64,000 bases of DNA, taken from positions 5,087,501 through 5,151,500 of the forward strand of contig NZ_CP108455.1 of NCBI RefSeq assembly GCF_036241575.1. The letters are read 5' to 3'. Positions 1 to 64,000 of this stretch are shown here, piece by piece; the first letter of the stretch is position 1; every line of letters starts with the position of its first letter. Origin of the DNA: Streptomyces sp. NBC_01267. Lineage in GTDB: Bacteria; Actinomycetota; Actinomycetes; Streptomycetales; Streptomycetaceae. Both the position numbers and the translations under genes were made by a program. Below the pieces are notes generated by a model. That model was not told the origin of the DNA. It saw only the letters and a program-made list of their open reading frames with translations, and did no database searches.

Positions 1-2059
1 TCACCAGCGTGTCGACCGCCTCCCGCCCGAAGTCGGCGCCGGAGGACCCGCCGCCCTGGGTGAGCGCGTACGCCTCGTCGATGAACAGCACGCCGCCCAT
101 GGCCTGTTCGAAGACCTCGGTGGTCTTCATGGCGGTGCCGCCGACCACCTTCGCGACCAGATCGGCGCGGGCCACCTCCACCAGATGCCCGGAGCGCAGT
201 ACGCCCAGGGCGGCGAGGATGCTCCCGTACAGCCGCGCGACGCTGGTCTTGCCGGTGCCGGGCGGGCCCGCGAACACCAGGTGGCGTGCGGTGGCCGGGA
301 CCGGCAGGCCCGCCTCGCGGCGGCGCCGGGCCAGCCGGTTGAGATTGACCAGGGTGGCGACCTGCTCCTTGACGGCCCGCAGCCCCACCAGTTCGTCCAG
401 CCGGGCGAGCGGCCCGCGCGGATCGCCGGGAGCGCCGTCCGGGGCGTCGGCGTCGCCCGTGATATCGGGCTCGCCGTTCTCCTCGCTGGTCAGCCGGTCG
501 AGCACCAGCTCGCCCTCGGTGGGTGTACGGCGCACCCCCGCACCCTTGTTGCCGGTGATCGTGCACCCCGCGGCGCGCACCCGCAGCCGGCTCACGGTCC
601 GCAGCCCGTCCCCGCCGCCCGCGGTCAGGATGCACTCGGTCAGCTCGGCCGTCGCCTCCGCCCCGATACTCGCCCCGTGCCGTCCGGCGCCCCGCACCCG
701 GACCCGTATCGCCGTCAACCCGGCCTCGGCGCCGTCCACTTCCAGCCCGTCGCCGCCCGTTCCGTCGACCTCGCAGTCGACCAGGGTGAGGACGCCGCCC
801 GCCACGACCGACACCCCGGCCCGCGCGGAGGACCGTACGGCCGTGCCCTGCAGAGCCGGGCGGGCGCCGTCGACGTGGACCCCGCAGCCGCCCGCCGAGG
901 TCACCGTGGACGCCTCGATCTTCCCGTGTGCCTTGCCGCGCAGCTCGATGCCGTGGCCACCGGTGTCCGTCACCTCGACCCGTCGCAGCACCGGGTCGGC
1001 GCCCTCCGCGACGACGATGCCGTGCCCCACGACGCCGGTCACGGTGACCCGGTCGAGGCGGGCGGTGCAGCCCCCGGTGAGGATGATGCCGTCGGCCGCG
1101 CCCCCGGTGACCTCCGTACGGAGCACGGTCGTCGACGACCCGTCCTGCACGAGCAGCCCGGCCGAACGGGCCCCGCTGATCCGGGCGTCGGCGACCGTGC
1201 CCCGGGAGCGCCCGGTGACCGCGATGCCGTGGCCGCCCGGACGGTCGATCCGGATCCGGTTCAGCTCGGGGTCGGTCCCGCCGGAGAGGGTGACGCCGTG
1301 GGTCGTGCAGCCGGTGGCCGAGCAGTCGGCCAGTACGGTCTGCGCGGCCGTCGATATGTGGAAGCCGATCACACAGTCCTCGACCCGTACGTCGGTGAAC
1401 CGCGTCGTGGCGTTCTCCTCCACGGCGATCCCGGGCTTCACGGTCCGCTCCACCGTGACATCCGTGAAGCTGCCGCGCGCCCGCCCGTTGGCGAGCACAC
1501 CGTTGCCCCCGGCGTCCCGCACCGTGCAGCCGCGCACCTCGGTGGACGCGTCCTCGCCGACCACGATCCCCGAACTGCCCAGCCGCTCCAGCACGCAGTG
1601 CTCGACGACACTCGTCCGCGACGACAGGTCCACGATCCCGGCGCCCGCCGGATTGCTGACGGTGGTGTCCCGGATGGCGAGCGACCCCTCGTCGCGCGAG
1701 AGCAGCGCGGTCCAGGAGTTGCCGTACACCTCGCAGTCCTCCAGGGCGGCCTGACCGCGCGGCACGTCCACCACCGGCTCGTCCTCGTCCCCGCCGCCGC
1801 CCGCCACCAGCCGCAGCCCGGAGAGCTTGACGGCCTCCGCGAGCACCTGCACCGCGCTGCCGCTGCGCGGGGCGATCTCGACCGCCGAACCCGGCTCGTG
1901 GGCGACGACCGTGACCAGCTTCGTCACCACGAGGTTCTCGTCGTACCGCCCGGCCCTGACACTGATCACCGAGCCGCCGCGCGCCGCGTTCAGCGCCTCG
2001 CCGATGGTGCGGTGGTCGCCCGACCCTGCCGGGTCAACGACGATCAGATGGCGCGCCAC
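1..2059 (-). CDS. Right-handed beta-helix protein fused to AAA ATPase (CbxX/SpoVK/EccA type), partial
   Basis: The reading frame is open from a GTG at 2059 to the left edge, so at least 686 residues are present and the C-terminus is missing. Residues about 1-510 are a long run of short repeats (GxGxxV, xxxGIxV) typical of pectate-lyase-like right-handed beta helices. From about 530 the sequence is AAA: Walker A GPPGTGKT near residue 591 and Walker B FIDEAYAL near 660, as in CbbX, SpoVK and EccA ATPases. The start is supported by GAGGGAG six bases upstream. The AAA type is known from Rubisco activases and type VII secretion; a role here in assembling or remodelling a protein complex is inferred only. 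There is no signal peptide, so a cytoplasmic beta helix is likely. Confidence 0.85.
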
Positions 2060-2338
2060 AGCGGCTCCCTCGTGCTCGGTACTCCGGTACTCCGGTGGGC
2101 CGACGGCCGACCGACCGGGCACCATCATGCCAAGGCACGGGGTGGGGCGGCTCCCGGCCCGGGGCGTCGGACCTGCGACGTCCCGCCCGGGGCCCGTTCA
2201 CCCAGCCAGGTGAATCCCGGCAAGCATGCACGTTTCTGCGCCACAGCGCTTTCTAAGGTGTGTGACGTCGCCCTGGCCCCTGCCGACTGACCGTTGATGC
2301 CGACCGATCGTCGGCGCGGATACGACCGGGGAGCTGCC
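2060..2338. promoter_or_regulatory. Divergent intergenic region with inverted repeat and promoter candidate
   Basis: This 280-bp gap separates the beta-helix ATPase (minus) from the STAS gene (plus). It contains a perfect inverted repeat, TTCACC-N6-GGTGAA, at 2197-2214, suited to a dimeric regulator. A TANNNT box (TAAGGT, about 2254-2259) could be the -10 of the STAS gene. A direct duplication of GGTACTCC lies near 2080-2097. No gene is seen here. Confidence 0.4.
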
Positions 2339-2707
2339 ATGGACGTGATGGACATGTCGGGGGCGCTGCCCGAACCCGGCCCCTGCGCCCGCAGTTACAC
2401 GGTGGGGCCGTTCACCGTGGTGGAGTTCCGGGGCGAGGTCGATCTGGTCTCGGCCGACTGCATCAGGGTGCACACCGACGCCGCCACCGCGCACCGGGGC
2501 GCACGGGTGATCGTCGACCTCCGCCCCGCGACCTTCATCGACTGCGCGGCACTGGGACTGCTCTGCCGGGCCAGGCGGCGGGCGCTGGACCGCGGCGGGT
2601 CCATCGACCTGGTCTGCACCCGGCCGCTGCATCTGCGGATGCTGCGGGTGACCGGTCTGGACAGCTACTTCCGCAGCAGCGCCACCGTCGCCGCGATCTC
2701 CGCCTGA
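2339..2707 (+). CDS. STAS-domain anti-sigma factor antagonist, non-canonical phosphosite
   Basis: A single STAS domain of 122 residues, the size of SpoIIAA/RsbV/BldG-type antagonists, which bind anti-sigma kinases and release sigma factors. The start is the ATG at 2339, preceded by GGGGAG at about 2328-2333; an in-frame ATG at 2294 has no good ribosome site. The loop that usually reads DSSG or DCSG, with a phosphorylatable Ser, reads FIDCAAL here, so the Ser is Ala. The protein may therefore be a constitutively unphosphorylated antagonist. Its last 43 nt overlap the 3' end of the convergent GntR gene. Confidence 0.85.
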   Translation: MDVMDMSGALPEPGPCARSYTVGPFTVVEFRGEVDLVSADCIRVHTDAATAHRGARVIVDLRPATFIDCAALGLLCRARRRALDRGGSIDLVCTRPLHLRMLRVTGLDSYFRSSATVAAISA

Positions 2708-3363
2708 AGGACGCCGGCCGCCAGGTCCGCGTCGCCCGCCCGGACCGCCGCCACCAGCGCGGTGTGCCGTTCGGCGCCGTGGTCCGGCGTGTGGTCGCGC
2801 AGGCCCAGCAGCGACACCAGCTCCACGAGCCCTTCGCGCAGTGCGGGGACGAACCGCTCGTAGAGGTCCGTCAGTACCGGGTTGTGGGCGGCGGCGACCA
2901 CCGCGCTGTGCAGCGCGATGTCCGCGTCGACGAAGGCCGCGTCGTCCGCCTCCGCTGCGGCCGTGCGCCCGGCCAGGGCCGTGTCCAGCGCGGCCAGATC
3001 GGCGTCGGTGCGCCGGGCCGCCGCCAGCCGGGCGGCCTGGACCTCGACCATGGCCCGTACCTCGTAGACATCGGTGACCGCCGCCCGGCGCAGCCGCGTC
3101 GGCCAGTCCTCGGCGGCCTCGGTGGCGACGACGAAGACCCCGGCGCCCTGCCGGGGCCGGAGCAGCCCCTGCCCCGCCAGCGCGCGCACCGCCTCCCGGA
3201 CGGTGGAGCGGCCCACGCCCAACTCCTTGGCGAGGGTGGTCTCGCCGGGCAGCTTGGTGCCCACCGGCCAGTTGCCCGCCGTGATCTGTGCACGCAGGCG
3301 CTCGGCGGCCTGCTCGACCAGCGGGCTGGCGCGGAGGGCGCCCAGGGGAGGAGGTGACGACAC
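2665..3363 (-). CDS. GntR-family regulator, FadR/FCD subfamily
   Basis: A protein of 232 residues with a winged-helix DNA-binding domain at about 15-75 (PGETTLAKELGVGRSTVREA is the recognition region) and an all-helical FCD ligand domain at about 90-225. This length and order are standard for FadR-like GntR proteins, which bind small acids and usually repress nearby or own genes. It is divergent from the leuA leader with only 54 bp between them, so its operator may lie next to the leu promoter. The ligand is unknown. Its 3' end overlaps the convergent STAS gene. Confidence 0.9.
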   Translation of the reverse strand: MSSPPPLGALRASPLVEQAAERLRAQITAGNWPVGTKLPGETTLAKELGVGRSTVREAVRALAGQGLLRPRQGAGVFVVATEAAEDWPTRLRRAAVTDVYEVRAMVEVQAARLAAARRTDADLAALDTALAGRTAAAEADDAAFVDADIALHSAVVAAAHNPVLTDLYERFVPALREGLVELVSLLGLRDHTPDHGAERHTALVAAVRAGDADLAAGVLQAEIAATVALLRK

Positions 3364-3417
3364 CGGCCCTACCTCTCAGGTTGTCTGAGGAGTTGATTCG
3401 TGGTTACTGTACCCGGC

Positions 3418-3462
3418 ATGAAGCTGCGTGGTCTCCTTCTCGGCCGCCGCGGCGGGGCCTGA
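3418..3462 (+). CDS. leuA leader peptide (leucine attenuator), 14 aa
   Basis: A 14-codon reading frame, [14 protein letters not shown], with three consecutive Leu codons (CTC CTT CTC) at 3433-3441, ends 70 bp before leuA. It is followed at once by a strong hairpin. Leucine attenuation in front of leuA is established for Streptomyces. The arrangement implies that ribosome stalling at the Leu codons under leucine limitation prevents the downstream hairpin from forming. The reading frame is seen directly; the mechanism comes from the family. Confidence 0.8.
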
Positions 3463-3465
3463 CGC

Positions 3466-3502
3466 GACCGGCACCCCGCCGCGGGGCTCGGTGCTGCCGG
3501 TC
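3466..3502 (+). promoter_or_regulatory. leuA attenuator hairpin
   Basis: GACCGGCA (3466-3473) pairs perfectly with TGCCGGTC (3495-3502), and inside it CCCCG (3474-3478) pairs with CGGGG (3482-3486). A competing GGCC-rich hairpin lies within the leader peptide at 3442-3459. No T tract follows, as is common for streptomycete attenuators. The hairpin sits between the leader stop codon and leuA. Confidence 0.7.
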
Positions 3503-3532
3503 TGCGAAGGCCGACGAGAAGGAAGTCCGCTC

Positions 3533-5275
3533 ATGCAGTTCCCGACGATCCGCACGCCGTCCGGACCGGTCCCCGCCGGCGCTCCCGGATGGAATCCCCA
3601 GCGCGCCGGCTCCATGCCGTCCCAGCGCTACCGGTCCGCCTACGAGCGGGTCTCCGTCCCGCTGACCGCAGCCGAACGCACCTGGCCCTCACGGCAGTTC
3701 GAGCAGGCCCCGCTCTGGGTACCGGTCGATCTGCGCGACGGGAACCAGGCGCTCGCCGAACCGATGGACCCGGCCCGCAAGCGCCGGATGTTCGACCTGC
3801 TCGTGGCCATGGGGTTCAAGGAGATCGAGGTCGGCTACCCGTCGGCCAGCCGGACGGACTTCGACTTCGTACGGCAGCTGGCCGAGCCGGGCGCCGTGCC
3901 CGACGACGTCACCGTCGTCGTCTTCACCGCCGCCCGCCCCGACCTCATCGAGCGCACCTTCGCCTCGGTCGAGGGGCTGCCGCGTACCGTCGTCCACCTC
4001 TACACCGCGACCGCGCCCACCTGGCGCGAGGTCGTCCTGAGGCGCACCAGGGACGAACTGGTCGCCCTCGTAAGGGAGTCGGCCGGGCAGATGGCCCGGC
4101 TGGCGGACGCCGCCGCGGGTTCCGTACGGTTCGAGTTCTCCCCGGAGGTCTTCAACCTCACCGAGCCCGACTTCGTCCTGGAGATCTGCGACGGGCTGAC
4201 CGAGCTGTGGGACGCCTCCCCGGACCGGCCGGTGATCCACAACCTGCCCGCCACGGTGGAGATCGCCACCCCCAACGTCTACGCCGACCAGATCGAGTAC
4301 ATGCACCGCCACCTGGCCCGGCGCGACTCGGTCATCCTCTCCGTCCACCCGCACAACGACCGCGGTACGGGCGTCGCCTGCGCCGAACTCGCCGTACTCG
4401 CCGGGGCGCAGCGCGTCGAGGGCTGCCTCTTCGGCAACGGCGAACGCACCGGCAACGTCGACCTGGTGACCCTCGCGCTCAATCTGCACGCCCAGGGCAT
4501 CGACCCGATGGTCGACTTCTCGGACATCGACGAGATCCGGCGCACGGTCGAGTACTGCAACCGGCTGCCCGTGCACCCGCGGCACCCGTACGGCGGCGAC
4601 CTCGTCCACACCGCGTTCTCCGGCACGCACCAGGACGCCATCAAGAAGGGGATGGCCCACCAGGCGGGGCGCGAGCTGTGGACCGTGCCGTACCTGCCGA
4701 TCGACCCGGCCGACGTGGGCCGCGACTACGAGGCCGTCATCCGGGTCAACAGCCAGTCGGGCAAGGGCGGCATCGCCTACCTGCTCCAGACGGGATACGG
4801 CCTCGATCTGCCGCGCCGCCTCCAGATCGACTTCTCCGGCGTGGTCCAGCGGGCGACCGACGACAGCGGCGAGGAGATCACCGGCAAGCAACTGTGGGAG
4901 CTGTTCCGTACGACGTACATCGCGCCCGGCGAGGACGGGCCGCTGCCACTCGGCGACTGGCGTACGGCCGAAGTGGCCGAGGGCGAGCACGAGTTCAGCT
5001 GCACCCTGGCCGGGCGGCCGTACCGGGGCACCGGCAACGGCCCGCTCTCCGCCTTCACCGCGGCGCTCGCCTCGGCGGGCGTCGGGACCGACATCCTGCA
5101 CTACGCCGAACACGCCACCGGCGCCGGACCGGACAGCCAGGCCGTCGCGTACGCCGAGTGCCGGACCGGCGGGCGGACGTACTGGGGCGCGGGCCGGGAC
5201 ACCTCCGTACTGACCGCCTCGGTACGGGCGGTACTCGCCGCGGCGGGCCGGGCGGCGGAGACCCCCGGACACTGA
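3533..5275 (+). CDS. leuA: 2-isopropylmalate synthase
   Basis: A 580-residue protein of the long actinobacterial LeuA type. It condenses acetyl-CoA with 2-oxoisovalerate in the first committed step of leucine synthesis. The N-terminal TIM barrel (about 65-340) shows the catalytic LRDGNQ and the metal-binding HPHNDRGTG. The C-terminal LeuA dimerisation/regulatory domain, at about 440-570, gives leucine feedback inhibition. The start at 3533 ([10 protein letters not shown]) follows AGAAGGAAG; the frame is open further upstream but that stretch overlaps the attenuator. It is preceded by the Leu-codon leader and hairpin described separately. Confidence 0.97.
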
Positions 5276-5340
5276 CCCGGGGCGACCCGCCGGGAAACCC
5301 GCTGGCAGGGCCGCCCCCGGCCCTGCCAGACTCGGTGACC

Positions 5341-6102
5341 ATGTCCAGGACCTTCGAAGAGCTGGTGGCCGAGGCCGCGTCCGTGTCCGTCGACGGCTGG
5401 GACTTCTCCTGGCTGGAGGGGCGCGCCACCGAGCAGCGCCCCTCCTGGGGGTACGCCCGCGCGATGGGGGAGCGGATGGGCCGGGCCTCGGCCGCCCTCG
5501 ACATCCAGACCGGCGGGGGCGAGGTGCTGGCCGGTGTGGAGAAGCTGCCGCCGGTGGCCGTCGCCACCGAGGCCTGGCCGCCGAACGTCGCCAGGGCCAC
5601 CGCGCTGCTCCACCCGCTGGGGGCCGTGGTGGTGGCCGATGCCGAGGAGCCGCCGCTGCCGTTCGCCGACGGGGCGTTCGACCTGGTGGTCAGCCGCCAC
5701 CCGGTGAAGGCGTACTGGACGGAGATCGCCCGGGTACTCGCACCCGGCGGCACGTACTTCTCCCAGGAAGTCGGCCCGGCCAGCGTCTTCGAGCTCGTCG
5801 AGTACTTCCTCGGCCCGCAGCCCGAGGCACGCAAGGGCCGCGATCCGCAGCAGGCGCGCGCCGAGGCGGAGGCGGCGGGTCTCGACGTGGTCGATCTGCG
5901 GCTGGAGTCCCTGCGGACCGAGTTCTTCGACATCGGGGCTGTCGTCTATTTCCTGCGCAAGGTGATCTGGATGGTGCCGGGCTTCACCGTCGAGGCGTAT
6001 CTGCCGCAGCTCAGGGCGCTCCATGAGCGGATCGAGGCAGAGGGGCCGTTCGTCGCGCACACCACGCGGTTCCTGATCGAGGCCCGGCAGCCCGCCCGGT
6101 AG
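5341..6102 (+). CDS. Class I SAM-dependent methyltransferase
   Basis: A protein of 253 residues with a Rossmann methyltransferase core: a motif I-like DIQTGGGE at about 56-63, an acidic end of strand 2 followed by PLPFADGAFDLVVSRH, and RVLAPGGTYF after it. It matches the UbiE/Methyltransf_11 group; the substrate cannot be told. The ATG at 5341 has a weak ribosome site. The stop codon lies inside the first unit of a threefold 26-bp tandem repeat, so the last residues (RQPAR) come from the repeat. It stands 65 bp after leuA and may be co-transcribed. Confidence 0.85.
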   Translation: MSRTFEELVAEAASVSVDGWDFSWLEGRATEQRPSWGYARAMGERMGRASAALDIQTGGGEVLAGVEKLPPVAVATEAWPPNVARATALLHPLGAVVVADAEEPPLPFADGAFDLVVSRHPVKAYWTEIARVLAPGGTYFSQEVGPASVFELVEYFLGPQPEARKGRDPQQARAEAEAAGLDVVDLRLESLRTEFFDIGAVVYFLRKVIWMVPGFTVEAYLPQLRALHERIEAEGPFVAHTTRFLIEARQPAR

Positions 6103-6162
6103 GACCTGTCCGGCAGCCCGCCCGGTAGGACCTGTCCGGCAGCCCGTCCGGTAGGACCTGTC
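6085..6162 (+). repeat. Three tandem copies of a 26-bp unit across the methyltransferase stop
   Basis: Units at 6085-6110, 6111-6136 and 6137-6162 are identical except for one C-to-T change in the third. Each carries a copy of the methyltransferase stop codon context (CCCGGTAGGACC). It looks like a recent slippage duplication of the gene end. Confidence 0.9.
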
Positions 6163-6210
6163 AGGCCGCCCGCCCTCACCGAAACCCCACCGCGTCCGTA
6201 CACTCGCCGG

Positions 6211-6933
6211 GTGTCCGCCGTGCTGATCGTCGTCATCGCCGCCTGCTTCGGCGCCGCCGCGGGGGTGCTGCTGCCCCGCCCCGCCTACCGGCTGGCCGTC
6301 GAGCCCGGGACCCCGTGGCAGGACACCACCCCCTCCGGGCAGCCCATCGCGGGCTGGCTCGGCCCGGCCCGCGCCGGTGACGGATGGTACGGACCCGGCA
6401 CCCCGGTCACCGCCACCGTCACGGCCCTGTGCTGCGCCGCGCTCGCCGCGGCGGCGGGGCCCGTGCCCGAACTGGCCGTCTGGGTGCTGCTCGCGCCCGC
6501 GCTCGTCCTGCTGGGGATGGTCGACCGCGCGGTGCAGCGGCTGCCCGACGTCCTCACCCTGCCGATCCTCGCGGCAACCGCCGCGCTGCTGGGCGCCGCG
6601 GCCCTGGTGCCCGGCGCGAAGGGGTCCTGGACGGCGGCCCTGCTCGGCGGACTCGCCCTGGGCGGCGGGTACTTCGTGCTCTTCGTCATCAACCCGAACG
6701 GGATGGGCTTCGGTGATGTGAAGCTCGCGGCCGGACTCGGCGTGGCCCTCGGCTGGTACGGCTGGGGAGTGCTGCTGCTCGGCGCCTTCGCCGGGTTCCT
6801 CTACGGCGCGCTCTACGGCGCCGCGCTGATGGTGCGGGGGCGGGCGGGCCGTAAGACCTCGATGCCGTTCGGCCCCTTCATGGTGGCCGGGGCGTTCACC
6901 GGTCTGTTGCTGGGCGGATTCGGAGCGTCATGA
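6211..6933 (+). CDS. A24-type prepilin peptidase-like integral membrane protein
   Basis: A 240-residue polytopic membrane protein with six to eight hydrophobic segments. It has the aspartyl-protease signature of type IV prepilin peptidases: one Asp after the third segment (D105/D113, in MVDRAVQRLPDVL) and the GxGD motif GMGFGDVKL with D169. The cysteine-rich methylase domain of PilD is absent, as in the short actinobacterial peptidases that process Tad/Flp pilins. No pilin genes are in this window. GTG 6211 follows TACACT (6199-6204) by six bases, so a leaderless transcript is likely. Confidence 0.85.
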   Translation: MSAVLIVVIAACFGAAAGVLLPRPAYRLAVEPGTPWQDTTPSGQPIAGWLGPARAGDGWYGPGTPVTATVTALCCAALAAAAGPVPELAVWVLLAPALVLLGMVDRAVQRLPDVLTLPILAATAALLGAAALVPGAKGSWTAALLGGLALGGGYFVLFVINPNGMGFGDVKLAAGLGVALGWYGWGVLLLGAFAGFLYGALYGAALMVRGRAGRKTSMPFGPFMVAGAFTGLLLGGFGAS

Positions 6934-6990
6934 CGGCACGCCGTGGCAGCGAACACGACTTACGAAGGGTTATGGTGGAAACCCCCCCTC

Positions 6991-7033
6991 GGGCCGGTCC
7001 GTATCCCCCCCCCACGGACCGGCCCGTTTTTTT
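6991..7033 (+). terminator. Intrinsic terminator with T7 tract
   Basis: GGGCCGGTCCGT (6991-7002) pairs perfectly with ACGGACCGGCCC (7014-7025) and is followed by GTTTTTTT. A T-tract terminator is rare in this genome style. It ends the prepilin peptidase transcript or a small RNA from the 57 bp before it. The convergent aldo-keto reductase begins its stop at 7058. Confidence 0.9.
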
Positions 7034-7057
7034 GTGCCCTGTTTCCGGGCCCGGGTC

Positions 7058-8095
7058 TCAGCCGCGTCCGGCCCAGATGTTGGTGCCCGCGGTGTCCACG
7101 GCGAAGGAGTCGATCTCCGCGAGCTCCTCGGCGCTGAGCGGGGCCGCCGACAGGGCCGCCACGTTCTCGTCCAGCTGCTTCACACTGGAGGCGCCGATGA
7201 GCGCGGAGGTCATGCGCGGGTCACGCAGCACCCAGTTGAGCGCCAGCTGGGCGAGGGACTGCCCGCGGCGCCCGGCGATCTCGTTGAGACCGTTGAGCCG
7301 GCGCACCACCTCGTCCGAGAGCAGGTCCGGGTCGAGCGACTTGCCCTGAGTGGCCCGCGAGCCCTCCGGGATGCCCTTCAGGTACTTGCCGGTGAGCAGC
7401 CCCTGGGCGAGCGGCACGAACGAGATGCAGCCCATTCCGGCCGTCTCCAGCGTGTCGAGCAGGTTGTCGTCCTCGGTCCAGCGGTTGATCATCGAGTACG
7501 AGGGCTGGTGGATCAGGGCGGGGACGCCCATCTCCTTGAGGATGCGAGCGGCCTCGGCGGTCTGCTCGCTGTTGTACGAGGAGACACCGACGTAGAGCGC
7601 CTTGCCCTGCTGCACGGCGGAGGCCAGTGCCCCCATCGTCTCCTCCAGCGGAGTCTCCGGGTCGAAGCGGTGGGAGTAGAAGATGTCGACGTGGTCGAGA
7701 CCCATCCGCGTGAGCGAGGCGTCCAGCGAGGACAGCAGGTACTTGCGCGATCCCCACTCACCGTACGGACCGGGGTGCATCAGGTAACCGGCTTTGGTCG
7801 AAATGACCAACTCGTCCCGGTACGGTGCGAAATCCTGGGCGAAGAGCTTGCCGAAATTGAGCTCGGCGGAACCGGCCGGCGGGCCGTAGTTGTTTGCCAG
7901 GTCGAAATGGGTGATACCGAGGTCGAACGCGCGGCGCAGGATCTCGCGCTGCGAGTCGAGGGTGCGGTCGTCACCGAAGTTGTGCCAGAGGCCGAGAGAG
8001 ACAGCGGGGAGCTTCAGCCCACTGCGACCGCTGCGCCGGTACTCCATGGAGTCGTACCGGTCATCAGCGGCGAAATAACGAAGAGATTCAGTCAC
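7058..8095 (-). CDS. Aldo/keto reductase (YghZ / glyceraldehyde 3-phosphate reductase-like)
   Basis: A 345-residue NADPH-dependent oxidoreductase TIM barrel. Catalytic tetrad parts are visible: Asp and Tyr in FDLANNYGPP, Lys in STKAGYLM and His in IFYSHRFD. The C-terminal NADP-binding pieces are SALIGASSVKQLDEN and nearby. It is closest in style to YghZ, which reduces methylglyoxal and L-glyceraldehyde 3-phosphate; the substrate here is inferred. GTG 8095 was chosen because AAGGG lies five bases upstream; the frame is open farther up but would run into the divergent uppS promoter. Confidence 0.9.
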   Translation of the reverse strand: MTESLRYFAADDRYDSMEYRRSGRSGLKLPAVSLGLWHNFGDDRTLDSQREILRRAFDLGITHFDLANNYGPPAGSAELNFGKLFAQDFAPYRDELVISTKAGYLMHPGPYGEWGSRKYLLSSLDASLTRMGLDHVDIFYSHRFDPETPLEETMGALASAVQQGKALYVGVSSYNSEQTAEAARILKEMGVPALIHQPSYSMINRWTEDDNLLDTLETAGMGCISFVPLAQGLLTGKYLKGIPEGSRATQGKSLDPDLLSDEVVRRLNGLNEIAGRRGQSLAQLALNWVLRDPRMTSALIGASSVKQLDENVAALSAAPLSAEELAEIDSFAVDTAGTNIWAGRG

Positions 8096-8203
8096 AGGCC
8101 CTTCCCTATCACGTACTTGTGACAGGCCGGGTTGGGCCGCCGTGACCGCTGCGCAGTACTGTGGCGACTCGGGCGATTGCCATTGCACGGAGGGTTGAAC
8201 TCA

Positions 8204-8965
8204 GTGAACTTGCGCGACCTGGTGTACGGGCTCTACGCACGTCGGGTGGAAGGCCGCCTCGACCACGACCAGGTCCCCAAGCACATCGGCGTCATCCTGG
8301 ACGGCAACCGCCGCTGGGCCAAGGCATCGGGCGGCACCGCAGCTCAGGGCCACCGCGCAGGCGCCGACAAGATCTCCGAGTTCCTCGGCTGGTGCGCCGA
8401 GACCGACGTCGAGGTCGTCACCCTCTGGATGCTCTCCACGGACAATCTCGACCGCCCCGAAGAGGAGCTCGTCCCGCTCCTCGGCATCATCGAGGACACC
8501 GTCCGGAACCTGGCCGCGGACGGCCGGTGGCGGGTCCATCACGTGGGTACGCCGGACATGCTGCCGGGCGGAATCCAGACAGTTCTCAAGGAGGCCGAAG
8601 AGGCCACCGCGAACACCACCGGAATACTGGTCAACGTCGCCGTCGGCTACGGCGGCCGGCAGGAGATCGCCGACGCGGTCCGCTCGCTGCTCCACGAGCA
8701 CGCGAAGAAGGGGACCTCCTTCGAGGAACTCGCGGAGATCGTGGATGTCGAGCGGATCTCCGAGCACCTCTACACCCGCGGCCAGCCCGACCCGGACCTG
8801 GTGATCCGTACGAGCGGCGAGCAGCGGCTGTCCGGATTCATGCTCTGGCAGAGCGCCCACTCCGAGTACTACTTCTGCGAAGTCTTCTGGCCCGCCTTCC
8901 GCAAGGTGGACTTCCTGCGGGCGCTGCGCGACTACGCGGCCCGCCACCGGCGCTACGGCGCCTGA
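8204..8965 (+). CDS. uppS: Isoprenyl transferase (undecaprenyl diphosphate synthase family)
   Basis: A 253-residue cis-prenyltransferase that chains isopentenyl diphosphate units into the polyprenyl carrier for cell-wall synthesis at the membrane. The diagnostic sequence HIGVILDGNRRWAKA (catalytic Asp) is at about residues 27-41, and the C-terminal PDLVIRTSGEQRLSGFMLWQ and SEYYF are present. GGAGG lies about ten bases before GTG 8204 and decides the start. It is divergent from the aldo-keto reductase. Streptomycetes often have two such enzymes. Confidence 0.95.
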   Translation: MNLRDLVYGLYARRVEGRLDHDQVPKHIGVILDGNRRWAKASGGTAAQGHRAGADKISEFLGWCAETDVEVVTLWMLSTDNLDRPEEELVPLLGIIEDTVRNLAADGRWRVHHVGTPDMLPGGIQTVLKEAEEATANTTGILVNVAVGYGGRQEIADAVRSLLHEHAKKGTSFEELAEIVDVERISEHLYTRGQPDPDLVIRTSGEQRLSGFMLWQSAHSEYYFCEVFWPAFRKVDFLRALRDYAARHRRYGA

Positions 8966-9451
8966 CGAACCCACTCCCGGCCCCTTCTCCCAGGCCCCTT
9001 CCCTCCGGCCTCTTCTTCCGCCCCTCTTCGTGTCCGTATCCCCGGTCCGTCTCCCGACGAGGCCGGGACCGGGCCGCGTTGCCCGGCATGTGACGTCCGG
9101 CACGTGACGCCTGGCACGTGACGTCCGGCACATGACGTCCGGCACCCGGCGGCCCGGTGTCCGGCGGATGAACCCACCGGCCGGACGGCCGCCCCTGGCA
9201 TGACGGTGTGCGTTCGCGGGAATACCCCTTGCAGGTCGACGTCCGGTCCACGGATGTCGTATCTCAGTGAGCGGCCCAGTTCCGCTCGCCCGGGAGGCCC
9301 TTTGCACCAGGACGACCGTGCGGTGAGCGCGGGCGACGCGGAGGGCCGGGACCCGGCCTCCGTACTGGTGGAGGCCCCGCCCCGGTCCCAGCAGCCCGCG
9401 ACGCCGTCGCTCCCCGACCTCAGCGCGTTCTCAGAGGGGGTACGTCCTTCC
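8966..9451. other. Intergenic region, 486 bp, no gene seen
   Basis: Contains a 14-bp tandem repeat array (listed separately) and GC-rich sequence. The phoH frame is open back to 9200, but that upstream stretch lacks conserved features. A weak promoter for phoH is probably here; none could be assigned with confidence. Confidence 0.5.
9087..9142 (+). repeat. Four tandem 14-bp repeats (CACGTGACGTCCGG type)
   Basis: Units begin at 9087, 9101, 9115 and 9129, with one or two substitutions between units. Each contains an ACGTGACGTC-like core with overlapping palindromes CACGTG and GACGTC. These could be binding sites for a dimeric regulator or a simple expansion. Confidence 0.85.
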
Positions 9452-10774
9452 GTGGTGACCAGCACTAAGCGCCGCATGCCCGACAGGCGCACTTATGTTC
9501 TCGACACCAGCGTCCTGCTGGCCGATCCGAACGCCATGACCCGGTTCGACGAGCACGAAGTGGTGCTCCCGATCGTCGTGGTCACGGAGCTGGAGGCCAA
9601 GAGGCACCATCCGGAACTCGGATACTTCGCCCGGCAGGCACTCCGCCTGCTCGACGACTTCCGGGTGAGATACGGACGCCTCGACGCCCCGCTCCCCATG
9701 GGCGAACTGGGCGGGACCCTGCGCGTCGAACTCAACCACTCCGATCCCAGCGTGCTCCCGGCCGGATACCGGCTGGGGGACAACGACTCCCGGATCCTCG
9801 CGGTCGCGCGCAATCTGCAGGCCGAGGGATTCGACGTCACGGTCGTCTCCAAGGACCTGCCGCTGCGCATCAAGGCGTCCTCGGTGGGGCTACTCGCCGA
9901 GGAGTACCGCGCCGAACTGGCGATCACGGACTCCGGCTACACGGGGATGAGCGAGCTGACGCTCTCACCCGACCAGGTGGATCTCCTCTTCACCGAGGAC
10001 ACCCTGTACGTGCCGGAGGCGGCGGAGCTGCCCGTACACACCGGACTGGTGCTCCAGTCGGAGCGCGGCAAGGCGCTGGGCCGGATCACGGCCGAGGGCA
10101 ATGTGCGGCTCGTCCGGGGCGACCGGGAGGCCTTCGGGCTGCACGGCCGCAGCGCCGAGCAGCGCATCGCACTCGATCTGCTGCTGGATCCGGACATCGG
10201 CATCATCTCGATGGGAGGCAGGGCGGGCACCGGCAAGTCCGCGCTGGCGCTCTGCGCCGGCCTGGAGGCCGTACTGGAACGCGGGCAGCACCAGAAGGTG
10301 ATGGTCTTCCGGCCGTTGTACGCGGTCGGCGGCCAGGAGCTCGGCTATCTGCCGGGTTCCGAGTCCGAGAAGATGGGGCCCTGGGCGCAGGCGGTCTTCG
10401 ACACGCTCTCCTCGGTGACCAGCCGGGAGGTGATCGAGGAAGTGGTCGGCCGGGGCATGCTCGAAGTCCTGCCGCTCACTCACATCCGGGGCCGCTCACT
10501 GCACGACGCGTTCGTCATCGTGGACGAGGCCCAGTCCCTGGAGCGGAACGTCCTGCTGACCGTGTTGTCCCGTATCGGGTCCAACTCGCGGGTCGTGCTG
10601 ACCCATGACGTCGCCCAGCGCGACAACCTCAGGGTCGGCCGGTACGACGGAGTGGTCGCGGTGGTCGAGAAACTGAAGGGGCATCCGCTCTTCGCGCACG
10701 TCACCCTGACCCGGTCCGAGCGGTCGCAGATCGCCGCACTGGTGACCGAAATGCTGGAGGATGGTCAGCTCTAG
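9452..10774 (+). CDS. PIN domain-PhoH family ATPase
   Basis: A 440-residue protein with an N-terminal PIN nuclease domain ([12 protein letters not shown], conserved acidic residues to about 150) followed by a PhoH P-loop ATPase ([12 protein letters not shown] near 258, Walker B VDEAQSLE near 357). PIN-PhoH proteins of actinobacteria are ATP-driven, sequence-selective RNA-unwinding ribonucleases. The start is taken at GTG 9452, 12 bases after AGAGGGGG; an ATG 24 codons into the shared N-terminus (9476) is an alternative only if the leader is not translated. A strong hairpin terminator follows. Confidence 0.93.
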
Positions 10775-10792
10775 CCAGGTATTGACCAGTTG

Positions 10793-10832
10793 GAGCCGCC
10801 CGGCAAGGCGCAGGAGCCTAGCCGGGCGGCTC
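10793..10832 (+). terminator. Hairpin terminator after the PhoH gene
   Basis: GAGCCGCCCGGC (10793-10804) pairs perfectly with GCCGGGCGGCTC (10821-10832), 18 bp after the phoH stop codon. There is no T tract. Confidence 0.8.
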
Positions 10833-11157
10833 TCCGTTGCGCAGCAATCTCCAGGATTCTCGTGCGCCAAACGGGGTGTGAGCTTTCCCACTCGGTGGAC
10901 GTTTGCCTTGTGGCGTCCGAGTCGGGCAGAGTCTTGCTTCCGTCAGGCCCCGCATGCGGCACACGTACACCCTCAGGGGTGCAGCACCACACAACTCAAC
11001 ACTTGCCGCCGCATGCCGCCCGAGCACCACGCGGCACTTCCGCAAGGGAGTTGCCCACCGGGTCCGTGCCTCCCGTGACCGGTTGTTGGGGAGGACAGCG
11101 CCAGGGGCACGATTGCGTCCGCGAGGTCACGAGCGGTCGCTGCTGGAAGGAAACCGT
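10833..11157 (+). promoter_or_regulatory. Long 5' region of the lytic transglycosylase gene
   Basis: About 325 bp without a convincing gene precede the GTG at 11158. Several stems can be drawn, for instance CCTCCC with GGGGAGG near 11070-11100. Cell-wall lytic genes of Streptomyces often carry a c-di-AMP riboswitch here, but its conserved motifs could not be recognised, so the region is only marked as a possible structured leader. Confidence 0.35.
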
Positions 11158-11859
11158 GTGAGCCGGATTTCGGTCCGGGGATTCGCGGTGGCGTCAGCCA
11201 CTGCGGTCACCACCGTAGGAGCAGTTGTCGGCGTCGCATCGGGCAGCACGATGCCCGCGGGCGACAACATCGACGCCGCCTCCGCCGCGGACACGACGAC
11301 CCTCGCGGAGATCCCTGACGGCCAGCAGGCCCAGGTCGCATCGCTGACGCAGCAGGCAGACACCCAGGCGGTGCAGGCCGACGCGGCAGCCAAGAAGTCC
11401 GCGGAGGAATCGGCCCGCATCCAGGCCGCCAAGGACGCCAAGACGAAGAAGGACGCTGCCGACGAGGCAGTGGCGAAGGCCAAGAAGGAGCGCGAGAAGG
11501 CGAAGGAACTGGCAGCCAGCCGTTCCGCCACGCGTGACGCGAGCAGCTTCGCGCCGCAGAGCTCCTACTCGATCTCGCAGATCCAGTCGATGGCGCGGCA
11601 GATGATGCCGGCCGACCAGTTCCAGTGCTTCAGCAACATCGTGACCCACGAATCCGGCTGGAACTACAAGGCTGTCAACCCCAGCACCGGGGCCTACGGT
11701 CTTGTCCAGGCTCTGCCCGGCTCCAAGATGGTGTCCGCCGGAGCCGACTGGCAGACCAACCCGGCCACGCAGCTCAAGTGGGGCCTGAACTACATGAACG
11801 GCAGGTACCACAGCCCGTGTGGCGCCTGGACGTTCTGGCAGGCAAACACCTGGTATTAA
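11158..11859 (+). CDS. Secreted lytic transglycosylase (SLT-like) with coiled-coil linker
   Basis: A 233-residue exported protein. Residues 1-30 form a Sec signal (VRGFAVASATAVTTVGAVVG). Residues about 55-125 are an Ala/Lys/Glu-rich coiled coil. Residues 145-233 are a small SLT/Rpf-like muralytic domain with catalytic Glu in THESGWNYKA (E165), followed by GAYGLVQALPGSKM and a conserved Cys pair. Such proteins cleave peptidoglycan glycan strands during growth and spore germination. GTG 11158 follows GGAAGGA at 11146-11152. A 13-bp-stem terminator follows the gene. Confidence 0.9.
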   Translation: MSRISVRGFAVASATAVTTVGAVVGVASGSTMPAGDNIDAASAADTTTLAEIPDGQQAQVASLTQQADTQAVQADAAAKKSAEESARIQAAKDAKTKKDAADEAVAKAKKEREKAKELAASRSATRDASSFAPQSSYSISQIQSMARQMMPADQFQCFSNIVTHESGWNYKAVNPSTGAYGLVQALPGSKMVSAGADWQTNPATQLKWGLNYMNGRYHSPCGAWTFWQANTWY

Positions 11860-11881
11860 AAGCGTTTTCTACGCTCAACTT

Positions 11882-11920
11882 CACGGAGCCCCTCGCCGTC
11901 CTTCGGTGAGGGGCTCCGTG
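11882..11920 (+). terminator. Hairpin terminator
   Basis: CACGGAGCCCCTC (11882-11894) pairs with GAGGGGCTCCGTG (11908-11920), a perfect 13-bp stem 22 bp after the transglycosylase stop codon. Confidence 0.85.
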
Positions 11921-11968
11921 CGTGTACGGTCGGGCTCCGGAGGCAAGCGGGCGGGGGAGAGGACCAGG

Positions 11969-13333
11969 ATGTCGAAGCTGCCGGACTGGCTGGAGCGGGT
12001 GGGGTCCGAACTGACCCACCTGGGCGAGCGGTTGGAGGAGCGCAAGGCCGAGGCCGACGAACCCCACGGGGTGCGAGCCGTGGAGGCAGGCGAAGCCGAG
12101 GACCATCACGCCGCCCCCGGTCAGGTCCCGCCGCCCCCGGACTACGCCCCGGCCGTCGCGGCCCGGCCCGACCCCGTCGCCGCCGTTCCGTGGGGCGTAC
12201 GCGTCGCGGCGGAGGCCGGCTGGCGGCTGCTCGTTCTGGCAGGCACGCTCTGGGTGTTGATGCGGGTCATCAGCGCCATCCAGCTCGTGGTCCTCGCCTT
12301 TGTCGGCGCACTGCTCGTCACCGCACTGCTCCAGCCGACCGTCGCCAGGCTCCGCCGGGCCGGGCTGCCACGCGGGCTCGCCACCGCGCTGACCGCGATC
12401 CTCGGGTTCGTCGTCATGGGCCTGGTCGGCTGGTTCGTGGTCTGGCAGGTGATGGAGAACCTCGACTCGCTCTCCAGCCGCGTCCAGGACGGCATCCAGG
12501 AGCTCAAACGCTGGCTCCTGCACAGCCCGTTCCACGTGACCGAACAGCAGATCAACGAAGTCGCCAAGAGCCTGAGCGACAGCATCGGCCACAACACCAA
12601 CGAGATCACCTCGGCCGGACTCCAGGGCGTCACCGTCATCATGGAGATACTCACCGGGATGCTCCTGGCGATGTTCTCGACGCTCTTCCTGCTGTACGAC
12701 GGGGCGCGCATCTGGCAGTGGGCGCTGAAGCTCGTCCCCGCCCAGGCCCGTCCCGGAGTCGCGGGCGCGGGGCCGCGCGCCTGGCGGACACTGACCGCGT
12801 ACGTGCGCGGCACGGTGATAGTCGCGCTGATCGACGCGATCTTCATCGGCCTCGGGCTCTTCTTCCTGGATGTCCCGCTGGCCGTGCCGCTGGCCGTCTT
12901 CATCTTCCTCTTCGCGTTCATCCCGCTGGTCGGTGCGGTGATGTCCGGAGCTCTCGCGGTGGTCGTCGCGCTGGTGACGCAGGGCGTGTTCACCGGGCTG
13001 ATGGTGCTGGTGGTCGTGCTCGCCGTGCAGCAGATCGAGGGGCACGTGCTCCAGCCGCTCATCCTGGGCCGCGCGGTCCGGGTCCACCCGCTGGCCGTGG
13101 TCCTCTCCGTCGCGGCGGGCGGCATGATCGCCGGCATCGGCGGCGCGGTGGTGGCGGTTCCGCTGGTGGCGGTCACCAACACGGTGGTCGGCTACCTCCG
13201 GGCGTACGGCAGGGACCAGGCCATCGGAACGGCGCCCACGGCGCACGCACCGGCGGGGACCGCCCCGCCCCGGCCGGAGAGCGAACCACGGCCGGACGCC
13301 GGGACGGGGTCCGCGCTGGAGGACCCGGCGTGA
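11969..13333 (+). CDS. AI-2E family transporter (PerM/TqsA-like membrane protein)
   Basis: A protein of 454 residues. A hydrophilic Pro/Glu-rich N-terminal tail of about 65 residues precedes seven or eight membrane segments of the AI-2E/UPF0118 fold, including the conserved LFLLYDGARIWQW region and FAFIPLVGAVMSGALA. Members export small molecules or Na+ in exchange for protons; the substrate here is not known. ATG 11969 is preceded by GGGGGAGAGG. Its stop overlaps the next start by four bases (GTGA), so the two genes are translationally coupled. Confidence 0.88.
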   Translation: MSKLPDWLERVGSELTHLGERLEERKAEADEPHGVRAVEAGEAEDHHAAPGQVPPPPDYAPAVAARPDPVAAVPWGVRVAAEAGWRLLVLAGTLWVLMRVISAIQLVVLAFVGALLVTALLQPTVARLRRAGLPRGLATALTAILGFVVMGLVGWFVVWQVMENLDSLSSRVQDGIQELKRWLLHSPFHVTEQQINEVAKSLSDSIGHNTNEITSAGLQGVTVIMEILTGMLLAMFSTLFLLYDGARIWQWALKLVPAQARPGVAGAGPRAWRTLTAYVRGTVIVALIDAIFIGLGLFFLDVPLAVPLAVFIFLFAFIPLVGAVMSGALAVVVALVTQGVFTGLMVLVVVLAVQQIEGHVLQPLILGRAVRVHPLAVVLSVAAGGMIAGIGGAVVAVPLVAVTNTVVGYLRAYGRDQAIGTAPTAHAPAGTAPPRPESEPRPDAGTGSALEDPA

Positions 13334-14094
13334 TATCCGAGCCGGAGATAGTGGGGGACTTCGGGTCGAGCCCCGGCACGGACGTCCTGACGGGCTCCGC
13401 AGCGAGGGAGCCCCGGGAACCGCGTCCGCCCCGGCCCTGGCGCTGGGCGCTGGGCGGGGTACTGATGGCCTCGGTGGTGTGGGCGGGGGCGCTGTACGCG
13501 TACCGCCTCCAGCACGACGAACAGCCCGACACCCGCGGCTACTCGATGGGCCTGGACCTCTGCCAGGACGTGCGGCTCACCGCACTCTCCGGCGAACTGG
13601 GCAAGCGGTCGGACGACTCCCACTGGGGGAGCCGGAACCGCGCCCTCGACCTGGCCAGCTGCCATGTGCGCCTGACCCCCGCGAGCGACGGGTCGCAGCG
13701 GAAACGGGGCACACCGAGGGTGAGTTACGAGGCCGAGGTCACCGTCTCCCTGCACCGGAAAGTCGATCCCGCGCCCGAGTTCGAGGCGCAGAGCCGGAGC
13801 CGGGAGTGGTTCGCGGATGCCGGTCCCAGCAAGGTGGAGGAGGTGCCGGGGCTGGGTGACGAGGCGTATCTGGCCACCTTCGACGACGGGACCGACGCCC
13901 TGCCCAAGCTGGAGGTGCGCGACGGGTCCGTCGAGCTCACCCTGATGCTGTCCGTCACCTACAACTACGACCAGGAAGACGACCCGGCAAAGCTGGCCGA
14001 GCCGGTGGCCCCCGACATGGAAGCGTTCCAGCCGCAGATGATCGCCGACATGCGCGCCCTGATGGACCGGCTCAAACACCGACGGACCGAATGA
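13330..14094 (+). CDS. Single-pass membrane protein of unknown function
   Basis: A protein of 254 residues. A short cytoplasmic tail is followed by one membrane segment at about 38-58 (LGGVLMASVVWAGALYA). The rest is an extracytoplasmic domain with paired Cys residues (LDLCQDVRL, LASCHVRL). It resembles DUF3558-like streptomycete lipid-free surface proteins in having two Cys and an alternating strand pattern, but no family can be named with confidence. GTG 13330 overlaps the stop of the upstream AI-2E gene, implying a joint function. Confidence 0.75.
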   Translation: MISEPEIVGDFGSSPGTDVLTGSAAREPREPRPPRPWRWALGGVLMASVVWAGALYAYRLQHDEQPDTRGYSMGLDLCQDVRLTALSGELGKRSDDSHWGSRNRALDLASCHVRLTPASDGSQRKRGTPRVSYEAEVTVSLHRKVDPAPEFEAQSRSREWFADAGPSKVEEVPGLGDEAYLATFDDGTDALPKLEVRDGSVELTLMLSVTYNYDQEDDPAKLAEPVAPDMEAFQPQMIADMRALMDRLKHRRTE

Positions 14095-14134
14095 GCGAGG
14101 GGCCCCGCCGGACGCTGCCGACGGGGCCCCTCGC
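14095..14134 (+). terminator. Hairpin terminator between convergent genes
   Basis: GCGAGGGGCCCCG (14095-14107) pairs with CGGGGCCCCTCGC (14122-14134). The symmetrical stem serves both the upstream plus-strand pair and the convergent ahpCD operon (stop at 14151). Confidence 0.85.
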
Positions 14135-14150
14135 CACACACACGTACTGC

Positions 14151-14684
14151 CTACTCGGCCAGCACGGCCTCGGAGTCGAGCGTCACGCCGACCGCCTGCA
14201 GGACGGCCGCGATCTTGAAGGCCTCCTGGATGGTCTCGCGGTCCACGCCCGCCTTGCGGAGCACCTGCTCGTGCGAGTCGAGGCACTGGCCGCAGCCGTT
14301 GATCGCGGAGACGGCGAGCGACCAGAGCTCGAAGTCGACCTTCTCCACGCCCGGGTTGCCGATCACGTTCATCCGCAGACCCGCACGGAGCGTCCCGTAC
14401 TCGGGGTCCGACAGCAGGTGCCGGGTCCGGTAGAAGACGTTGTTCATCGCCATGACGGCCGCGGCGGACCTGGCCGCCGTGTACGCCTCGGGGGAGAGGT
14501 TCGCCTTGGCCTCGGGCTCCAGCTCGCGCAGCACCTTCGGCGACCGCGACGCGATGGCGCAGGCGAGGACGGTGCCCCACAGCTGCTGCTTCGGCAGGTC
14601 GCTGTTGCCGATCACCGAACCGAGGTTCAGCTTCAGGTCCTTGGCGTAGTCCGGTACGGCGGACTTCAGTTCGTCGAGTGACAT
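14151..14684 (-). CDS. ahpD: Alkyl hydroperoxidase AhpD
   Basis: A protein of 177 residues. It carries the thiol motif CGQCLDSH (C131, C134, H138) of mycobacterial AhpD, which acts as reductant of AhpC and as a weak peroxidase. Length and residue spacing match the family. It starts 12 bp after the ahpC stop codon, so both are one transcript. It is under likely OxyR control from the shared promoter region at 15252-15381. Confidence 0.97.
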
Positions 14685-14696
14685 CCGGGGATCAGC

Positions 14697-15251
14697 TCAC
14701 TCGCCCGAGAGGAGCGCGACCGGGTCCAGGGTGTTCTCGCCCTTGGTCCAGTTGCAGGGGCACAGCTCGTCGGTCTGCAGGGCGTCGAGGACCCGCAGGA
14801 CCTCCTTGGGGTTACGGCCCACGGAACCGGCGGTCACCATCGTGAACTGGATCTCGTTGTTCTGGTCGACGATGAAGACGGCGCGCTGCGCGAAGCCGTC
14901 AGCACCCTCGATGCCGAGGTCACGCATGAGCTCGTGCTTCGAGTCGGCCAGCATCGGGAACGGCAGGTCGGTGAGGTCCGGGTGGTCCTTGCGCCAGGCG
15001 TGGTGCACGAACTCGGAGTCACCGGAGAAGCCGAGGACCTGGGCGTCACGGTCGGCGAACTCGTCGTTCAGCTTGCCGAAAGCGGCGATCTCGGTCGGGC
15101 ACACGAAGGTGAAGTCCTTCGGCCACGCGAAGACGATCTTCCACTTGCCCTCGTAGGTCTTGTGGTCGATCTGCGCGAACTCCTTGCCGCTCTCCAGCGA
15201 AACACAAGCAGTCAGGTCGAACTGGGGAAACTGGTCACCGACAGTGAGCAC
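14697..15251 (-). CDS. ahpC: Alkyl hydroperoxide reductase, peroxiredoxin AhpC
   Basis: A 184-residue typical 2-Cys peroxiredoxin. The peroxidatic Cys is C51 in FTFVCPTEI and the resolving Cys lies in the C-terminal CPC pair (C164/C166). It reduces organic and hydrogen peroxides in the cytoplasm using AhpD. First gene of the ahpC-ahpD operon and divergent from oxyR, an arrangement shown in S. coelicolor to be OxyR-regulated. Confidence 0.97.
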   Translation of the reverse strand: MLTVGDQFPQFDLTACVSLESGKEFAQIDHKTYEGKWKIVFAWPKDFTFVCPTEIAAFGKLNDEFADRDAQVLGFSGDSEFVHHAWRKDHPDLTDLPFPMLADSKHELMRDLGIEGADGFAQRAVFIVDQNNEIQFTMVTAGSVGRNPKEVLRVLDALQTDELCPCNWTKGENTLDPVALLSGE

Positions 15252-15381
15252 GAACTCTCCTTGCAGCGGAGGAATTCCCTTTTGGGGCGTTCCTGAGGGT
15301 TGGACGGATTACAGAGTGACACAGCATCCATTGATCACAGAAATAGCTAGACTTGGTTGTCGTGATCGGAGGTACCTATCA
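15252..15381. promoter_or_regulatory. oxyR-ahpC divergent promoter with likely OxyR site
   Basis: The 130-bp gap is AT-richer than its surroundings. GATCAC (15333-15338) and GTGATC (15362-15367) form a perfect inverted pair around ATAGCTA (15343-15349), which resembles half of an OxyR-type ATAG...CTAT site. OxyR control of this gap is established in S. coelicolor; the exact contact bases are inferred. Confidence 0.6.
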
Positions 15382-16344
15382 GTGACGCCCGTATATAGGG
15401 GAAAACAGCCCAGCCACCGGGGAAAGCAACCCAGCCTGGCGCAGCTCCGCGCCTTTGCCGCCGTGGCCGAGTACCTGCACTTCAGGGATGCCGCCGCGGC
15501 CATCGGCATGAGCCAGCCCGCGCTGTCGGGGGCCGTGTCGGCGCTGGAGGAGACGCTGGGGGTGCAGTTGCTGGAGCGGACCACCCGCAAGGTGCTGCTG
15601 TCGCCCGCCGGGGAGCGGCTGGCGGCGCGTACCCGGGTGGTGCTGGACGCGGTGGGGGAGCTCATGGAGGAGGCCGACGCGGTACGGGCGCCCTTCACCG
15701 GGGTGCTCAGGCTCGGGGTGATCCCGACCGTCGCGCCGTATCTGCTGCCGACCGTGCTGCGGCTCGTCCACCGTACGTACCCCGAGCTCGACCTCCAGGT
15801 GCACGAGGAGCAGACCTCGTCACTGGTCGAGGGGCTGACCGCCGGGCGGCTCGATCTGCTGCTGCTCGCGGTGCCGCTCGGGGTGCCGGGCGTGGTCGAA
15901 CTGCCGCTGTTCGACGAGGAATTCGTGCTGGTCACGCCGCGTGAGCACTGGCTCGCGGGGCGCGAGGACGTCCCGCGTGACGCGCTGCGCGAGCTGGATC
16001 TGCTGCTGCTCGACGAGGGGCACTGCCTGCGGGACCAGACGTTGGACATCTGCCGGGAGGCGGGGCGGTCGGACGGCGTCCCGGTGACGACGACCGCGGC
16101 CGGGCTCTCCACGCTGGTCCAGCTGGTGGCGGGCGGCCTCGGGGTGACGCTGCTGCCGCGTACGGCGGTACGGGTGGAGACCGGGCGCAACGACCAGCTG
16201 GCCACGGCGTACTTCGCGGAGCCCGCGCCGATGCGGCGGATCGCGCTGGCGATGCGGGCGGGGGCCGCGCGCCAGGAGGAGTTCACGGCGTTCGCCGGGG
16301 CGCTGCGGGAGGGCGTACGGCCGTTGCCGGTGTGGCTGGCGTAG
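15382..16344 (+). CDS. oxyR: LysR-family peroxide sensor OxyR
   Basis: A protein of 320 residues. An N-terminal LysR winged helix (about 18-77, AAAAIGMSQPALSGAVSALE) precedes a substrate-binding-like sensor domain. The redox pair C215 and C224 in EGHCLRDQTLDIC matches the disulfide-forming cysteines of OxyR, which activates peroxide defence genes when oxidised. GTG 15382 lies ten bases after GGAGG (15368-15372). The N-terminus contains a short tandem duplication (RGKQPS twice, residues 6-11 and 13-18). Confidence 0.96.
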   Translation: MTPVYRGKQPSHRGKQPSLAQLRAFAAVAEYLHFRDAAAAIGMSQPALSGAVSALEETLGVQLLERTTRKVLLSPAGERLAARTRVVLDAVGELMEEADAVRAPFTGVLRLGVIPTVAPYLLPTVLRLVHRTYPELDLQVHEEQTSSLVEGLTAGRLDLLLLAVPLGVPGVVELPLFDEEFVLVTPREHWLAGREDVPRDALRELDLLLLDEGHCLRDQTLDICREAGRSDGVPVTTTAAGLSTLVQLVAGGLGVTLLPRTAVRVETGRNDQLATAYFAEPAPMRRIALAMRAGAARQEEFTAFAGALREGVRPLPVWLA

Positions 16345-16409
16345 GCCGCCGCCCTCCCGCGGCTGGCGTCGGCCGCCACCCTCCCGCCGTTCGGCCCTCC
16401 CGCGTCCCG

Positions 16410-18713
16410 CTACTCCGTACGCAGCCCCTCGGGCCGCATCAGCCGCCACAGCGGCGGCATGCTGATCGCCGTCACCAGGACGACGACACCCGCGCCGATG
16501 CCCGTCAGGGCCGTGACCGCGGACCAGTCGACGGTGACGGTGTGGCCGACCATCCGGAGCAGGACCGTTCCCAGGCCCAGCCCCACGGCCGCGGCCAGTA
16601 CCAGTCCGAGCGCGACCGGAACGGCGGTCTGCCACAGCACCGACCAGCTCATGGTGGAGCGGCGGGTACCGAAGGCCGCGAGGGCCGCCAGCAGCCGCCG
16701 GCGGTCGCGGAGCTGCTCCAGGACCGAGACGAGCAGGCTCGCGCCGATCAGCAGGAGCACGGCGGCGGCGCCCATGTACAGGCCCTTGCGGACGCCCGTG
16801 AAGCGGCTGTCCTCGCGGGCCTCGTGCAGGGCGACGGTCTCGATCATCGGGTTGTACCTGGCCACGGTGTTACGGACCAGCTCGGTGGCGTCCGTCGCCG
16901 CCGGGTCGACGGTGACGTAGACCGTGCGCAGCATGGAGAGGTCCTTGGCCGGCGGCAGCGCGCCGGGGGTGATCAGCACGCCACCACCGCCGGAGCTGCC
17001 GGCCGGGTCGGTCCGCAGGCTCACCGAGCGGGTCCCGGCGGGCAGCGTCCAGGGGACCTGATGCCTGGCCTGTCCGCCGAAGGACGAGCTGAGGAAGAGG
17101 TGCCTGCCCGGCTTGGCGATCTTCGGGAGGTTCGCGTCCCAGCCGCCGGTGGTGACGAACGTGTCGCCGTCCCTGCAACTGGGGAGGGTGGCGATCTCGC
17201 GCAGCGCGGTGCAGTCCCCGGAGAGCACCTCGCTGATGTCGCCCGCGGACTTCGTGGCCGAGACGGAGGCCCGGCTGACCGGCAGCGCCTTGGTGACGCC
17301 GGGCGTCCTGCGCAGCGCGTCGGTGATCCTGGTGCCCGAGTCGTCGTTGGTGACGACCAGTTGGGCGCGGGTGAGGTCGGCGCCCGTCTCCTTGCTGTAG
17401 TCGCTGTCGACCCCGGCGAACAGCATCTGGAGGGCGATGGCTCCGGCCACCGCGACGGCGATGCCGTTGACCAGGCGGGCCGCGTTTCCACTCGTCAACT
17501 GGAGCCTTCGGATGGCAAGTTGCCAGGAAGTCGGGCCGCCGCTGAGGCGGTTGACGACAGCTTCGACCAGCCAGGGCAGCAGCGCCGTCACGCCGATCAG
17601 CAGCAGCACCGTCCCGGAGATGACCTGGGCGTTGTTGAAATTGCCGTGGGTGCGGCCCGTGCCCGTCATCGGGAGGAGCAGGGCGAGTCCGGCGACCGGC
17701 AGCAGGACGCGCCACCAGACGCGGCGGCGGCGCGGCACCGACGTACGGACGACACCGAGCGGTTCGATCACCACGCCGCGCAGGGTGAGCAGGGTGACGC
17801 CGACGGCCGAGGCGGGCACCGAGGCGGCGACCAGCACGGCCAGGCCGATGCCCGGGTTCAGGTCGGCGGGGAAGAGGTTGATCCCGGCGACGTCGATGTC
17901 ACCGGCGAAGCTGCGGGCCACCAGGAAGAACACGGCGCCGAGGAACAGCCCGAACAGAGAGCCCGCGAAGGATTCGCCCGCGGCGATACGGCGGGTCATC
18001 CGGGAATCCGTACCGATCAGCCGCAGAGCGGCCAGTCGGCGGTCGCGGCTGTCGCTGCCGAAACGGACGGCGGCGGCGATGAACACACCCACCGGCATCA
18101 GCAGGACGACGAAGATGATGACGACGAGCAGGCTCAGGACCGGGTCCATCGCGGGCTGGGGCGGTACGTCGGAGAACGCGTTGATGCGCCGTACGGTGCC
18201 GCCGTCCGACAGATCGAGACGGTCGCTGCCCGCGTAGTAGGCGAGTTCGTGCGGCCCGGTCAGCCCGGCGTCGCCGATGGTGCCGGCGATCCGGTACGGG
18301 ATCCGCTCGCGCAGCAGCTTGCCGTCGGACGAGCCGAGCAGCGCCTTGAGCGCCGGGGACGCCAGCATCTCACCGGCCTTCGGGGCCGCCGGGATACCCG
18401 CGGGCACCGGCGCCTGCGGGCCCTCGGGCTTCATCAGCCGGCCGCGGACGTCCTTGCCCCGGTACGTGGTGTCCGACATACCGAGCAGCAGCGTGTCGTT
18501 GCCGCGCTTGTCGACCATGGCGGCGCCGAAGTCGTTGCGGTTGTCCTTCCGCGCGTCCCGGGCCGCGAGCGCCCCGGGGATGGCGGTGGTGACCAGCAGC
18601 AGGGCCACGCCCAGGCCCACGCCGACCGCTGTCAGCAGCGTACGGGTCCAGCCCTCACGGCCCCCGCCGACAGCGAACTTCATGCCCATCGTGAGGTCTT
18701 GCGTCCAGCTCAT
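16410..18713 (-). CDS. FtsX/MacB-type ABC exporter permease, copy B
   Basis: A protein of 767 residues. One N-terminal membrane segment (about 25-45) and a large external domain are followed by membrane segments in two FtsX-like blocks (about 225-430 and 640-750). Such permeases work with a LolD/MacB-type ATPase to move lipids, peptides or antibiotics or to signal, without a typical substrate channel. Its ATG overlaps the stop of the ATPase copy B. It is the last gene of the five-gene operon and a clear paralogue of the permease at 19932-22256 (both end MRPxGLRTE). Confidence 0.93.
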   Translation of the reverse strand: MSWTQDLTMGMKFAVGGGREGWTRTLLTAVGVGLGVALLLVTTAIPGALAARDARKDNRNDFGAAMVDKRGNDTLLLGMSDTTYRGKDVRGRLMKPEGPQAPVPAGIPAAPKAGEMLASPALKALLGSSDGKLLRERIPYRIAGTIGDAGLTGPHELAYYAGSDRLDLSDGGTVRRINAFSDVPPQPAMDPVLSLLVVIIFVVLLMPVGVFIAAAVRFGSDSRDRRLAALRLIGTDSRMTRRIAAGESFAGSLFGLFLGAVFFLVARSFAGDIDVAGINLFPADLNPGIGLAVLVAASVPASAVGVTLLTLRGVVIEPLGVVRTSVPRRRRVWWRVLLPVAGLALLLPMTGTGRTHGNFNNAQVISGTVLLLIGVTALLPWLVEAVVNRLSGGPTSWQLAIRRLQLTSGNAARLVNGIAVAVAGAIALQMLFAGVDSDYSKETGADLTRAQLVVTNDDSGTRITDALRRTPGVTKALPVSRASVSATKSAGDISEVLSGDCTALREIATLPSCRDGDTFVTTGGWDANLPKIAKPGRHLFLSSSFGGQARHQVPWTLPAGTRSVSLRTDPAGSSGGGGVLITPGALPPAKDLSMLRTVYVTVDPAATDATELVRNTVARYNPMIETVALHEAREDSRFTGVRKGLYMGAAAVLLLIGASLLVSVLEQLRDRRRLLAALAAFGTRRSTMSWSVLWQTAVPVALGLVLAAAVGLGLGTVLLRMVGHTVTVDWSAVTALTGIGAGVVVLVTAISMPPLWRLMRPEGLRTE

Positions 18714-19396
18714 ACCGCGTGCTCCAGGTCCCGGGATCTGCCGTCGCGTACGACGACCTCGCGATCGGAGTAGGCGGCCACCCGCGGCTCGTGCGTGACG
18801 AGCACGACGGCCGCGTTGGCCGAGCGGGCGGCCTGGGTGAAGAGTTCCATGACGCGTTCGCCGTTGAGGGAGTCGAGCGCGCCGGTCGGCTCGTCCGCGA
18901 ACAGCACGCGCGGCCCGGTCACCAGCGAACGGGCCACGGCGACCCGCTGTCCCTGACCGCCGGAGACCTCGCCGGGCCGCTTGTGCCCGAGGTCGGCGAC
19001 TTCGAGGCGGTCCATCCACTCCAGCGCGCGACGCTCGGCCTCCTTGCGCTTGAGACCGTTCAGCCGGAGCGGCAGCGCGACGTTCTCCGTGCAGGTCAGC
19101 TCGGGGACGAGCTGCCCGAACTGGAAGACGAAGCCGAACTCGCTGCGGCGCAGGGAGCTGCGCTCGGAGTCCGACATCGCGGACAGCTCGCGCCCGTTGT
19201 AGGTGATGGTGCCCGAGTCGGGGCGGACGATGCCGGCCAGACAGTGCAGCAGCGTCGACTTGCCGGAGCCCGACGGGCCCATGACGGCGACGACTTCACC
19301 GGCGTGGATGGAGAACGAGGCGCCGTCGAGCGCGGGGGTCGGCCCGTACACCTTGTGCAGGCCGTCGGCGTGGAGAAGGGAGCCGGCGGGAGTCAT
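18710..19396 (-). CDS. ABC transporter ATP-binding protein, copy B
   Basis: A 228-residue ATPase of the MacB/LolD type: Walker A GPSGSGKST, Q-loop FQFGQLVPELT, signature SGGQGQRVAVARS, Walker B VLFADEPTGALD and the switch His in LVTHEPR. It pairs with the downstream permease through a 4-nt overlap, and its start overlaps the PadR stop by ATGA. The sequence is nearly the same as copy A (22253-22945) across the core, showing tandem duplication. Confidence 0.96.
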   Translation of the reverse strand: MTPAGSLLHADGLHKVYGPTPALDGASFSIHAGEVVAVMGPSGSGKSTLLHCLAGIVRPDSGTITYNGRELSAMSDSERSSLRRSEFGFVFQFGQLVPELTCTENVALPLRLNGLKRKEAERRALEWMDRLEVADLGHKRPGEVSGGQGQRVAVARSLVTGPRVLFADEPTGALDSLNGERVMELFTQAARSANAAVVLVTHEPRVAAYSDREVVVRDGRSRDLEHAV

Positions 19397-19917
19397 GCGG
19401 ACACCTCCGTGGCGAGCTGGTCGAGCCGGGCGGCGGTCAGTTCCAGCCAGCGCAGGTCGGCTTCGAGATGGAACAGGGCGTGGTCGCAGATCAGCTGGTC
19501 GGCGAGGTCGCCGCGGCGCTTGCGGTCGGTGAGGATGCGCATCAGCCGCAGGTGTTCGGCCCGTTGGGTGTCCAGCAGGTCGGCGGCGCTGCGTCCGGTG
19601 AGCAGCGCCAGGACGACCTTGGTGTACAGCGTGGACTGGAGGTACGGCTCGGGCTTCTCGGGCGACGCGAGCCACTGGTCGACGTCGCTGATCCCGGCGT
19701 CGGTGATCGCGTACCGCTTGCGCTCGGGGCCGCCGCCGGCTTCCACCCCGTCGACCTCGACGAGGCCGTTCTTGAGCAGCCGGGACATGGTCGAGTAGAC
19801 CTGCCCGTAGTGCAGCGGTCTGTCATGACCGAACTTCTCGTCGAAGGCGCGCTTGAGGTCGTAGCCATGGCGCGGCCCCGACTCGAGGATGCCGAGCAGT
19901 GTGTGGCCGATGGACAT
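19393..19917 (-). CDS. PadR-family transcriptional repressor
   Basis: A protein of 174 residues. The N-terminal winged helix (TLLGILESGPRHGYDLKRAF, then YGQVYSTMSRLLKNGLVEV) and a C-terminal helical dimerisation domain (PadR C, 95-170) are typical of PadR/Vir_act_alpha_C. PadR proteins repress adjacent transporter genes and are released by drugs or phenolics. It is embedded between the two ABC pairs, 14 bp after permease A and overlapping ATPase B. The palindromic site at the operon promoter (22953-22986) is its likely operator. Confidence 0.94.
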   Translation of the reverse strand: MSIGHTLLGILESGPRHGYDLKRAFDEKFGHDRPLHYGQVYSTMSRLLKNGLVEVDGVEAGGGPERKRYAITDAGISDVDQWLASPEKPEPYLQSTLYTKVVLALLTGRSAADLLDTQRAEHLRLMRILTDRKRRGDLADQLICDHALFHLEADLRWLELTAARLDQLATEVSA

Positions 19918-19931
19918 GTGCGTGGCCCTTC

Positions 19932-22256
19932 CTATTCGGTACGGAGGCCGTCGGGGCGCATCATGCGCCACAGCGGAGGGAGGCTGAGCAGGGTGACGAG
20001 CAGGATCACTCCCGCTCCCGCACCGGCCAGCGGGACGAAGCCCCACCAGTCGGTGACGGACTTGCCGATGAGCCGCAGCAGTGCGGCGCCGAGCCCGAGA
20101 CCGCCGGCGACGGCGAGCGCGAGGCCGAGCACCACGGGCAGCGCGGTCTGCCAGAGCACCGACCAGCCGAGGGTGGGACGGCGGGTGCCGAAGGCCACCA
20201 GGACGGACAACAGCCGCTTGCGTGCGCGCAGTTGCTCCAGCTGGGAGACGAGCATCGAGGCGGCGATCAGCACCATGGTCGCGGCGGAGGCGGCGAGCAG
20301 CGCGTTCTCGATGCTCGCGTACTGCTTGTCGCGCTCGACGGCAGAGATGTCCCACACCCGCATGAGCGGGTCGATCCCGGCCGCCGTGTTGCGTACGTGA
20401 TCCGCGGCGTCCGGCACCGAACGGTCGGTCTTCACCAGGGCGGTGGTGTCCGCGTCCGGCAGCATCGACAGATCGATCGCGGACGGGGTGAGGAAGATGC
20501 CGTCGCGTGTCTGGCCCATCGGGTCGACGCGGGCGAAGACCGTGGGCGTGGACTTCGGGAGCGTCCAGAGCCTGGGGTGGCCGTCGCGGCCGACGTTGAG
20601 CTTGCCGCCCGGCCGTACGGTCTTGTCCACCCAGTCGTTGGACTCCTTGTGCCCCTTGATGTGGACGACGAAGGAGTCGCCGTCCTCGCAGGAGGGGAGG
20701 GTGGCCAGTTCGCGCAGGGTCGCGCAGTCGCCGATGGTGAGGGAGGTCGTCGGCCAGGGCCCGGCGGCGTTCGGGTCGCCGTCCGGCTTGTCGGCGTAGC
20801 CCTCGATGGCGCCGATGACGGCCTTGACGCCCTTGGTCTGCTGGAACGCGTGGATCATCTGCTGGGCGCGCTCCGCGCTGGGGTACGACGCGCTGATGTG
20901 CATCTGGGCGCGGGCCGGGTTCTGGCCGGTGATCCTGTTGAAGTCGTCGTGCAGCCCGGCGAAGTACATCTGGAGCGCGACCGCCCCGGCGACGGCGACC
21001 GTGATGCCGCTGACCGCGCGGGCCGCCGATCCGCTGTTCAACTGGAGCCTGCGGGTGGCCAGCTGGAACGGCACGGGCCCGCCCCGCATCCGGCCGACGA
21101 CCGCCTCGACGACCCAGGGCAGCAGGACGGTGAGCCCCGCGAGGATCAGGATCGCGCCGCCCGCGATGGGGTACGGATCGATGAACTCGGTCTTGTTGGT
21201 GACCCGGTTTGCCTTCAGCAGCAGGGCCAGTCCGGCGAGGGGCATCACCAGACGCCACCAGAACCGGCGGCGGCGGGTGGTCGTCTGCCGTGCGATGCCC
21301 AGCGGTTCGACCGTCACGGCGCGCATCGCGAAGAGGGTCACGGCGATGGCCGACAGCGGTACCGCCACGACGATCAGCGCGGCCAGCATCGGCACCGGGT
21401 CGAGATCGGACGGGAAGACGGACAGGTTCCACACCTGGACGCCGCCGATCAGCTCCCGGCCGATCAGGAAGAAGACCCAGCCGAGCAGCACCCCGAGCAC
21501 CGCTCCGGCGAACGCCTCACCGGCCGCGACCCGCCTGGTCGTACGGGTGTCGGCGCCGACCAGCCGCAGCGAGGCGAGGCGCTGGTCCCGGCGGTCGCTG
21601 CCGAAGCGGACCGCGGTCGCGATGAAGACGGCCACCGGCGTGAGCAGGACCACACAGCCGAGCACGGAGAGCACGACCAGGAACGGCGACAGCGGGACGC
21701 TGTCCGGACCGCCGCCGAAGTGCGCGAGCCGGTGGGCGCCGGTGTGCGGGGTGAGGGTGGAGCTGCCCGCGTAGTAGAACAGCTCGGCCGGGTCGTTCAG
21801 CCCGGCGTCCCCGATGGTGCCGGCGATCCGGTACGGGAGGCGCTCGCGGAGCAGCTTGCCGTCGTCGGATCCCAGCAGGTCCTTCAGCGCCGGTGAGACG
21901 AGCATCGTGCCGTCGGCGGGCAGTGCGGAGATCCCCGGCGGGACGACCGGGTGCTTGCCCTCGGCCCGGAGCAGATAGCCGTCGACGGTGGTCTTGCGGA
22001 ACACGCTGTCGGCGTGGCCGTAGAGCACGGTGCTGTCGCTGCGCGGGACCGAGTGCCCGAAGGGGGGCTCGGTGACGGTGCGCGCGTGTGAGCGTTCGGT
22101 GCGGCTGTTCATCGCGTTCGGCACGGACGAGGCGGTGAGCAGCAGGGCCACCCCGAGCGCCACACCGACCGCGGTGAGCACGGTGCGCACCCAGGACTCC
22201 CGGCCGCCGGCCACGGCGAACCGGACCCCCATGGCGAGGTCGCTGCGGCGGCTCAT
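19932..22256 (-). CDS. FtsX/MacB-type ABC exporter permease, copy A
   Basis: A protein of 774 residues with the same layout as copy B: a membrane segment at about 25-45, an external domain, then FtsX-like membrane blocks around 215-430 and 640-760. Its ATG (22256) overlaps the stop of ATPase A. It differs from copy B mostly in the external domain, which suggests that the two exporters recognise different ligands while sharing regulation. Confidence 0.93.
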   Translation of the reverse strand: MSRRSDLAMGVRFAVAGGRESWVRTVLTAVGVALGVALLLTASSVPNAMNSRTERSHARTVTEPPFGHSVPRSDSTVLYGHADSVFRKTTVDGYLLRAEGKHPVVPPGISALPADGTMLVSPALKDLLGSDDGKLLRERLPYRIAGTIGDAGLNDPAELFYYAGSSTLTPHTGAHRLAHFGGGPDSVPLSPFLVVLSVLGCVVLLTPVAVFIATAVRFGSDRRDQRLASLRLVGADTRTTRRVAAGEAFAGAVLGVLLGWVFFLIGRELIGGVQVWNLSVFPSDLDPVPMLAALIVVAVPLSAIAVTLFAMRAVTVEPLGIARQTTTRRRRFWWRLVMPLAGLALLLKANRVTNKTEFIDPYPIAGGAILILAGLTVLLPWVVEAVVGRMRGGPVPFQLATRRLQLNSGSAARAVSGITVAVAGAVALQMYFAGLHDDFNRITGQNPARAQMHISASYPSAERAQQMIHAFQQTKGVKAVIGAIEGYADKPDGDPNAAGPWPTTSLTIGDCATLRELATLPSCEDGDSFVVHIKGHKESNDWVDKTVRPGGKLNVGRDGHPRLWTLPKSTPTVFARVDPMGQTRDGIFLTPSAIDLSMLPDADTTALVKTDRSVPDAADHVRNTAAGIDPLMRVWDISAVERDKQYASIENALLAASAATMVLIAASMLVSQLEQLRARKRLLSVLVAFGTRRPTLGWSVLWQTALPVVLGLALAVAGGLGLGAALLRLIGKSVTDWWGFVPLAGAGAGVILLVTLLSLPPLWRMMRPDGLRTE

Positions 22257-22945
22257 GAGGCGAACTGCGCGGCGCGGTCGCGGGACTTGCCGTCGCGTAC
22301 GACGACCTCGCGGTCGGAGTAGGCGGCGACCCGGGCCTCGTGGGTGACCAGGACGACGGCCGCGTTCGTGGAGCGGGCCGCCTCGGTGAAGAGTTCCATG
22401 ACGCGTTCGCCGTTGAGGGAGTCGAGTGCGCCGGTCGGCTCGTCCGCGAACAGCACGCGCGGTCCCGCCACCAGCGAACGCGCGATGGCGACCCGCTGGC
22501 CCTGGCCGCCGGAGACCTCACCCGGCCGCTTGTGCCCGACCTCGGTGACTTCCAGCCGCTCCAGCCATTCCCGCGCCCGGCTCTCGGCCTCCTTGCGCTT
22601 GACGCCGTTCAGCCGGAGCGGCAGCGCGACGTTCTGCACACAGGTCAGCTCGGGGACGAGCTGACCGAACTGGAAGACGAACCCGAAGTCCGTGCGGCGG
22701 AGCTCGCTGCGGCCCATGTCGTTCATGCCCGTGAGGGTCAGGTCCCCGTACCGGATGGTCCCGGCATCGGGCTCCACTATCCCGGCGAGGCAGTGCAGCA
22801 GGGTCGACTTGCCGGACCCGGACGGTCCCATGACGGCGACGATCTCGCCGGGCGCGATGGCGAAGTCCGCACCGTCCAGGGCGGGGGTCGGGCCGTAGGC
22901 CTTGTGGAGGTCGGTTGCGCTGAGCAACGGAGGCTGGGATGGCAT
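22253..22945 (-). CDS. ABC transporter ATP-binding protein, copy A
   Basis: A 230-residue MacB/LolD-type ATPase with Walker A GPSGSGKST, signature SGGQGQRVAIARS, DEPTGALDSLNGERVME and LVTHEAR. First gene of the operon. ATG 22945 (MPSQPPLLS) is chosen because a perfect -10 box, TATAGT on the minus strand at 22953-22958, ends seven bases before it, so the mRNA is probably leaderless. A longer frame to 22996 would start inside the promoter. Confidence 0.95.
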   Translation of the reverse strand: MPSQPPLLSATDLHKAYGPTPALDGADFAIAPGEIVAVMGPSGSGKSTLLHCLAGIVEPDAGTIRYGDLTLTGMNDMGRSELRRTDFGFVFQFGQLVPELTCVQNVALPLRLNGVKRKEAESRAREWLERLEVTEVGHKRPGEVSGGQGQRVAIARSLVAGPRVLFADEPTGALDSLNGERVMELFTEAARSTNAAVVLVTHEARVAAYSDREVVVRDGKSRDRAAQFAS

Positions 22946-22996
22946 GCCGAGGACTATACGCACTACGTATACCCACGGTGTATACCGGGGGTGCAT
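22946..22996 (-). promoter_or_regulatory. Promoter and palindromic operator of the PadR/ABC operon
   Basis: TATACG (22955-22960) and CGTATA (22966-22971) form a perfect inverted repeat with a 5-bp spacer; a further GTATAC-related half site follows at 22980-22985. The repeat overlaps the -10 box TATAGT (minus strand), so a bound repressor would block RNA polymerase. PadR encoded in the operon is the natural candidate. Confidence 0.7.
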
Positions 22997-23215
22997 AGTG
23001 ACCGGAAATGCTGACGAAGACTCTCAATTCGGGCGACTTTTGTGAGGAATTGATGAGGTGCGGCAACCTTGCGAGGGAGATACACGTCGGTTCCCTATGA
23101 GACGGGTGCTGATTGTCACGTACGGAAAAGACCGGATCGGGCGCCCTATGTCCGCAGGTGCGGTGTTAGCTTTCGACAGCTGACCTGGGTGAGAAGAAGG
23201 CGGAGTCACAGAGCG

Positions 23216-25492
23216 ATGGGCCGTGCGGACGATCGACGAGCCCGGCAGCGCGGGGCGCGCCGGGCCAAATCCACGAAGAGCGGCATACGCCGGCTCTTCA
23301 CCTGGAAGAAAATCCTGGGCAGCTTCTTCGTGCTCTGCCTGCTGGTGATGGGCGGCTTCGTCGCGCTCTACCTGTACGTGCCGATGCCGACGGCCAATGC
23401 CGACGCGGAGCTGCAGAGCAACGTCTACAAGCTCAGCAACGGCAAGGTGCTCGCCCGCACGGGCAAGGTCAACCGCGAGAAGGTCGACCTCTCGGAGGTC
23501 CCCCTCGACGTCCAGCACACCTTCGTCGCCGCCGAGAACATGTCCTTCTACAAGGACCACGGCGTCGACTTCCGGGGCACCGCCCGAGGGCTCTACAACA
23601 CCCTCCAGGGCAGGAAGCAGGGTGGCTCGACGATCACCCAGCAGTACGTGAAGAACTACTACCTGAGCGCCGACCAGACCGTGACCCGCAAGCTCAAGGA
23701 GCTGGTGGTCTCGCTCAAGGTCGACAGGAAGTTCACCAAGGAGGACATCCTCGCCGGGTACATCAACACCAGCTACTACGGCCGGGGTGCCTTCGGCATC
23801 CAGGCCGCGTCGCAGGCGTACTACGGGATCGACGCCAAGAACCTGAACGTCAGCCAGGGCGCGTACCTGGCGTCGCTGCTCCAGGCGCCGAGCCAGTACG
23901 ACTGGGCGGTGGCGACCGACGAGGGCAAGAAGCTCGTCCAGGAACGCTGGGGCTACACGCTCGACAACATGGTCAAGATGAACTGGCTCGACAGCGCCAA
24001 GCGCGGCGAGCAGAAGTTCCAGATACCGCAGAAGCCCAAGCCCGAGGAAGGTCTGAAGGGTGAGACCGGGTATCTGGTGAAGGCGGCCAACCAGGAGCTG
24101 GAGGCGCAGGGCCTCTCCGAGGCGGAGATCGACGCCGGCGGCTGGACGGTCACCCTCAACATCGACCCGAAGAAGCAGGCGGCCCTGGAGAAGACGCTCA
24201 AGGAGCAGCTGACCGACAAGCTCACGCCCAAGACGCGTCCGGTCGACGCGGACATCGAGGCGGGCGCGGTCTCGGTCAACCCGCATACCGGCGCGATCGA
24301 AGCGCTCTACGGCGGCCAGGACTACCTGAAGCACGAGATCAGCAACGCCAAGCGGACCGACTACCAGCCCGCTTCGACCTTCAAGCCGCTGATCCTCGCG
24401 GCGGCCCTGGAGTCCGGCGCCAAGACGCAGGACGGCAAGCCGATCACGGCCGACACCATCTACAACGGTGACAGCAAGCGCCAGGTCGTGGACAGCAACG
24501 GCAACAACGTCGGCTTCGACCCGCCCAACGAGGACGACCACAACTACGGCCCCATCACCGTCCAGACCGCGATGAACAACTCGGTCAACTCGGTGTTCGC
24601 GCAGATGGGTGTCGACGTCGGCCTCGGCAAGATCAAGACGCTCGGCGCCGACCTCGGCATGAGCCGGATGAAGACCGCGCAGGCGGTCCCCGCCATGACC
24701 CTGGGTTCGTACGGCGCCAGCCCGATGGAGATGGCCGGGGTGTACGCGACCCTCGACAACCACGGCAAGAAGGTCACGCCGACGATCGTGAAGTCGGCGA
24801 CCCGCCCGGGCCGGGAACCGCTCAAGATGCAGAAGGGCATCGGCGACCAGGTCATCAGCCGTCAGACGGCGGACGCGGTGACCTCGGTGCTGACCGGCGT
24901 GGTCGACCAGGGCACCGGCAAGGTGGTCAAGAACAAGGACCAGCAGGTCGCGGGCAAGACCGGTACCTCGGACGAGAACAAGTCCGCCTGGTTCACCGGC
25001 TACACCCCGAACCTGGTCACCTCGGTCGGTCTGTTCGGTGAGGCCGCCAAGACCCACACGGTGAACGGCAAGACCGTCCACCAGGGTGACCAGGTCACCA
25101 TCAGCGGTGCGGCGGGCAGCCCGACGGGCCGTATCAACGGTGGTGGCTTCCCGGCCCAGATCTGGGCCGCGTTCACCTTCGGCCTCGATCTGAAGCCGAG
25201 CAAGTTCGACCTGGACACCGACCAGGGTGCGGCGGTCAAGCCGGACTACACCCCGCCGCCGCCGCCGTCGAACACGCCGTCCCCGCCCGCGAAGGACACT
25301 CCGCCCGCGTCGCCGCCGCCCGTGTCGAAGACCCCGCCCCCGCCGTCGGACCCCGGGACCCCGCCGCCGTCGGACCCGGGAACCCCGCCGCCGTCGGACC
25401 CCGGGACCCCGCCCCCGCCGCCGGACCCCGGGAGTTCGCTGAACAACCAGTTGCAGCAGAACCAGCAGAACGGTCAGCAGCGCGACCGCTGA
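23216..25492 (+). CDS. Class A penicillin-binding protein (transglycosylase/transpeptidase)
   Basis: A 758-residue bifunctional peptidoglycan synthase. It has a basic cytoplasmic tail, a membrane segment at about 33-55 and a GT51 glycosyltransferase (about 75-255: AAENMSFYKDHGVDF, GGSTITQQYVKN). The penicillin-binding transpeptidase follows (about 345-680) with STFK (S387), SVN and KTGTS (K581). The tail from about 690 is Pro-rich with repeats of PPPSDPGT and ends in a Gln/Asn-rich stretch, probably a wall-spanning linker. ATG 23216 follows GAAGGCGGAG. It is divergent from the PadR operon. Confidence 0.96.
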   Translation: MGRADDRRARQRGARRAKSTKSGIRRLFTWKKILGSFFVLCLLVMGGFVALYLYVPMPTANADAELQSNVYKLSNGKVLARTGKVNREKVDLSEVPLDVQHTFVAAENMSFYKDHGVDFRGTARGLYNTLQGRKQGGSTITQQYVKNYYLSADQTVTRKLKELVVSLKVDRKFTKEDILAGYINTSYYGRGAFGIQAASQAYYGIDAKNLNVSQGAYLASLLQAPSQYDWAVATDEGKKLVQERWGYTLDNMVKMNWLDSAKRGEQKFQIPQKPKPEEGLKGETGYLVKAANQELEAQGLSEAEIDAGGWTVTLNIDPKKQAALEKTLKEQLTDKLTPKTRPVDADIEAGAVSVNPHTGAIEALYGGQDYLKHEISNAKRTDYQPASTFKPLILAAALESGAKTQDGKPITADTIYNGDSKRQVVDSNGNNVGFDPPNEDDHNYGPITVQTAMNNSVNSVFAQMGVDVGLGKIKTLGADLGMSRMKTAQAVPAMTLGSYGASPMEMAGVYATLDNHGKKVTPTIVKSATRPGREPLKMQKGIGDQVISRQTADAVTSVLTGVVDQGTGKVVKNKDQQVAGKTGTSDENKSAWFTGYTPNLVTSVGLFGEAAKTHTVNGKTVHQGDQVTISGAAGSPTGRINGGGFPAQIWAAFTFGLDLKPSKFDLDTDQGAAVKPDYTPPPPPSNTPSPPAKDTPPASPPPVSKTPPPPSDPGTPPPSDPGTPPPSDPGTPPPPPDPGSSLNNQLQQNQQNGQQRDR

Positions 25493-25495
25493 CGT

Positions 25496-25540
25496 ACGGG
25501 GAAGGGCCCCGCGGCTTCGTGCCGCGGGGCCCTTCCCCGT
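25496..25540. terminator. Bidirectional hairpin terminator
   Basis: A 20-bp perfect stem (ACGGGGAAGGGCCCCGCGGC and its complement) around a TTCG-containing loop lies between the convergent PBP and catalase genes. Confidence 0.9.
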
Positions 25541-25555
25541 ATGCGTGGCAGCAGC

Positions 25556-27022
25556 TCAGCCGTTCGGCTTGGCCCTAGCCGCGATCCGGTCGCCCGTCGT
25601 CTTGTCGATGTTGCGCCAGTACTGCAGCGCCCGGTCGAGGACCGGCGCGGAGACGCCCTGGGCCAGATGGCCGACGACATTGTCGACGAGCCGTGCGCGC
25701 TGGTCGTCGTTGAGGACCTGGCGCACCATCGTGCCCGGCTGGCCCCAGTCGTCGTCGTCCCGGCGCAGCGTGTACGCCTCGCGGACCATCTCGCCGGCGG
25801 ACTCCCACCCGGCGGGCTCCCCGTAGCGGGCGGTGTCCGCGGCGGGGCCGCCGTAGGAGTTGGGCGCGTACGGCGCGGACGCGGCGGACGGCTCGTACCG
25901 CATCGGCCCGTCCTTCGCGTACGAATTGACCGCCGAGCGCGGCCGGTTGGGCGGCAGCTGCGTGTAGTTCGGCCCGATCCGGTAGCGGTGCGTGTCCGGG
26001 TACGAGAACATCCGGCCGAGCAGCATCTTGTCCGGCGACGGGCCGATGCCGGGGACCATGTTCGAGGGCTCGAAGGACGCCTGCTCGATGTGGACGAAGT
26101 GGTCCTCGGGGTTCTTGTTCAGGGTCATCCGCCCGACATCGATCAGCGGGTAGTCGCCGTGCGGCCACACCTTGGTCAGGTCGAAGGGGTTGAAGCGGTA
26201 GCCGGGGGCGTCGTCGAACGGCATGACCTGGACCTTCAGCGACCACGACGGGGCGTTCCCCGACTTGATCGACTCGAAGAGGTCCCGCCGGTGGTAGTCC
26301 GTGTCGACCCCGGCCATGGCGTCGGCGTCGGCCTGCGTCAGGAAGTCGATGCCCTGGTCGGTCTTGAAGTGGTACTTGACCCAGAACTTCTCGCCCGCGC
26401 CGTTCACCCACATGTAGGTGTGCGAGCTGTAGCCGTTCATGTTGCGCCAGGTCTTGGGGATGCCCCGGTCGCCCATCAGCCAGGTGACCTGGTGCGCGGA
26501 CTCGGGCGAGAGCGTCCAGAAGTCCCACTGCATGTCGTTGTCGCGCAGCCCGCTGTCGGGGCGGCGCTTCTGGCTGCGGATGAAGTCCTGGAACTTGATC
26601 GGGTCACGTACGAAGAAGACCGGCGTGTTGTTGCCGACCATGTCGTAATTGCCGTGCTCCGTATAGAACTTGAGGGCGAAACCGCGGGGGTCGCGCCAGG
26701 TGTCGGGGGAGCCCATCTCACCGGCGACCGTCGAGAAGCGGGCCAGCATCTCGGTGCGCCTGCCCGGCTGGAAGAGGTCCGCCTTGGTGAACTGGCTGAC
26801 GTCGTTGGTGACTTCGAAGGTCCCGTACGCACCGGAACCCTTCGCGTGCACCACGCGCTCGGGGACCCGCTCCCGGTTGAACTGAGCCATCTTCTCGATG
26901 AGGTACGCGTCGTGCAGCAGGATCGGCCCGTCGGAGCTGACGGTGAGCGAGTGTTCGTCGCTCTCCACCGGAATTCCCGCGTTCGTGGTGGTGAAGGTGG
27001 CCTTCTGGGGTGCCTTGCTCAC
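25556..27022 (-). CDS. Monofunctional haem catalase (clade 3)
   Basis: A 488-residue small-subunit haem catalase degrading hydrogen peroxide. Visible sites are the distal His in [12 protein letters not shown], the Asn in [15 protein letters not shown] and the proximal haem-ligand Tyr in [17 protein letters not shown] 27022 (VSKAPQKAT) is chosen by homology of the N-terminus; upstream codons in the frame lack family sequence. It has no furA or other regulator next to it. The ahpCD/oxyR peroxide module is 10 kb away. Confidence 0.96.
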
Positions 27023-27138
27023 GAGCGTTTTCCCATCGTTCGAGGGGGTTGGGGGCGCTTCGTCCGCGAGCCCCAGTGAACCCTTCCGACGCCGGGTCGG
27101 CAACATGTGAACGGGCCCCGGGTGAGTGCGCGGGCAGC

Positions 27139-27176
27139 GGAACGGGCCCGCCCCCAGCAGGGGACGGGCCCGTTCC
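27139..27176 (-). terminator. Hairpin terminator of the SpoIIE-type gene
   Basis: GGAACGGGCCCG (27139-27150) pairs with CGGGCCCGTTCC (27165-27176), 41 bp after the stop codon of the minus-strand gene at 27218. Confidence 0.8.
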
Positions 27177-27217
27177 GTATCCGGGTCCTGTCACTCGTCA
27201 GGAGGAGCCGCGCGCCC

Positions 27218-29041
27218 CTACCGTGCCGTCGTACCGATCTCGAACCACACCACCTTGCCGGTGGAGAGCCGGGTCGCCCCCCACCGCCTGGCCAGCCGGT
27301 TCACCAGGAAGAGACCCCGGCCGCCCTCGTCCGTCTCCCGGGCCCGGCGCTGGCGCGGCAGCTGCGGGGAGTCGTCGCCGACCTCGCAGCGCAGCACGTC
27401 GGTCCGCAGCAGCCGCAGGGTCACCGGCCGCTCGGCGTACCGCACGGCATTGGTCACGACCTCGCTGACCAGCAGCTCCACCGAGTCGGACAGCTCCTCC
27501 AGGCCCCAGCGCTCCAGCGCCTGGCGCACCAGCCGCCTGGCCCGGCGCGGGGCCTGCTCCTCCGGGTCGAGGGACCAGTACGCGACGTCGCTCGGCGCGA
27601 TCCCGTCGAAGCGGGCCGCGAGCAGCGCGATGTCGTCGTCACGGTCGCCGGGGCCCAGCATGTCCAGGACGTCGTCGCAGAGGGCCTCCAGCGGCGGCGA
27701 GTGGTCCGGGCCGGTCAGCTCGGCGGTGGCGGCCAGCCGCTCCCGCAACTGCTCGATCCCGGTCCAGACGTCACGCAGCCGGGACTCCACGAGGCCGTCC
27801 GTGTAGAGCAGCAGCGTGGCGCCCGCGGGCGCGTCCAGCTCGACCGCCTCGAAGTCCACCCCGCCGACCCCGATCGGGGCGCCGGGCGGGACCCGCAGCA
27901 CCTCCGCGCGACCGCCCAGGTGCAGCAGCACCGGCGGCGGGTGGCCCGCGTTGGCGATGGTGATCCGGTGCGCCACCGGGTCGTACACGGCGTACAGGCA
28001 GGTCGCCATCCGGTCCGAACCGAGCCGCTGCGCCTGTTCGTCCAGATGGTGCAGCACCTCGGCGGGCGGCAGATCCAGCTGCGCCAGCGTCTGGGCCGTC
28101 GTCCTGAGCTGGCCCATGATCGCGGCCGATGTCATGGAGTGCCCCATCACATCGCCCACCACCAGCGCGACCCTGCTGCCCGGCAGCGGGATCGCGTCGT
28201 ACCAGTCGCCGCCGACCCGCGCGGTCTCGGCCGCGGGCAGATAGCGGGACGCCAGCTTCACGCCGGTCGGCTGCGGCAGCGAGTCCGGCAGCATCGTGCG
28301 CTGGAGCTCGTCGGCGATGTACGCCTCGCGCCCGTACAGCACCGCCTTGTCGATGCCCAGCGCGGTGTGCGTCGCCAACTGGGCGGCGACCAGCAGGTCG
28401 TTGGGCTCGAAGGGGGGCCGGTCCGGACGCCGTACGAAGACCGCGGCGCCGATCACCCGGCGCCTGCCCCGCAGCGGGGCGAGGATCGTGCGGTGTCCGT
28501 TCGGCACGGTCCGGTCGGGGCCCAGCAGCTCGGGCAGCGCGGCGCGGGCCGCGGCGGAGTCCCCGAAGACCGGGCGTACGCCCCGGAGCACTTCGGCGAG
28601 TGCGCCCCCGGGCAGCACTTCGCACAGCTCGGCGGCGAGCGGCTCCAGCGGCTCCTCCGCCTCTTCCTCGTCCACTAACCGCAGCCGGTCGGTACGGCGC
28701 AGCCGCAGCACGAACGGCACGGCCGGCCGCTCGTCACCCACCGGCAGCGGGTCACGGAGGAAGACGAGTATCGCGTCGGAGAACGTCGGCACGGTCGCTC
28801 TGCACAGGCCGAGCACGATCTCGTCGAGGTCTATGCCACGGGCGATGCGCCGGGTGGCGGCCCCTACGAAACGGAGTCTGTCGCCCTCGCTGCGGCCGGG
28901 CGAGGCCGTCGGCGGTGGCAGGGGCGCGGGGATGGCCCCCGCGGCCGCCACGTCGGCAGCCTGCTGCCGCGGGCGAGTGTGTTCGAGCGGCCTGGCAGCT
29001 GCTGGCTGTCGGCCTTCGTGGGAGGTGGTGTGCTCCGTCAC
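27218..29041 (-). CDS. GAF-SpoIIE phosphatase-HATPase signalling protein
   Basis: A protein of 607 residues with three domains. A GAF sensor lies at about 55-245. A PP2C/SpoIIE serine phosphatase at about 260-455 has metal-binding Asp residues in VGGDWYDAI, VVGDVMGHS, LLLYTDGLVE and GDRDDDIAL. A RsbW-like HATPase at about 475-605 carries the N-box LLVSEVVTNAVRYA and G-box GGRGLFLVN. Such proteins combine phosphatase and anti-sigma kinase-like parts in partner-switching control of sigma factors. The STAS antagonist at 2339-2707 is a conceivable but distant partner. Confidence 0.92.
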   Translation of the reverse strand: MTEHTTSHEGRQPAAARPLEHTRPRQQAADVAAAGAIPAPLPPPTASPGRSEGDRLRFVGAATRRIARGIDLDEIVLGLCRATVPTFSDAILVFLRDPLPVGDERPAVPFVLRLRRTDRLRLVDEEEAEEPLEPLAAELCEVLPGGALAEVLRGVRPVFGDSAAARAALPELLGPDRTVPNGHRTILAPLRGRRRVIGAAVFVRRPDRPPFEPNDLLVAAQLATHTALGIDKAVLYGREAYIADELQRTMLPDSLPQPTGVKLASRYLPAAETARVGGDWYDAIPLPGSRVALVVGDVMGHSMTSAAIMGQLRTTAQTLAQLDLPPAEVLHHLDEQAQRLGSDRMATCLYAVYDPVAHRITIANAGHPPPVLLHLGGRAEVLRVPPGAPIGVGGVDFEAVELDAPAGATLLLYTDGLVESRLRDVWTGIEQLRERLAATAELTGPDHSPPLEALCDDVLDMLGPGDRDDDIALLAARFDGIAPSDVAYWSLDPEEQAPRRARRLVRQALERWGLEELSDSVELLVSEVVTNAVRYAERPVTLRLLRTDVLRCEVGDDSPQLPRQRRARETDEGGRGLFLVNRLARRWGATRLSTGKVVWFEIGTTAR

Positions 29042-29228
29042 GCGAGGGATTCCGTCCGTCCGAGGCAGGTGTGCGATGCAACCGCTTCGACGGTTCGTAT
29101 ACCCGCTGTCATGGCTGCACCCCCCTGTAGTGACATTCGGTCAGTTCATCTGCTGTACGGGATCGTTGTAGGGCGCGGCCCGGCGGACGACGATCCTACG
29201 TTTGGCCCCCGGGGGCGCATCAAGGGTC

Positions 29229-29894
29229 TCACGACGGCATGCGCGCGGGCGTGCGGTCCCAGTCCGCCGGGAGTGCGGGCACGGTCCACCGTGGGTCGGG
29301 GCGCCACTCCTCCCAGCCGTCGGCGAACGGCGACCCCCAGGCCTCGATCAGCTCGATCGCGGCACTGCCCGCCGCCCGCACCCGCCGGGCCTGCCCGGCA
29401 TCCATCAGACCCACCTGCTGGGCCTGCGCGAACTCGTCCTCGTCCAGCCACTGCCAACTGCGGTCGGGCAGCACGGAGATGTCGAGGAAATGATCCTCGG
29501 AGTCGATCCCGCCGTCCCACCGCAGGTGCGGCTCCTCCAGGTTCACGTACCAGCTCTTGAAGCGCCAGTCCCGCTCCCACCACAGCCACACCGACCAGGG
29601 TTCACCGGGCCGCACCAGCTTCAGCACGCCCATGCCCCACCACCGGTCGCGCACGACGGTACGCGGTCTGGTGTAGCGGGTGGCCAGCGGCTCCCGGTGT
29701 ACGGGAGTTCCGTCCGCGAGTGCGGGCTTCATGCACTCGGTGCCCGGGGCGACCCAGGCGGCGAGCAGCTCGTCCGTGTCCTGAACGACCGTCACCGGGC
29801 GGCAGATGTGCAGGCTGTCGGACGCGTTGCCGCGGTAGCGCCAGAGGATGTGGTCCCCGGGCGTCCAGTGTCGTGTTCCTCCTGCACCTGTCAT
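29229..29894 (-). CDS. DUF402 family protein
   Basis: A 221-residue protein with the DUF402 signature in its middle: WYVNLEEPHLRW, then DSEDHFLDISVLPDRSW and WLDEDEF. The fold is that of FomD/Ntdp nucleoside phosphohydrolases, with conserved acidic and Trp/Tyr residues; the substrate is unknown. It stands alone between the SpoIIE protein and fumC, both on the same strand. It is 187 bp upstream of the SpoIIE-type gene, a gap in which nothing else is seen. Confidence 0.85.
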   Translation of the reverse strand: MTGAGGTRHWTPGDHILWRYRGNASDSLHICRPVTVVQDTDELLAAWVAPGTECMKPALADGTPVHREPLATRYTRPRTVVRDRWWGMGVLKLVRPGEPWSVWLWWERDWRFKSWYVNLEEPHLRWDGGIDSEDHFLDISVLPDRSWQWLDEDEFAQAQQVGLMDAGQARRVRAAGSAAIELIEAWGSPFADGWEEWRPDPRWTVPALPADWDRTPARMPS

Positions 29895-29929
29895 GGAGAG
29901 ATCCTAGACCTGTCCGCCCCTGCGAAGCC

Positions 29930-31318
29930 CTACGGCCGTGTCATCCCCAGCACGTCCAGCGCCGCGTCCAGTTCCGCCTTGGTGAGGACACCCCGGGACA
30001 CGTAGCCGCCCTCCACCACCACCTCGCGGATCGTCTTCCGTTCGGCCACCGCCCGCTTCGCCACCTTCGCGGCCTCCTCGTACCCGAGGTACTTGTTCAG
30101 CGGCGTGACGACCGACGGCGAGGACTCCGCGTACTCCCGCGCCCGTTCCACATCCGCGGTGATCCCGTCGACCGTACGGTCCGCGAGCAGCCGGGAGACG
30201 CGGGCGAGGAGCCGTACCGACTCCAGGACGTTCTTGGCGATCACCGGCAGCATCACGTTCAGTTCGAAGTTGCCCGCGGCTCCGGCCGCCGCCACCGTCG
30301 CGTCGTTGCCGGTGACCTGCGCCGCCACCATCAGCACCGCCTCCGGGATCACCGGGTTGACCTTGCCCGGCATGATCGAGGAACCGGGCTGGAGGTCGGG
30401 CAGGGAGATCTCGGCGAGGCCGGTGCGCGGGCCCGACGCCATCCAGCGCAGATCGTTGGAGATCTTGGTGAGGCCGGCCCCGATGGTCCGCAGCTGGCCG
30501 GACGTCTCGACGATCCCGTCCCGGGCGCCCTGCGCCTCGAAGTGGTTGCGCGCCTCGGTCAGCGGCAGCCCGGTCGCGCGGGCCACCTCGGCGATCACCG
30601 CGGCCGAGAAGCCGGGCGGGGTGTTGATGCCGGTGCCCACCGCCGTACCGCCGAGGGGGAGTTCGGCGAGGCGGGGCAGCGAGGCGTGGAGCCGTTCGAC
30701 GCCGTAGCGGATCTGCGCCGCGTACCCGCCGAACTCCTGGCCCAGGGTCACCGGGGTGGCGTCCATCAGGTGCGTACGCCCGGACTTCACGACCTCCGAG
30801 AACTCCTCGGCCTTGCGCTCCAGCGAGGCCGCCAGATGGTTCAGTGCCGGGATCAGATCGCCGGTGACGGCCGCGGTGGCCGCGATGTGGATGGACGAGG
30901 GGAAGACGTCGTTGGACGACTGGGAGGCGTTGACGTGGTCGTTGGGGTGCACGTCACGGCCCAGCCGCTCGGTGGCGAGCGTGGCGATGACCTCGTTCAT
31001 GTTCATGTTCGACGAGGTGCCGGAGCCCGTCTGGAAGACGTCCACCGGGAACTCGCCGTCCCACCGCCCGTCCGCCACCTCGGCGGCGGCCTCCTGGACC
31101 GCCTGCGCGAGGTCCTTGTCGACGACCCCGAGCTCGGCGTTGACCTTGGCGGCTGCCGCCTTGATCCGGGCCAGCGCCTCGATGTGCGCCCGCTCCAGGG
31201 TCTGGCCCGAGACGGGGAAGTTCTCCACCGCACGCTGGGTCTGGGCGCGCCACTTGGCGGCGGCGGGGACCCGTACCTCACCCATGGAGTCGTGCTCGAT
31301 CCGGTACTGCTCAGTCAT
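29930..31318 (-). CDS. fumC: Fumarate hydratase, class II
   Basis: A 462-residue member of the fumarase/aspartase family that interconverts fumarate and malate. The signature [11 protein letters not shown] is present, as are SSNDVFPSS and [17 protein letters not shown]. Oxygen-stable and iron-independent by family. AGGAGG precedes ATG 31318. It follows the class I fumarase on the same strand, separated by a strong terminator, so the two can be expressed independently. Confidence 0.97.
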
Positions 31319-31380
31319 CGTCGTACCTCCTTGTCGGACAGCAATGCCCCGGAGACGGGTGTTCCCGGCCGTACGCAAAA

Positions 31381-31418
31381 GATCACCCCGCACCGCCGGA
31401 CGGCGGTGCGGGGTGATC
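31381..31418 (-). terminator. Hairpin terminator between the two fumarase genes
   Basis: A 17-bp perfect stem starting GATCACCCCGCACCGCC (31381-31397) closes on its complement ending at 31418 with a three-base loop. Confidence 0.9.
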
Positions 31419-31434
31419 CCGGGCAGTACGGCGG

Positions 31435-33102
31435 TCACGCCTGGCCGGGCGCCCTGACCGGGATGTTCAGGATCGTCGGCGCCCCGGCCGGCGCCTGGAA
31501 GAAGTCGTTGCCCTTGTCGTCGACCACGATGAAGGCCGGGAAGTCCTCCACCTCGATCTTCCACACGGCCTCCATGCCCAGCTCCTCGTACTCCAGGACC
31601 TCGACCTTCTTGATGCAGTCCTGGGCCAGCCGCGCGGCAGGGCCGCCGATCGAGCCGAGGTAGAAGCCGCCGTGCGCGCCGCAGGCGTCGGTGACCTGCT
31701 GGGAGCGGTTGCCCTTGGCAAGCATGACCTTCGAGCCGCCCGCGGCCTGGAACTGCGCCACGTAGGAGTCCATCCGCCCGGCCGTGGTCGGGCCGAACGA
31801 ACCGGACGCGTACCCCTCGGGGGTCTTCGCCGGGCCCGCGTAGTACACCGGGTGGTCCTTCAGGTACTGCGGCATCTCCTCGCCCGCGTCCAGCCGCTCC
31901 TTGATCTTGGCGTGCGCGATGTCGCGGGCCACGACCAGCGGGCCGGTCAGCGAGAGCCGGGTCTTGACCGGGTACTTGGTCAGCTCGGCGAGGACGTCGT
32001 CCATCGGCCGGTTCAGGTCGACCTCGACGACGTCACCGCCCGCGTCCAGGTGCTCGTCCGTGGTGTCGGGGAGGAAGCGCGCCGGGTCGGTCTCCAGCTG
32101 CTCCAGGAAGACGCCCTCGGCGGTGATCTTCGCGACGGCCTGGCGGTCCGCCGAGCAGGAGACGGCGATGGCGACGGGCAGCGAGGCGCCGTGCCGGGGG
32201 AGCCGGACCACGCGGACGTCGTGGCAGAAGTACTTGCCGCCGAACTGGGCGCCGATGCCGATCTTCTGGGTCAGCTCGAAGACCTTCTGCTCCAGCTCCG
32301 TGTCACGGAAGCCGTGACCGGTCGGGGAGCCCTCGGTCGGCAGCTCGTCGAGGTAGTGCGCGGAGGCGTACTTCGCGGTCTTCAGCGCGAACTCGGCGGA
32401 GGTGCCGCCCACGGTGATCGCGAGGTGGTACGGCGGGCACGCGGCCGTACCCAGCGAACGGATCTTCTCCTCCAGGAACTTCATCATGGACGCCTCGTTG
32501 AGGACGGCCTTGGTCTCCTGGTAGAGGAAGGACTTGTTGGCCGAGCCGCCGCCCTTGGCCATGAAGAGGAACTTGTACGCGCCGCCGTCGGTCGCGTACA
32601 GCTCGATCTGCGCGGGCAGGTTCGAGCCGGTGTTCTTCTCCTCCCACATGGTGAGCGGGGCCATCTGCGAGTACCGCAGGTTGAGCTTGGTGTACGCGTC
32701 GAAGATGCCGTGCGACAGGGCCTCCTCGTCGCCGCCCTCGGTGAGGACGTTCTGGCCGCGCTTGCCCATGACGATCGCGGTGCCGGTGTCCTGGCACATC
32801 GGGAGCACACCGGCCGCGGCGATGTTGGCGTTCTTCAGCAGGTCGAGCGCGACGAACTTGTCGTTCGACGAGGCCTCGGGGTCGTCGATGATCTTGCGCA
32901 GCTGGGTGAGGTGGGCCGGGCGCAGGTAGTGCGAGATGTCGTGCATGGCCTCGGCGGCGAGCGTGCGCAGTGCCTCGGGCTCGACCTTGAGGAAAGTACG
33001 CCCGTCGGCCTCGAAGGTGGAGACGCCCTCGGCGGTCACCAGCCGGTACGGCGTGGTGTCGGCTCCCACAGGAAGCAGATCGGAGTACGCAAACTCTGGC
33101 AT
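31435..33102 (-). CDS. Fumarate hydratase, class I (iron-sulfur)
   Basis: A 555-residue single-chain class I fumarase with the alpha domain first and the beta domain after about 375. Cluster-ligand cysteines are in [10 protein letters not shown] and the later ACPPYHLAI and SCSADRQ regions. By family it is a [4Fe-4S], oxygen-labile enzyme of the citric acid cycle. The start is ATG 33102, because GAGGAA sits ten bases before it and too close to the alternative ATG at 33111. Confidence 0.96.
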
Positions 33103-33294
33103 GACGGCCATTCCTCACTCGGCAGACGCGGGCTGGCCGCTATCGGCACAGCGTTCACCAGCGTAGAACCCCGGAGGGGGTGCGTGGCTGTGAGGTAGGG
33201 CTCAACGCCGGTGGGACCCCCGGGAAGGCGGGGCCGCCCAGTTGGCCCGGCGAAGTGCTAGTCGCGATCTATCGCGTTTGGGTACGCTGGGCCG

Positions 33295-33963
33295 GTGGAC
33301 CTCGAAAAGCAGCCCCAGCAGCCGCAGCCCGTCGGCATCCGTGCGTCCGACGCCGACCGCGACCGGATCGCCGACATCCTCAGGGACGCCCTGGCCGAGG
33401 GGCGTCTGGACGCCGAAGAGCACTCCGAGCGGATCGAGTCGGTCTACCGCGCCAAGACCCTCGGCGAACTGGAGCCGCTGGTCCAGGACTTGCCCGGACA
33501 CAGCAACCGCAGCGAGCCGGGCGCCGCGGGGCACCCGCTCCCGTCGGACGACTCCGGCACGCCGGTCACCGCGGACAACCTGATCGCGGTCTTCTCCAGT
33601 TCGACCCGCAAGGGGCGCTGGCGGATCGGCCGCAGGACGAACGCGTTCTCGCTCTTCGGCAACATCGAGATCGATCTCACCGAGGCGCTGTTCGAGCAGC
33701 GGCTCACGGTCATCAACGCCACTTCGATCTTCGGCAACGTCGAGGTCACGGTCCCGGAGAACATCACGCTGCGCGGCAACGGCACGGGGATCTTCGGCAA
33801 CTTCGAGGTCGACACCCTCGAATCGGAGAACCCGGAGGCGCCGGTGGTCGTGGTGAACGGCTACTCGGTCTTCGGCAACATCGAGGCCAAGCCGAAGCGC
33901 GGCAAGCTGATCGCGGACCTGCACGACCACATCCAGAAGAAGCTGCGCAAACACCTCAAGTAG
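33295..33963 (+). CDS. DUF1707 and LiaF-like C-terminal domain protein
   Basis: A protein of 222 residues. The DUF1707 domain (about 14-66: IRASDADRDRIADIL, GRLDAEEHSERIE) is a small actinobacterial helical domain. Residues 95-205 form an antiparallel repeat with three copies of a xxFGNxE motif (SLFGNIEI, SIFGNVEV, GIFGNFEV, SVFGNIEA), as in the LiaF/DUF2154 cell-wall-stress proteins. No membrane segment is present. GTG 33295 lies six bases after TACGCT (33283-33288), so the mRNA is probably leaderless. Confidence 0.85.
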   Translation: MDLEKQPQQPQPVGIRASDADRDRIADILRDALAEGRLDAEEHSERIESVYRAKTLGELEPLVQDLPGHSNRSEPGAAGHPLPSDDSGTPVTADNLIAVFSSSTRKGRWRIGRRTNAFSLFGNIEIDLTEALFEQRLTVINATSIFGNVEVTVPENITLRGNGTGIFGNFEVDTLESENPEAPVVVVNGYSVFGNIEAKPKRGKLIADLHDHIQKKLRKHLK

Positions 33964-34106
33964 GCGGTGTGACGGCCCCGATGGGGCGGTCCGGCACCCC
34001 CGGCGGGACGGCCGCGTCCTTCGGTACACAGTGCATAGGCGCGCGCACAGCGGGTAGGGACTGCTGCATCGTCTCTCGCTCGCGAAGCCGTCGTCAGGAG
34101 TAGACC

Positions 34107-34475
34107 GTGCTGCATCCGCCGCATCAGTCCTTGCAGGTCGCTGCCGTGCCACCGCAGCGTCTTCCGGCTCGGGAGGATCAGGCAGGGCCCTGGCATGCGG
34201 AGGCGGTGTGCCGCCGGGACGAGGCGGGGCTCTTCTTCGCCCCGTCCAAGGAGCCGACGGCCGCCCGTCTCGCCCGCGAGGAGGCGGCGAAGCGGGTCTG
34301 CGCCCGCTGTCCGGTGATGGTCGAGTGCCAGGAGCACGCGCTGCTGCAGCCCGAGCCGTACGGAGTCTGGGGCGGGCTGACCGCGGCCGAGCGCCGCGTC
34401 GTCCTGGCCCGGCGCCGACGGCGCGAGGTGGAGCTGAGGAGCGCGGCGGCGGACCCCATGGCGCAGGCGGGCTGA
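34107..34475 (+). CDS. WhiB-family iron-sulfur transcription factor
   Basis: A 122-residue Wbl protein. The four cluster cysteines are C35, C65, C68 and C74 (C-x29-C-x2-C-x5-C). The turn GVWGG is at 86-90, and an Arg-rich C-terminal DNA-binding tail follows. Wbl proteins bind the primary sigma factor and control development, redox response or antibiotic resistance. The GTG start follows AGGAG by seven bases. The location next to glpX and the fumarases suggests the wblI position known from other streptomycetes, but the assignment is not firm. Confidence 0.93.
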   Translation: MLHPPHQSLQVAAVPPQRLPAREDQAGPWHAEAVCRRDEAGLFFAPSKEPTAARLAREEAAKRVCARCPVMVECQEHALLQPEPYGVWGGLTAAERRVVLARRRRREVELRSAAADPMAQAG

Positions 34476-34500
34476 CCGCGGGAGACCCGCGGCATGCGAG

Positions 34501-34536
34501 AAGGGGCGCCCCCGCCGCACACGGGGGGCGCCCCTT
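34501..34536. terminator. Hairpin terminator between whiB-like gene and glpX
   Basis: AAGGGGCGCCCCC (34501-34513) pairs with GGGGGCGCCCCTT (34524-34536) in the gap between the convergent genes. Confidence 0.85.
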
Positions 34537-34597
34537 CCGCCGGATTCCGCTTCGCCCGGCCCTCTGCGGCGCCGGGCTCCGCACCTGCTTCCAGGCG

Positions 34598-35629
34598 CTA
34601 CTTGGCGCGGTCGAAGTCGACCGCGCTGTACGCGCGCAGCTTCGACAGCCGGTGCGTCGAGTCGATCTGCCGGATGGTGCCGGACTTCGAGCGCATGACC
34701 AGGGACTGGGTGGTCGCGGTCTCGGCCCGGTAGCGCACGCCGCGCAGCAGCTCGCCGTCGGTGATGCCGGTGGCGACGAAGAACACGTTGTCCCCGCTGA
34801 CCAGGTCGGTCGTGGACAGCACCCGGTCCAGGTCGTGGCCCGCGTCGAGGGCACGCTGCCGCTCGGCCTCGTCCTTCGGCCAGAGCTTGCCCTGGATCGT
34901 GCCGCCGAGGCACTTGATCGCACAGGCGCTGATGATGCCCTCGGGCGTACCGCCGATGCCCATCAGCAGGTCGACGCCGGTGCCTTCTCGTACGGCCATG
35001 ATCGAGCCGGCCACGTCGCCGTCCGAGATGAACTTGATCCGGGCGCCGGTCTCCCGGATCTCCTTGACGATCCCGTCGTGGCGGGGGCGGTCGAGGATGA
35101 CCACGGTGACGTCCTCGGGCGACGACCTCTTCGCCTTGGCGACCCGGCGGATGTTGACCGAGACGGGGGCGTTGATGTCGACGAAGTCGGCGGCCTCCGG
35201 GCCGGTGACCAGCTTGTCCATGTAGAACACCGCGGACGGGTCGAACATCGAGCCGCGGTCGGCGGCGGCCAGCACGGCGATCGCGTTCGGCATGCCCTTG
35301 GCGTTGAGCGTGGTGCCGTCGATCGGGTCGACGGCGATGTCGACCTCCGGGCCGGTGCCGTCGCCGATGTGCTCTCCGTTGAAGAGCATCGGGGCTTCGT
35401 CCTTCTCGCCCTCGCCGATGACGACGACGCCGTTCATCGAGACGGTGGAGACGAGCGTCCGCATCGCGTTGACCGCGGCACCGTCCGCCCCGATCTTGTC
35501 GCCCCGCCCGACCCACCGGCCGGCGGCCATGGCGGCGGCCTCGGTGACCCGGACGAGCTCCAGGGCGAGGTTGCGGTCCGGGGCCTCGGGGGAGACCTCC
35601 AGCTGCGAAGGGAGATGATGCTCGGTCAT
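34598..35629 (-). CDS. glpX: Fructose-1,6-bisphosphatase, class II
   Basis: A 343-residue GlpX-type phosphatase of gluconeogenesis. The metal and phosphate site motifs [23 protein letters not shown] and MGIGGTPEG are present. ATG 35629 is preferred because AAAGG lies nine bases upstream; a GTG two codons earlier (35635) would be only three or four bases from the same site. In many streptomycetes this is the sole FBPase. Confidence 0.96.
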
Positions 35630-35755
35630 CGGCACGCACCTTTCTGATACGACGACGGCCGTATGTAGAGGGTTCGTTCGATTCTATCGTCAGGCCGACA
35701 AAATGAGCAGCGGGCCCCACGTATGAGCGAGCGGGCGACCTGAGAGCATGGGGCC

Positions 35756-36280
35756 GTGGCAGGTACGCGAAGCAACAAGACGGTGCGGGGACTGGTGCAG
35801 TCGATGGCGGTCATCGGCGCCGCCGCCGCATGTATCTACGTATTCGTTCCGCATGCCGGGACTTCCGAACCGGTGAAGACGGTCGACTACCGCGTGGAGC
35901 AGCTCACGGCGCAGCGCGCGGCGCCGTACCCGGTGCAGGCGCCGGTCGGGCTCCCCGGGGGCTGGAAGGCGACGTCGGTCTCCTACGAGCGGCAGAACGG
36001 CAATGCGTGGCACCTGGGGTTCCTGGACCCGGAGGGGCAGTACGTGGCCGTGGAGCAGTCCACCGGCCCCGCGGCGGAGTTCGTCACGGCCGTGAGCAAG
36101 GACGCGTCGAAGACGTCCGGTACGCAGCAGGTGGGCGGCGAGACCTGGCAGCGCTGGAAGGGTGCCAAGTACGACGCCCTGGTGCGCCACGACAAGGGTT
36201 CCACCACGGTGGTGACGGGGACCGCGTCGTACGAGCAGCTGGCGAAGATGGCGGCGGCGCTCAAGTCCGGACAGGCGTGA
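35756..36280 (+). CDS. DUF4245 family membrane-anchored protein
   Basis: A protein of 174 residues. A single membrane segment at about 13-32 (LVQSMAVIGAAAACIYVFVP) precedes an external domain of the DUF4245 type (LPGGWKATSVSYERQNGNAWHLGFL). No function is known for the family. It is divergent from glpX by 126 bp, a pairing conserved in actinobacteria as far as known. A strong hairpin terminator follows. Confidence 0.85.
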   Translation: MAGTRSNKTVRGLVQSMAVIGAAAACIYVFVPHAGTSEPVKTVDYRVEQLTAQRAAPYPVQAPVGLPGGWKATSVSYERQNGNAWHLGFLDPEGQYVAVEQSTGPAAEFVTAVSKDASKTSGTQQVGGETWQRWKGAKYDALVRHDKGSTTVVTGTASYEQLAKMAAALKSGQA

Positions 36281-36309
36281 CGTCCCGGCGGTGCGAGCCG
36301 CCGGGTACG

Positions 36310-36352
36310 CCGAGAGGCCGCCGCGCCCCTGTGGGGTGCGGCGGCCTCTCGG
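36310..36352. terminator. Hairpin terminator between convergent genes
   Basis: A 20-bp perfect stem with a TGT loop (arms 36310-36329 and 36333-36352) lies between the DUF4245 gene and the nitroreductase gene. Confidence 0.9.
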
Positions 36353-36377
36353 TATGCCTGGGGTCCTGACGGACGGG

Positions 36378-36968
36378 TCAGACGGTGGTGATGACCTCGT
36401 CGAGGGACAGGCGCGGGGAGCGCGGGAACCACGCGTCGTCGCCCGGCTTGCCGATGTTGATGACCATCAGCGGGGTGTGGTCGTCGTCCAGGAACTCCTT
36501 CTGGATGCCGGCGAAGTCGAAGCCCGTCATCGGACCGGCGGCCAGACCGGCGGCGCGGATGCCGACGATGAAGTAACCGGCCTGGAGGGTGGCGTTGACC
36601 AGGGCGGCCTGCTCGCGGACCGGGCGCTCGGAGAAGAACGCGTCCTTGGCCGCGGGGAAGTGCGGGAGCAGCTGCGGGAGCTCCTCGTGGAACTCGTTGT
36701 CGGCGGAGAGGATCGCGACCAGCGGGGCGGTGGCGGTCTTCTGCGCGTTGCCCTCGGCCATGTGCTGCACGAGGCGCTCACGGGCCTCGGGGGAGCGGAC
36801 GAGGGTGATGCGCAGCGGCGACTGGTTGAAGGCGGTCGGCCCGAACTTGACCAGGTCGTAGATCGCCTGCACCTGCTCCTCGGTCACCGGCTCGTCGGTG
36901 AAGGTGTTCGCGGTGCGCGCCTCACGGAAGAGGAGGTCCTGGGCGGCGGGGTCGAGAACGAGCGACAT
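36378..36968 (-). CDS. Nitroreductase-fold oxidoreductase (malonic semialdehyde reductase RutE/HadB type)
   Basis: A 196-residue FMN-dependent nitroreductase-family enzyme with the FMN-contact sequence KFGPTAFNQSPLR near 40-52 and AGYFIVGIRAAGLAAGPM. It is most like RutE, which reduces malonic semialdehyde to 3-hydroxypropionate. ATG 36968 follows GGAAGG by eight bases. An imperfect AT-rich palindrome at 37066-37083, about 100 bp upstream, is a likely regulator site; no regulator gene is adjacent. Confidence 0.88.
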   Translation of the reverse strand: MSLVLDPAAQDLLFREARTANTFTDEPVTEEQVQAIYDLVKFGPTAFNQSPLRITLVRSPEARERLVQHMAEGNAQKTATAPLVAILSADNEFHEELPQLLPHFPAAKDAFFSERPVREQAALVNATLQAGYFIVGIRAAGLAAGPMTGFDFAGIQKEFLDDDHTPLMVINIGKPGDDAWFPRSPRLSLDEVITTV

Positions 36969-37065
36969 CTTTCGTACCTTCCGGGCATACGGGGGATCCG
37001 GGTGGTGGATCACGGGGGATCCAGGCGGTGGATCGCGGGCGTCCTCGACTGTACGACCGAGATGT

Positions 37066-37083
37066 ATTAAGTTTCAACTAAAT
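37066..37083. promoter_or_regulatory. AT-rich palindromic operator upstream of the nitroreductase gene
   Basis: ATTAAGTTTCAACTAAAT is an imperfect 18-bp palindrome (7 of 9 pairs) in a GC-rich genome, in the style of MarR or HxlR operators. Its complement shares the 11-mer TTTAGTTGAAA with the palindrome next to attL at 43920-43941. Confidence 0.55.
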
Positions 37084-37172
37084 CCGCCCCGACGTGATCG
37101 GCCTCACAACCGGACCGGCCCTCCGAATACCGCCCCCCGAACGTCGGCCCTCACCCCGCTCCGCCGGGGCCG

Positions 37173-37394
37173 TCAGTCCTCGCCCCGCTCCGTGCCCTCG
37201 GCCAGCGCCGCGTCCAGGCGCGCCCGCGCCCCGTCCAGCCAGCCCCGGCACACCTTCGCCAGCTCCTCGCCCCGCTCCCAGAGCGCCAGGGACTCCTCCA
37301 GCGTCGTCCCCCCGGTCTCCAACCGCCGCACGACATCGATCAGTTCGTCGCGCGCCTGCTCGTAGCCCGGCGCCGCTTCATCCGTCTTGGCCAT
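37173..37394 (-). CDS. xseB: Exodeoxyribonuclease VII small subunit
   Basis: A 73-residue helical protein with the XseB pattern ([35 protein letters not shown]). Several copies wrap the XseA subunit of this single-strand-specific exonuclease. ATG 37394 is preferred over GTG 37403, since GAAGG lies nine bases before the ATG. It follows xseA after 18 bp in one operon. Confidence 0.95.
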
Positions 37395-37412
37395 CTCGTC
37401 CACCCTTCGCCT

Positions 37413-38678
37413 TCACTCGTGCTCTTCGTCCGGTCGCGTCCGCTCTTCGCCCGGTGGTACCGCCGGATCCCTCGGTGCGACCGTGACGTCCAGCTCGCCC
37501 CCGGCTACCCGGGCCCGCAGCGGCTCTCCGTCCGCCACCTCGTCCGGGACCCGCACCACCGCCCCGTCCGCCCGCTGCAACACCGCGTACCCCCGCTCCA
37601 GCGTCGCCGCCGGGGAGAGCGCCACCACCCGCGCGCGGGTGTGCGCGAGCTCCGAGTCCGCACGGTCCAGCAGGTGCCGCAGCGTGCGCCTGCTCCGCTC
37701 GACGAGCGCGTCGACGACCTCCTCGCGCTCCTCCACCATCCGCCGCGGTCGCTCCATCGAGGGCCTGGCCAGTGCGGCGGCCAGCCCGCGCTGCTCCCGG
37801 TCGAGCAGCCCCTGGACGGACCGCAGCGCGCGGTCCCGCAGCAGCCGGACCCGGTCCAGCTCCTCCCCGACGTCCGGTACGACCTTCTTCGCCGCGTCCG
37901 TCGGGGTGGACGCCCGGACATCCGCCACCAGATCCAGCAGCGGCGAATCCGGCTCGTGCCCGATCGCCGAGACGACCGGCGTACCGCACGCGGCCACCGC
38001 CCGGACCAGCTGCTCGTCGGAGAACGGCAGCAGATCCTCCACGCTGCCCCCGCCCCGCGCCACGATGATCACGTCCACGTCCGGAAGCCCGTCCAGCTCC
38101 CGCACCGCTTCGACCACCTGCGGCACGGCGTGCACCCCCTGCACCGCCACATTCCGCACCTCGAACCGCACGGCGGGCCAGCGCCGCCGTGCGTTCTCCA
38201 GCACGTCCCGCTCCGCCGCCGAGGCCCGGCCCGTCACCAGACCGACCAGCTGCGGCAGGAAGGGCACCGGCTTCTTACGGTCCAGGGCGAACAGGCCTTC
38301 CCCGGCCAGCGTCCTCTTCAGCTGTTCCAGGCGGGCCAGCAGTTCACCGATCCCCACCGGCTTCATCTCCACGGCCCGCAACGACAACTGGCCGCGCGGC
38401 GCGTACCACTCGGGCTTCGCGTGGACGACGACCCGCGCGCCCTCCGCCACCACGTCCGCGACCGCGTCGAAGACCTGCCGGAAGCAGGTCACGGACACCG
38501 AGATGTCGTACGAGGGGTCGCGCAGCGTCAGGAACACCACCCCCGCGCCCGGCCGGCGCGACAGCTGGGTGATCTGCCCCTCGACCCACACCGCGCCGAG
38601 CCGGTCGATCCACCCCCCGATGAGCCGCGACACCTCGCCCACGGGCAGCGGTGCGTCCGCACTCGTATTCAGAGCCAT
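37413..38678 (-). CDS. xseA: Exodeoxyribonuclease VII large subunit
   Basis: A 421-residue catalytic subunit. An N-terminal OB fold (about 10-105) is followed by the conserved nuclease core with [15 protein letters not shown] and [19 protein letters not shown], then a long helical region that forms the barrel with XseB. It degrades single-stranded DNA from both ends. First gene of the xseAB pair; the 157 bp upstream to the permease stop include a short direct repeat and no gene. Confidence 0.96.
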
Positions 38679-38835
38679 GCACGCAGGCTATGCGGTGCCA
38701 CTGACATCGACGGCCGCCGACGGGTCCGGGGTGAGCCCGCCGACGGATCCGGGAGAGACGGCGGGGCCGCCGGGAAAGAACCACGGATCCGCCGGGAAGG
38801 ACAGCGACAGTTCCCGTCAGGAGAGACAGGTCCCG

Positions 38836-40206
38836 TCAGGAGAGACCGCCGACCCGGCGCCCGCGCTGCACGGCGAACACCACGAGCCCGGCCGCCAGCC
38901 AGATCAGCCCGACCCACTGCGCCGTGCTCGTCGCCTCCACGATCACCGCGACCGTCACCGCCGCACCCAGCACCGGCATCAGCACATGCCGCCACCAGAC
39001 CGGCGGCCCCTCCTCCTTCTTCACCGCGAACCAGCCCACCACCGAGGCGTGCAGCAGGACGAACGCGGTCAGCGCCCCGATGTCGACCACCGACACCAGC
39101 CGGTCCAGGCCGTCGTCGCGCCGCGCCGCCCACACCGCCGCCACCAGCGTCACCACCGCGGCCAGCAGCAGCGCGACCCGCGGCACCCCGGACGGGCCGT
39201 CCACCTTCGCGAGGACGCGCGGCAGCCGCCGGTTGCGGCCCATCGCGAAGAGCAGCCGTCCCGCCGCCGCCTGTCCCGCCAGTGCCGCGAAGGCCGCCCC
39301 GATCGCCTTGCTCACCGCGACCAGGTCGTGCAGCCAGCTGCCGACCGCGGAGTCCACCGTGTCGTAGAAGGCCGACCCCTGCGCGGCCGGATCGGCGGCC
39401 AACTTCGCCGACGACACCGGCTCCAGAACCGCCGCCAGGTACCCCTGCACGATGAACAGCACACCCGCGAGCACCAGGCAGAACAGCACCGCCCGCGCGA
39501 CCTTCGCCGACCCCCCGGTGACCTCCTCCGCGAACGAGGCGATCGCGTCGAACCCCAGGTACGACAGCACCGCCACGGACACCGCCCCGAGCACCGCCGA
39601 CAACGAGAACCCGGTGTCGGCGGTGAACGGCGTCGCCCAGCCCTGCCGCGGCCCGTGCTGGATCAGCACCACCACCGCGGCCACCACGAACACCCCGAGC
39701 ACAACGATCTCCAGCGCGAGCACCGCGAAGCCGACCCGGGCCGCCGCCCGTACGCCCCAGAGGTTCAGCAGCGTGGTCACCACCACGGCGAGCGCGGTCC
39801 ACACCCACCGCGACACCGAGGGCACGAGCGCGTTCAGCGCGATCCCGGAGAAGAGGTACGCGACCGCCGGGATCAGCAGGTAGTCGAGCAGCGCCATCCA
39901 CCCGGCGATGAAGCCGGGCCCCTCGCCGAGGCCCTTGCGCGCGTAGGCGAAGACCGATCCGGCCTGCGGGACGACCCGCACCATCTGGGCGTAGCTGAAC
40001 GCGGTGAATCCCATCGCGATCGTGGCCACGACGTAGACGAGTGCCACCGCGCCGTGCGCTTTCGCGTCGAGGGTGCCGAAGATCCCCACGGGCGCCATCG
40101 GGGCGATGAAGAGCAGCCCGTAGACGACCAGATCCCGGAAACCGAGATTCCGTCGAAGGGTAGGCGCTGCCCCACCACTGTCCGTAGTCGTGCCATCGGT
40201 AGTCAT
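38836..40206 (-). CDS. APC-superfamily amino acid permease
   Basis: A 456-residue permease with about 12 membrane segments. The conserved first segments (VYGLLFIAPMAPVGIFG, then FSYAQMVRVVPQAGSVFAYA) and AFVLLHASVVGWF fit the amino acid-polyamine-organocation family. The substrate is not evident. Its 3' end overlaps a partial direct repeat (CCCGTCAGGAGAGAC twice, about 38814-38845). It is divergent from ispH with only about 60 bp between them. Confidence 0.92.
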   Translation of the reverse strand: MTTDGTTTDSGGAAPTLRRNLGFRDLVVYGLLFIAPMAPVGIFGTLDAKAHGAVALVYVVATIAMGFTAFSYAQMVRVVPQAGSVFAYARKGLGEGPGFIAGWMALLDYLLIPAVAYLFSGIALNALVPSVSRWVWTALAVVVTTLLNLWGVRAAARVGFAVLALEIVVLGVFVVAAVVVLIQHGPRQGWATPFTADTGFSLSAVLGAVSVAVLSYLGFDAIASFAEEVTGGSAKVARAVLFCLVLAGVLFIVQGYLAAVLEPVSSAKLAADPAAQGSAFYDTVDSAVGSWLHDLVAVSKAIGAAFAALAGQAAAGRLLFAMGRNRRLPRVLAKVDGPSGVPRVALLLAAVVTLVAAVWAARRDDGLDRLVSVVDIGALTAFVLLHASVVGWFAVKKEEGPPVWWRHVLMPVLGAAVTVAVIVEATSTAQWVGLIWLAAGLVVFAVQRGRRVGGLS

Positions 40207-40268
40207 GACGCCAGTCTTCCCGCAAGCGCGAGCCCCGGCCCGCAGGGCACGGCCTTACGATGGACGGT

Positions 40269-41285
40269 ATGACTGCACAGACTGCCCGTCGTGTCCTGCT
40301 CGCCGCCCCCCGTGGGTACTGCGCCGGTGTGGACCGTGCCGTGATCGCCGTCGAGAAGGCCCTTGAGCAGTACGGTGCGCCCGTCTACGTCCGCAAGGAG
40401 ATCGTGCACAACAAATACGTCGTGCAGACCCTGGAGAAGAAGGGCGCCGTCTTCGTCGACGAGACGCAGGAGGTCCCGGAGGGCTCCATCGTGGTCTTCT
40501 CCGCGCACGGCGTCGCGCCCGTCGTCCACGACGAGGCGGCGCAGCGCAGTCTCGCGACGATCGACGCCACCTGCCCGCTGGTCACCAAGGTCCACAAGGA
40601 AGCCGTCCGCTTCGCCAACGACGACTACGACATCCTGCTGATCGGCCACGAGGGCCACGAGGAGGTCGTCGGGACGAGCGGTGAGGCGCCCGAACACATC
40701 ACGCTCGTGGACGGCCCCGAGGACGTCGCCAACGTCACCGTGCGCGACGAGTCGAAGGTGGTCTGGCTCTCCCAGACCACCCTCTCCGTGGACGAGACCA
40801 TGGAGACGGTCGACGCGCTCAAGGAGAAGTTCCCGCAGCTCATCTCGCCGCCCAGCGACGACATCTGCTACGCCACCCAGAACCGGCAGACCGCCGTCAA
40901 GCAGATGGGCGCGGACGCCGACCTGGTCATCGTCGTCGGCTCCAAGAACTCGTCGAACTCGGTACGGCTGGTCGAGGTGGCGCTCGGCGCGGGCGCCCGC
41001 GCCTCCCATCTGGTGGACTTCGCCGAGGAGCTGGACGAGGCCTGGCTGGAGGGCGTCAGCACGGTCGGCGTCACCTCGGGCGCCTCGGTCCCGGAGATCC
41101 TGGTCGACGGCGTACTGGAATGGCTGGCCGCGCGCGGCTTCGGCGATGTGGAGATCGTGAAGGCGGCCGAGGAGTCGATCACCTTCTCGCTCCCCAAGGA
41201 ACTCCGCCGTGACCTGCGCGCCGAGGCGGCGAGTCTCTCCGCCGACGCGGCGGGGAGTCACCCCGCGGAGCCTTCCGGCAAGTGA
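40269..41285 (+). CDS. ispH: 4-hydroxy-3-methylbut-2-enyl diphosphate reductase
   Basis: A 338-residue IspH/LytB, last enzyme of the MEP isoprenoid pathway, a [4Fe-4S] reductase. The three cluster cysteines are in [16 protein letters not shown] and [11 protein letters not shown], with catalytic Glu in the GEAPEH to NSSNSVRL region of the family. ATG 40269 is preferred over 40260: TACGAT (40256-40261) is a -10 box seven bases before it, implying a leaderless mRNA, while the other ATG overlaps the box. Confidence 0.95.
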
Positions 41286-41315
41286 CGGAGCGTTCCGCGC
41301 CGTAACGTGGGAGCC

Positions 41316-42053
41316 ATGCAGATCTTCGGTGTGGACATCGGCGGATCCGGGATCAAGGGCGCTCCCGTGGACCTGGACCGCGGAGACCTCGCGCAGGAAC
41401 GTCACAAAGTGCTGACCCCGCATCCGGCCACGCCCGACGGTGTGGCCGACGGGGTCGCCGAGGTGGTCAAGAACTTCGCCTGGACCGGCACGGTGGGGAT
41501 CACCTTCCCCGGTGTCGTCACCGAAGGCACCGTCCGCACGGCGGCCAATGTCGACAAGAGCTGGATCGGCGTCGACGCGGCGGCTCTGATCGGCGGCAGG
41601 CTGGACCTGCCGGTGACCGTACTCAACGACGGGGACGCCGCGGGCATCGCGGAGATGACCTTCGGGGCGGGCCGCGACCGCACGGGCACGGTCATCCTGC
41701 TCACGCTCGGTACGGGCATCGGCTCGGCCGTCTTCCGTAACGGGAACCTGCTGCCCAACACCGAGCTGGGCCACCTCGAACTGCACGGCCACGACGCGGA
41801 GACGCGCGCGTCGACGAAGGCCAAGGAGGACGAGGACCTGAGCTGGCACCACTGGGCGCACCGCGTGCAGAAGTACCTGGCGCACGTGGAGATGCTCTTC
41901 TCGCCGGAACTCTTCATCATCGGCGGCGGCGTGAGCCGCAAGTCCGAGAAGTTCCTTCCCCTGATCGAGGGGATCCGCGCGGAGATCGTGCCGGCCCAGC
42001 TGCAGAACAACGCGGGCATCGTGGGCGCGGCGATGGCGGCGTCCCGCCGCTGA
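41316..42053 (+). CDS. ppgK: Polyphosphate-dependent glucokinase
   Basis: A 245-residue ROK-family sugar kinase. The phosphate-binding [17 protein letters not shown] is at the N-terminus, and the polyphosphate-glucokinase stretches [23 protein letters not shown] and [12 protein letters not shown] follow. It phosphorylates glucose using polyphosphate (or ATP). ATG 41316 has GTGGGAG upstream and also a possible -10 (TAACGT, 41303-41308). It is 30 bp after ispH. Confidence 0.94.
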
Positions 42054-42124
42054 CCGGTTCCGGCCCGGAAGCCTGGGGCCCGGGGTTCGATCCCGGCCGC
42101 CCCTCCGGCCCCTGAGGCCCCTGA

Positions 42125-42658
42125 CTACCGGTACCGCCGCCGGATCATCCGTACCTTCCGCACGGTCGCGATCACCCCGGCGACCAGCGTCCCGCCGTAC
42201 AGCCACCCGGCGTTCAGCGCGAGCGTCGTGATCACGGCGAGTACCCGCCCGCCGACCCCGCCGGTGCCACCGGCGATCGGCAGCGTGCCGAAGGCGAACG
42301 CGATCGGCACGCTGACCGGCGCGGTGACCAGATCGGCGGGGCGCACCCAGACCGCGGTCAGTGCGGCGACCGGCAGGAACAGCAGCCCGTACATCAGCGG
42401 CCCGCCGTCGAACAGCAGCCAGTCCACGCAGCCGAGCAGGAACATCACCCCCGCGGCGAAGATCCCGCCGCCCAGGCCGGTCAGCCGCGGATTCGGCAGC
42501 CGCCGCAGCGCGACCACCACCGGCGGTACGGGTCGCCGGGCCCGGACCGGGGCCGTCCGGTAGACGGTCGCCGACGGGGGCGGAGACGGGGGCGCCGCGA
42601 TGCTGCTCTCGGAAGGACCGTCCGGCTGAGACGTACGAATCCTGGGTCGCTGGTCCAC
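42125..42658 (-). CDS. DUF6542-type membrane protein
   Basis: A 177-residue protein with a Pro/Ser-rich cytoplasmic N-terminus of about 65 residues and four membrane segments from about 75 on (GGGIFAAGVMFLLGCVDWLL, LLFLPVAALTAVWV and two more), ending in a basic tail. This layout is common in streptomycetes next to ychF and ppgK. Its function is unknown. The GTG at 42658 is the most likely start; longer frames extend under the ychF promoter region. Confidence 0.75.
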   Translation of the reverse strand: MDQRPRIRTSQPDGPSESSIAAPPSPPPSATVYRTAPVRARRPVPPVVVALRRLPNPRLTGLGGGIFAAGVMFLLGCVDWLLFDGGPLMYGLLFLPVAALTAVWVRPADLVTAPVSVPIAFAFGTLPIAGGTGGVGGRVLAVITTLALNAGWLYGGTLVAGVIATVRKVRMIRRRYR

Positions 42659-42835
42659 TTGACCAAAGTAGGTTGCGGGACGGGATGAATCCGGCGTTGG
42701 ACACGCGCTTTGAGCGAGCTTGGCGATCAGTTCGATGGCACGGGGCGCCGGGTCCCGTACGACACGCCCGTAAACTGGGCGATCGGCCCACCTCCGGGCC
42801 GGGTACATCAGCTCTCGCTACGGGAAGTCGCCAAC

Positions 42836-43919
<1,084 letters not shown>

Positions 43920-43924
<5 letters not shown>

Positions 43925-43941
43925 TTGAAATTTGAACTAAA
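43920..43941. promoter_or_regulatory. Perfect palindrome at the left end of the element
   Basis: TTTAGTT (43920-43926) and AACTAAA (43935-43941) are perfect inverted arms around GAAATTTG. It touches the attL core, so it may be an integrase or excision-factor arm site, or a regulator operator. It is AT-rich and contrasts with the chromosome. Confidence 0.6.
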
Positions 43942-43967
43942 TGTTGCATCTCGTAAAGGCACAGGTC

Positions 43968-44002
43968 AAAAGGGGTCCGTCAGTCCGAGGCGGGCCCCTT
44001 TT
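43968..44002 (+). terminator. Hairpin terminator supplied to ychF by the element
   Basis: AAAAGGGGTCCG (43968-43979) pairs with CGGGCCCCTTTT (43991-44002) with one G-T pair, and the 3' arm ends in TTTT. It ends ychF transcription now that the native terminator is beyond attR. Confidence 0.85.
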
Positions 44003-44547
44003 GCGGCTCCGTCGAAGGTCGGACGGTGCTTTGGTGCTGAATGTTGTCCCGCAGGGCCGGATCGGACCACCTGTCGGCACCTGTGGCCACCCCCGGAATG
44101 CTGTCCCGTGCTGACATTGCGCTTTGCGTGGAGCGCCCCGAACGTGCACGAAATCTTGAGGGTGGACGGTTGTGGGATCTCGGGGCAACGTCTGGCGGCA
44201 ACCGCGGCAGGGCGTGCTGGATTCTTGGTAATTGACTTGACGGAGCGTCAGCTTCGGGTAGGTATGGGTGCCAGTTCCGTACCGCGCGCTCAAGCTGTAG
44301 GCCGCGGGCTCAGGTCAGCGCGGGACCCACAAGACATGGGAAATCGGATCGTACTCGGGCTGGGTACTGGTTCTGGTGCTCGAGACATACGTGTCGATCT
44401 GACTCTGGACAAGCGACGGGGCACGGGTGCCGTCGATCTTGCGTGATCGGGTTCATTCGCCAGAGCGGAGTGTCTGGTCAGGCGTAGGCTGAATGGTCTC
44501 ATCACAGGTGGGGGCCGGATGCGGCCCAGGGCGGGGAGCGGCAGCGT
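44003..44547 (+). promoter_or_regulatory. Element left-end non-coding region with hsd promoter candidates
   Basis: 545 bp with no convincing gene. TTGACG (44237-44242) and TAGGTA (44259-44264) are 16 bp apart and look like a promoter; TGACG-GAG-CGTCA forms an inverted repeat across its -35. A second -10 candidate (TAGGCT, near 44487) is closer to hsdR. A 36-codon frame at 44336-44446 could be a small peptide but has no clear ribosome site. Confidence 0.45.
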
Positions 44548-47500
44548 ATGAGCGGGCAGGAACAGCGTCGTGAGCAGGTTCCGGAGCAGCTGAAGGCAGC
44601 GGCCCGGAAGTCGCCCAACTTCGGGCGGCTCTACGCGATGCAGCCCCTGCTCGCGATCTACGGTTCTCAGGCCGAACAGTCAGTCTTCACCAACCCCAAC
44701 GTCTCGTATGTGGCGTCCGGCCAGTTCGGAGAGGTGCTCGCCGAGGAGCTGGTCCAGCGGGCAGGGGTGCGGGTCGAAGGGGCCCGCCAGATTGACCGGC
44801 TCGTCGGGCTCCAGCGGGCCGGTCTGCTGCCGGGCCGCACCCGGGACGCATTCGATACCCTCCGACGGGGGCGGAATGACGCAGCGCACAACCACCTCTT
44901 CGACACCAGTAAGGCCCTCAAGGCGGTCGAGCTCTGCTTCCAGCTCGGGCAGTTCTTTTCCCGCGCGATCGACGGTGTCCGTGAGATCTCCGCGTTCGTA
45001 CCGCCGCAGCTGCCGAGGGACGTGGCAGCCGGACCCGCTGAGCTTGAGGAGCTCCGCAAGGCGCTCGGACACCACCAGCACACCCTCGCCGAGTCCCGCA
45101 CCCGCCTCGGCGAGGTCGGCGACCGGCTAGAGGCTGAACAACGCGGCCGGGCGGAGGCCGAGAAACTGACCGCGGCCGCCGAACAGGCCCGCGCCGAGTC
45201 TGAAGCACTGGCCGCAAGCTATCGGGAGGAAATCGAGCGGCTCAGGAGCGAGCAGCAGAGCCGCTACAACCAGGAGCGGCTGAAGCCCCGCCCTGTCGCC
45301 GCCGCAGCTCGCGAGGCGATCGTCGCCCGTGCACAGCGGCCCGAGCCGCTCAACGAGGTACAGGCTCGCGTCCGTATTGATGAAATGCTTGCCGCCGCTG
45401 GATGGACAGTCCAGGACAAGGCCAATCTCAATCCGCTCGCCTCCCAGGGCGTCGCGGTCCGCGAGTTCACCCTGGCCACCGGCCGCGCCGATTACGTCCT
45501 CTACGTCGACGGCACGATCGTCGGCGTCATCGAAGCCAAGCGTGAGGGCACCGCGCTGGCCGGGGCACTCGCCCAGAACGAGCGGTACGCTGCTGGCGTC
45601 CTCAAGGAGCACTCCCTGGCGGTCTGGCGTGAGGAGGAACCGTTCGCCTTCCGCTACGCGACTACCGGCGCTGAGACATTCTTCGTCAACCTCCTCGACC
45701 CGCATGCCCGTTCCCGCCCGGTCTTCTCCTTCCACCGGCCCGAGACGTTCGCCGCCTGGATGAACCGGGCCACCGAGCGCCCGGATGTTCCCACGTTCCG
45801 CGCCGCCCTGCGCACCGGGCTCCCGGTCCTGGAGTCCCACGACCTTCGCGCGGCCCAGGAAGAGGCGATCACCCGACTGGAGCACTCCCTTAGCCAGGAC
45901 AAGCCGCGTGCCCTGATCCAGATGGCCACCGGTGCGGGCAAGACGTACGCCGCCGTCACCGAGGCGTACCGACTGCTCAAGCACGCGGGTGCGGGCCGCG
46001 TCCTCTTCCTCGTCGATCGCAATAACCTCGGCCGCCAGGCCAAGGCCGAATTCGATAAATACCGCGCCCCGGACGAGAACCGTAAGTTCACCGACCTCTA
46101 CAACGTCGACACGCTCGGCCGGACCGGCCTCCAGGAGACCTCCGCCGTAGTCGTTTCCACCATCCAGCGCATGTACTCCCTCCTCAAGGGTGAGCCGTTG
46201 GAGGACACAAGCGAGGCCGAGGATCGCGAGGACTCCTCCACCCTCGACGAGAACTACATGACCGACCGCCCGGTCACCGTCGAGTACAACGCGGACGTCC
46301 CCATCGAGTCCTTCGACGTGATCGTCATCGACGAGTGCCACCGATCGATCTACGGCCTGTGGCGCGGCGTCCTCGACTACTTCGACGCTCACTTGGTCGG
46401 CCTCACCGCCACCCCCACTCGCCAGACCAAGGGCTTCTTCGACAACAACATGGTCTCCGAGTACACCTACGAGCGGGCCGTCGCTGACGGCGTCAACGTC
46501 GACTTCGACGTGGTCGCCATGGACACCTCAGTACGGGAAGCGGGCGGCGCCAAGATCGACAAGGGCACCACGGTCCGTATTCGCGACCGCAAGACCCGTG
46601 CCCAGCGGTACGAGGAACTGGACGAGGACTTCGCGTACACGGTCGGCCAGATCGGTCGCACGGTGATCACTGAGGATGAAATCAGGGCTGTCCTCACCTC
46701 GTACAAGAATAATTGGCAGCGCTGGTTCCCGGGCCGCGCCGAACTGCCCAAGACCCTCGTCTTCGCGGCGAGCGACGACCACGCTGACGAAGTCCTGAAG
46801 CAGGTCAAGCAGGTGTTTGGACGCGGCGACGCCTTCGCTAAGAAGATCACCTATCGGTCTCGGGACAAGGGCGACGACCCTGAGCAGCTCGTTAACGACC
46901 TGCGGAACTCGCCGCTGCTCCGGGTCGCCGTCACCGTCGACATGATCGCTACGGGGACGGACATTCGTGCGCTGGAGTGCGTGATATTCCTGCGGGCCGT
47001 ACGCAGCCCCGTCCTTTTCGAGCAGATGAAGGGTCGCGGCTCCCGCACGATCGACGCCGACGAGCTGAAGTCGGTGACGCCGGAGGCGGCGACAGACCTC
47101 GTCAAAGACCGTTTCGTTCTGGTCGACGCGGTTGGCGTCACCGCGTCGCCGCTGGTCGACACTCGGCCGATGCTGCCGCCGGACACCGGGAACCTCAGCA
47201 CGGACAAGCTCATGGAGAAGGCGGGCAGCCGCACCCTCACCGCCGAGCAGGCCGAGACTCTCGGCCGCCGCCTGGCCCGTCTGGACCGAAAGCTCACCGA
47301 GGAGGAGCGCGAGCAGATCAAGCAGGCATCGGACGGCGTCCCACTCGGCGAACTGGTCCGGCGGATCTCGGATGCGGTGGACGTCGACACCCAGGATCGG
47401 GCGTACAGAGAGGGCGGCGCAGACCGGGCGCGGTGCCTCGTCCAGGACGCGGTCGAGGTTCTGACCACGCACCCGGAGCTCCGCAAGCTGATCGTCGGCA

Positions 47501-48150
47501 TCAAGCAGCAGCACGACTTGACGTACGACGCAACGACCGAGGTCGGGATCCGATTGACGGAGGTACCCCGAGAAGAACGTGCGGAGAAGGAACTGGCCGA
47601 GTGGCGCCAGTTGTTGGACAGTCGCCAGCGCGACGAGCAGGCGGCGGAGGCGATCGCACTCCAGGTGATCCTCGGCAGCGGATCACGGGTCCGCCCGCAG
47701 GAGGCACGGGCCCATCTTCGCGAGCTGCTGGCTACCATCAAGGTCACCAACCGGACGTGGACCCCGAAGGTCATCTGGAACCACTACGACCTGCTCGGCA
47801 AGGCGTCGGAATCCCTCTCGAAATCGGCCGGCCTCGGCGACCTCATGAACCTCGTCCGCTACACGCTCGGCGCAGACGATGAACTCCGCCCTTACCGTAC
47901 GGTGGTCGAGGAGCGCTTCGAGGGCTGGCTGCTGCGGCAGCAGCAGGCGGGTGTGGAATTCACCGAAGACCAGCTGTGGTGGCTGCACCGTATCAAGGAC
48001 GCCATCGCGGTGGACGTCGGAATGGAACGCGAGGACTTCAGCCACCTTCCCTTCTCGGCGAAGGGCGGCGGCCGCGGCTTCGCAAACGCCTTCGGTGACA
48101 AGGACCGGGCGCTGGAACTGCTGGACGAGCTGAATCAGGAACTGGCTTGA
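44548..48150 (+). CDS. hsdR: Type I restriction endonuclease subunit R with N-terminal DUF4145-like domain
   Basis: A 1200-residue ATP-dependent translocase/nuclease. Residues about 20-145 resemble DUF4145 (FGEVLAEELVQRAG, RRGRNDAAHNHLFD), an addition not found in EcoKI-type HsdR. A coiled coil spans about 165-250. The PD-(D/E)xK nuclease follows with Asp near 314 (ADYVLYVDG) and EAK near 329. Walker A ATGAGKTYAA is near 461, DECH near 594-597, and helicase motif VI is RGSRTIDADEL. The C-terminus is of the EcoEI type. ATG 44548 follows GGGGAG. It overlaps hsdS by four bases. Confidence 0.94.
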   Translation: MSGQEQRREQVPEQLKAAARKSPNFGRLYAMQPLLAIYGSQAEQSVFTNPNVSYVASGQFGEVLAEELVQRAGVRVEGARQIDRLVGLQRAGLLPGRTRDAFDTLRRGRNDAAHNHLFDTSKALKAVELCFQLGQFFSRAIDGVREISAFVPPQLPRDVAAGPAELEELRKALGHHQHTLAESRTRLGEVGDRLEAEQRGRAEAEKLTAAAEQARAESEALAASYREEIERLRSEQQSRYNQERLKPRPVAAAAREAIVARAQRPEPLNEVQARVRIDEMLAAAGWTVQDKANLNPLASQGVAVREFTLATGRADYVLYVDGTIVGVIEAKREGTALAGALAQNERYAAGVLKEHSLAVWREEEPFAFRYATTGAETFFVNLLDPHARSRPVFSFHRPETFAAWMNRATERPDVPTFRAALRTGLPVLESHDLRAAQEEAITRLEHSLSQDKPRALIQMATGAGKTYAAVTEAYRLLKHAGAGRVLFLVDRNNLGRQAKAEFDKYRAPDENRKFTDLYNVDTLGRTGLQETSAVVVSTIQRMYSLLKGEPLEDTSEAEDREDSSTLDENYMTDRPVTVEYNADVPIESFDVIVIDECHRSIYGLWRGVLDYFDAHLVGLTATPTRQTKGFFDNNMVSEYTYERAVADGVNVDFDVVAMDTSVREAGGAKIDKGTTVRIRDRKTRAQRYEELDEDFAYTVGQIGRTVITEDEIRAVLTSYKNNWQRWFPGRAELPKTLVFAASDDHADEVLKQVKQVFGRGDAFAKKITYRSRDKGDDPEQLVNDLRNSPLLRVAVTVDMIATGTDIRALECVIFLRAVRSPVLFEQMKGRGSRTIDADELKSVTPEAATDLVKDRFVLVDAVGVTASPLVDTRPMLPPDTGNLSTDKLMEKAGSRTLTAEQAETLGRRLARLDRKLTEEEREQIKQASDGVPLGELVRRISDAVDVDTQDRAYREGGADRARCLVQDAVEVLTTHPELRKLIVGIKQQHDLTYDATTEVGIRLTEVPREERAEKELAEWRQLLDSRQRDEQAAEAIALQVILGSGSRVRPQEARAHLRELLATIKVTNRTWTPKVIWNHYDLLGKASESLSKSAGLGDLMNLVRYTLGADDELRPYRTVVEERFEGWLLRQQQAGVEFTEDQLWWLHRIKDAIAVDVGMEREDFSHLPFSAKGGGRGFANAFGDKDRALELLDELNQELA

Positions 48151-49565
48151 GTACGAAGATGGGCGATTTGCCAGAGGGATGGGCCTGGGCAACGCTAGGG
48201 GACGTTGCCCAATGGGGTAGCGGGGGAACTCCAAAGGCCAAGGCGCCAGCCTACTACGGTGGCAATATTCCGTGGGCAGTCATCGGCGATATGGATGATG
48301 GCGTGCTACGTGGGACCGCGCAGTCCATTACGGAGGCCGGACTCACCGCCAGTTCGGCGAAGTGGATTCCTAAAGGTGCAGTTCTAATTGCAATGTATGG
48401 CTCGATCGGTAAGTTGGCGATCACCGGGACTCCGATCACTTCAAATCAGGCGATCGCCCACGCAGTTCCTTTGGTTGAGGCATTGGAAACCAAGTACCTG
48501 TTCTGGTACTTGCGTAGCGAACGCGAGCGACTCGTTGCCGCTGGAAAAGGAGGAGCGCAGCAAAACATCAGCCAGAGCGTACTCAAGCAATGGCCAATTC
48601 CCGTACCGCCACTCGCCGAACAGCACCGCATCGTAGAGGCCCTCGAAGAGCAACTCTCGCGGCTCGATGCGGCATCGTCTACCGTGGATAGAGCCTTCCG
48701 CAGGCTACCAGCACTCTTTCGGTCCGTTGTCGATGCAGAGCTGCGAGCGGCTTCAGACTGCCCGCTTACGGCGCTGCATGACGTACTGAGTGAGCCGCTG
48801 CGTAATGGGCATTCAGCGAAAGCCACCACCGATTCAGACGGTGTGCGTACATTGAGCCTGACTGCCGTTACTAGTGGGTACTTCGCCGACGTCAACACGA
48901 AAGTTACAGTAGCTGATCGTGAGCGGGTAAAGGACCTGTGGTTGGAACCGGGAGATCTCCTGATCCAGCGGTCCAACACCCCCGAACTCGTAGGCACGGC
49001 GGCACTTTTCAATGGGGATCGAGACTGGGCGATTTTTCCGGATCTTTTGATTCGAGTGCGGCTCACTTCGCGAGTCCTCCCCGAATATGCGCTGCTTGAG
49101 TTGCAGAGCCGGCGAGGGCGCGCCTACTTCAAGAGCCGCGCGAAAGGGCTGGCCGGGTCGATGCCGAAGATCGACCAGGCGACGATCGAAGGATTCTCAT
49201 TCCCTGTTCCGGAACTGGAAGTTCAGAAACAGGTAGTTGATCGCGTGGCGAGCGAGCGCGAACGTATCTCGCGGTTGACCGTGGAGCTGGTCAACTCAAG
49301 ACGGCGAGCAGCCAGCTTGCGTAACGGGCTCCTTCGGAAGGCGTTCATTGGCAATCTGATCCCCCAGAACCCCGCCGACGAACCCGCCACAATCCTCCTC
49401 GCCCGCATCGCCACCGCGCACGACGCCGCCAAGCCCGGCCGAAATGCGAAGCGCGCCGCGCGCCCCCGTAAGACGGCGGCCGCAGCCGGGGGGACCGATG
49501 CCACCCCCGCACCTGCCGCAACCCCCGCCCCCATCACCACCGTTCAGCAGGAGCTCTTCCAGTGA
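48147..49565 (+). CDS. hsdS: Type I restriction-modification specificity subunit S
   Basis: A 472-residue protein with two target-recognition domains (about 5-165 and 215-395), each followed by a conserved coiled-coil spacer (LAEQHRIVEALEEQLSRLDAA and EVQKQVVDRVASERERISRL). It chooses the bipartite DNA target for both methylation and cleavage. A TTG start at 48147 overlaps the hsdR stop and has AGGA six bases upstream; ATG 48159 is the alternative. The first TRD is visibly lower in GC than its neighbours, suggesting TRD exchange. The tail from about 425 is Ala/Pro-rich. Confidence 0.93.
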   Translation: MSTKMGDLPEGWAWATLGDVAQWGSGGTPKAKAPAYYGGNIPWAVIGDMDDGVLRGTAQSITEAGLTASSAKWIPKGAVLIAMYGSIGKLAITGTPITSNQAIAHAVPLVEALETKYLFWYLRSERERLVAAGKGGAQQNISQSVLKQWPIPVPPLAEQHRIVEALEEQLSRLDAASSTVDRAFRRLPALFRSVVDAELRAASDCPLTALHDVLSEPLRNGHSAKATTDSDGVRTLSLTAVTSGYFADVNTKVTVADRERVKDLWLEPGDLLIQRSNTPELVGTAALFNGDRDWAIFPDLLIRVRLTSRVLPEYALLELQSRRGRAYFKSRAKGLAGSMPKIDQATIEGFSFPVPELEVQKQVVDRVASERERISRLTVELVNSRRRAASLRNGLLRKAFIGNLIPQNPADEPATILLARIATAHDAAKPGRNAKRAARPRKTAAAAGGTDATPAPAATPAPITTVQQELFQ

Positions 49566-51181
49566 CAGCCCCCGCCCAAGGCGACGTAGTCCTCCCCTCC
49601 GCCGAGGGCGTCCCGCTTACCGAGACGCCCAAGTCCAAGAAGGCCGCCGCGCAGACCAACACGCTGGTCGCCAAGCTCTGGAACTACTGCAACGTCCTCC
49701 GCGACAACGGTATGTCGACCATCGAGTATGTAGAGCAGCTGTCGTACTTGCTCTTCCTGAAAATGGTCGACGAGATCGAGAACGACCCGTGGGAGGGCCG
49801 CGACCTCAGCGGCATCGTGCCAGAGGACTACAACTGGAAGTCCCTCGTCAGCAAGCGCGGAGGGGAACTCGAAGCCCACTACCGCGCTACCCTGGAGCAC
49901 TTGGGCAGTAAGCCCCACACCACGATCGGCACAATCTTCGCCGACGCACAGAACCGAATCACCAAGCCCGCGCTGCTCGAAAAGCTGGTCGTGGAGCTGA
50001 TCGGTCGCGAGGAGTGGACGGTCACCGGCACCGACCTGAAGGGCGACGCCTACGAGGGGCTGCTCGCCAAGGGGGCATCAGACACAAAGACAGGAGCCGG
50101 CCAGTACTTCACGCCGCGCTCACTCATCGACGCGATGGTGGACGTGACCCGACCCGGTCCGGAAGACACCATCACCGACCCCGCCTGCGGCACCGGCGGG
50201 TTCCTGATCGCCGCGCACACGTACATCACCCGGCTCCACATCGCGGACATGGACCTTGAGGCCCGCAAGGCGTACGACAGCGGCCGCAAAATCTGGGGCA
50301 ACGAGCTGGTCACCGGTACAGCCCGCCTCGCCGCCATGAACATGCTCCTCCATGGCATCGGCAAGAGCGACGGCCCGAGCCTGATCGACGTCAGCGACGC
50401 ATTGGCCGAGAAGCCGAGCGGACGGCACGCCTCACTCGTCCTCGCCAACCCGCCCTTCGGGCGCAAGTCCGCGATCACTGTAATTGGCCAGGACGGCGAC
50501 CTGGAGAAGGAGGACGTCCAGTACGACCGTGACGACTTCACCGCCACCACGACCAACAAGCAGCTCAACTTCCTGCAGCACATCATGTCGTTGACTGCCG
50601 TGAACGGCCGGGCGGCTGTCGTCCTTCCGGACAACGTCCTCTTCGAGGCAGGTGCAGGTGCAAAGGTCCGCCGCAAGCTGCTCGACGAGTTCGAGCTGCA
50701 CACGATCTTGCGCCTGCCTACTGGAATCTTCTATGCAGGCAACGTCAAGGCCAACGTCCTCTTCTTCGATAAGAAGCCTCCACGCGCCGACGGCAAGCCG
50801 CATACCACCGTCACCTGGTTCTACGATTTCCGCACTGGCCAACACTTCACCATGAAGCGGCGCCCGCTGACCCGCCCCCACCTGGACGACTTTGTCGCCA
50901 AATACAAGGCGGGCGAGGCGATTTCTGCCCGTGTCGCCGACGAGGGCGACAACGCCCCCTGGAAGTCATACACATACGAGGAGTTGACGGCGCGCGACCA
51001 GGTCAACCTCGACATCATCTGGATGAAGGACCCCGCCTTGGAGGACGCGGACAGCGACCTGGAGCCGGAGGTCATCGCGGAGGACATCGTGCGTGATCTC
51101 CAATCCGCCCTCGCCGAGTTCACTGCCATCGCGAAGTCCCTGGGCGCGGATGTGGACGTACCGGAGGCGGAAGAGGTCTGA
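49562..51181 (+). CDS. hsdM: Type I DNA N6-adenine methyltransferase subunit M
   Basis: A 539-residue methyltransferase. A helical HsdM N-domain (about 30-160) precedes the Rossmann fold with SAM motif DPACGTGGFL near 206-215 and catalytic NPPF near 296-299. It protects host DNA by adenine methylation with HsdS. GTG 49562 overlaps the hsdS stop (GTGA), so R, S and M are translationally coupled, with M last, which differs from the usual M-S order. A 9-bp-stem terminator follows. Confidence 0.96.
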   Translation: MTAPAQGDVVLPSAEGVPLTETPKSKKAAAQTNTLVAKLWNYCNVLRDNGMSTIEYVEQLSYLLFLKMVDEIENDPWEGRDLSGIVPEDYNWKSLVSKRGGELEAHYRATLEHLGSKPHTTIGTIFADAQNRITKPALLEKLVVELIGREEWTVTGTDLKGDAYEGLLAKGASDTKTGAGQYFTPRSLIDAMVDVTRPGPEDTITDPACGTGGFLIAAHTYITRLHIADMDLEARKAYDSGRKIWGNELVTGTARLAAMNMLLHGIGKSDGPSLIDVSDALAEKPSGRHASLVLANPPFGRKSAITVIGQDGDLEKEDVQYDRDDFTATTTNKQLNFLQHIMSLTAVNGRAAVVLPDNVLFEAGAGAKVRRKLLDEFELHTILRLPTGIFYAGNVKANVLFFDKKPPRADGKPHTTVTWFYDFRTGQHFTMKRRPLTRPHLDDFVAKYKAGEAISARVADEGDNAPWKSYTYEELTARDQVNLDIIWMKDPALEDADSDLEPEVIAEDIVRDLQSALAEFTAIAKSLGADVDVPEAEEV

Positions 51182-51211
51182 CGACATCCGTAAGTTTCGT
51201 CGTCACCGCGT

Positions 51212-51248
51212 CGAAGGGCCGCGTTGCCAAGTGCCTTGTGGCCCTTCG
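51212..51248 (+). terminator. Terminator of the hsdRSM operon
   Basis: CGAAGGGCC (51212-51220) and GGCCCTTCG (51240-51248) are perfect inverted arms 31 bp after the hsdM stop codon. Confidence 0.75.
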
Positions 51249-51540
51249 GTGTTCCCGCGGAACTGCTGCCGCCTACTCCTCTGGGACGATGATGCCGAAA
51301 GTTCCTTTCGCCGGAACCGTCTCTACGATGTGCCGACCCGGTGATGAAGCGGCCGCGACAGCCATAATGGCGGACGCTCCCTCGGCGGTGAACGGGCCTC
51401 GCGGCTGACTGGTCAGCTTACGGCCGTGCAACTGGCCATAGTCGCTCGCCCACCTGTCACGGAACCCTGAGGCGATGCTCGCGGACCATACGGCAGGCAG
51501 GTGCGAGCGAGGTCCGCTACTGGGCCGACGCCCAAAACGC
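51249..51540. other. Non-coding remnant left of the ISAzo13-family insertion
   Basis: About 290 bp without a complete gene. Read across the IS (removing it and one TAA), the frame ...EVRYWADAQNANLADLV... stays open into 53310-53500, which may be the relic of a gene broken by the insertion. Confidence 0.35.
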
Positions 51541-51543
51541 TAA

Positions 51544-53306
51544 GGGCTTGCAGAGGATTTACCCGTAGCTTCCCTGTTTGGTGGTCGTTGGCGTGGTATG
51601 GAAGCGACGGAAGACGTAGCGGCGGTGTTGGCGTCGAAGTTCACGGTGCTGTTGCCACATCTGGATGAACGTCAGCGTCGTCTGCTGCTGGCGGCCGAGG
51701 CCCGGGCGCTGGGCCATGGTGGGATCAGAGTGGTCGCCCGGGCCGCTGGCGTGCGCGAGGCAACGGTGTCACTGGGCGTCACTGAACTGGACTCCGGCGA
51801 GGCCCCGTTGGGGCGGGTGCGCCGGGCCGGCGGTGGCCGCAAACGGGTGGTCGACCTGGACCCGGGACTTCGCCCGGCACTGCTGGCCCTGGTGGAGCCG
51901 GATGTGCGGGGAGATCCGATGTCGCCTCTGCGGTGGACGACGAAGTCCACCCGCCACCTGGCCGCCGAGCTCACCCGCCAGGGCCACCGGATATCCGCCG
52001 ACACCGTCGCCGACGTACTGCGCGAGGAAGGCTTCAGCCTCCAGGGCAACGCCAAGGTCATCGAAGGGAAGCAACACCCCGACCGGGACGGACAGTTCCG
52101 TTACATCAACGAACAGGCCAAGGCCCACCAGGCGGCCGGCGACCCGGTGATCAGCGTCGATACGAAAAAGAAAGAAGTGCTGGGCCCGTTGAAAAACGGC
52201 GGCGGGGAGTGGCGGCCCGCGGGTGATCCCGTGCGGGTCAGCACCCACGACTTCCCGGACAAGGAACTCGGCAAGGCCGTGCCCTACGGCATCTACGACC
52301 TGGCCGCGAACACCGGCTGGGTCAGCGTCGGCACCGACCACGACACCGCGGCCTTCGCCGTCGAATCCATCCGCCGCTGGTGGAAAGCCCGCGGCACGCA
52401 GGACTACCCGCGGGCCAGGCGGCTGCTCATCACCGCCGACGCCGGCGGCTCCAACGGCTACCGCACCCGCGCCTGGAAGACCGAACTCGCCGCCCTGGCC
52501 CTGGAGACCGGCCTACAGGTCACTGTCTGTCACTTTCCTCCGGGCACATCGAGATGGAATCGGATCGAGCACCGGCTGTTCTCCCACATCACGATGAACT
52601 GGCGCGGCAGGCCGCTGACCAGCCACGAAGTCATCGTGAACAGCATCGCGGCAACCACCACCCGCACCGGTCTGAAAGTCCACGCCGAACTCGACACCGC
52701 CACCTACGCCACCGGGGTCCGCATCGCCGACCGGCAGCTGGACGCACTGCCCCTGGCCCGCCACGAGTGGCATGGCGACTGGAATTACACCCTCCGCCCC
52801 GAGGCATACTGCCGTGACGGCACCCCGCCCATCCCACCCCAGGATCTCCCCGGCCCCGGCCGCGCATGGCTGGTCCATCCGGACCTGACCGGCCTGCAGC
52901 CCGACCGGTGGGACCAGCTGATCGGCAAGCTGGCGGCGGCCCGCGAGCTCCAGCGGGAAGAGGACCTTCAGCAGCGACGCGGCGGCGACCGGCAGAAAAC
53001 CCCCGCAGCCGGTCTCTACACCGGCCGACGCCCCGGCCTCACCCTCGTCGACCGCCTCCTGTCCACCATTCTCTACCAGCGGTTCAAGCTCCCCCAAGTC
53101 GTCATCGCCCCGCTCTTCGCCGTGACACCCATGACCCTCAACCGGGCCATCAGCCAAACCCGCCGACTCCTCCACCGCATCGGGCACACCATCGAACCGG
53201 CCCAGACGCAGCTGGCCACCCTCGACGATCTCACCGATCTCGCCGCCCACCTCGGCACCACACCAACACCAGAGATCAAGACGGCGAGTTATTAATCGGC
53301 AAGCCC
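51544..53306 (+). mobile_element. ISAzo13-family insertion sequence
   Basis: A 1763-bp IS with terminal inverted repeats starting GGGCTTGC (51544-51551) and ending GCAAGCCC (53299-53306). It is flanked by the 3-bp direct repeat TAA (51541-51543 and 53307-53309). It contains one long transposase gene. It appears intact. Confidence 0.88.
51598..53295 (+). CDS. ISAzo13-family DDE transposase
   Basis: A 565-residue transposase in a single frame. Family hallmarks are the N-terminal helix-turn-helix (HGGIRVVARAAGVREATVS), the first catalytic Asp in VISVDTKKKEVLGPLKNGG, the second in LLITADAGGSNGYR and Glu in SRWNRIEHRLFSHITMNW. It ends 11 bp before the right inverted repeat. Residues after about 470 are a Pro/Arg-rich extension followed by a helix-turn-helix-like stretch. 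Confidence 0.93.
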   Translation: MEATEDVAAVLASKFTVLLPHLDERQRRLLLAAEARALGHGGIRVVARAAGVREATVSLGVTELDSGEAPLGRVRRAGGGRKRVVDLDPGLRPALLALVEPDVRGDPMSPLRWTTKSTRHLAAELTRQGHRISADTVADVLREEGFSLQGNAKVIEGKQHPDRDGQFRYINEQAKAHQAAGDPVISVDTKKKEVLGPLKNGGGEWRPAGDPVRVSTHDFPDKELGKAVPYGIYDLAANTGWVSVGTDHDTAAFAVESIRRWWKARGTQDYPRARRLLITADAGGSNGYRTRAWKTELAALALETGLQVTVCHFPPGTSRWNRIEHRLFSHITMNWRGRPLTSHEVIVNSIAATTTRTGLKVHAELDTATYATGVRIADRQLDALPLARHEWHGDWNYTLRPEAYCRDGTPPIPPQDLPGPGRAWLVHPDLTGLQPDRWDQLIGKLAAARELQREEDLQQRRGGDRQKTPAAGLYTGRRPGLTLVDRLLSTILYQRFKLPQVVIAPLFAVTPMTLNRAISQTRRLLHRIGHTIEPAQTQLATLDDLTDLAAHLGTTPTPEIKTASY

Positions 53307-53510
53307 TAACCTGGCCGACCTTGTATGTATCGCGAGGGTTCCAGAATCCAGCTGTGAGGGAGTGAAGGGCCGGAGCCGAACCGATCAGATCAAGCCACAA
53401 ACCGACCATGGTCCTCGAAGCCGCGTGATCGACCTCTGTACGGTGCAGGGAACATCAGGAATCCACGTCTCGAAGTCCCCTGTCCTCCCAAGCGCCGCAC
53501 AGAGGTACGA

Positions 53511-54242
53511 ATGGCCATCGCACACCCTCAGACCCGTCAGTTCGAGTCGTTCGTCACCAACCTGTCCTACGCACGCCAGATGGTGCGAGCCGGGCAGGCA
53601 TTGGAGGTGCTCAGCCCCAAGGGCATCGACACCGGCGACTTCTACAGGGCCGCCTGGGTGCAGTCCATCGCCGCCCTCGAACACTGGGTGCAGGAGGAGG
53701 TGTTGCGCCGGGTAGCGGAAGAAGCCGCCAAGGATGACTCGGACATGCCGCGGAAGCTCCGTGACTACCCCTTGCCGCTGCACTGTGTGGAGAGAGTGCA
53801 GCGAGGCGAAACGACCACCGCCGAGGTAGTCGCGGAGCGGGTACGCCAGGACATCGCCCGTCAGACCTTGCAGAACCCGGACGCTATCGCGAAGGTGATG
53901 TCACTAGTCACCGACGTCAAGGTGTGGCGGGAGGCGGCGAAGTGTGTCAACCGGTGGAATCAGTACCGCACTTCATACGACGAGAAGCGACTGCGCGGCC
54001 AGTACATCCTGCTGCTCCGCCGTCGCAACCAGATCGCACACGACGCGGATTTGATCGATGGCGACCTCAAGCAGCGTCGACCGATCAGCGAAGCTGATGT
54101 CACGGACGCCCTCAAGTGGATCGAGCGGATTGCACTCGCGCTCGCGTACGCGCTGGAGGGGGACGCGTCTACGACCTCAGGGCATCCGGCTTCGGCCGGG
54201 GCTTCGGAAGCGCCAGGCGGAGATCAGCCGCACATGGGCTAA
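53511..54242 (+). CDS. HEPN-domain protein (RiboL-PSP-HEPN-like), candidate RNase effector
   Basis: A protein of 243 residues, almost all helical. The motif RNQIAH (R172-x4-H177), followed by DADLID, matches the Rx4-6H active site of HEPN ribonucleases, and the layout (SFVTNLSYARQMV at the start, YRAAWVQSIAALEHWV) fits the RiboL-PSP-HEPN group found in defence and toxin contexts. The tail after 215 is disordered. It is followed after 68 bp by a PD-(D/E)xK nuclease gene. Function as a nuclease effector is inferred. Confidence 0.75.
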   Translation: MAIAHPQTRQFESFVTNLSYARQMVRAGQALEVLSPKGIDTGDFYRAAWVQSIAALEHWVQEEVLRRVAEEAAKDDSDMPRKLRDYPLPLHCVERVQRGETTTAEVVAERVRQDIARQTLQNPDAIAKVMSLVTDVKVWREAAKCVNRWNQYRTSYDEKRLRGQYILLLRRRNQIAHDADLIDGDLKQRRPISEADVTDALKWIERIALALAYALEGDASTTSGHPASAGASEAPGGDQPHMG

Positions 54243-54269
54243 GAGTTCGTCATCGACCAATGCGAACTC
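54243..54269 (+). terminator. Inverted repeat after the HEPN gene (terminator or operator)
   Basis: GAGTTCG (54243-54249) and CGAACTC (54263-54269) are perfect arms directly after the TAA stop. They also lie 30 bp upstream of the -10 box of the nuclease gene, so a regulator-binding role is equally possible. Confidence 0.5.
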
Positions 54270-54298
54270 GTTCTAGAGTCCTTGTCAGTCCTCCGGTC

Positions 54299-54304
54299 TA
54301 ACCT
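54299..54304 (+). promoter_or_regulatory. -10 box of a leaderless promoter for the nuclease gene
   Basis: TAACCT fits TANNNT and ends six bases before ATG 54311, which has no Shine-Dalgarno sequence. The nuclease gene is therefore probably transcribed from its own promoter as a leaderless mRNA. Confidence 0.5.
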
Positions 54305-54310
54305 CTGGCC

Positions 54311-55930
54311 ATGCGACCGCCTCTTGAGAACGTCCTGCGCAATGCCCTCGTACAGAACCTCGAACTGATCGAGCCGGGACTCCGGCCGGTTCAGTTCCAG
54401 GAGTACCCGCTCCCCAATGCCCATGGCACGAGGGGCAGCATCGACATCTTGGCTCGTGATCGCCATCAGATGTGGGTGGTCATCGAGCTGAAGCGGTCCC
54501 GCTCCAGCGCACGGCAGGCCCTGCACGAAGTCAACAAGTACACGGAGCTTCTCTGCCGTGAGAAGAACCTCGCGCCGGATCGCATCCGTGCCGTGATCGT
54601 GGCTATGCCAGATGACTGGGAGGAACTCCTGATCGCTGTCAGTCACGCGGCGCGTGACTGGAGCCATGATCTTCGGGGATACCGACTGTTCCTGGACAGT
54701 AGAGGTACCCCCACAGGGGCCGAGCGGGTGGAGCTTCTGCCTCGGGCGTTCGAGCCCCGCGTTACCCCCATCCACAACCTGTTCTTCTTCACCACGGAGG
54801 AACAGCGCGAGCAGGGCTGGAGGATCATCAGTAAGGTTGCGGACGAGCTTGGGGCGCTCGACCTGCTGGCGGCGGATCTGGACCGGGTAGCGGAGAAGCA
54901 CTACATCCCTGCGCCTTTCGGCCTGTACCTTGCGATAGGCCGGGTGAACGAGGAACTCGCTGCGGCGGATCTCCTAAGTGGTTACGACGGGCCGGAGCCG
55001 TTCGCCGCCGAGCACCAGGCTGAGTACCTGGCCCTTTGCGCAATCTGCAATCGTCTTGCGCGCAGCGAGATGCGTGGAATGAACATGGAATCTGCGCAGC
55101 CAGGGCTGCTGAAGAATCTCGCCGACAACCCCAACTGGGCCATACAAGGCTTCCGGGGTACCGGCGCCTACGACGACACAGCGGCCTTTGAGCAGCTGGA
55201 CCTGTTCCGCTTCCTTACCGGGGACGAGCGAGGAGACAGCCAGGTCCTCTACACGGGTACCGCCAGCCCGCAGGTATCCAGCCGTTGGCAGGCGTTCCGG
55301 CAGGAGATCCGGCAGAGCCTGGCCGGCAACCATGAGTGGGAGTCACTGATGGAGGGTTGGCTCGACGAAGTGAGCCCGAAGGTCGGTGACGGAGACGTCG
55401 GGCTGCACGTCTACAACCCATGTGACCTCCTGCAAGCAATCATCCACGGGTGGCCGGACCGGATGGAGAAGCTTCTACCCATGGTCATGGGCGAAGCCGT
55501 ACCTCGACAAGGGCTGCGGAGCTCGGTGCGTGGTGTCCTTTGTTGGAACGGGCGAGGCATGCCGCTCCCTGATGCAGTACGGCTCGTGTACCGAGACCCT
55601 CTGTTTCTGATGAGCAACGTGTACGCGGGGACCGCGTGGGAACGTGACCGCGAGCTTCTGGATCTCCTCGGGCTGCACTACGTACTCCTGGAAAGCATCG
55701 GCCCCGCCAGAACTGAGGCATCTGCATCCGACGAGCACCGCATCTGGATGCATCACGAGCAGGGTGTTCGCGTCTACTCCTCAGCCTCAAACTCTCGCGA
55801 GTACACGCAGGCATACACCAGCATCGCGGCTGATGGCGAGATCGTCCCAGTTAGGCAGTACCTCGCAAGGCATTCCCGCGAGGCGGAGACCGTGGCCAGG
55901 GAGTACCGCGCCTTCGTCCATGCCATTTAG
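54311..55930 (+). CDS. PD-(D/E)xK nuclease (NucS/DUF91-like N-domain) with large unknown C-terminal region
   Basis: A protein of 539 residues. Residues about 1-125 are a restriction-like nuclease fold: SIDILARD (D45), VVIELK (E59, K61) and the later ARQALHEVNKY (Q69, Y77), i.e. D-x13-E-x-K plus the QxxxY helix motif. It resembles the nuclease half of NucS/EndoMS. The rest (about 150-539) has no family that could be recognised and contains several Trp/Tyr-rich segments; it may be the sensor part. It is the second gene of the HEPN-nuclease pair in the island. Confidence 0.75.
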   Translation: MRPPLENVLRNALVQNLELIEPGLRPVQFQEYPLPNAHGTRGSIDILARDRHQMWVVIELKRSRSSARQALHEVNKYTELLCREKNLAPDRIRAVIVAMPDDWEELLIAVSHAARDWSHDLRGYRLFLDSRGTPTGAERVELLPRAFEPRVTPIHNLFFFTTEEQREQGWRIISKVADELGALDLLAADLDRVAEKHYIPAPFGLYLAIGRVNEELAAADLLSGYDGPEPFAAEHQAEYLALCAICNRLARSEMRGMNMESAQPGLLKNLADNPNWAIQGFRGTGAYDDTAAFEQLDLFRFLTGDERGDSQVLYTGTASPQVSSRWQAFRQEIRQSLAGNHEWESLMEGWLDEVSPKVGDGDVGLHVYNPCDLLQAIIHGWPDRMEKLLPMVMGEAVPRQGLRSSVRGVLCWNGRGMPLPDAVRLVYRDPLFLMSNVYAGTAWERDRELLDLLGLHYVLLESIGPARTEASASDEHRIWMHHEQGVRVYSSASNSREYTQAYTSIAADGEIVPVRQYLARHSREAETVAREYRAFVHAI

Positions 55931-56162
55931 CAGACAACAATCGCAACCGAGAGCGACGGTGAGCCTCGGTGATGCGCGGCCGATGAGTGGGAGGGCAGAG
56001 CCACCTGTCGATTCGTGTGGCTGGCTGCTTGCCTGTGCCGTCTACGTGTCGCTGATGGCGCATGTTCGCTGAAAAGGGCGGATTAGTGGTGAGCTTCTTG
56101 CTCACGCGTGAGGTGATGATGACGATCTCAAGGCAGGAGGGTCTGGCAGATCGGGGTGTTGG
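55931..56162. other. Gap upstream of the integrase, no gene seen
   Basis: About 230 bp. GTGAGC (56089-56094) and GCTCAC (56100-56105) form an inverted repeat that could be an integrase operator. The position where an excisionase gene is often found is empty. Confidence 0.4.
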
Positions 56163-56229
56163 GTGGCGAGCGTCTTTCAGAGGTGCAAGCGGGATGCCCG
56201 GGACCGGAACTATCCCTGCTTGCGCCTAA

Positions 56230-57079
56230 GAGGTCGTCTCATTTGGTGAGTCGGCGGTAGCAGATGAGGGTGCAGGCGATGCTGGTGAAGGCCAGGAAGT
56301 GTTCGGCCTTGCGTTCATAGCGGCGGTGGAGTCTGCGGCATCCGGCGAGCCACGCCATGGTGCGCTCGATGGTCCATCGGTGGCGTCCGAGTCGTTCGCT
56401 GGACTCGATGCCCTTGCGGGCTATGCGGGGCGTGATGCCTCGACCGCGGAGCCATTGGCGCAGGTGGCGGTTGTCGTACGCCTTGTCTGCATGCAGTTTG
56501 GCGGGCTTGCGGCGGCGCGGTCCGCGGCGCGACCGGATCGGCGGGATGCCGCGCACGAGCGGTTCGAGACCTTGGCTGTCATGCATGTTGGCACCCGAGA
56601 TCCCAATGGAGATGGGCAAACCGGCACGGTCGGTGATCAGGTGGATCTTCGAGCCTTTCTTACCGCGATCCACCGGATTCGGACCTGTCAGCTCCCCCCT
56701 TTCAGGGCCCGCATGTTCACCGAGTCGATCGCGCACCGCGACCAGTCGAGCTCGCCGCGCGCCCCGAGCTCGTCCAGGACCAACCGGTGGAGCTTCGCCC
56801 AGACCCGGGCCTTGCTCCATTCCGTGAACCGTCGGTGTGCTGTCGGTCCGGAAGGGCCGAAAACCGGCGGCAACTGCCGCCACGTGCAGCCCGTCGTGGC
56901 CACGAACACGATCGCGGCAAGCACCTCCCGGTCGCCATAACGCCGTCGGCCACCACCCTGAGGTCGTACCGGAGCCGACGGCACCACTCGCTCGAACAGT
57001 TCCCACAACCGGTCCGGGACCAGACGCTCCACAATCGTCACGACCACAGACTACCGATCAAACCAAATGAGACCACCTC
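56230..57079 (-). mobile_element. IS5-family (IS427-type) insertion sequence
   Basis: An 850-bp IS with near-perfect inverted ends, GAGGTCGTCTCATTTGGT at the left and GAGGTGGTCTCATTTGGT reading inward at the right. It is flanked by the target duplication TAA (56227-56229 and 57080-57082), the TNA type of the IS427 group. It splits the integrase gene. Confidence 0.93.
56239..57047 (-). CDS. IS5-family transposase made by -1 frameshifting
   Basis: Two frames overlap. The first runs from GTG 57047 to a stop at about 56688 and the second to 56239. The slippery run AAAGGGGGG (minus strand, 56694-56702) lies just before the first stop; a -1 shift yields one 269-residue DDE transposase. Its catalytic residues are in CAIDSVNMRA, KLHADKAYDNR and RWTIERTMAWLAG. 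The N-terminal half carries the DUF4096 helix-turn-helix (RRRYGDREVLAAIVFVATTG). Both halves look intact. Confidence 0.88.
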
Positions 57080-58329
57080 TAAGGTGCGGTCATGCGTGGA
57101 TCGTGCGGTATCGGGAGCCAGGCGGCAGGCGAGGACGGCAGCGGGAGAAGTCGTTTCCGCGGAGGATCGGCCTGGACGGTGCGGACGCCTTTGCAGCCGG
57201 CGTGGAGAAGGACAAGAAGGCCCGGGGCTGGGTTGACCCTGCGCGCGGCGCCATGTCCTTGGCGGTCTGGGCTGAGGAGTGGCTTGAGCGGCGAGTCATC
57301 GGTGAGTCGACCCGTCGCAACTACGAAGGGTTCGTCCGTAACCATCTCGTGCCGCGCCTGGGTAGTAAGCCTCTGGCTGGGCTTGCGCGGCGGGATTTTG
57401 AGAAGTTCGTCAAGGACATCTATCGAGGCGGTGCAGGGCTGGCTGCATCGACAGTGAACGACCGCATGGTGATGGTGGCCGCCATCATGGAGGCGGCCGT
57501 CGTCGACAAGCGCATCACGGAGAACTCTGCACGGGGCATCCGGATATCCCGTAGGGACGCAGTGGCGGTGGACGAGGACGAAGTTCCGACGCCAGCCGAA
57601 GTGGATCTGATCGCTGCGCACATCGCGCCACATTTCCGCCTGACCATCTACCTTCAGTCCGGCACAGGCCAGCGCCCCAGCGAAGCCCTGGCCTTTTCCG
57701 CCGAGTGCAGGCGGCCCGGCTACGTCAGGATCCGATGGCAGGCCAGTGCCCAGGCACACCGTGAGGAGTGCAAGACACCCTTCGTGCCGCTTAAGCATCG
57801 ACTGGAGAAGGAGTACCGAGACGTCCCAACTGCCCTGTTCATCGAGCAGGAGATCGACGCTCACCTCAGCAAGTGGAAGCCGGTGCCCGTGGTCTTCACC
57901 GGGCTGAAGGGTAAACGGATTCGGCTCGATACCTTATTTGCCCCGGGTCAGCCTGGCGTTGGCGTGATGCCGTCCATCGCGTCCTACGGCCACCAGTTCA
58001 AGAAGGCGTGCCTCTCGGCCGGCCTTGTCGATCTGGACGGCAAGGCCAAGTACACGCCTCGTAGCCTGCGGCACTTCTTCGCCTCCACGGCCCTGGCCAA
58101 CGGTGTGCCGATCCACGAGGTCTCGCGCTGGCTGGGGCACCGTTCGGTCAAGACGACGGTCGACATCTACGGGCATCTGCTGCCCAGCGCCTGGGATCGC
58201 TGTCGGGAAGTTATGCAGCGCGCCATGCGGCCCGCATCCCCGGACGTGACGTCCCTACTGTCCGAGGAGGCGAGCTGGAGCTCCGGCAGCCGAGCTGGGT
58301 AGGAGTACGAGAGCAGTCTCGCCTGCATG

Positions 58330-58369
58330 GTGCTGGGATAGAACGCCCGTGCTGGGATGGTGTTGGGAT
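58330..58369 (+). repeat. Three direct GTGCTGGGAT-type repeats, likely integrase arm sites
   Basis: GTGCTGGGAT occurs at 58330-58339 and 58349-58358, and GTGTTGGGAT at 58360-58369, between the integrase stop and attR. Tyrosine integrases use such arm-type repeats near the core. Confidence 0.65.
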
Positions 58370-58418
58370 GGCCCTCGTAAAAGCCGCGTTTCTGCAGGTG
58401 GGAGCTCTGTACTACGGA

Positions 58419-58432
58419 TTCCGCTTCAACGT
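58419..58432 (+). repeat. attR core, 14-bp direct repeat
   Basis: TTCCGCTTCAACGT, identical to attL; the adjoining GTGA restores the original end of ychF (Val-stop). Confidence 0.93.
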
Positions 58433-58488
58433 GTGAGCGGATGAACCTAGCACCACGTTGGGGGCCTGGTAAACATGCAGGCCAGATG

Positions 58489-58514
58489 GGGTCTGGCTCC
58501 TCGGAGCCGGACCC
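58489..58514 (+). terminator. Original ychF terminator, now beyond attR
   Basis: GGGTCTGGCTCC (58489-58500) pairs with GGAGCCGGACCC (58503-58514) and is followed by TTGTCTTTT. It sits about 55 bp after the displaced stop codon of ychF. Confidence 0.8.
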
Positions 58515-58805
58515 TTGTCTTTTCCCGTGCTTGGACGGTGCCGGGACCCAGTGAGGCTCCTGTAATGGTTCGTGGGCCGCAGCGCCGGGGCAACCTGAGC
58601 TCACACTTTCTGCATGGCTCCGAAGGCTTTCGCGGAAACAAATCGTGACACAAGCGCGGTGGTAGCCCGTGGAAGCGTCGTCCGGTCGACCTCATCGGTG
58701 ACACCGACTGGATGATCTCGGTCGTCGTGACAGCCCACCACGGCGTCTGTCCCCGCCGCGGTCTGCGGTGAAAAGGGAGCTTCGGAGAGCCGACCGCCTA
58801 CCGGC
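58515..58805. other. Intergenic region, about 290 bp, no gene seen
   Basis: Lies between the displaced ychF terminator and the stop codon of the TIR-operon membrane gene. No conserved frame, repeat or promoter could be supported. Confidence 0.4.
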
Positions 58806-60161
58806 TCAGCTCCCCTCCTCGTCCTGTGCGCGAGGTGCGGCGGGCCGGTGCGGGCTGTGCGAGGGGTCCCAGAAGTGCGGAGGTGTGATGCCGCCCTCAC
58901 CCGCCTCCCACCAGTCCTGGTTCTGTTCGCCCGTGTCGCTCTCCGTCGCTCCCGGCGTGAATGTGCCCGCGCCCGCGTCGGCATTCGTGGCTGCGGCTGC
59001 GGCTGCGGCTGCGAACGGCGAGCCCTCGGGGGCTGGGAAGCCCGGCGACCAGGGCCCCGTGGTGTCCCCCTCGCCGGAAGGCACACCCTCCGGTCCCTCG
59101 TCCTCGCTCTCATCGGGCGCCGGGAGAAGGGCCCGCCTGATCTCCTCGGCGGCCTCGTCCAGTCCGGACGCTTCCAAGCTCCGTACCACACGGTGCACGA
59201 ACACGGTGTACTCGTCCATGTCCGGCTTCAGGCCCACCGCCGCCAGTAGCAGGAGCAACCGATCCGCAACCCCTATTTCCTCCTCGCGGTCCAACGTGCC
59301 TCCTCCCTGGGCGTATCCGTCCCACAGTGGGCCCCCGACGGTCGCTTCGCTCCGTGCGCCCACGGGCGGGACGAGCAGGTGGCGGAAGAGTTCGGGCACC
59401 TCCTCGTCGTTGGCCGCTGCCGCGATCTGGGCGAGCGGGCCGATCATGTCGACCGCCTTCTCGATTTCGTTCTCGTGGCGGGTCAGCCACCACACCACCG
59501 CGCTGCCCGCGCTCTTCAACACGTCGTCACCGAGGTAGTCCCGCTTGTTGCGCTCGTGCTGACGCTCGTACTCCCAGACCTGCTCGTCCTTTCGGAGGTC
59601 GTTCAACTTCCGCAGGCGCTCGCGATCGGCGGGGGCGAGGGCCAGCGTCACATCTGCCGCCTGGGCTTTCACCCGTCCGCCCAGGTCGGGGAGCGGGACG
59701 CTCAGCTCCCCCTGCAGGAGATACTGAGCGAAGCTCACCCGGCCGGGCTCCTCGCGGCGGACGACCTCTATAGCCCGGCTGACGACCGAGGACACGGCGA
59801 GGGCCGGGGAGGCGCCGCCGGAACGGTCGACGTGGTCGAGGACCGGCCTCCACCACACAGTGGCCGAGAAGAGGAAGTCGTAGCCGTCCGCCGCGCTCGG
59901 CAGCGCCGCGTCGACCACCCGCGTCTCCTGGTACGGCTGCTCAGTCGGCGCCGACGGCGGCTCAGGTTCCCCGGACTCGTACGGATCGGCTGACGCGCGG
60001 CTACCGCTGAGGACCGTCATCACGAGCAGCAGGGAGCCCGATGCCGTGACCATGGACATGAAGCCCCACAGCCCCGCCGGCCAGCCCAGGAGGTTTCCGA
60101 GCACTGCCGGTGCGAGGCCGCAGAGAACGACGAACAGCAGGTTGGGAAAGCGGTGTCTCAT
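58806..60161 (-). CDS. Two-TM membrane protein, third gene of the TIR operon
   Basis: A protein of 451 residues. Two membrane segments occupy about 8-28 (LLFVVLCGLAPAVLGNLLG) and 33-53 (GFMSMVTASGSLLLVMTVL). The cytoplasmic remainder has a helical middle part (VSSVVSRAIEVVRREEPG, LRKLNDLRKDEQVWEYERQ) and an Ala/Gly/Pro-rich acidic tail. The middle part resembles the secreted/SPFH-unrelated domain common in streptomycete membrane proteins of unknown role. Its ATG overlaps the stop of the P-loop gene by four bases, so it is an obligatory partner of the system; a membrane-acting role is inferred. Confidence 0.75.
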   Translation of the reverse strand: MRHRFPNLLFVVLCGLAPAVLGNLLGWPAGLWGFMSMVTASGSLLLVMTVLSGSRASADPYESGEPEPPSAPTEQPYQETRVVDAALPSAADGYDFLFSATVWWRPVLDHVDRSGGASPALAVSSVVSRAIEVVRREEPGRVSFAQYLLQGELSVPLPDLGGRVKAQAADVTLALAPADRERLRKLNDLRKDEQVWEYERQHERNKRDYLGDDVLKSAGSAVVWWLTRHENEIEKAVDMIGPLAQIAAAANDEEVPELFRHLLVPPVGARSEATVGGPLWDGYAQGGGTLDREEEIGVADRLLLLLAAVGLKPDMDEYTVFVHRVVRSLEASGLDEAAEEIRRALLPAPDESEDEGPEGVPSGEGDTTGPWSPGFPAPEGSPFAAAAAAAATNADAGAGTFTPGATESDTGEQNQDWWEAGEGGITPPHFWDPSHSPHRPAAPRAQDEEGS

Positions 60162-62143
60162 GGTGTCTCTTCCGTGTTCCGTGGTCCGGCGCCCGCACGC
60201 CCCGTACCTTCCGTGCGGGCGTACTGCGCGTGGTCGATGTGTTGCCAGAAAATGGCGGCGACGGCCGCGCGGGAGGGGTGGCGCGCGATTCCCGCCCAGT
60301 CGCAGGTGATGGCGTAGAGGCGGTGCAGAGAGGCCGCGCGGCCACGCGTCGCACCGACCATCACGCCCAGGGCCGTCTCCCGCGTGCTGTCGTCCGCCAC
60401 GGCGTTCAGCCAGCTACTCACCAGCGGGTTCCAGAGGTCCGTCGGTGGCAGGGAGAAAACCGTCTCCCAGGCCAGGAAAAGGTCCGGCCACGGCGGCGGG
60501 TCCGGTGCCCGGTCGCTCCTCAACAGCTCCGTGAGCAGCCGGAGATGGGGCTCCGCGATGCGCGGCTCCCGACGCGTCCGGTCCCGTAGGCGGTCGATCA
60601 GCAGCCGGTAGAGCCGAGGATCGCGGCCGGCGAGGTCGAGAAGTGCCTCCCGGGCCTCGCGCGCCGCCTCCCCCTTCCGTATGGCTAGGTAGTGGAGTCG
60701 CACGATCGCCTGATCCGGGTGCGTCGCGCCGAGGCTCTGGAGGCAGGCGGTGGTCAGGACACGGACAAGACCGTCCGACAAGGGGCCGGACCTTACGCAC
60801 CCGTACATCCGCCTGCGGAACCACCCTCCGAACCTCTCGTGGCTGAGACCGAGTTCGAGAGCCGCCACGGCTCGCGGGTCGTTGGACGCCCCGGTCGCAC
60901 CGTCCGCCCAGAGGGCCACAAGGTCGAAGAGGTGGTCGGGCCGCCCGACAGCCAGGGACCGCTCGCAGAAGCGGACGACGACGTTCACCCGGTCATCGGT
61001 GGTCAGACCGCGGAGCCCGGCAGCATGGCCGATCCAGTCCCTGAGGTCATCGCGCATCCCGGGGAAGTTCGCCCAGAAGTACGTTCGTACCGCGTCGGCG
61101 TAGGCCAGCCGCCCGAAGCGGAGCCGTCCGTCCGGGTCCCGCTCGATCCCGAGCGTCGCCAACCGCTCCCCGAAATCCGTCCGCGCGAGCTCGGTCGTCG
61201 CCTCTTCCTCGTGCCTCACCGTCCTCATCAGGCCGTGCCACGCCTCGTAGACCGTGTCGGCGCGGGCCTCCTCGAACACCGCCGTCGCGAGAAGCAGGGC
61301 CCGCTCGGGCGCGGTGCGGACCGTGGCCACCTGTTGGCCCACCTCACCGGCACGGTCGGTCACCGCATGCATCGCCTGGTCGAGCCATCCCGCGAAGTCG
61401 GCGCCGAACCGGCCGCTGTCCCGGGCGGACCTCACCAGCCCCGCGAGCCGTGCCAGTTCCCGCATGGGGGAGCGGTCGCACAGGCGCTGAAGACCGGCGC
61501 TGCCCAGGTCCGCGGGGCGAAAGGCCATCCGGTCCATGCGGAGGTACCGGGTGACGACGGCGATGCCCCGGGGGCGCCCCAGCGCCACCGTGTGCGGTTC
61601 GAGGTCCGGTGCATGGGCATGCTCCATGCCTGACGGCAGGACGACGACCATGTGGGCCCCCGCCTCCTGGACTTGTGACCGGCGCGCGGCCAGGCGACGC
61701 TGGACCTTGGCGTACGCCTCCTCGTCGGCGATCCCGGAGAGGTCCAGGAGGAAACGGTCGCCCTCGCCCGGGGCGAGAGGATCCTCGTCCTTGTCCGTGG
61801 TGGGAAGTTCCTCGAACCGGGCCTCCTCCTTGTCGGGGACCCCGTCCTCACCGAGCTCGTGCAGCAGCATGATCGCCGCGGCTCGGCGGCCGCTGCCGGG
61901 CGGAGCCTCCACCAACACCACCGATCCGGGCTTTTCCAAGCGGTCGGCGGCGACGCGGTATCCCATCGGCGGAACGAACCGGTCGGCCAGGCGCACCCGG
62001 TCCTCACGGACGATCCGGAGGGGCTCGACCCCTTTGCGGATCATCCAGTCCGCGCCGATGCCGTAGAAGACGTACTGGTGCCCCTCGCCGTTGTTCACCG
62101 GGCCGCGCGGATCGTTGACGGTGACGCGGTCCTGCTCGGTCAT
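60158..62143 (-). CDS. Degenerate P-loop (STAND-like) protein with N-terminal signalling motif
   Basis: A protein of 661 residues. Residues 9-24 read VNDPRGPVNNGEGHQY, a Gly/Asn-rich motif also present in the neighbouring TIR protein. A P-loop-like EAPPGSGRRAAAI lies at 79-91, with Arg in place of the Walker Lys, and a Walker B-like FLLDLSG is near 130. The rest is an all-helical region with repeat character to the C-terminus. This layout suggests a sensor/NTPase of the STAND kind with a weak or lost ATPase. Start ATG 62143 overlaps the TIR stop (ATGA). The family is not recognised by name. Confidence 0.72.
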   Translation of the reverse strand: MTEQDRVTVNDPRGPVNNGEGHQYVFYGIGADWMIRKGVEPLRIVREDRVRLADRFVPPMGYRVAADRLEKPGSVVLVEAPPGSGRRAAAIMLLHELGEDGVPDKEEARFEELPTTDKDEDPLAPGEGDRFLLDLSGIADEEAYAKVQRRLAARRSQVQEAGAHMVVVLPSGMEHAHAPDLEPHTVALGRPRGIAVVTRYLRMDRMAFRPADLGSAGLQRLCDRSPMRELARLAGLVRSARDSGRFGADFAGWLDQAMHAVTDRAGEVGQQVATVRTAPERALLLATAVFEEARADTVYEAWHGLMRTVRHEEEATTELARTDFGERLATLGIERDPDGRLRFGRLAYADAVRTYFWANFPGMRDDLRDWIGHAAGLRGLTTDDRVNVVVRFCERSLAVGRPDHLFDLVALWADGATGASNDPRAVAALELGLSHERFGGWFRRRMYGCVRSGPLSDGLVRVLTTACLQSLGATHPDQAIVRLHYLAIRKGEAAREAREALLDLAGRDPRLYRLLIDRLRDRTRREPRIAEPHLRLLTELLRSDRAPDPPPWPDLFLAWETVFSLPPTDLWNPLVSSWLNAVADDSTRETALGVMVGATRGRAASLHRLYAITCDWAGIARHPSRAAVAAIFWQHIDHAQYARTEGTGRAGAGPRNTEETP

Positions 62144-62931
62144 CGTTCGTCGGCCGAGCGCCGGCGCTCGCGCTCGAAGCGCTGATGGACCGTACCGCTG
62201 TTGTCGCCCGCCGTGAACTGGAGTCCGGTGTTGTCACCCTGGAAGTGGGGCGCGTTGTACTGAGTCCCCGGACCGGTGTTCACGGGCCCCTGCGGCTCGT
62301 TGACGAAGGTGCCCAGGTCTCCATTGAGGTTTCCGATGCCGCCGCGCACGCGCTGCTCCACGTCGCGCGTCCGCATCCTGGTGTGTCCGACATCCTGGGC
62401 CGACTTCTTGCGGGACTTCGCCGCCGCCCGCTCCCGCGCCGTATGGGCGTCGTGGTCCTCCGCGCCCAGCTCGGGCAGCAGCCGGGCGAGGGCGTCGCCG
62501 AGAGCCGTCAGGTCCGACTCGGCGTTGCGGTGGTCGAACCGCCTGTACTGGCAGTCCGCCAACTCCCGCAGGTCGTCCGGGAGGACGGTGGGGTCGATCC
62601 GTGTGGCCTTTCCGACGAGCACGGGGATCACCAGGATTCCGCGGTCCAGCGCGGTCTGGATTTCACGACGGGTCCAGTCCTGCGCGGCTTCGAGGGCGGG
62701 GCGACCGTCGGCGCCCCGCACCTCCGCCCAGCGCGGGCCGATCACGGCGAGGAGCGCCCCGCACTCCTCCACAGCCCTGACCAGTTCCAGCGGGAAGCGG
62801 TGTCCGAGTTCGATCGAGTTGCTGGCGAAGAAGATCCGCTCGCCGCCGAACCGCCGGGCGAGTTCCCGAGCGATCATGGTCGCTGCGGATTCCTCGTCGC
62901 CTGTGCGGTAGTTGACGAAGACGTCGGGCAT
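62140..62931 (-). CDS. TIR-domain protein with C-terminal Gly/Asn-rich motif
   Basis: A protein of 263 residues. Residues 1-150 are a bacterial TIR domain: DVFVNYRTGDEES, RIFFASNSIELG, LLAVIGPRWAEV and DWTRREIQTALDRG with the likely catalytic Glu (E90) of NADase-active TIRs. A basic linker (165-195) leads to a tail with VNEPQGPVNTGPGTQY (210-225) and two GDNxG units (232-246). The first tail motif matches the N-terminus of the next protein. ATG 62931 follows GAAGGGAA by five bases; a longer frame to 63033 lacks support. Confidence 0.85.
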   Translation of the reverse strand: MPDVFVNYRTGDEESAATMIARELARRFGGERIFFASNSIELGHRFPLELVRAVEECGALLAVIGPRWAEVRGADGRPALEAAQDWTRREIQTALDRGILVIPVLVGKATRIDPTVLPDDLRELADCQYRRFDHRNAESDLTALGDALARLLPELGAEDHDAHTARERAAAKSRKKSAQDVGHTRMRTRDVEQRVRGGIGNLNGDLGTFVNEPQGPVNTGPGTQYNAPHFQGDNTGLQFTAGDNSGTVHQRFERERRRSADER

Positions 62932-63232
62932 GAAGGTTCCCTTCGTGAGAGGAAGACGGAAGACGGGGGGATGGGTACGCGGGGGCTCCGAGGCCCCGGT
63001 CCGAGCCATGAGGGCCCGAAAGCGTGACGGCATAGCGTGTCCACGGGAGGGCGTACGGATGGAGGTGCGCCGACCTGCGCTTCACTGGTCGCGGGCATCC
63101 CGAAGAAGCCGGAGCGGTGCTACGCGCCGGACGGGGGCCAGAGGGTCCTGACCGGGAACGTGGGGTCGGGAGGAATGGAAGATCCGGCGAACCGGGCGGC
63201 GCGAGCCGGGGCCGGTCGTGGAGCCGGTGGTG
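62932..63232. promoter_or_regulatory. Upstream region of the TIR operon
   Basis: About 300 bp without a gene, between the stop of the TPR protein and the TIR start on the same strand. The TIR operon promoter must be here or further upstream; no clear -10/-35 pair was found. Confidence 0.35.
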
Positions 63233-64000
63233 TCAATTGTGCGCGGGGGCGAGTACCCGTGCCAGCGCCGGCTGCAGATCGCGTACGGCCCGGCTGCTCC
63301 GGAACCGGGAGAGTTCGCGCGCGAGACGCCGGACGTCGCTGTTCACCGTCGCCGAGGGCACAGCCGGCATCACCCCCAGGAGGTCCCTGGCGATCGTGCA
63401 CGCGTGCACGACCTCTCCGGAGGCGGCGTGGGCCAGGGACCTGCGGAAGCCGTACCGGGTGCGAGTTCGCAGCGCGTGCGGCGGGAGGAGACGGCACTCC
63501 CGGTCGAGGACCTCGGCGGCGGCCTTGGGACGGCCGAGGTCGTGCAGGCACCAGCCGGTCGTCATCGCCGCCGGATTGCTCACGTGGGTGGTGCCGAGCA
63601 CGGGCTCGGCCACGCTGCGGGCGTCGTCGCTGTCGAGCAGCTCCCGTGCCCTGTCGAGGCTACGGAGGCAGTCGCGTTCGTCGCCGGCGCGAGCGCGTGC
63701 CCCTGCGCCTCCCGCTGGGCCGCGAGTCCCCGGATGCGCGGCGGGAGTTCGTCGCTCTGGGCCCGGTGGGCCAGGGCGACGGTGCTCGCGGCGTCACCTC
63801 CGTAAAGCGTGACCAGGGCGCGTCGCACGAGCGCGTAGGAACCGAGGTGCGAATCGCCCCCGGCGCGAGCCAGGTCGGCGGCCTCACCGGTCCAGCCCAG
63901 CGCCGCGCTGCTGTCCCCGGCCTCCTGGGCCATCCAGCCGGTGAACTCCGCGAACCGTGACGCGAGCAGGAGTGCGGGGGCCCGAGCGGCGGACGTGGCG
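63233..64000 (-). pseudogene. TPR-repeat protein (regulator C-terminal part), frameshifted and partial
   Basis: The protein enters from the right edge as helical TPR-like sequence (MAQEAGDSSAALGWTGEAA, LGSYALVRRALVTLYGG, IRGLAAQREAQGHALA). Near 63688 it must change frame to continue with AGDERDCLRSLDRARELL and run to the stop at 63233. One missing base would explain this. The TPR pattern is that of the C-terminal half of streptomycete XRE/TPR regulators; the N-terminal part is outside the window. It could be a true pseudogene or a sequence error. Confidence 0.7.

Follow-up and report, generated by a model that had tools for sequence, protein, structure and literature searches.

A TIR–STAND–SPFH operon with matched tags on its first two proteins

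Within the 64,000-nucleotide stretch of Streptomyces sp. NBC_01267 analysed here (the window), three overlapping genes encode a TIR-domain protein, an NLR-like NTPase and a predicted membrane protein with an SPFH/prohibitin-like domain, and a short motif near the C-terminus of the TIR protein recurs at the N-terminus of the NTPase. Across related operons, the TIR tag resembles the NTPase tag of its own operon more closely than those of other operons, a likeness which common descent alone would not produce. As a whole, the operon has the appearance of a switch for immunity or suicide in which contact between these tags does the wiring.

The operon lies on the minus strand, in the coordinates and gene order given by the initial annotation: the TIR gene (263 aa; 62140..62931) comes first, followed by the NTPase gene (661 aa; 60158..62143) and the third gene (451 aa; 58806..60161). 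The overlaps reported at the TIR–NTPase and NTPase–third-gene junctions are both present and are 4 bases long. In an NTPase search of 295 Streptomyces genomes, with four candidates scored per genome, matches of any strength at an E-value of 1e-3 were obtained in 79 genomes, many of them down to about 30% identity, and all three genes were found in 60 of the 75 loci taken from the Streptomyces search (the window's own locus counted). An independent scan of named genomes, seeded with the third-gene alignment alone, recovered the TIR, NTPase and third genes together in 75 of the 78 best loci (from the best 80 of 218 matching stretches), the exceptions being L136, L147 and L148, where the TIR or NTPase gene was absent or partial. 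Apart from single loci in Kitasatospora, Streptosporangium and Sphaerisporangium, the hosts named among these best loci were Streptomyces, and in a class-wide sample the NTPase profile (E 1e-10) matched 25 of 296 genomes, spread over 11 of 114 genera. Overall, the three genes occurred on one strand in 135 loci, including that of the window, with the 4-base overlap present at the TIR–NTPase junction in 122 and at the NTPase–third-gene junction in 108. When phage records (n=50,697) were searched by tblastn no match was found, and among 72,556 plasmid records only remote matches appeared, in five of them.

Neighbourhood of the operon

The locus had originally been described as a three-gene unit, and as an operon it is one, but its neighbourhood also conserves a gene for an NsdA-like HTH/TPR regulator, located upstream of the TIR gene in 128 of the 135 loci (three of the other seven offer no upstream sequence, and four lack the gene). 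In the window, tblastn with four homologues places a partial NsdA-family HTH/TPR regulator at 63239..64000 (minus strand), running off the window end, and the homology shifts frame near 63.69 kb. Homology in more than one frame was seen in 6 of the 128 loci, the window's included. The homologue of this regulator in L226 matches the NsdA family NF053720 with an E-value of 1.3e-52.

On the other side, the operon borders on what had been noted as a defence island. Type I R-M genes, ISAzo13-type and DDE transposases, a NucS-C-like gene and an integrase are indeed found at window positions 44000-58600, along with a weak HEPN match below cutoff, but as a clue to function this neighbourhood was dropped after comparison of the flanks of close loci. 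It looks incidental, since the block appears to have been inserted between ychF and the operon in the source strain: of 62 close loci (some of which represent the same strain), 33 have sequence homologous to the window's ychF region within the third-gene-side flank, and the block (~44.0-58.6 kb) is therefore probably a later insertion. Because integrase-region sequence was also observed on the third-gene side in L073, L076 and L123, the stretch from ychF to the operon may be a hotspot for integration. No tRNA was found by ARAGORN between window positions 40000 and 64000.

Predicted properties of the three proteins

The TIR protein matched Pfam TIR_2 (PF13676) above cutoff (E 4.8e-10), and the nearest solved structures were the TIR domains of SARM1 (E 1.9e-6 with the single sequence, 6.3e-14 with a profile). 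Its Glu90 (codon 62662..62664, minus strand) aligns with the glutamate of SARM1 DWVHKEI, the catalytic residue of that enzyme, and is invariant in two TIR alignments (26/26 and 38/38). The DWxxxE pattern is kept in the TIR proteins of 133 of the 135 loci. Judged by these residues, the window TIR is probably an enzyme of the NAD-destroying kind.

The AlphaFold2 model of the NTPase (mean pLDDT 84) displays an unstructured head, which bears the motif, followed by an AAA+/STAND core and helical repeats, i.e. the nucleotide-binding core and repeat domain of a predicted NLR architecture, and comparisons with Foldseek and VIA matched it to ORC/Cdc6, the Dark apoptosome and Avs5. Pfam nSTAND3 was detected in 25 of 40 NTPase relatives, the window copy falling below cutoff. 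The P-loop, which had been called degenerate, contains GSGRR: in the modified Walker A sequence APPGSGRR (residues 80-87; 61883..61906, minus strand) arginine replaces the lysine of a canonical P-loop NTPase. This loss had been attributed to the present protein; it is there, but it belongs to the whole family, as among 109 relatives the corresponding column is occupied by Arg in 106, by T, A or L in three, and by Lys in none. One of the three without Arg, in L038, reads GNGAKS, with a lysine one position later. Given the Arg P-loop, ordinary ATP hydrolysis seems not to be what drives the sensor.

The initial annotation had taken the product of the third gene for a two-TM protein. Two N-terminal TM helices, recognised as model helices and by eye as hydrophobic sequence, are indeed predicted at residues 6-25 (60087..60146, minus strand) and 29-53 (60003..60077, minus strand), but the SPFH-like domain behind them (residues 76-216; 59514..59936, minus strand) had been missed. 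In its predicted SPFH/PHB fold, this domain resembles prohibitin, stomatin, HflK/C and the vault shoulder; in contrast to these proteins, the third protein adds two TM helices at the N-terminus and a variable tail at the C-terminus, and it lacks Pfam Band_7, which was not among the 14 families matched at E 0.1 by any of 40 third-protein members. Likewise, no match was obtained when solved structures were searched by sequence with the SPFH alignment. SPFH proteins build membrane assemblies, and on the basis of the model the third protein is a probable membrane scaffold.

The shared motif and its co-variation

The motif in the TIR tail, VNEPQGPVNTGPGTQY, spans residues 210-225 (62257..62304, minus strand), and its counterpart in the NTPase head, VNDPRGPVNNGEGHQY, spans residues 9-24 (62072..62119, minus strand) within a stretch (residues 1-44) of pLDDT <50. 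As first noticed, the two are alike, with 11 of 16 residues identical. When the last 80 TIR and first 45 NTPase residues were shuffled 20,000 times, the motif score of 64 was never reached; with the full proteins it was reached by 7 of 2,000 shuffles, and this full-protein comparison alone is only moderately convincing. The shared motif was accepted as real because both copies are conserved across operons, conservation being the test that the initial annotation had itself proposed: by position-specific score, 109 of 114 non-redundant operons (the 135 loci minus 6 that were interrupted or truncated and 15 with duplicate NTPases) had both motifs above threshold, though in L052, which is counted among them, the call appears spurious by eye. 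The NTPase motif was missing in L034, L041 and L055, and the TIR motif in L061 and L173. Roughly, the pattern is V-x-x-x-x-G-P-V-[HN]-T-G-x-G-x-Q-[YN], and few positions of the NTPase are as conserved as its G19 and G21.

The proposed co-variation of TIR tail and NTPase head was also borne out. Of 17 residues, 8.24 were identical on average in pairs from the same operon compared to 6.67 in cross-operon pairs, a difference reached in 0 of 20,000 permutations (37 operons with NTPase cores less than 60% identical; relatedness was not modelled). Nine control segment pairs, drawn from the sequence before and after the motif, the TIR domain, the NTPase core, the NTPase C-terminus and the SPFH protein, gave z values of -0.3 to 1.6, compared to 8.2 for the motif-motif pair, and the third-protein sequence showed no co-variation with either the TIR or the NTPase motif. 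At shared residues, identical codons were slightly more common in own pairs (166/305, 0.54) than in cross pairs (4,366/8,875, 0.49), an excess equalled in 76 of 3,000 permutations; because it is small, copying of DNA between the genes explains at most little of the matching. In L234, L235 and L238, extra repeats were matched in step between the two partners (scores 125, 104 and 96, respectively; 0/500 shuffles each).

Motif pairing in remote NTPase relatives

Remote relatives of the NTPase follow the same plan, with an upstream partner, the NTPase and a third gene, and have different partners. Partner classes were assigned by text pattern with manual relabelling of some loci, and the P-loop and start calls are rough, some heads having been read from the open frame that precedes the called start. 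Own motif scores exceeded cross scores for the cyclase-like partners (17 loci; 64.7 vs 34.9, 0/20,000), for the TIR partners of the remote-family comparison (11 loci; 63.8 vs 41.2, 0/20,000) and for small helical partners (7 loci; 49.7 vs 28.8, 7/20,000), the last likened to BELL from the BELL description only. A fourth partner type (7 loci), which serves as an internal negative control, showed no pairing (29.7 vs 28.4, 4,787/20,000). At the level of single loci, the own score was reached by at most 5 of 500 shuffles in 12/17 cyclase-like, 9/11 TIR and 4/7 small helical loci, although some of the passing pairs align in Ala/Pro-rich linkers instead of a motif (e.g. L102), and the own head ranked first of 43 in seven cyclase-like, four TIR and two small helical loci. 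Many remote partner tails match their own NTPase head through motifs other than that of the TIR operons, for example SFSHTGEHGIQAYN with RFSHSGEHGIQAYN in L249, which together with L250 and L252 forms a group of close relatives. Motif pairing across the remote relatives is thus general, not universal. The NTPases of L101, L103-L105, L245, L253 and L257 lie beside a different small upstream partner without detectable motif pairing, and an Arg P-loop was called in six of these seven.

The cyclase-like partners are likely to be cyclases, as judged from visual recognition of a D...GDG pattern, weak similarity to the cyclase Ma1120 (E 0.95), the naming of several homologues of the L255 protein in UniRef as 'Guanylate cyclase domain-containing', and PycTM or cNMP-binding neighbours; no Pfam or NCBIfam cyclase model matched those scanned. 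A Crp-type cNMP-binding gene lies upstream of the cyclase-like partner in L066, L067 and L236, the three loci tested with Pfam (others were recognised by eye). PycTM genes are found near some of the cyclase-like loci: among the neighbours of L066, PycTM (PF18967) was matched at E 3.1e-18 and cNMP_binding at E 4.6e-19, while the PycTM match in L102 was below cutoff. L236 bridges the partner types, since here a cyclase-like partner is joined to a third gene scoring 162 bits with the SPFH profile. Pycsar-like neighbourhoods were noted at L066, L069, L249, L250, L252, L255, L258 and L236-L242, where a C-terminal motif encoded by the cyclase-like gene often has its counterpart in the neighbouring STAND protein, a hint that NLR-like sensors switch some Pycsar-type cyclases.

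Comparison with known systems

The initial annotation knew of no named defence system with this combination of genes, and none was matched: PADLOC returned no match at E 1 for any of the three window proteins, and with NCBIfam and PADLOC together nothing came near cutoff, the only entry being ThcB4 at E 0.027. Among the relatives, the PADLOC models for OloA and PDC-S73 matched 2/40 and 3/40 NTPases (best E 4.8e-5 and 1.4e-4, respectively), which was not taken as membership. The same applies to the ThsB matches in 7 of 38 family TIRs (best E 7.5e-9). These constitute a likeness to Thoeris; the window TIR differs in having no ThsB match (PADLOC, E 1), and its three-gene operon has no ThsA-like gene.

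On the best reading, the operon is a variant of BASS-type NLR signalling with a new combination of parts. The principle of motif pairing is itself already known: in filamentous bacteria, BASS motifs are described at the N-termini of NLRs and the C-termini of effectors and, more rarely, with TIR domains (PMC7889193), and BASS-type NLR signalosomes are also treated in PMC8086366, PMC12261475 and PMC9815663, the last of which reports fusions of the BASS3 motif to GFP and RFP, with Gln-to-Pro variants as controls, in Podospora or yeast. Adjacent or overlapping genes, a motif at the N-terminus of the NLR and the C-terminus of the effector, and a filamentous actinobacterial host are common to these signalosomes and the window operon; the likeness is one of gene arrangement and motif placement. 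In contrast to BASS-type systems, the window operon has an nSTAND3-like sensor with an Arg Walker A, a conserved SPFH-type third protein and an NsdA-like regulator.

A resemblance also exists to the inactive-STAND ternary systems (iSTAND, iSTAND2 and TERNS3) of multicellular bacteria. These couple a STAND module with an altered NTP-binding motif to a TIR or a cyclase as output, have vWA-MoxR pairs as their basis, and are discussed alongside Band7-like domains as scaffolding effectors (PMC7159879, PMC8195603). Compared to these systems, the window operon couples its parts by short motifs, not by EAD or death-like domains, and a Pfam scan of 12 window genes detected no vWA or MoxR domain. Finally, some of the remote NTPase relatives adjoin cyclase-like, Crp-like and PycTM genes, as in L066, and thereby recall Pycsar. 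Pycsar consists of a cyclase with PycTM or PycTIR, whereas the window operon has no cyclase gene and its TIR is the direct partner of the NTPase. Literature searches among open-licence papers listed no title or abstract describing a TIR–STAND–SPFH operon, a result that does not establish its absence from print.

A possible mechanism and its alternatives

The explanation that fits best, and which we consider fairly probable, is an NLR-like signalosome in which the tag of the sensor templates the tag of the TIR protein at a membrane site organised by the SPFH protein. The NTPase would serve as the sensor, a STAND-type protein whose repeat arm is alpha-helical and whose P-loop is modified, and the membrane-anchored SPFH-type scaffold would tether, control or hold off this sensor and thereby site the signalosome at the membrane. 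Upon a trigger, probably infection or membrane stress, the sensors would cluster and their disordered N-terminal motifs would stack into a cross-beta seed, which in turn could template the matching motif in the TIR tail. The TIR domains clustered in this way would consume NAD+ or make an NAD-derived signal, leading to growth stop or cell death, while the NsdA-like HTH/TPR protein encoded upstream probably controls expression of the operon. The conserved operon, the predicted folds, the conserved and specifically co-varying motifs, the TIR glutamate and the Arg-for-Lys change come from computation; contact between the motifs, amyloid stacking, NAD+ cleavage, the trigger, a part in defence and the tasks of the SPFH protein and the regulator are inferred.

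The co-variation shows that the tags match, not the structural form of the matching, and the tags might instead dock on a common third surface, such as the SPFH assembly or a chaperone, without amyloid stacking, or pair as a non-amyloid beta-clamp heterodimer that keeps the TIR inactive until release. Such docking would suit the finding that 75 of the 78 best loci carry the SPFH gene beside the TIR–NTPase pair, and the general capacity of SPFH proteins to form membrane assemblies. We nevertheless regard it as unlikely: the identity of the partner tags and the extra repeats shared in L234, L235 and L238 are what homotypic stacking predicts, whereas two ligands of one groove need no such specific resemblance, and the SPFH sequence does not co-vary with either motif. 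Recurrent gene conversion between the adjacent TIR and NTPase genes could in principle keep the repeats alike without functional matching, and would account for the slight excess of identical codons in own pairs. That excess is small compared to the strong matching of residues, however, and the lack of matching in the fourth partner type and the conservation of G19 and G21 within the NTPase also speak against conversion, which strikes us as highly improbable.

A different question is what the switch is for: in filamentous actinobacteria it might serve developmental or stress-related cell death under the NsdA-like protein, as opposed to phage defence. The upstream NsdA-like gene in 128/135 loci, the ychF-region sequence in the flank of 33/62 close loci, and the outcome of the phage and plasmid searches (no match and five records with remote matches, respectively) are in keeping with such a role. 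Immunity is the usual setting of TIR and STAND modules, however, and the presence of the NTPase is patchy (the 79/295 Streptomyces genomes, with matches of any strength at E 1e-3); we hold a developmental role to be somewhat unlikely, if less so than docking.

Returning to the templating signalosome, its extension to the remote relatives would amount to a plug-and-socket code, in which one family of Arg-P-loop STAND sensors with SPFH-type partners is rewired among outputs (TIR NADases, cyclic-nucleotide cyclases with PycTM/Crp genes, and small helical killers) by swapping the effector along with two matching self-templating motifs. The identity of the signal would then reside in the motif, and an ordinary ATP switch would not be needed. 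We put this forward tentatively, as a possibility somewhat short of even. The data suggest that NAD-consuming and cyclic-nucleotide immunity share one common sensor chassis, with exchangeable motifs as the links. The parts list of bacterial NLR-like systems gains a membrane protein of SPFH type and a STAND with an Arg P-loop. Motif specificity is a hard question in amyloid signalling; here, the tag of a probable immune effector tracks the tag of its sensor in more than 100 natural operons, and specificity is therefore directly testable by motif swaps.

Additional motifs

Two further motifs were observed in the tails of effector-type partners. In L256, the cyclase-like tail (gene at 3289-4071) and the NTPase head (4071-6218) share HGISGGxFxGxV, which by eye resembles RHIM/BASS3. 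In the TIR operons, the window TIR has no RHIM-like element, while in 23 of the 135 TIR tails (e.g. L035, L036 and L043) an element judged by eye to be RHIM-like, GTAVQSRDFTGDV with its variants, precedes the paired motif. No counterpart of it was seen by eye in the NTPase heads, and it could tie the TIR protein to other sensors.
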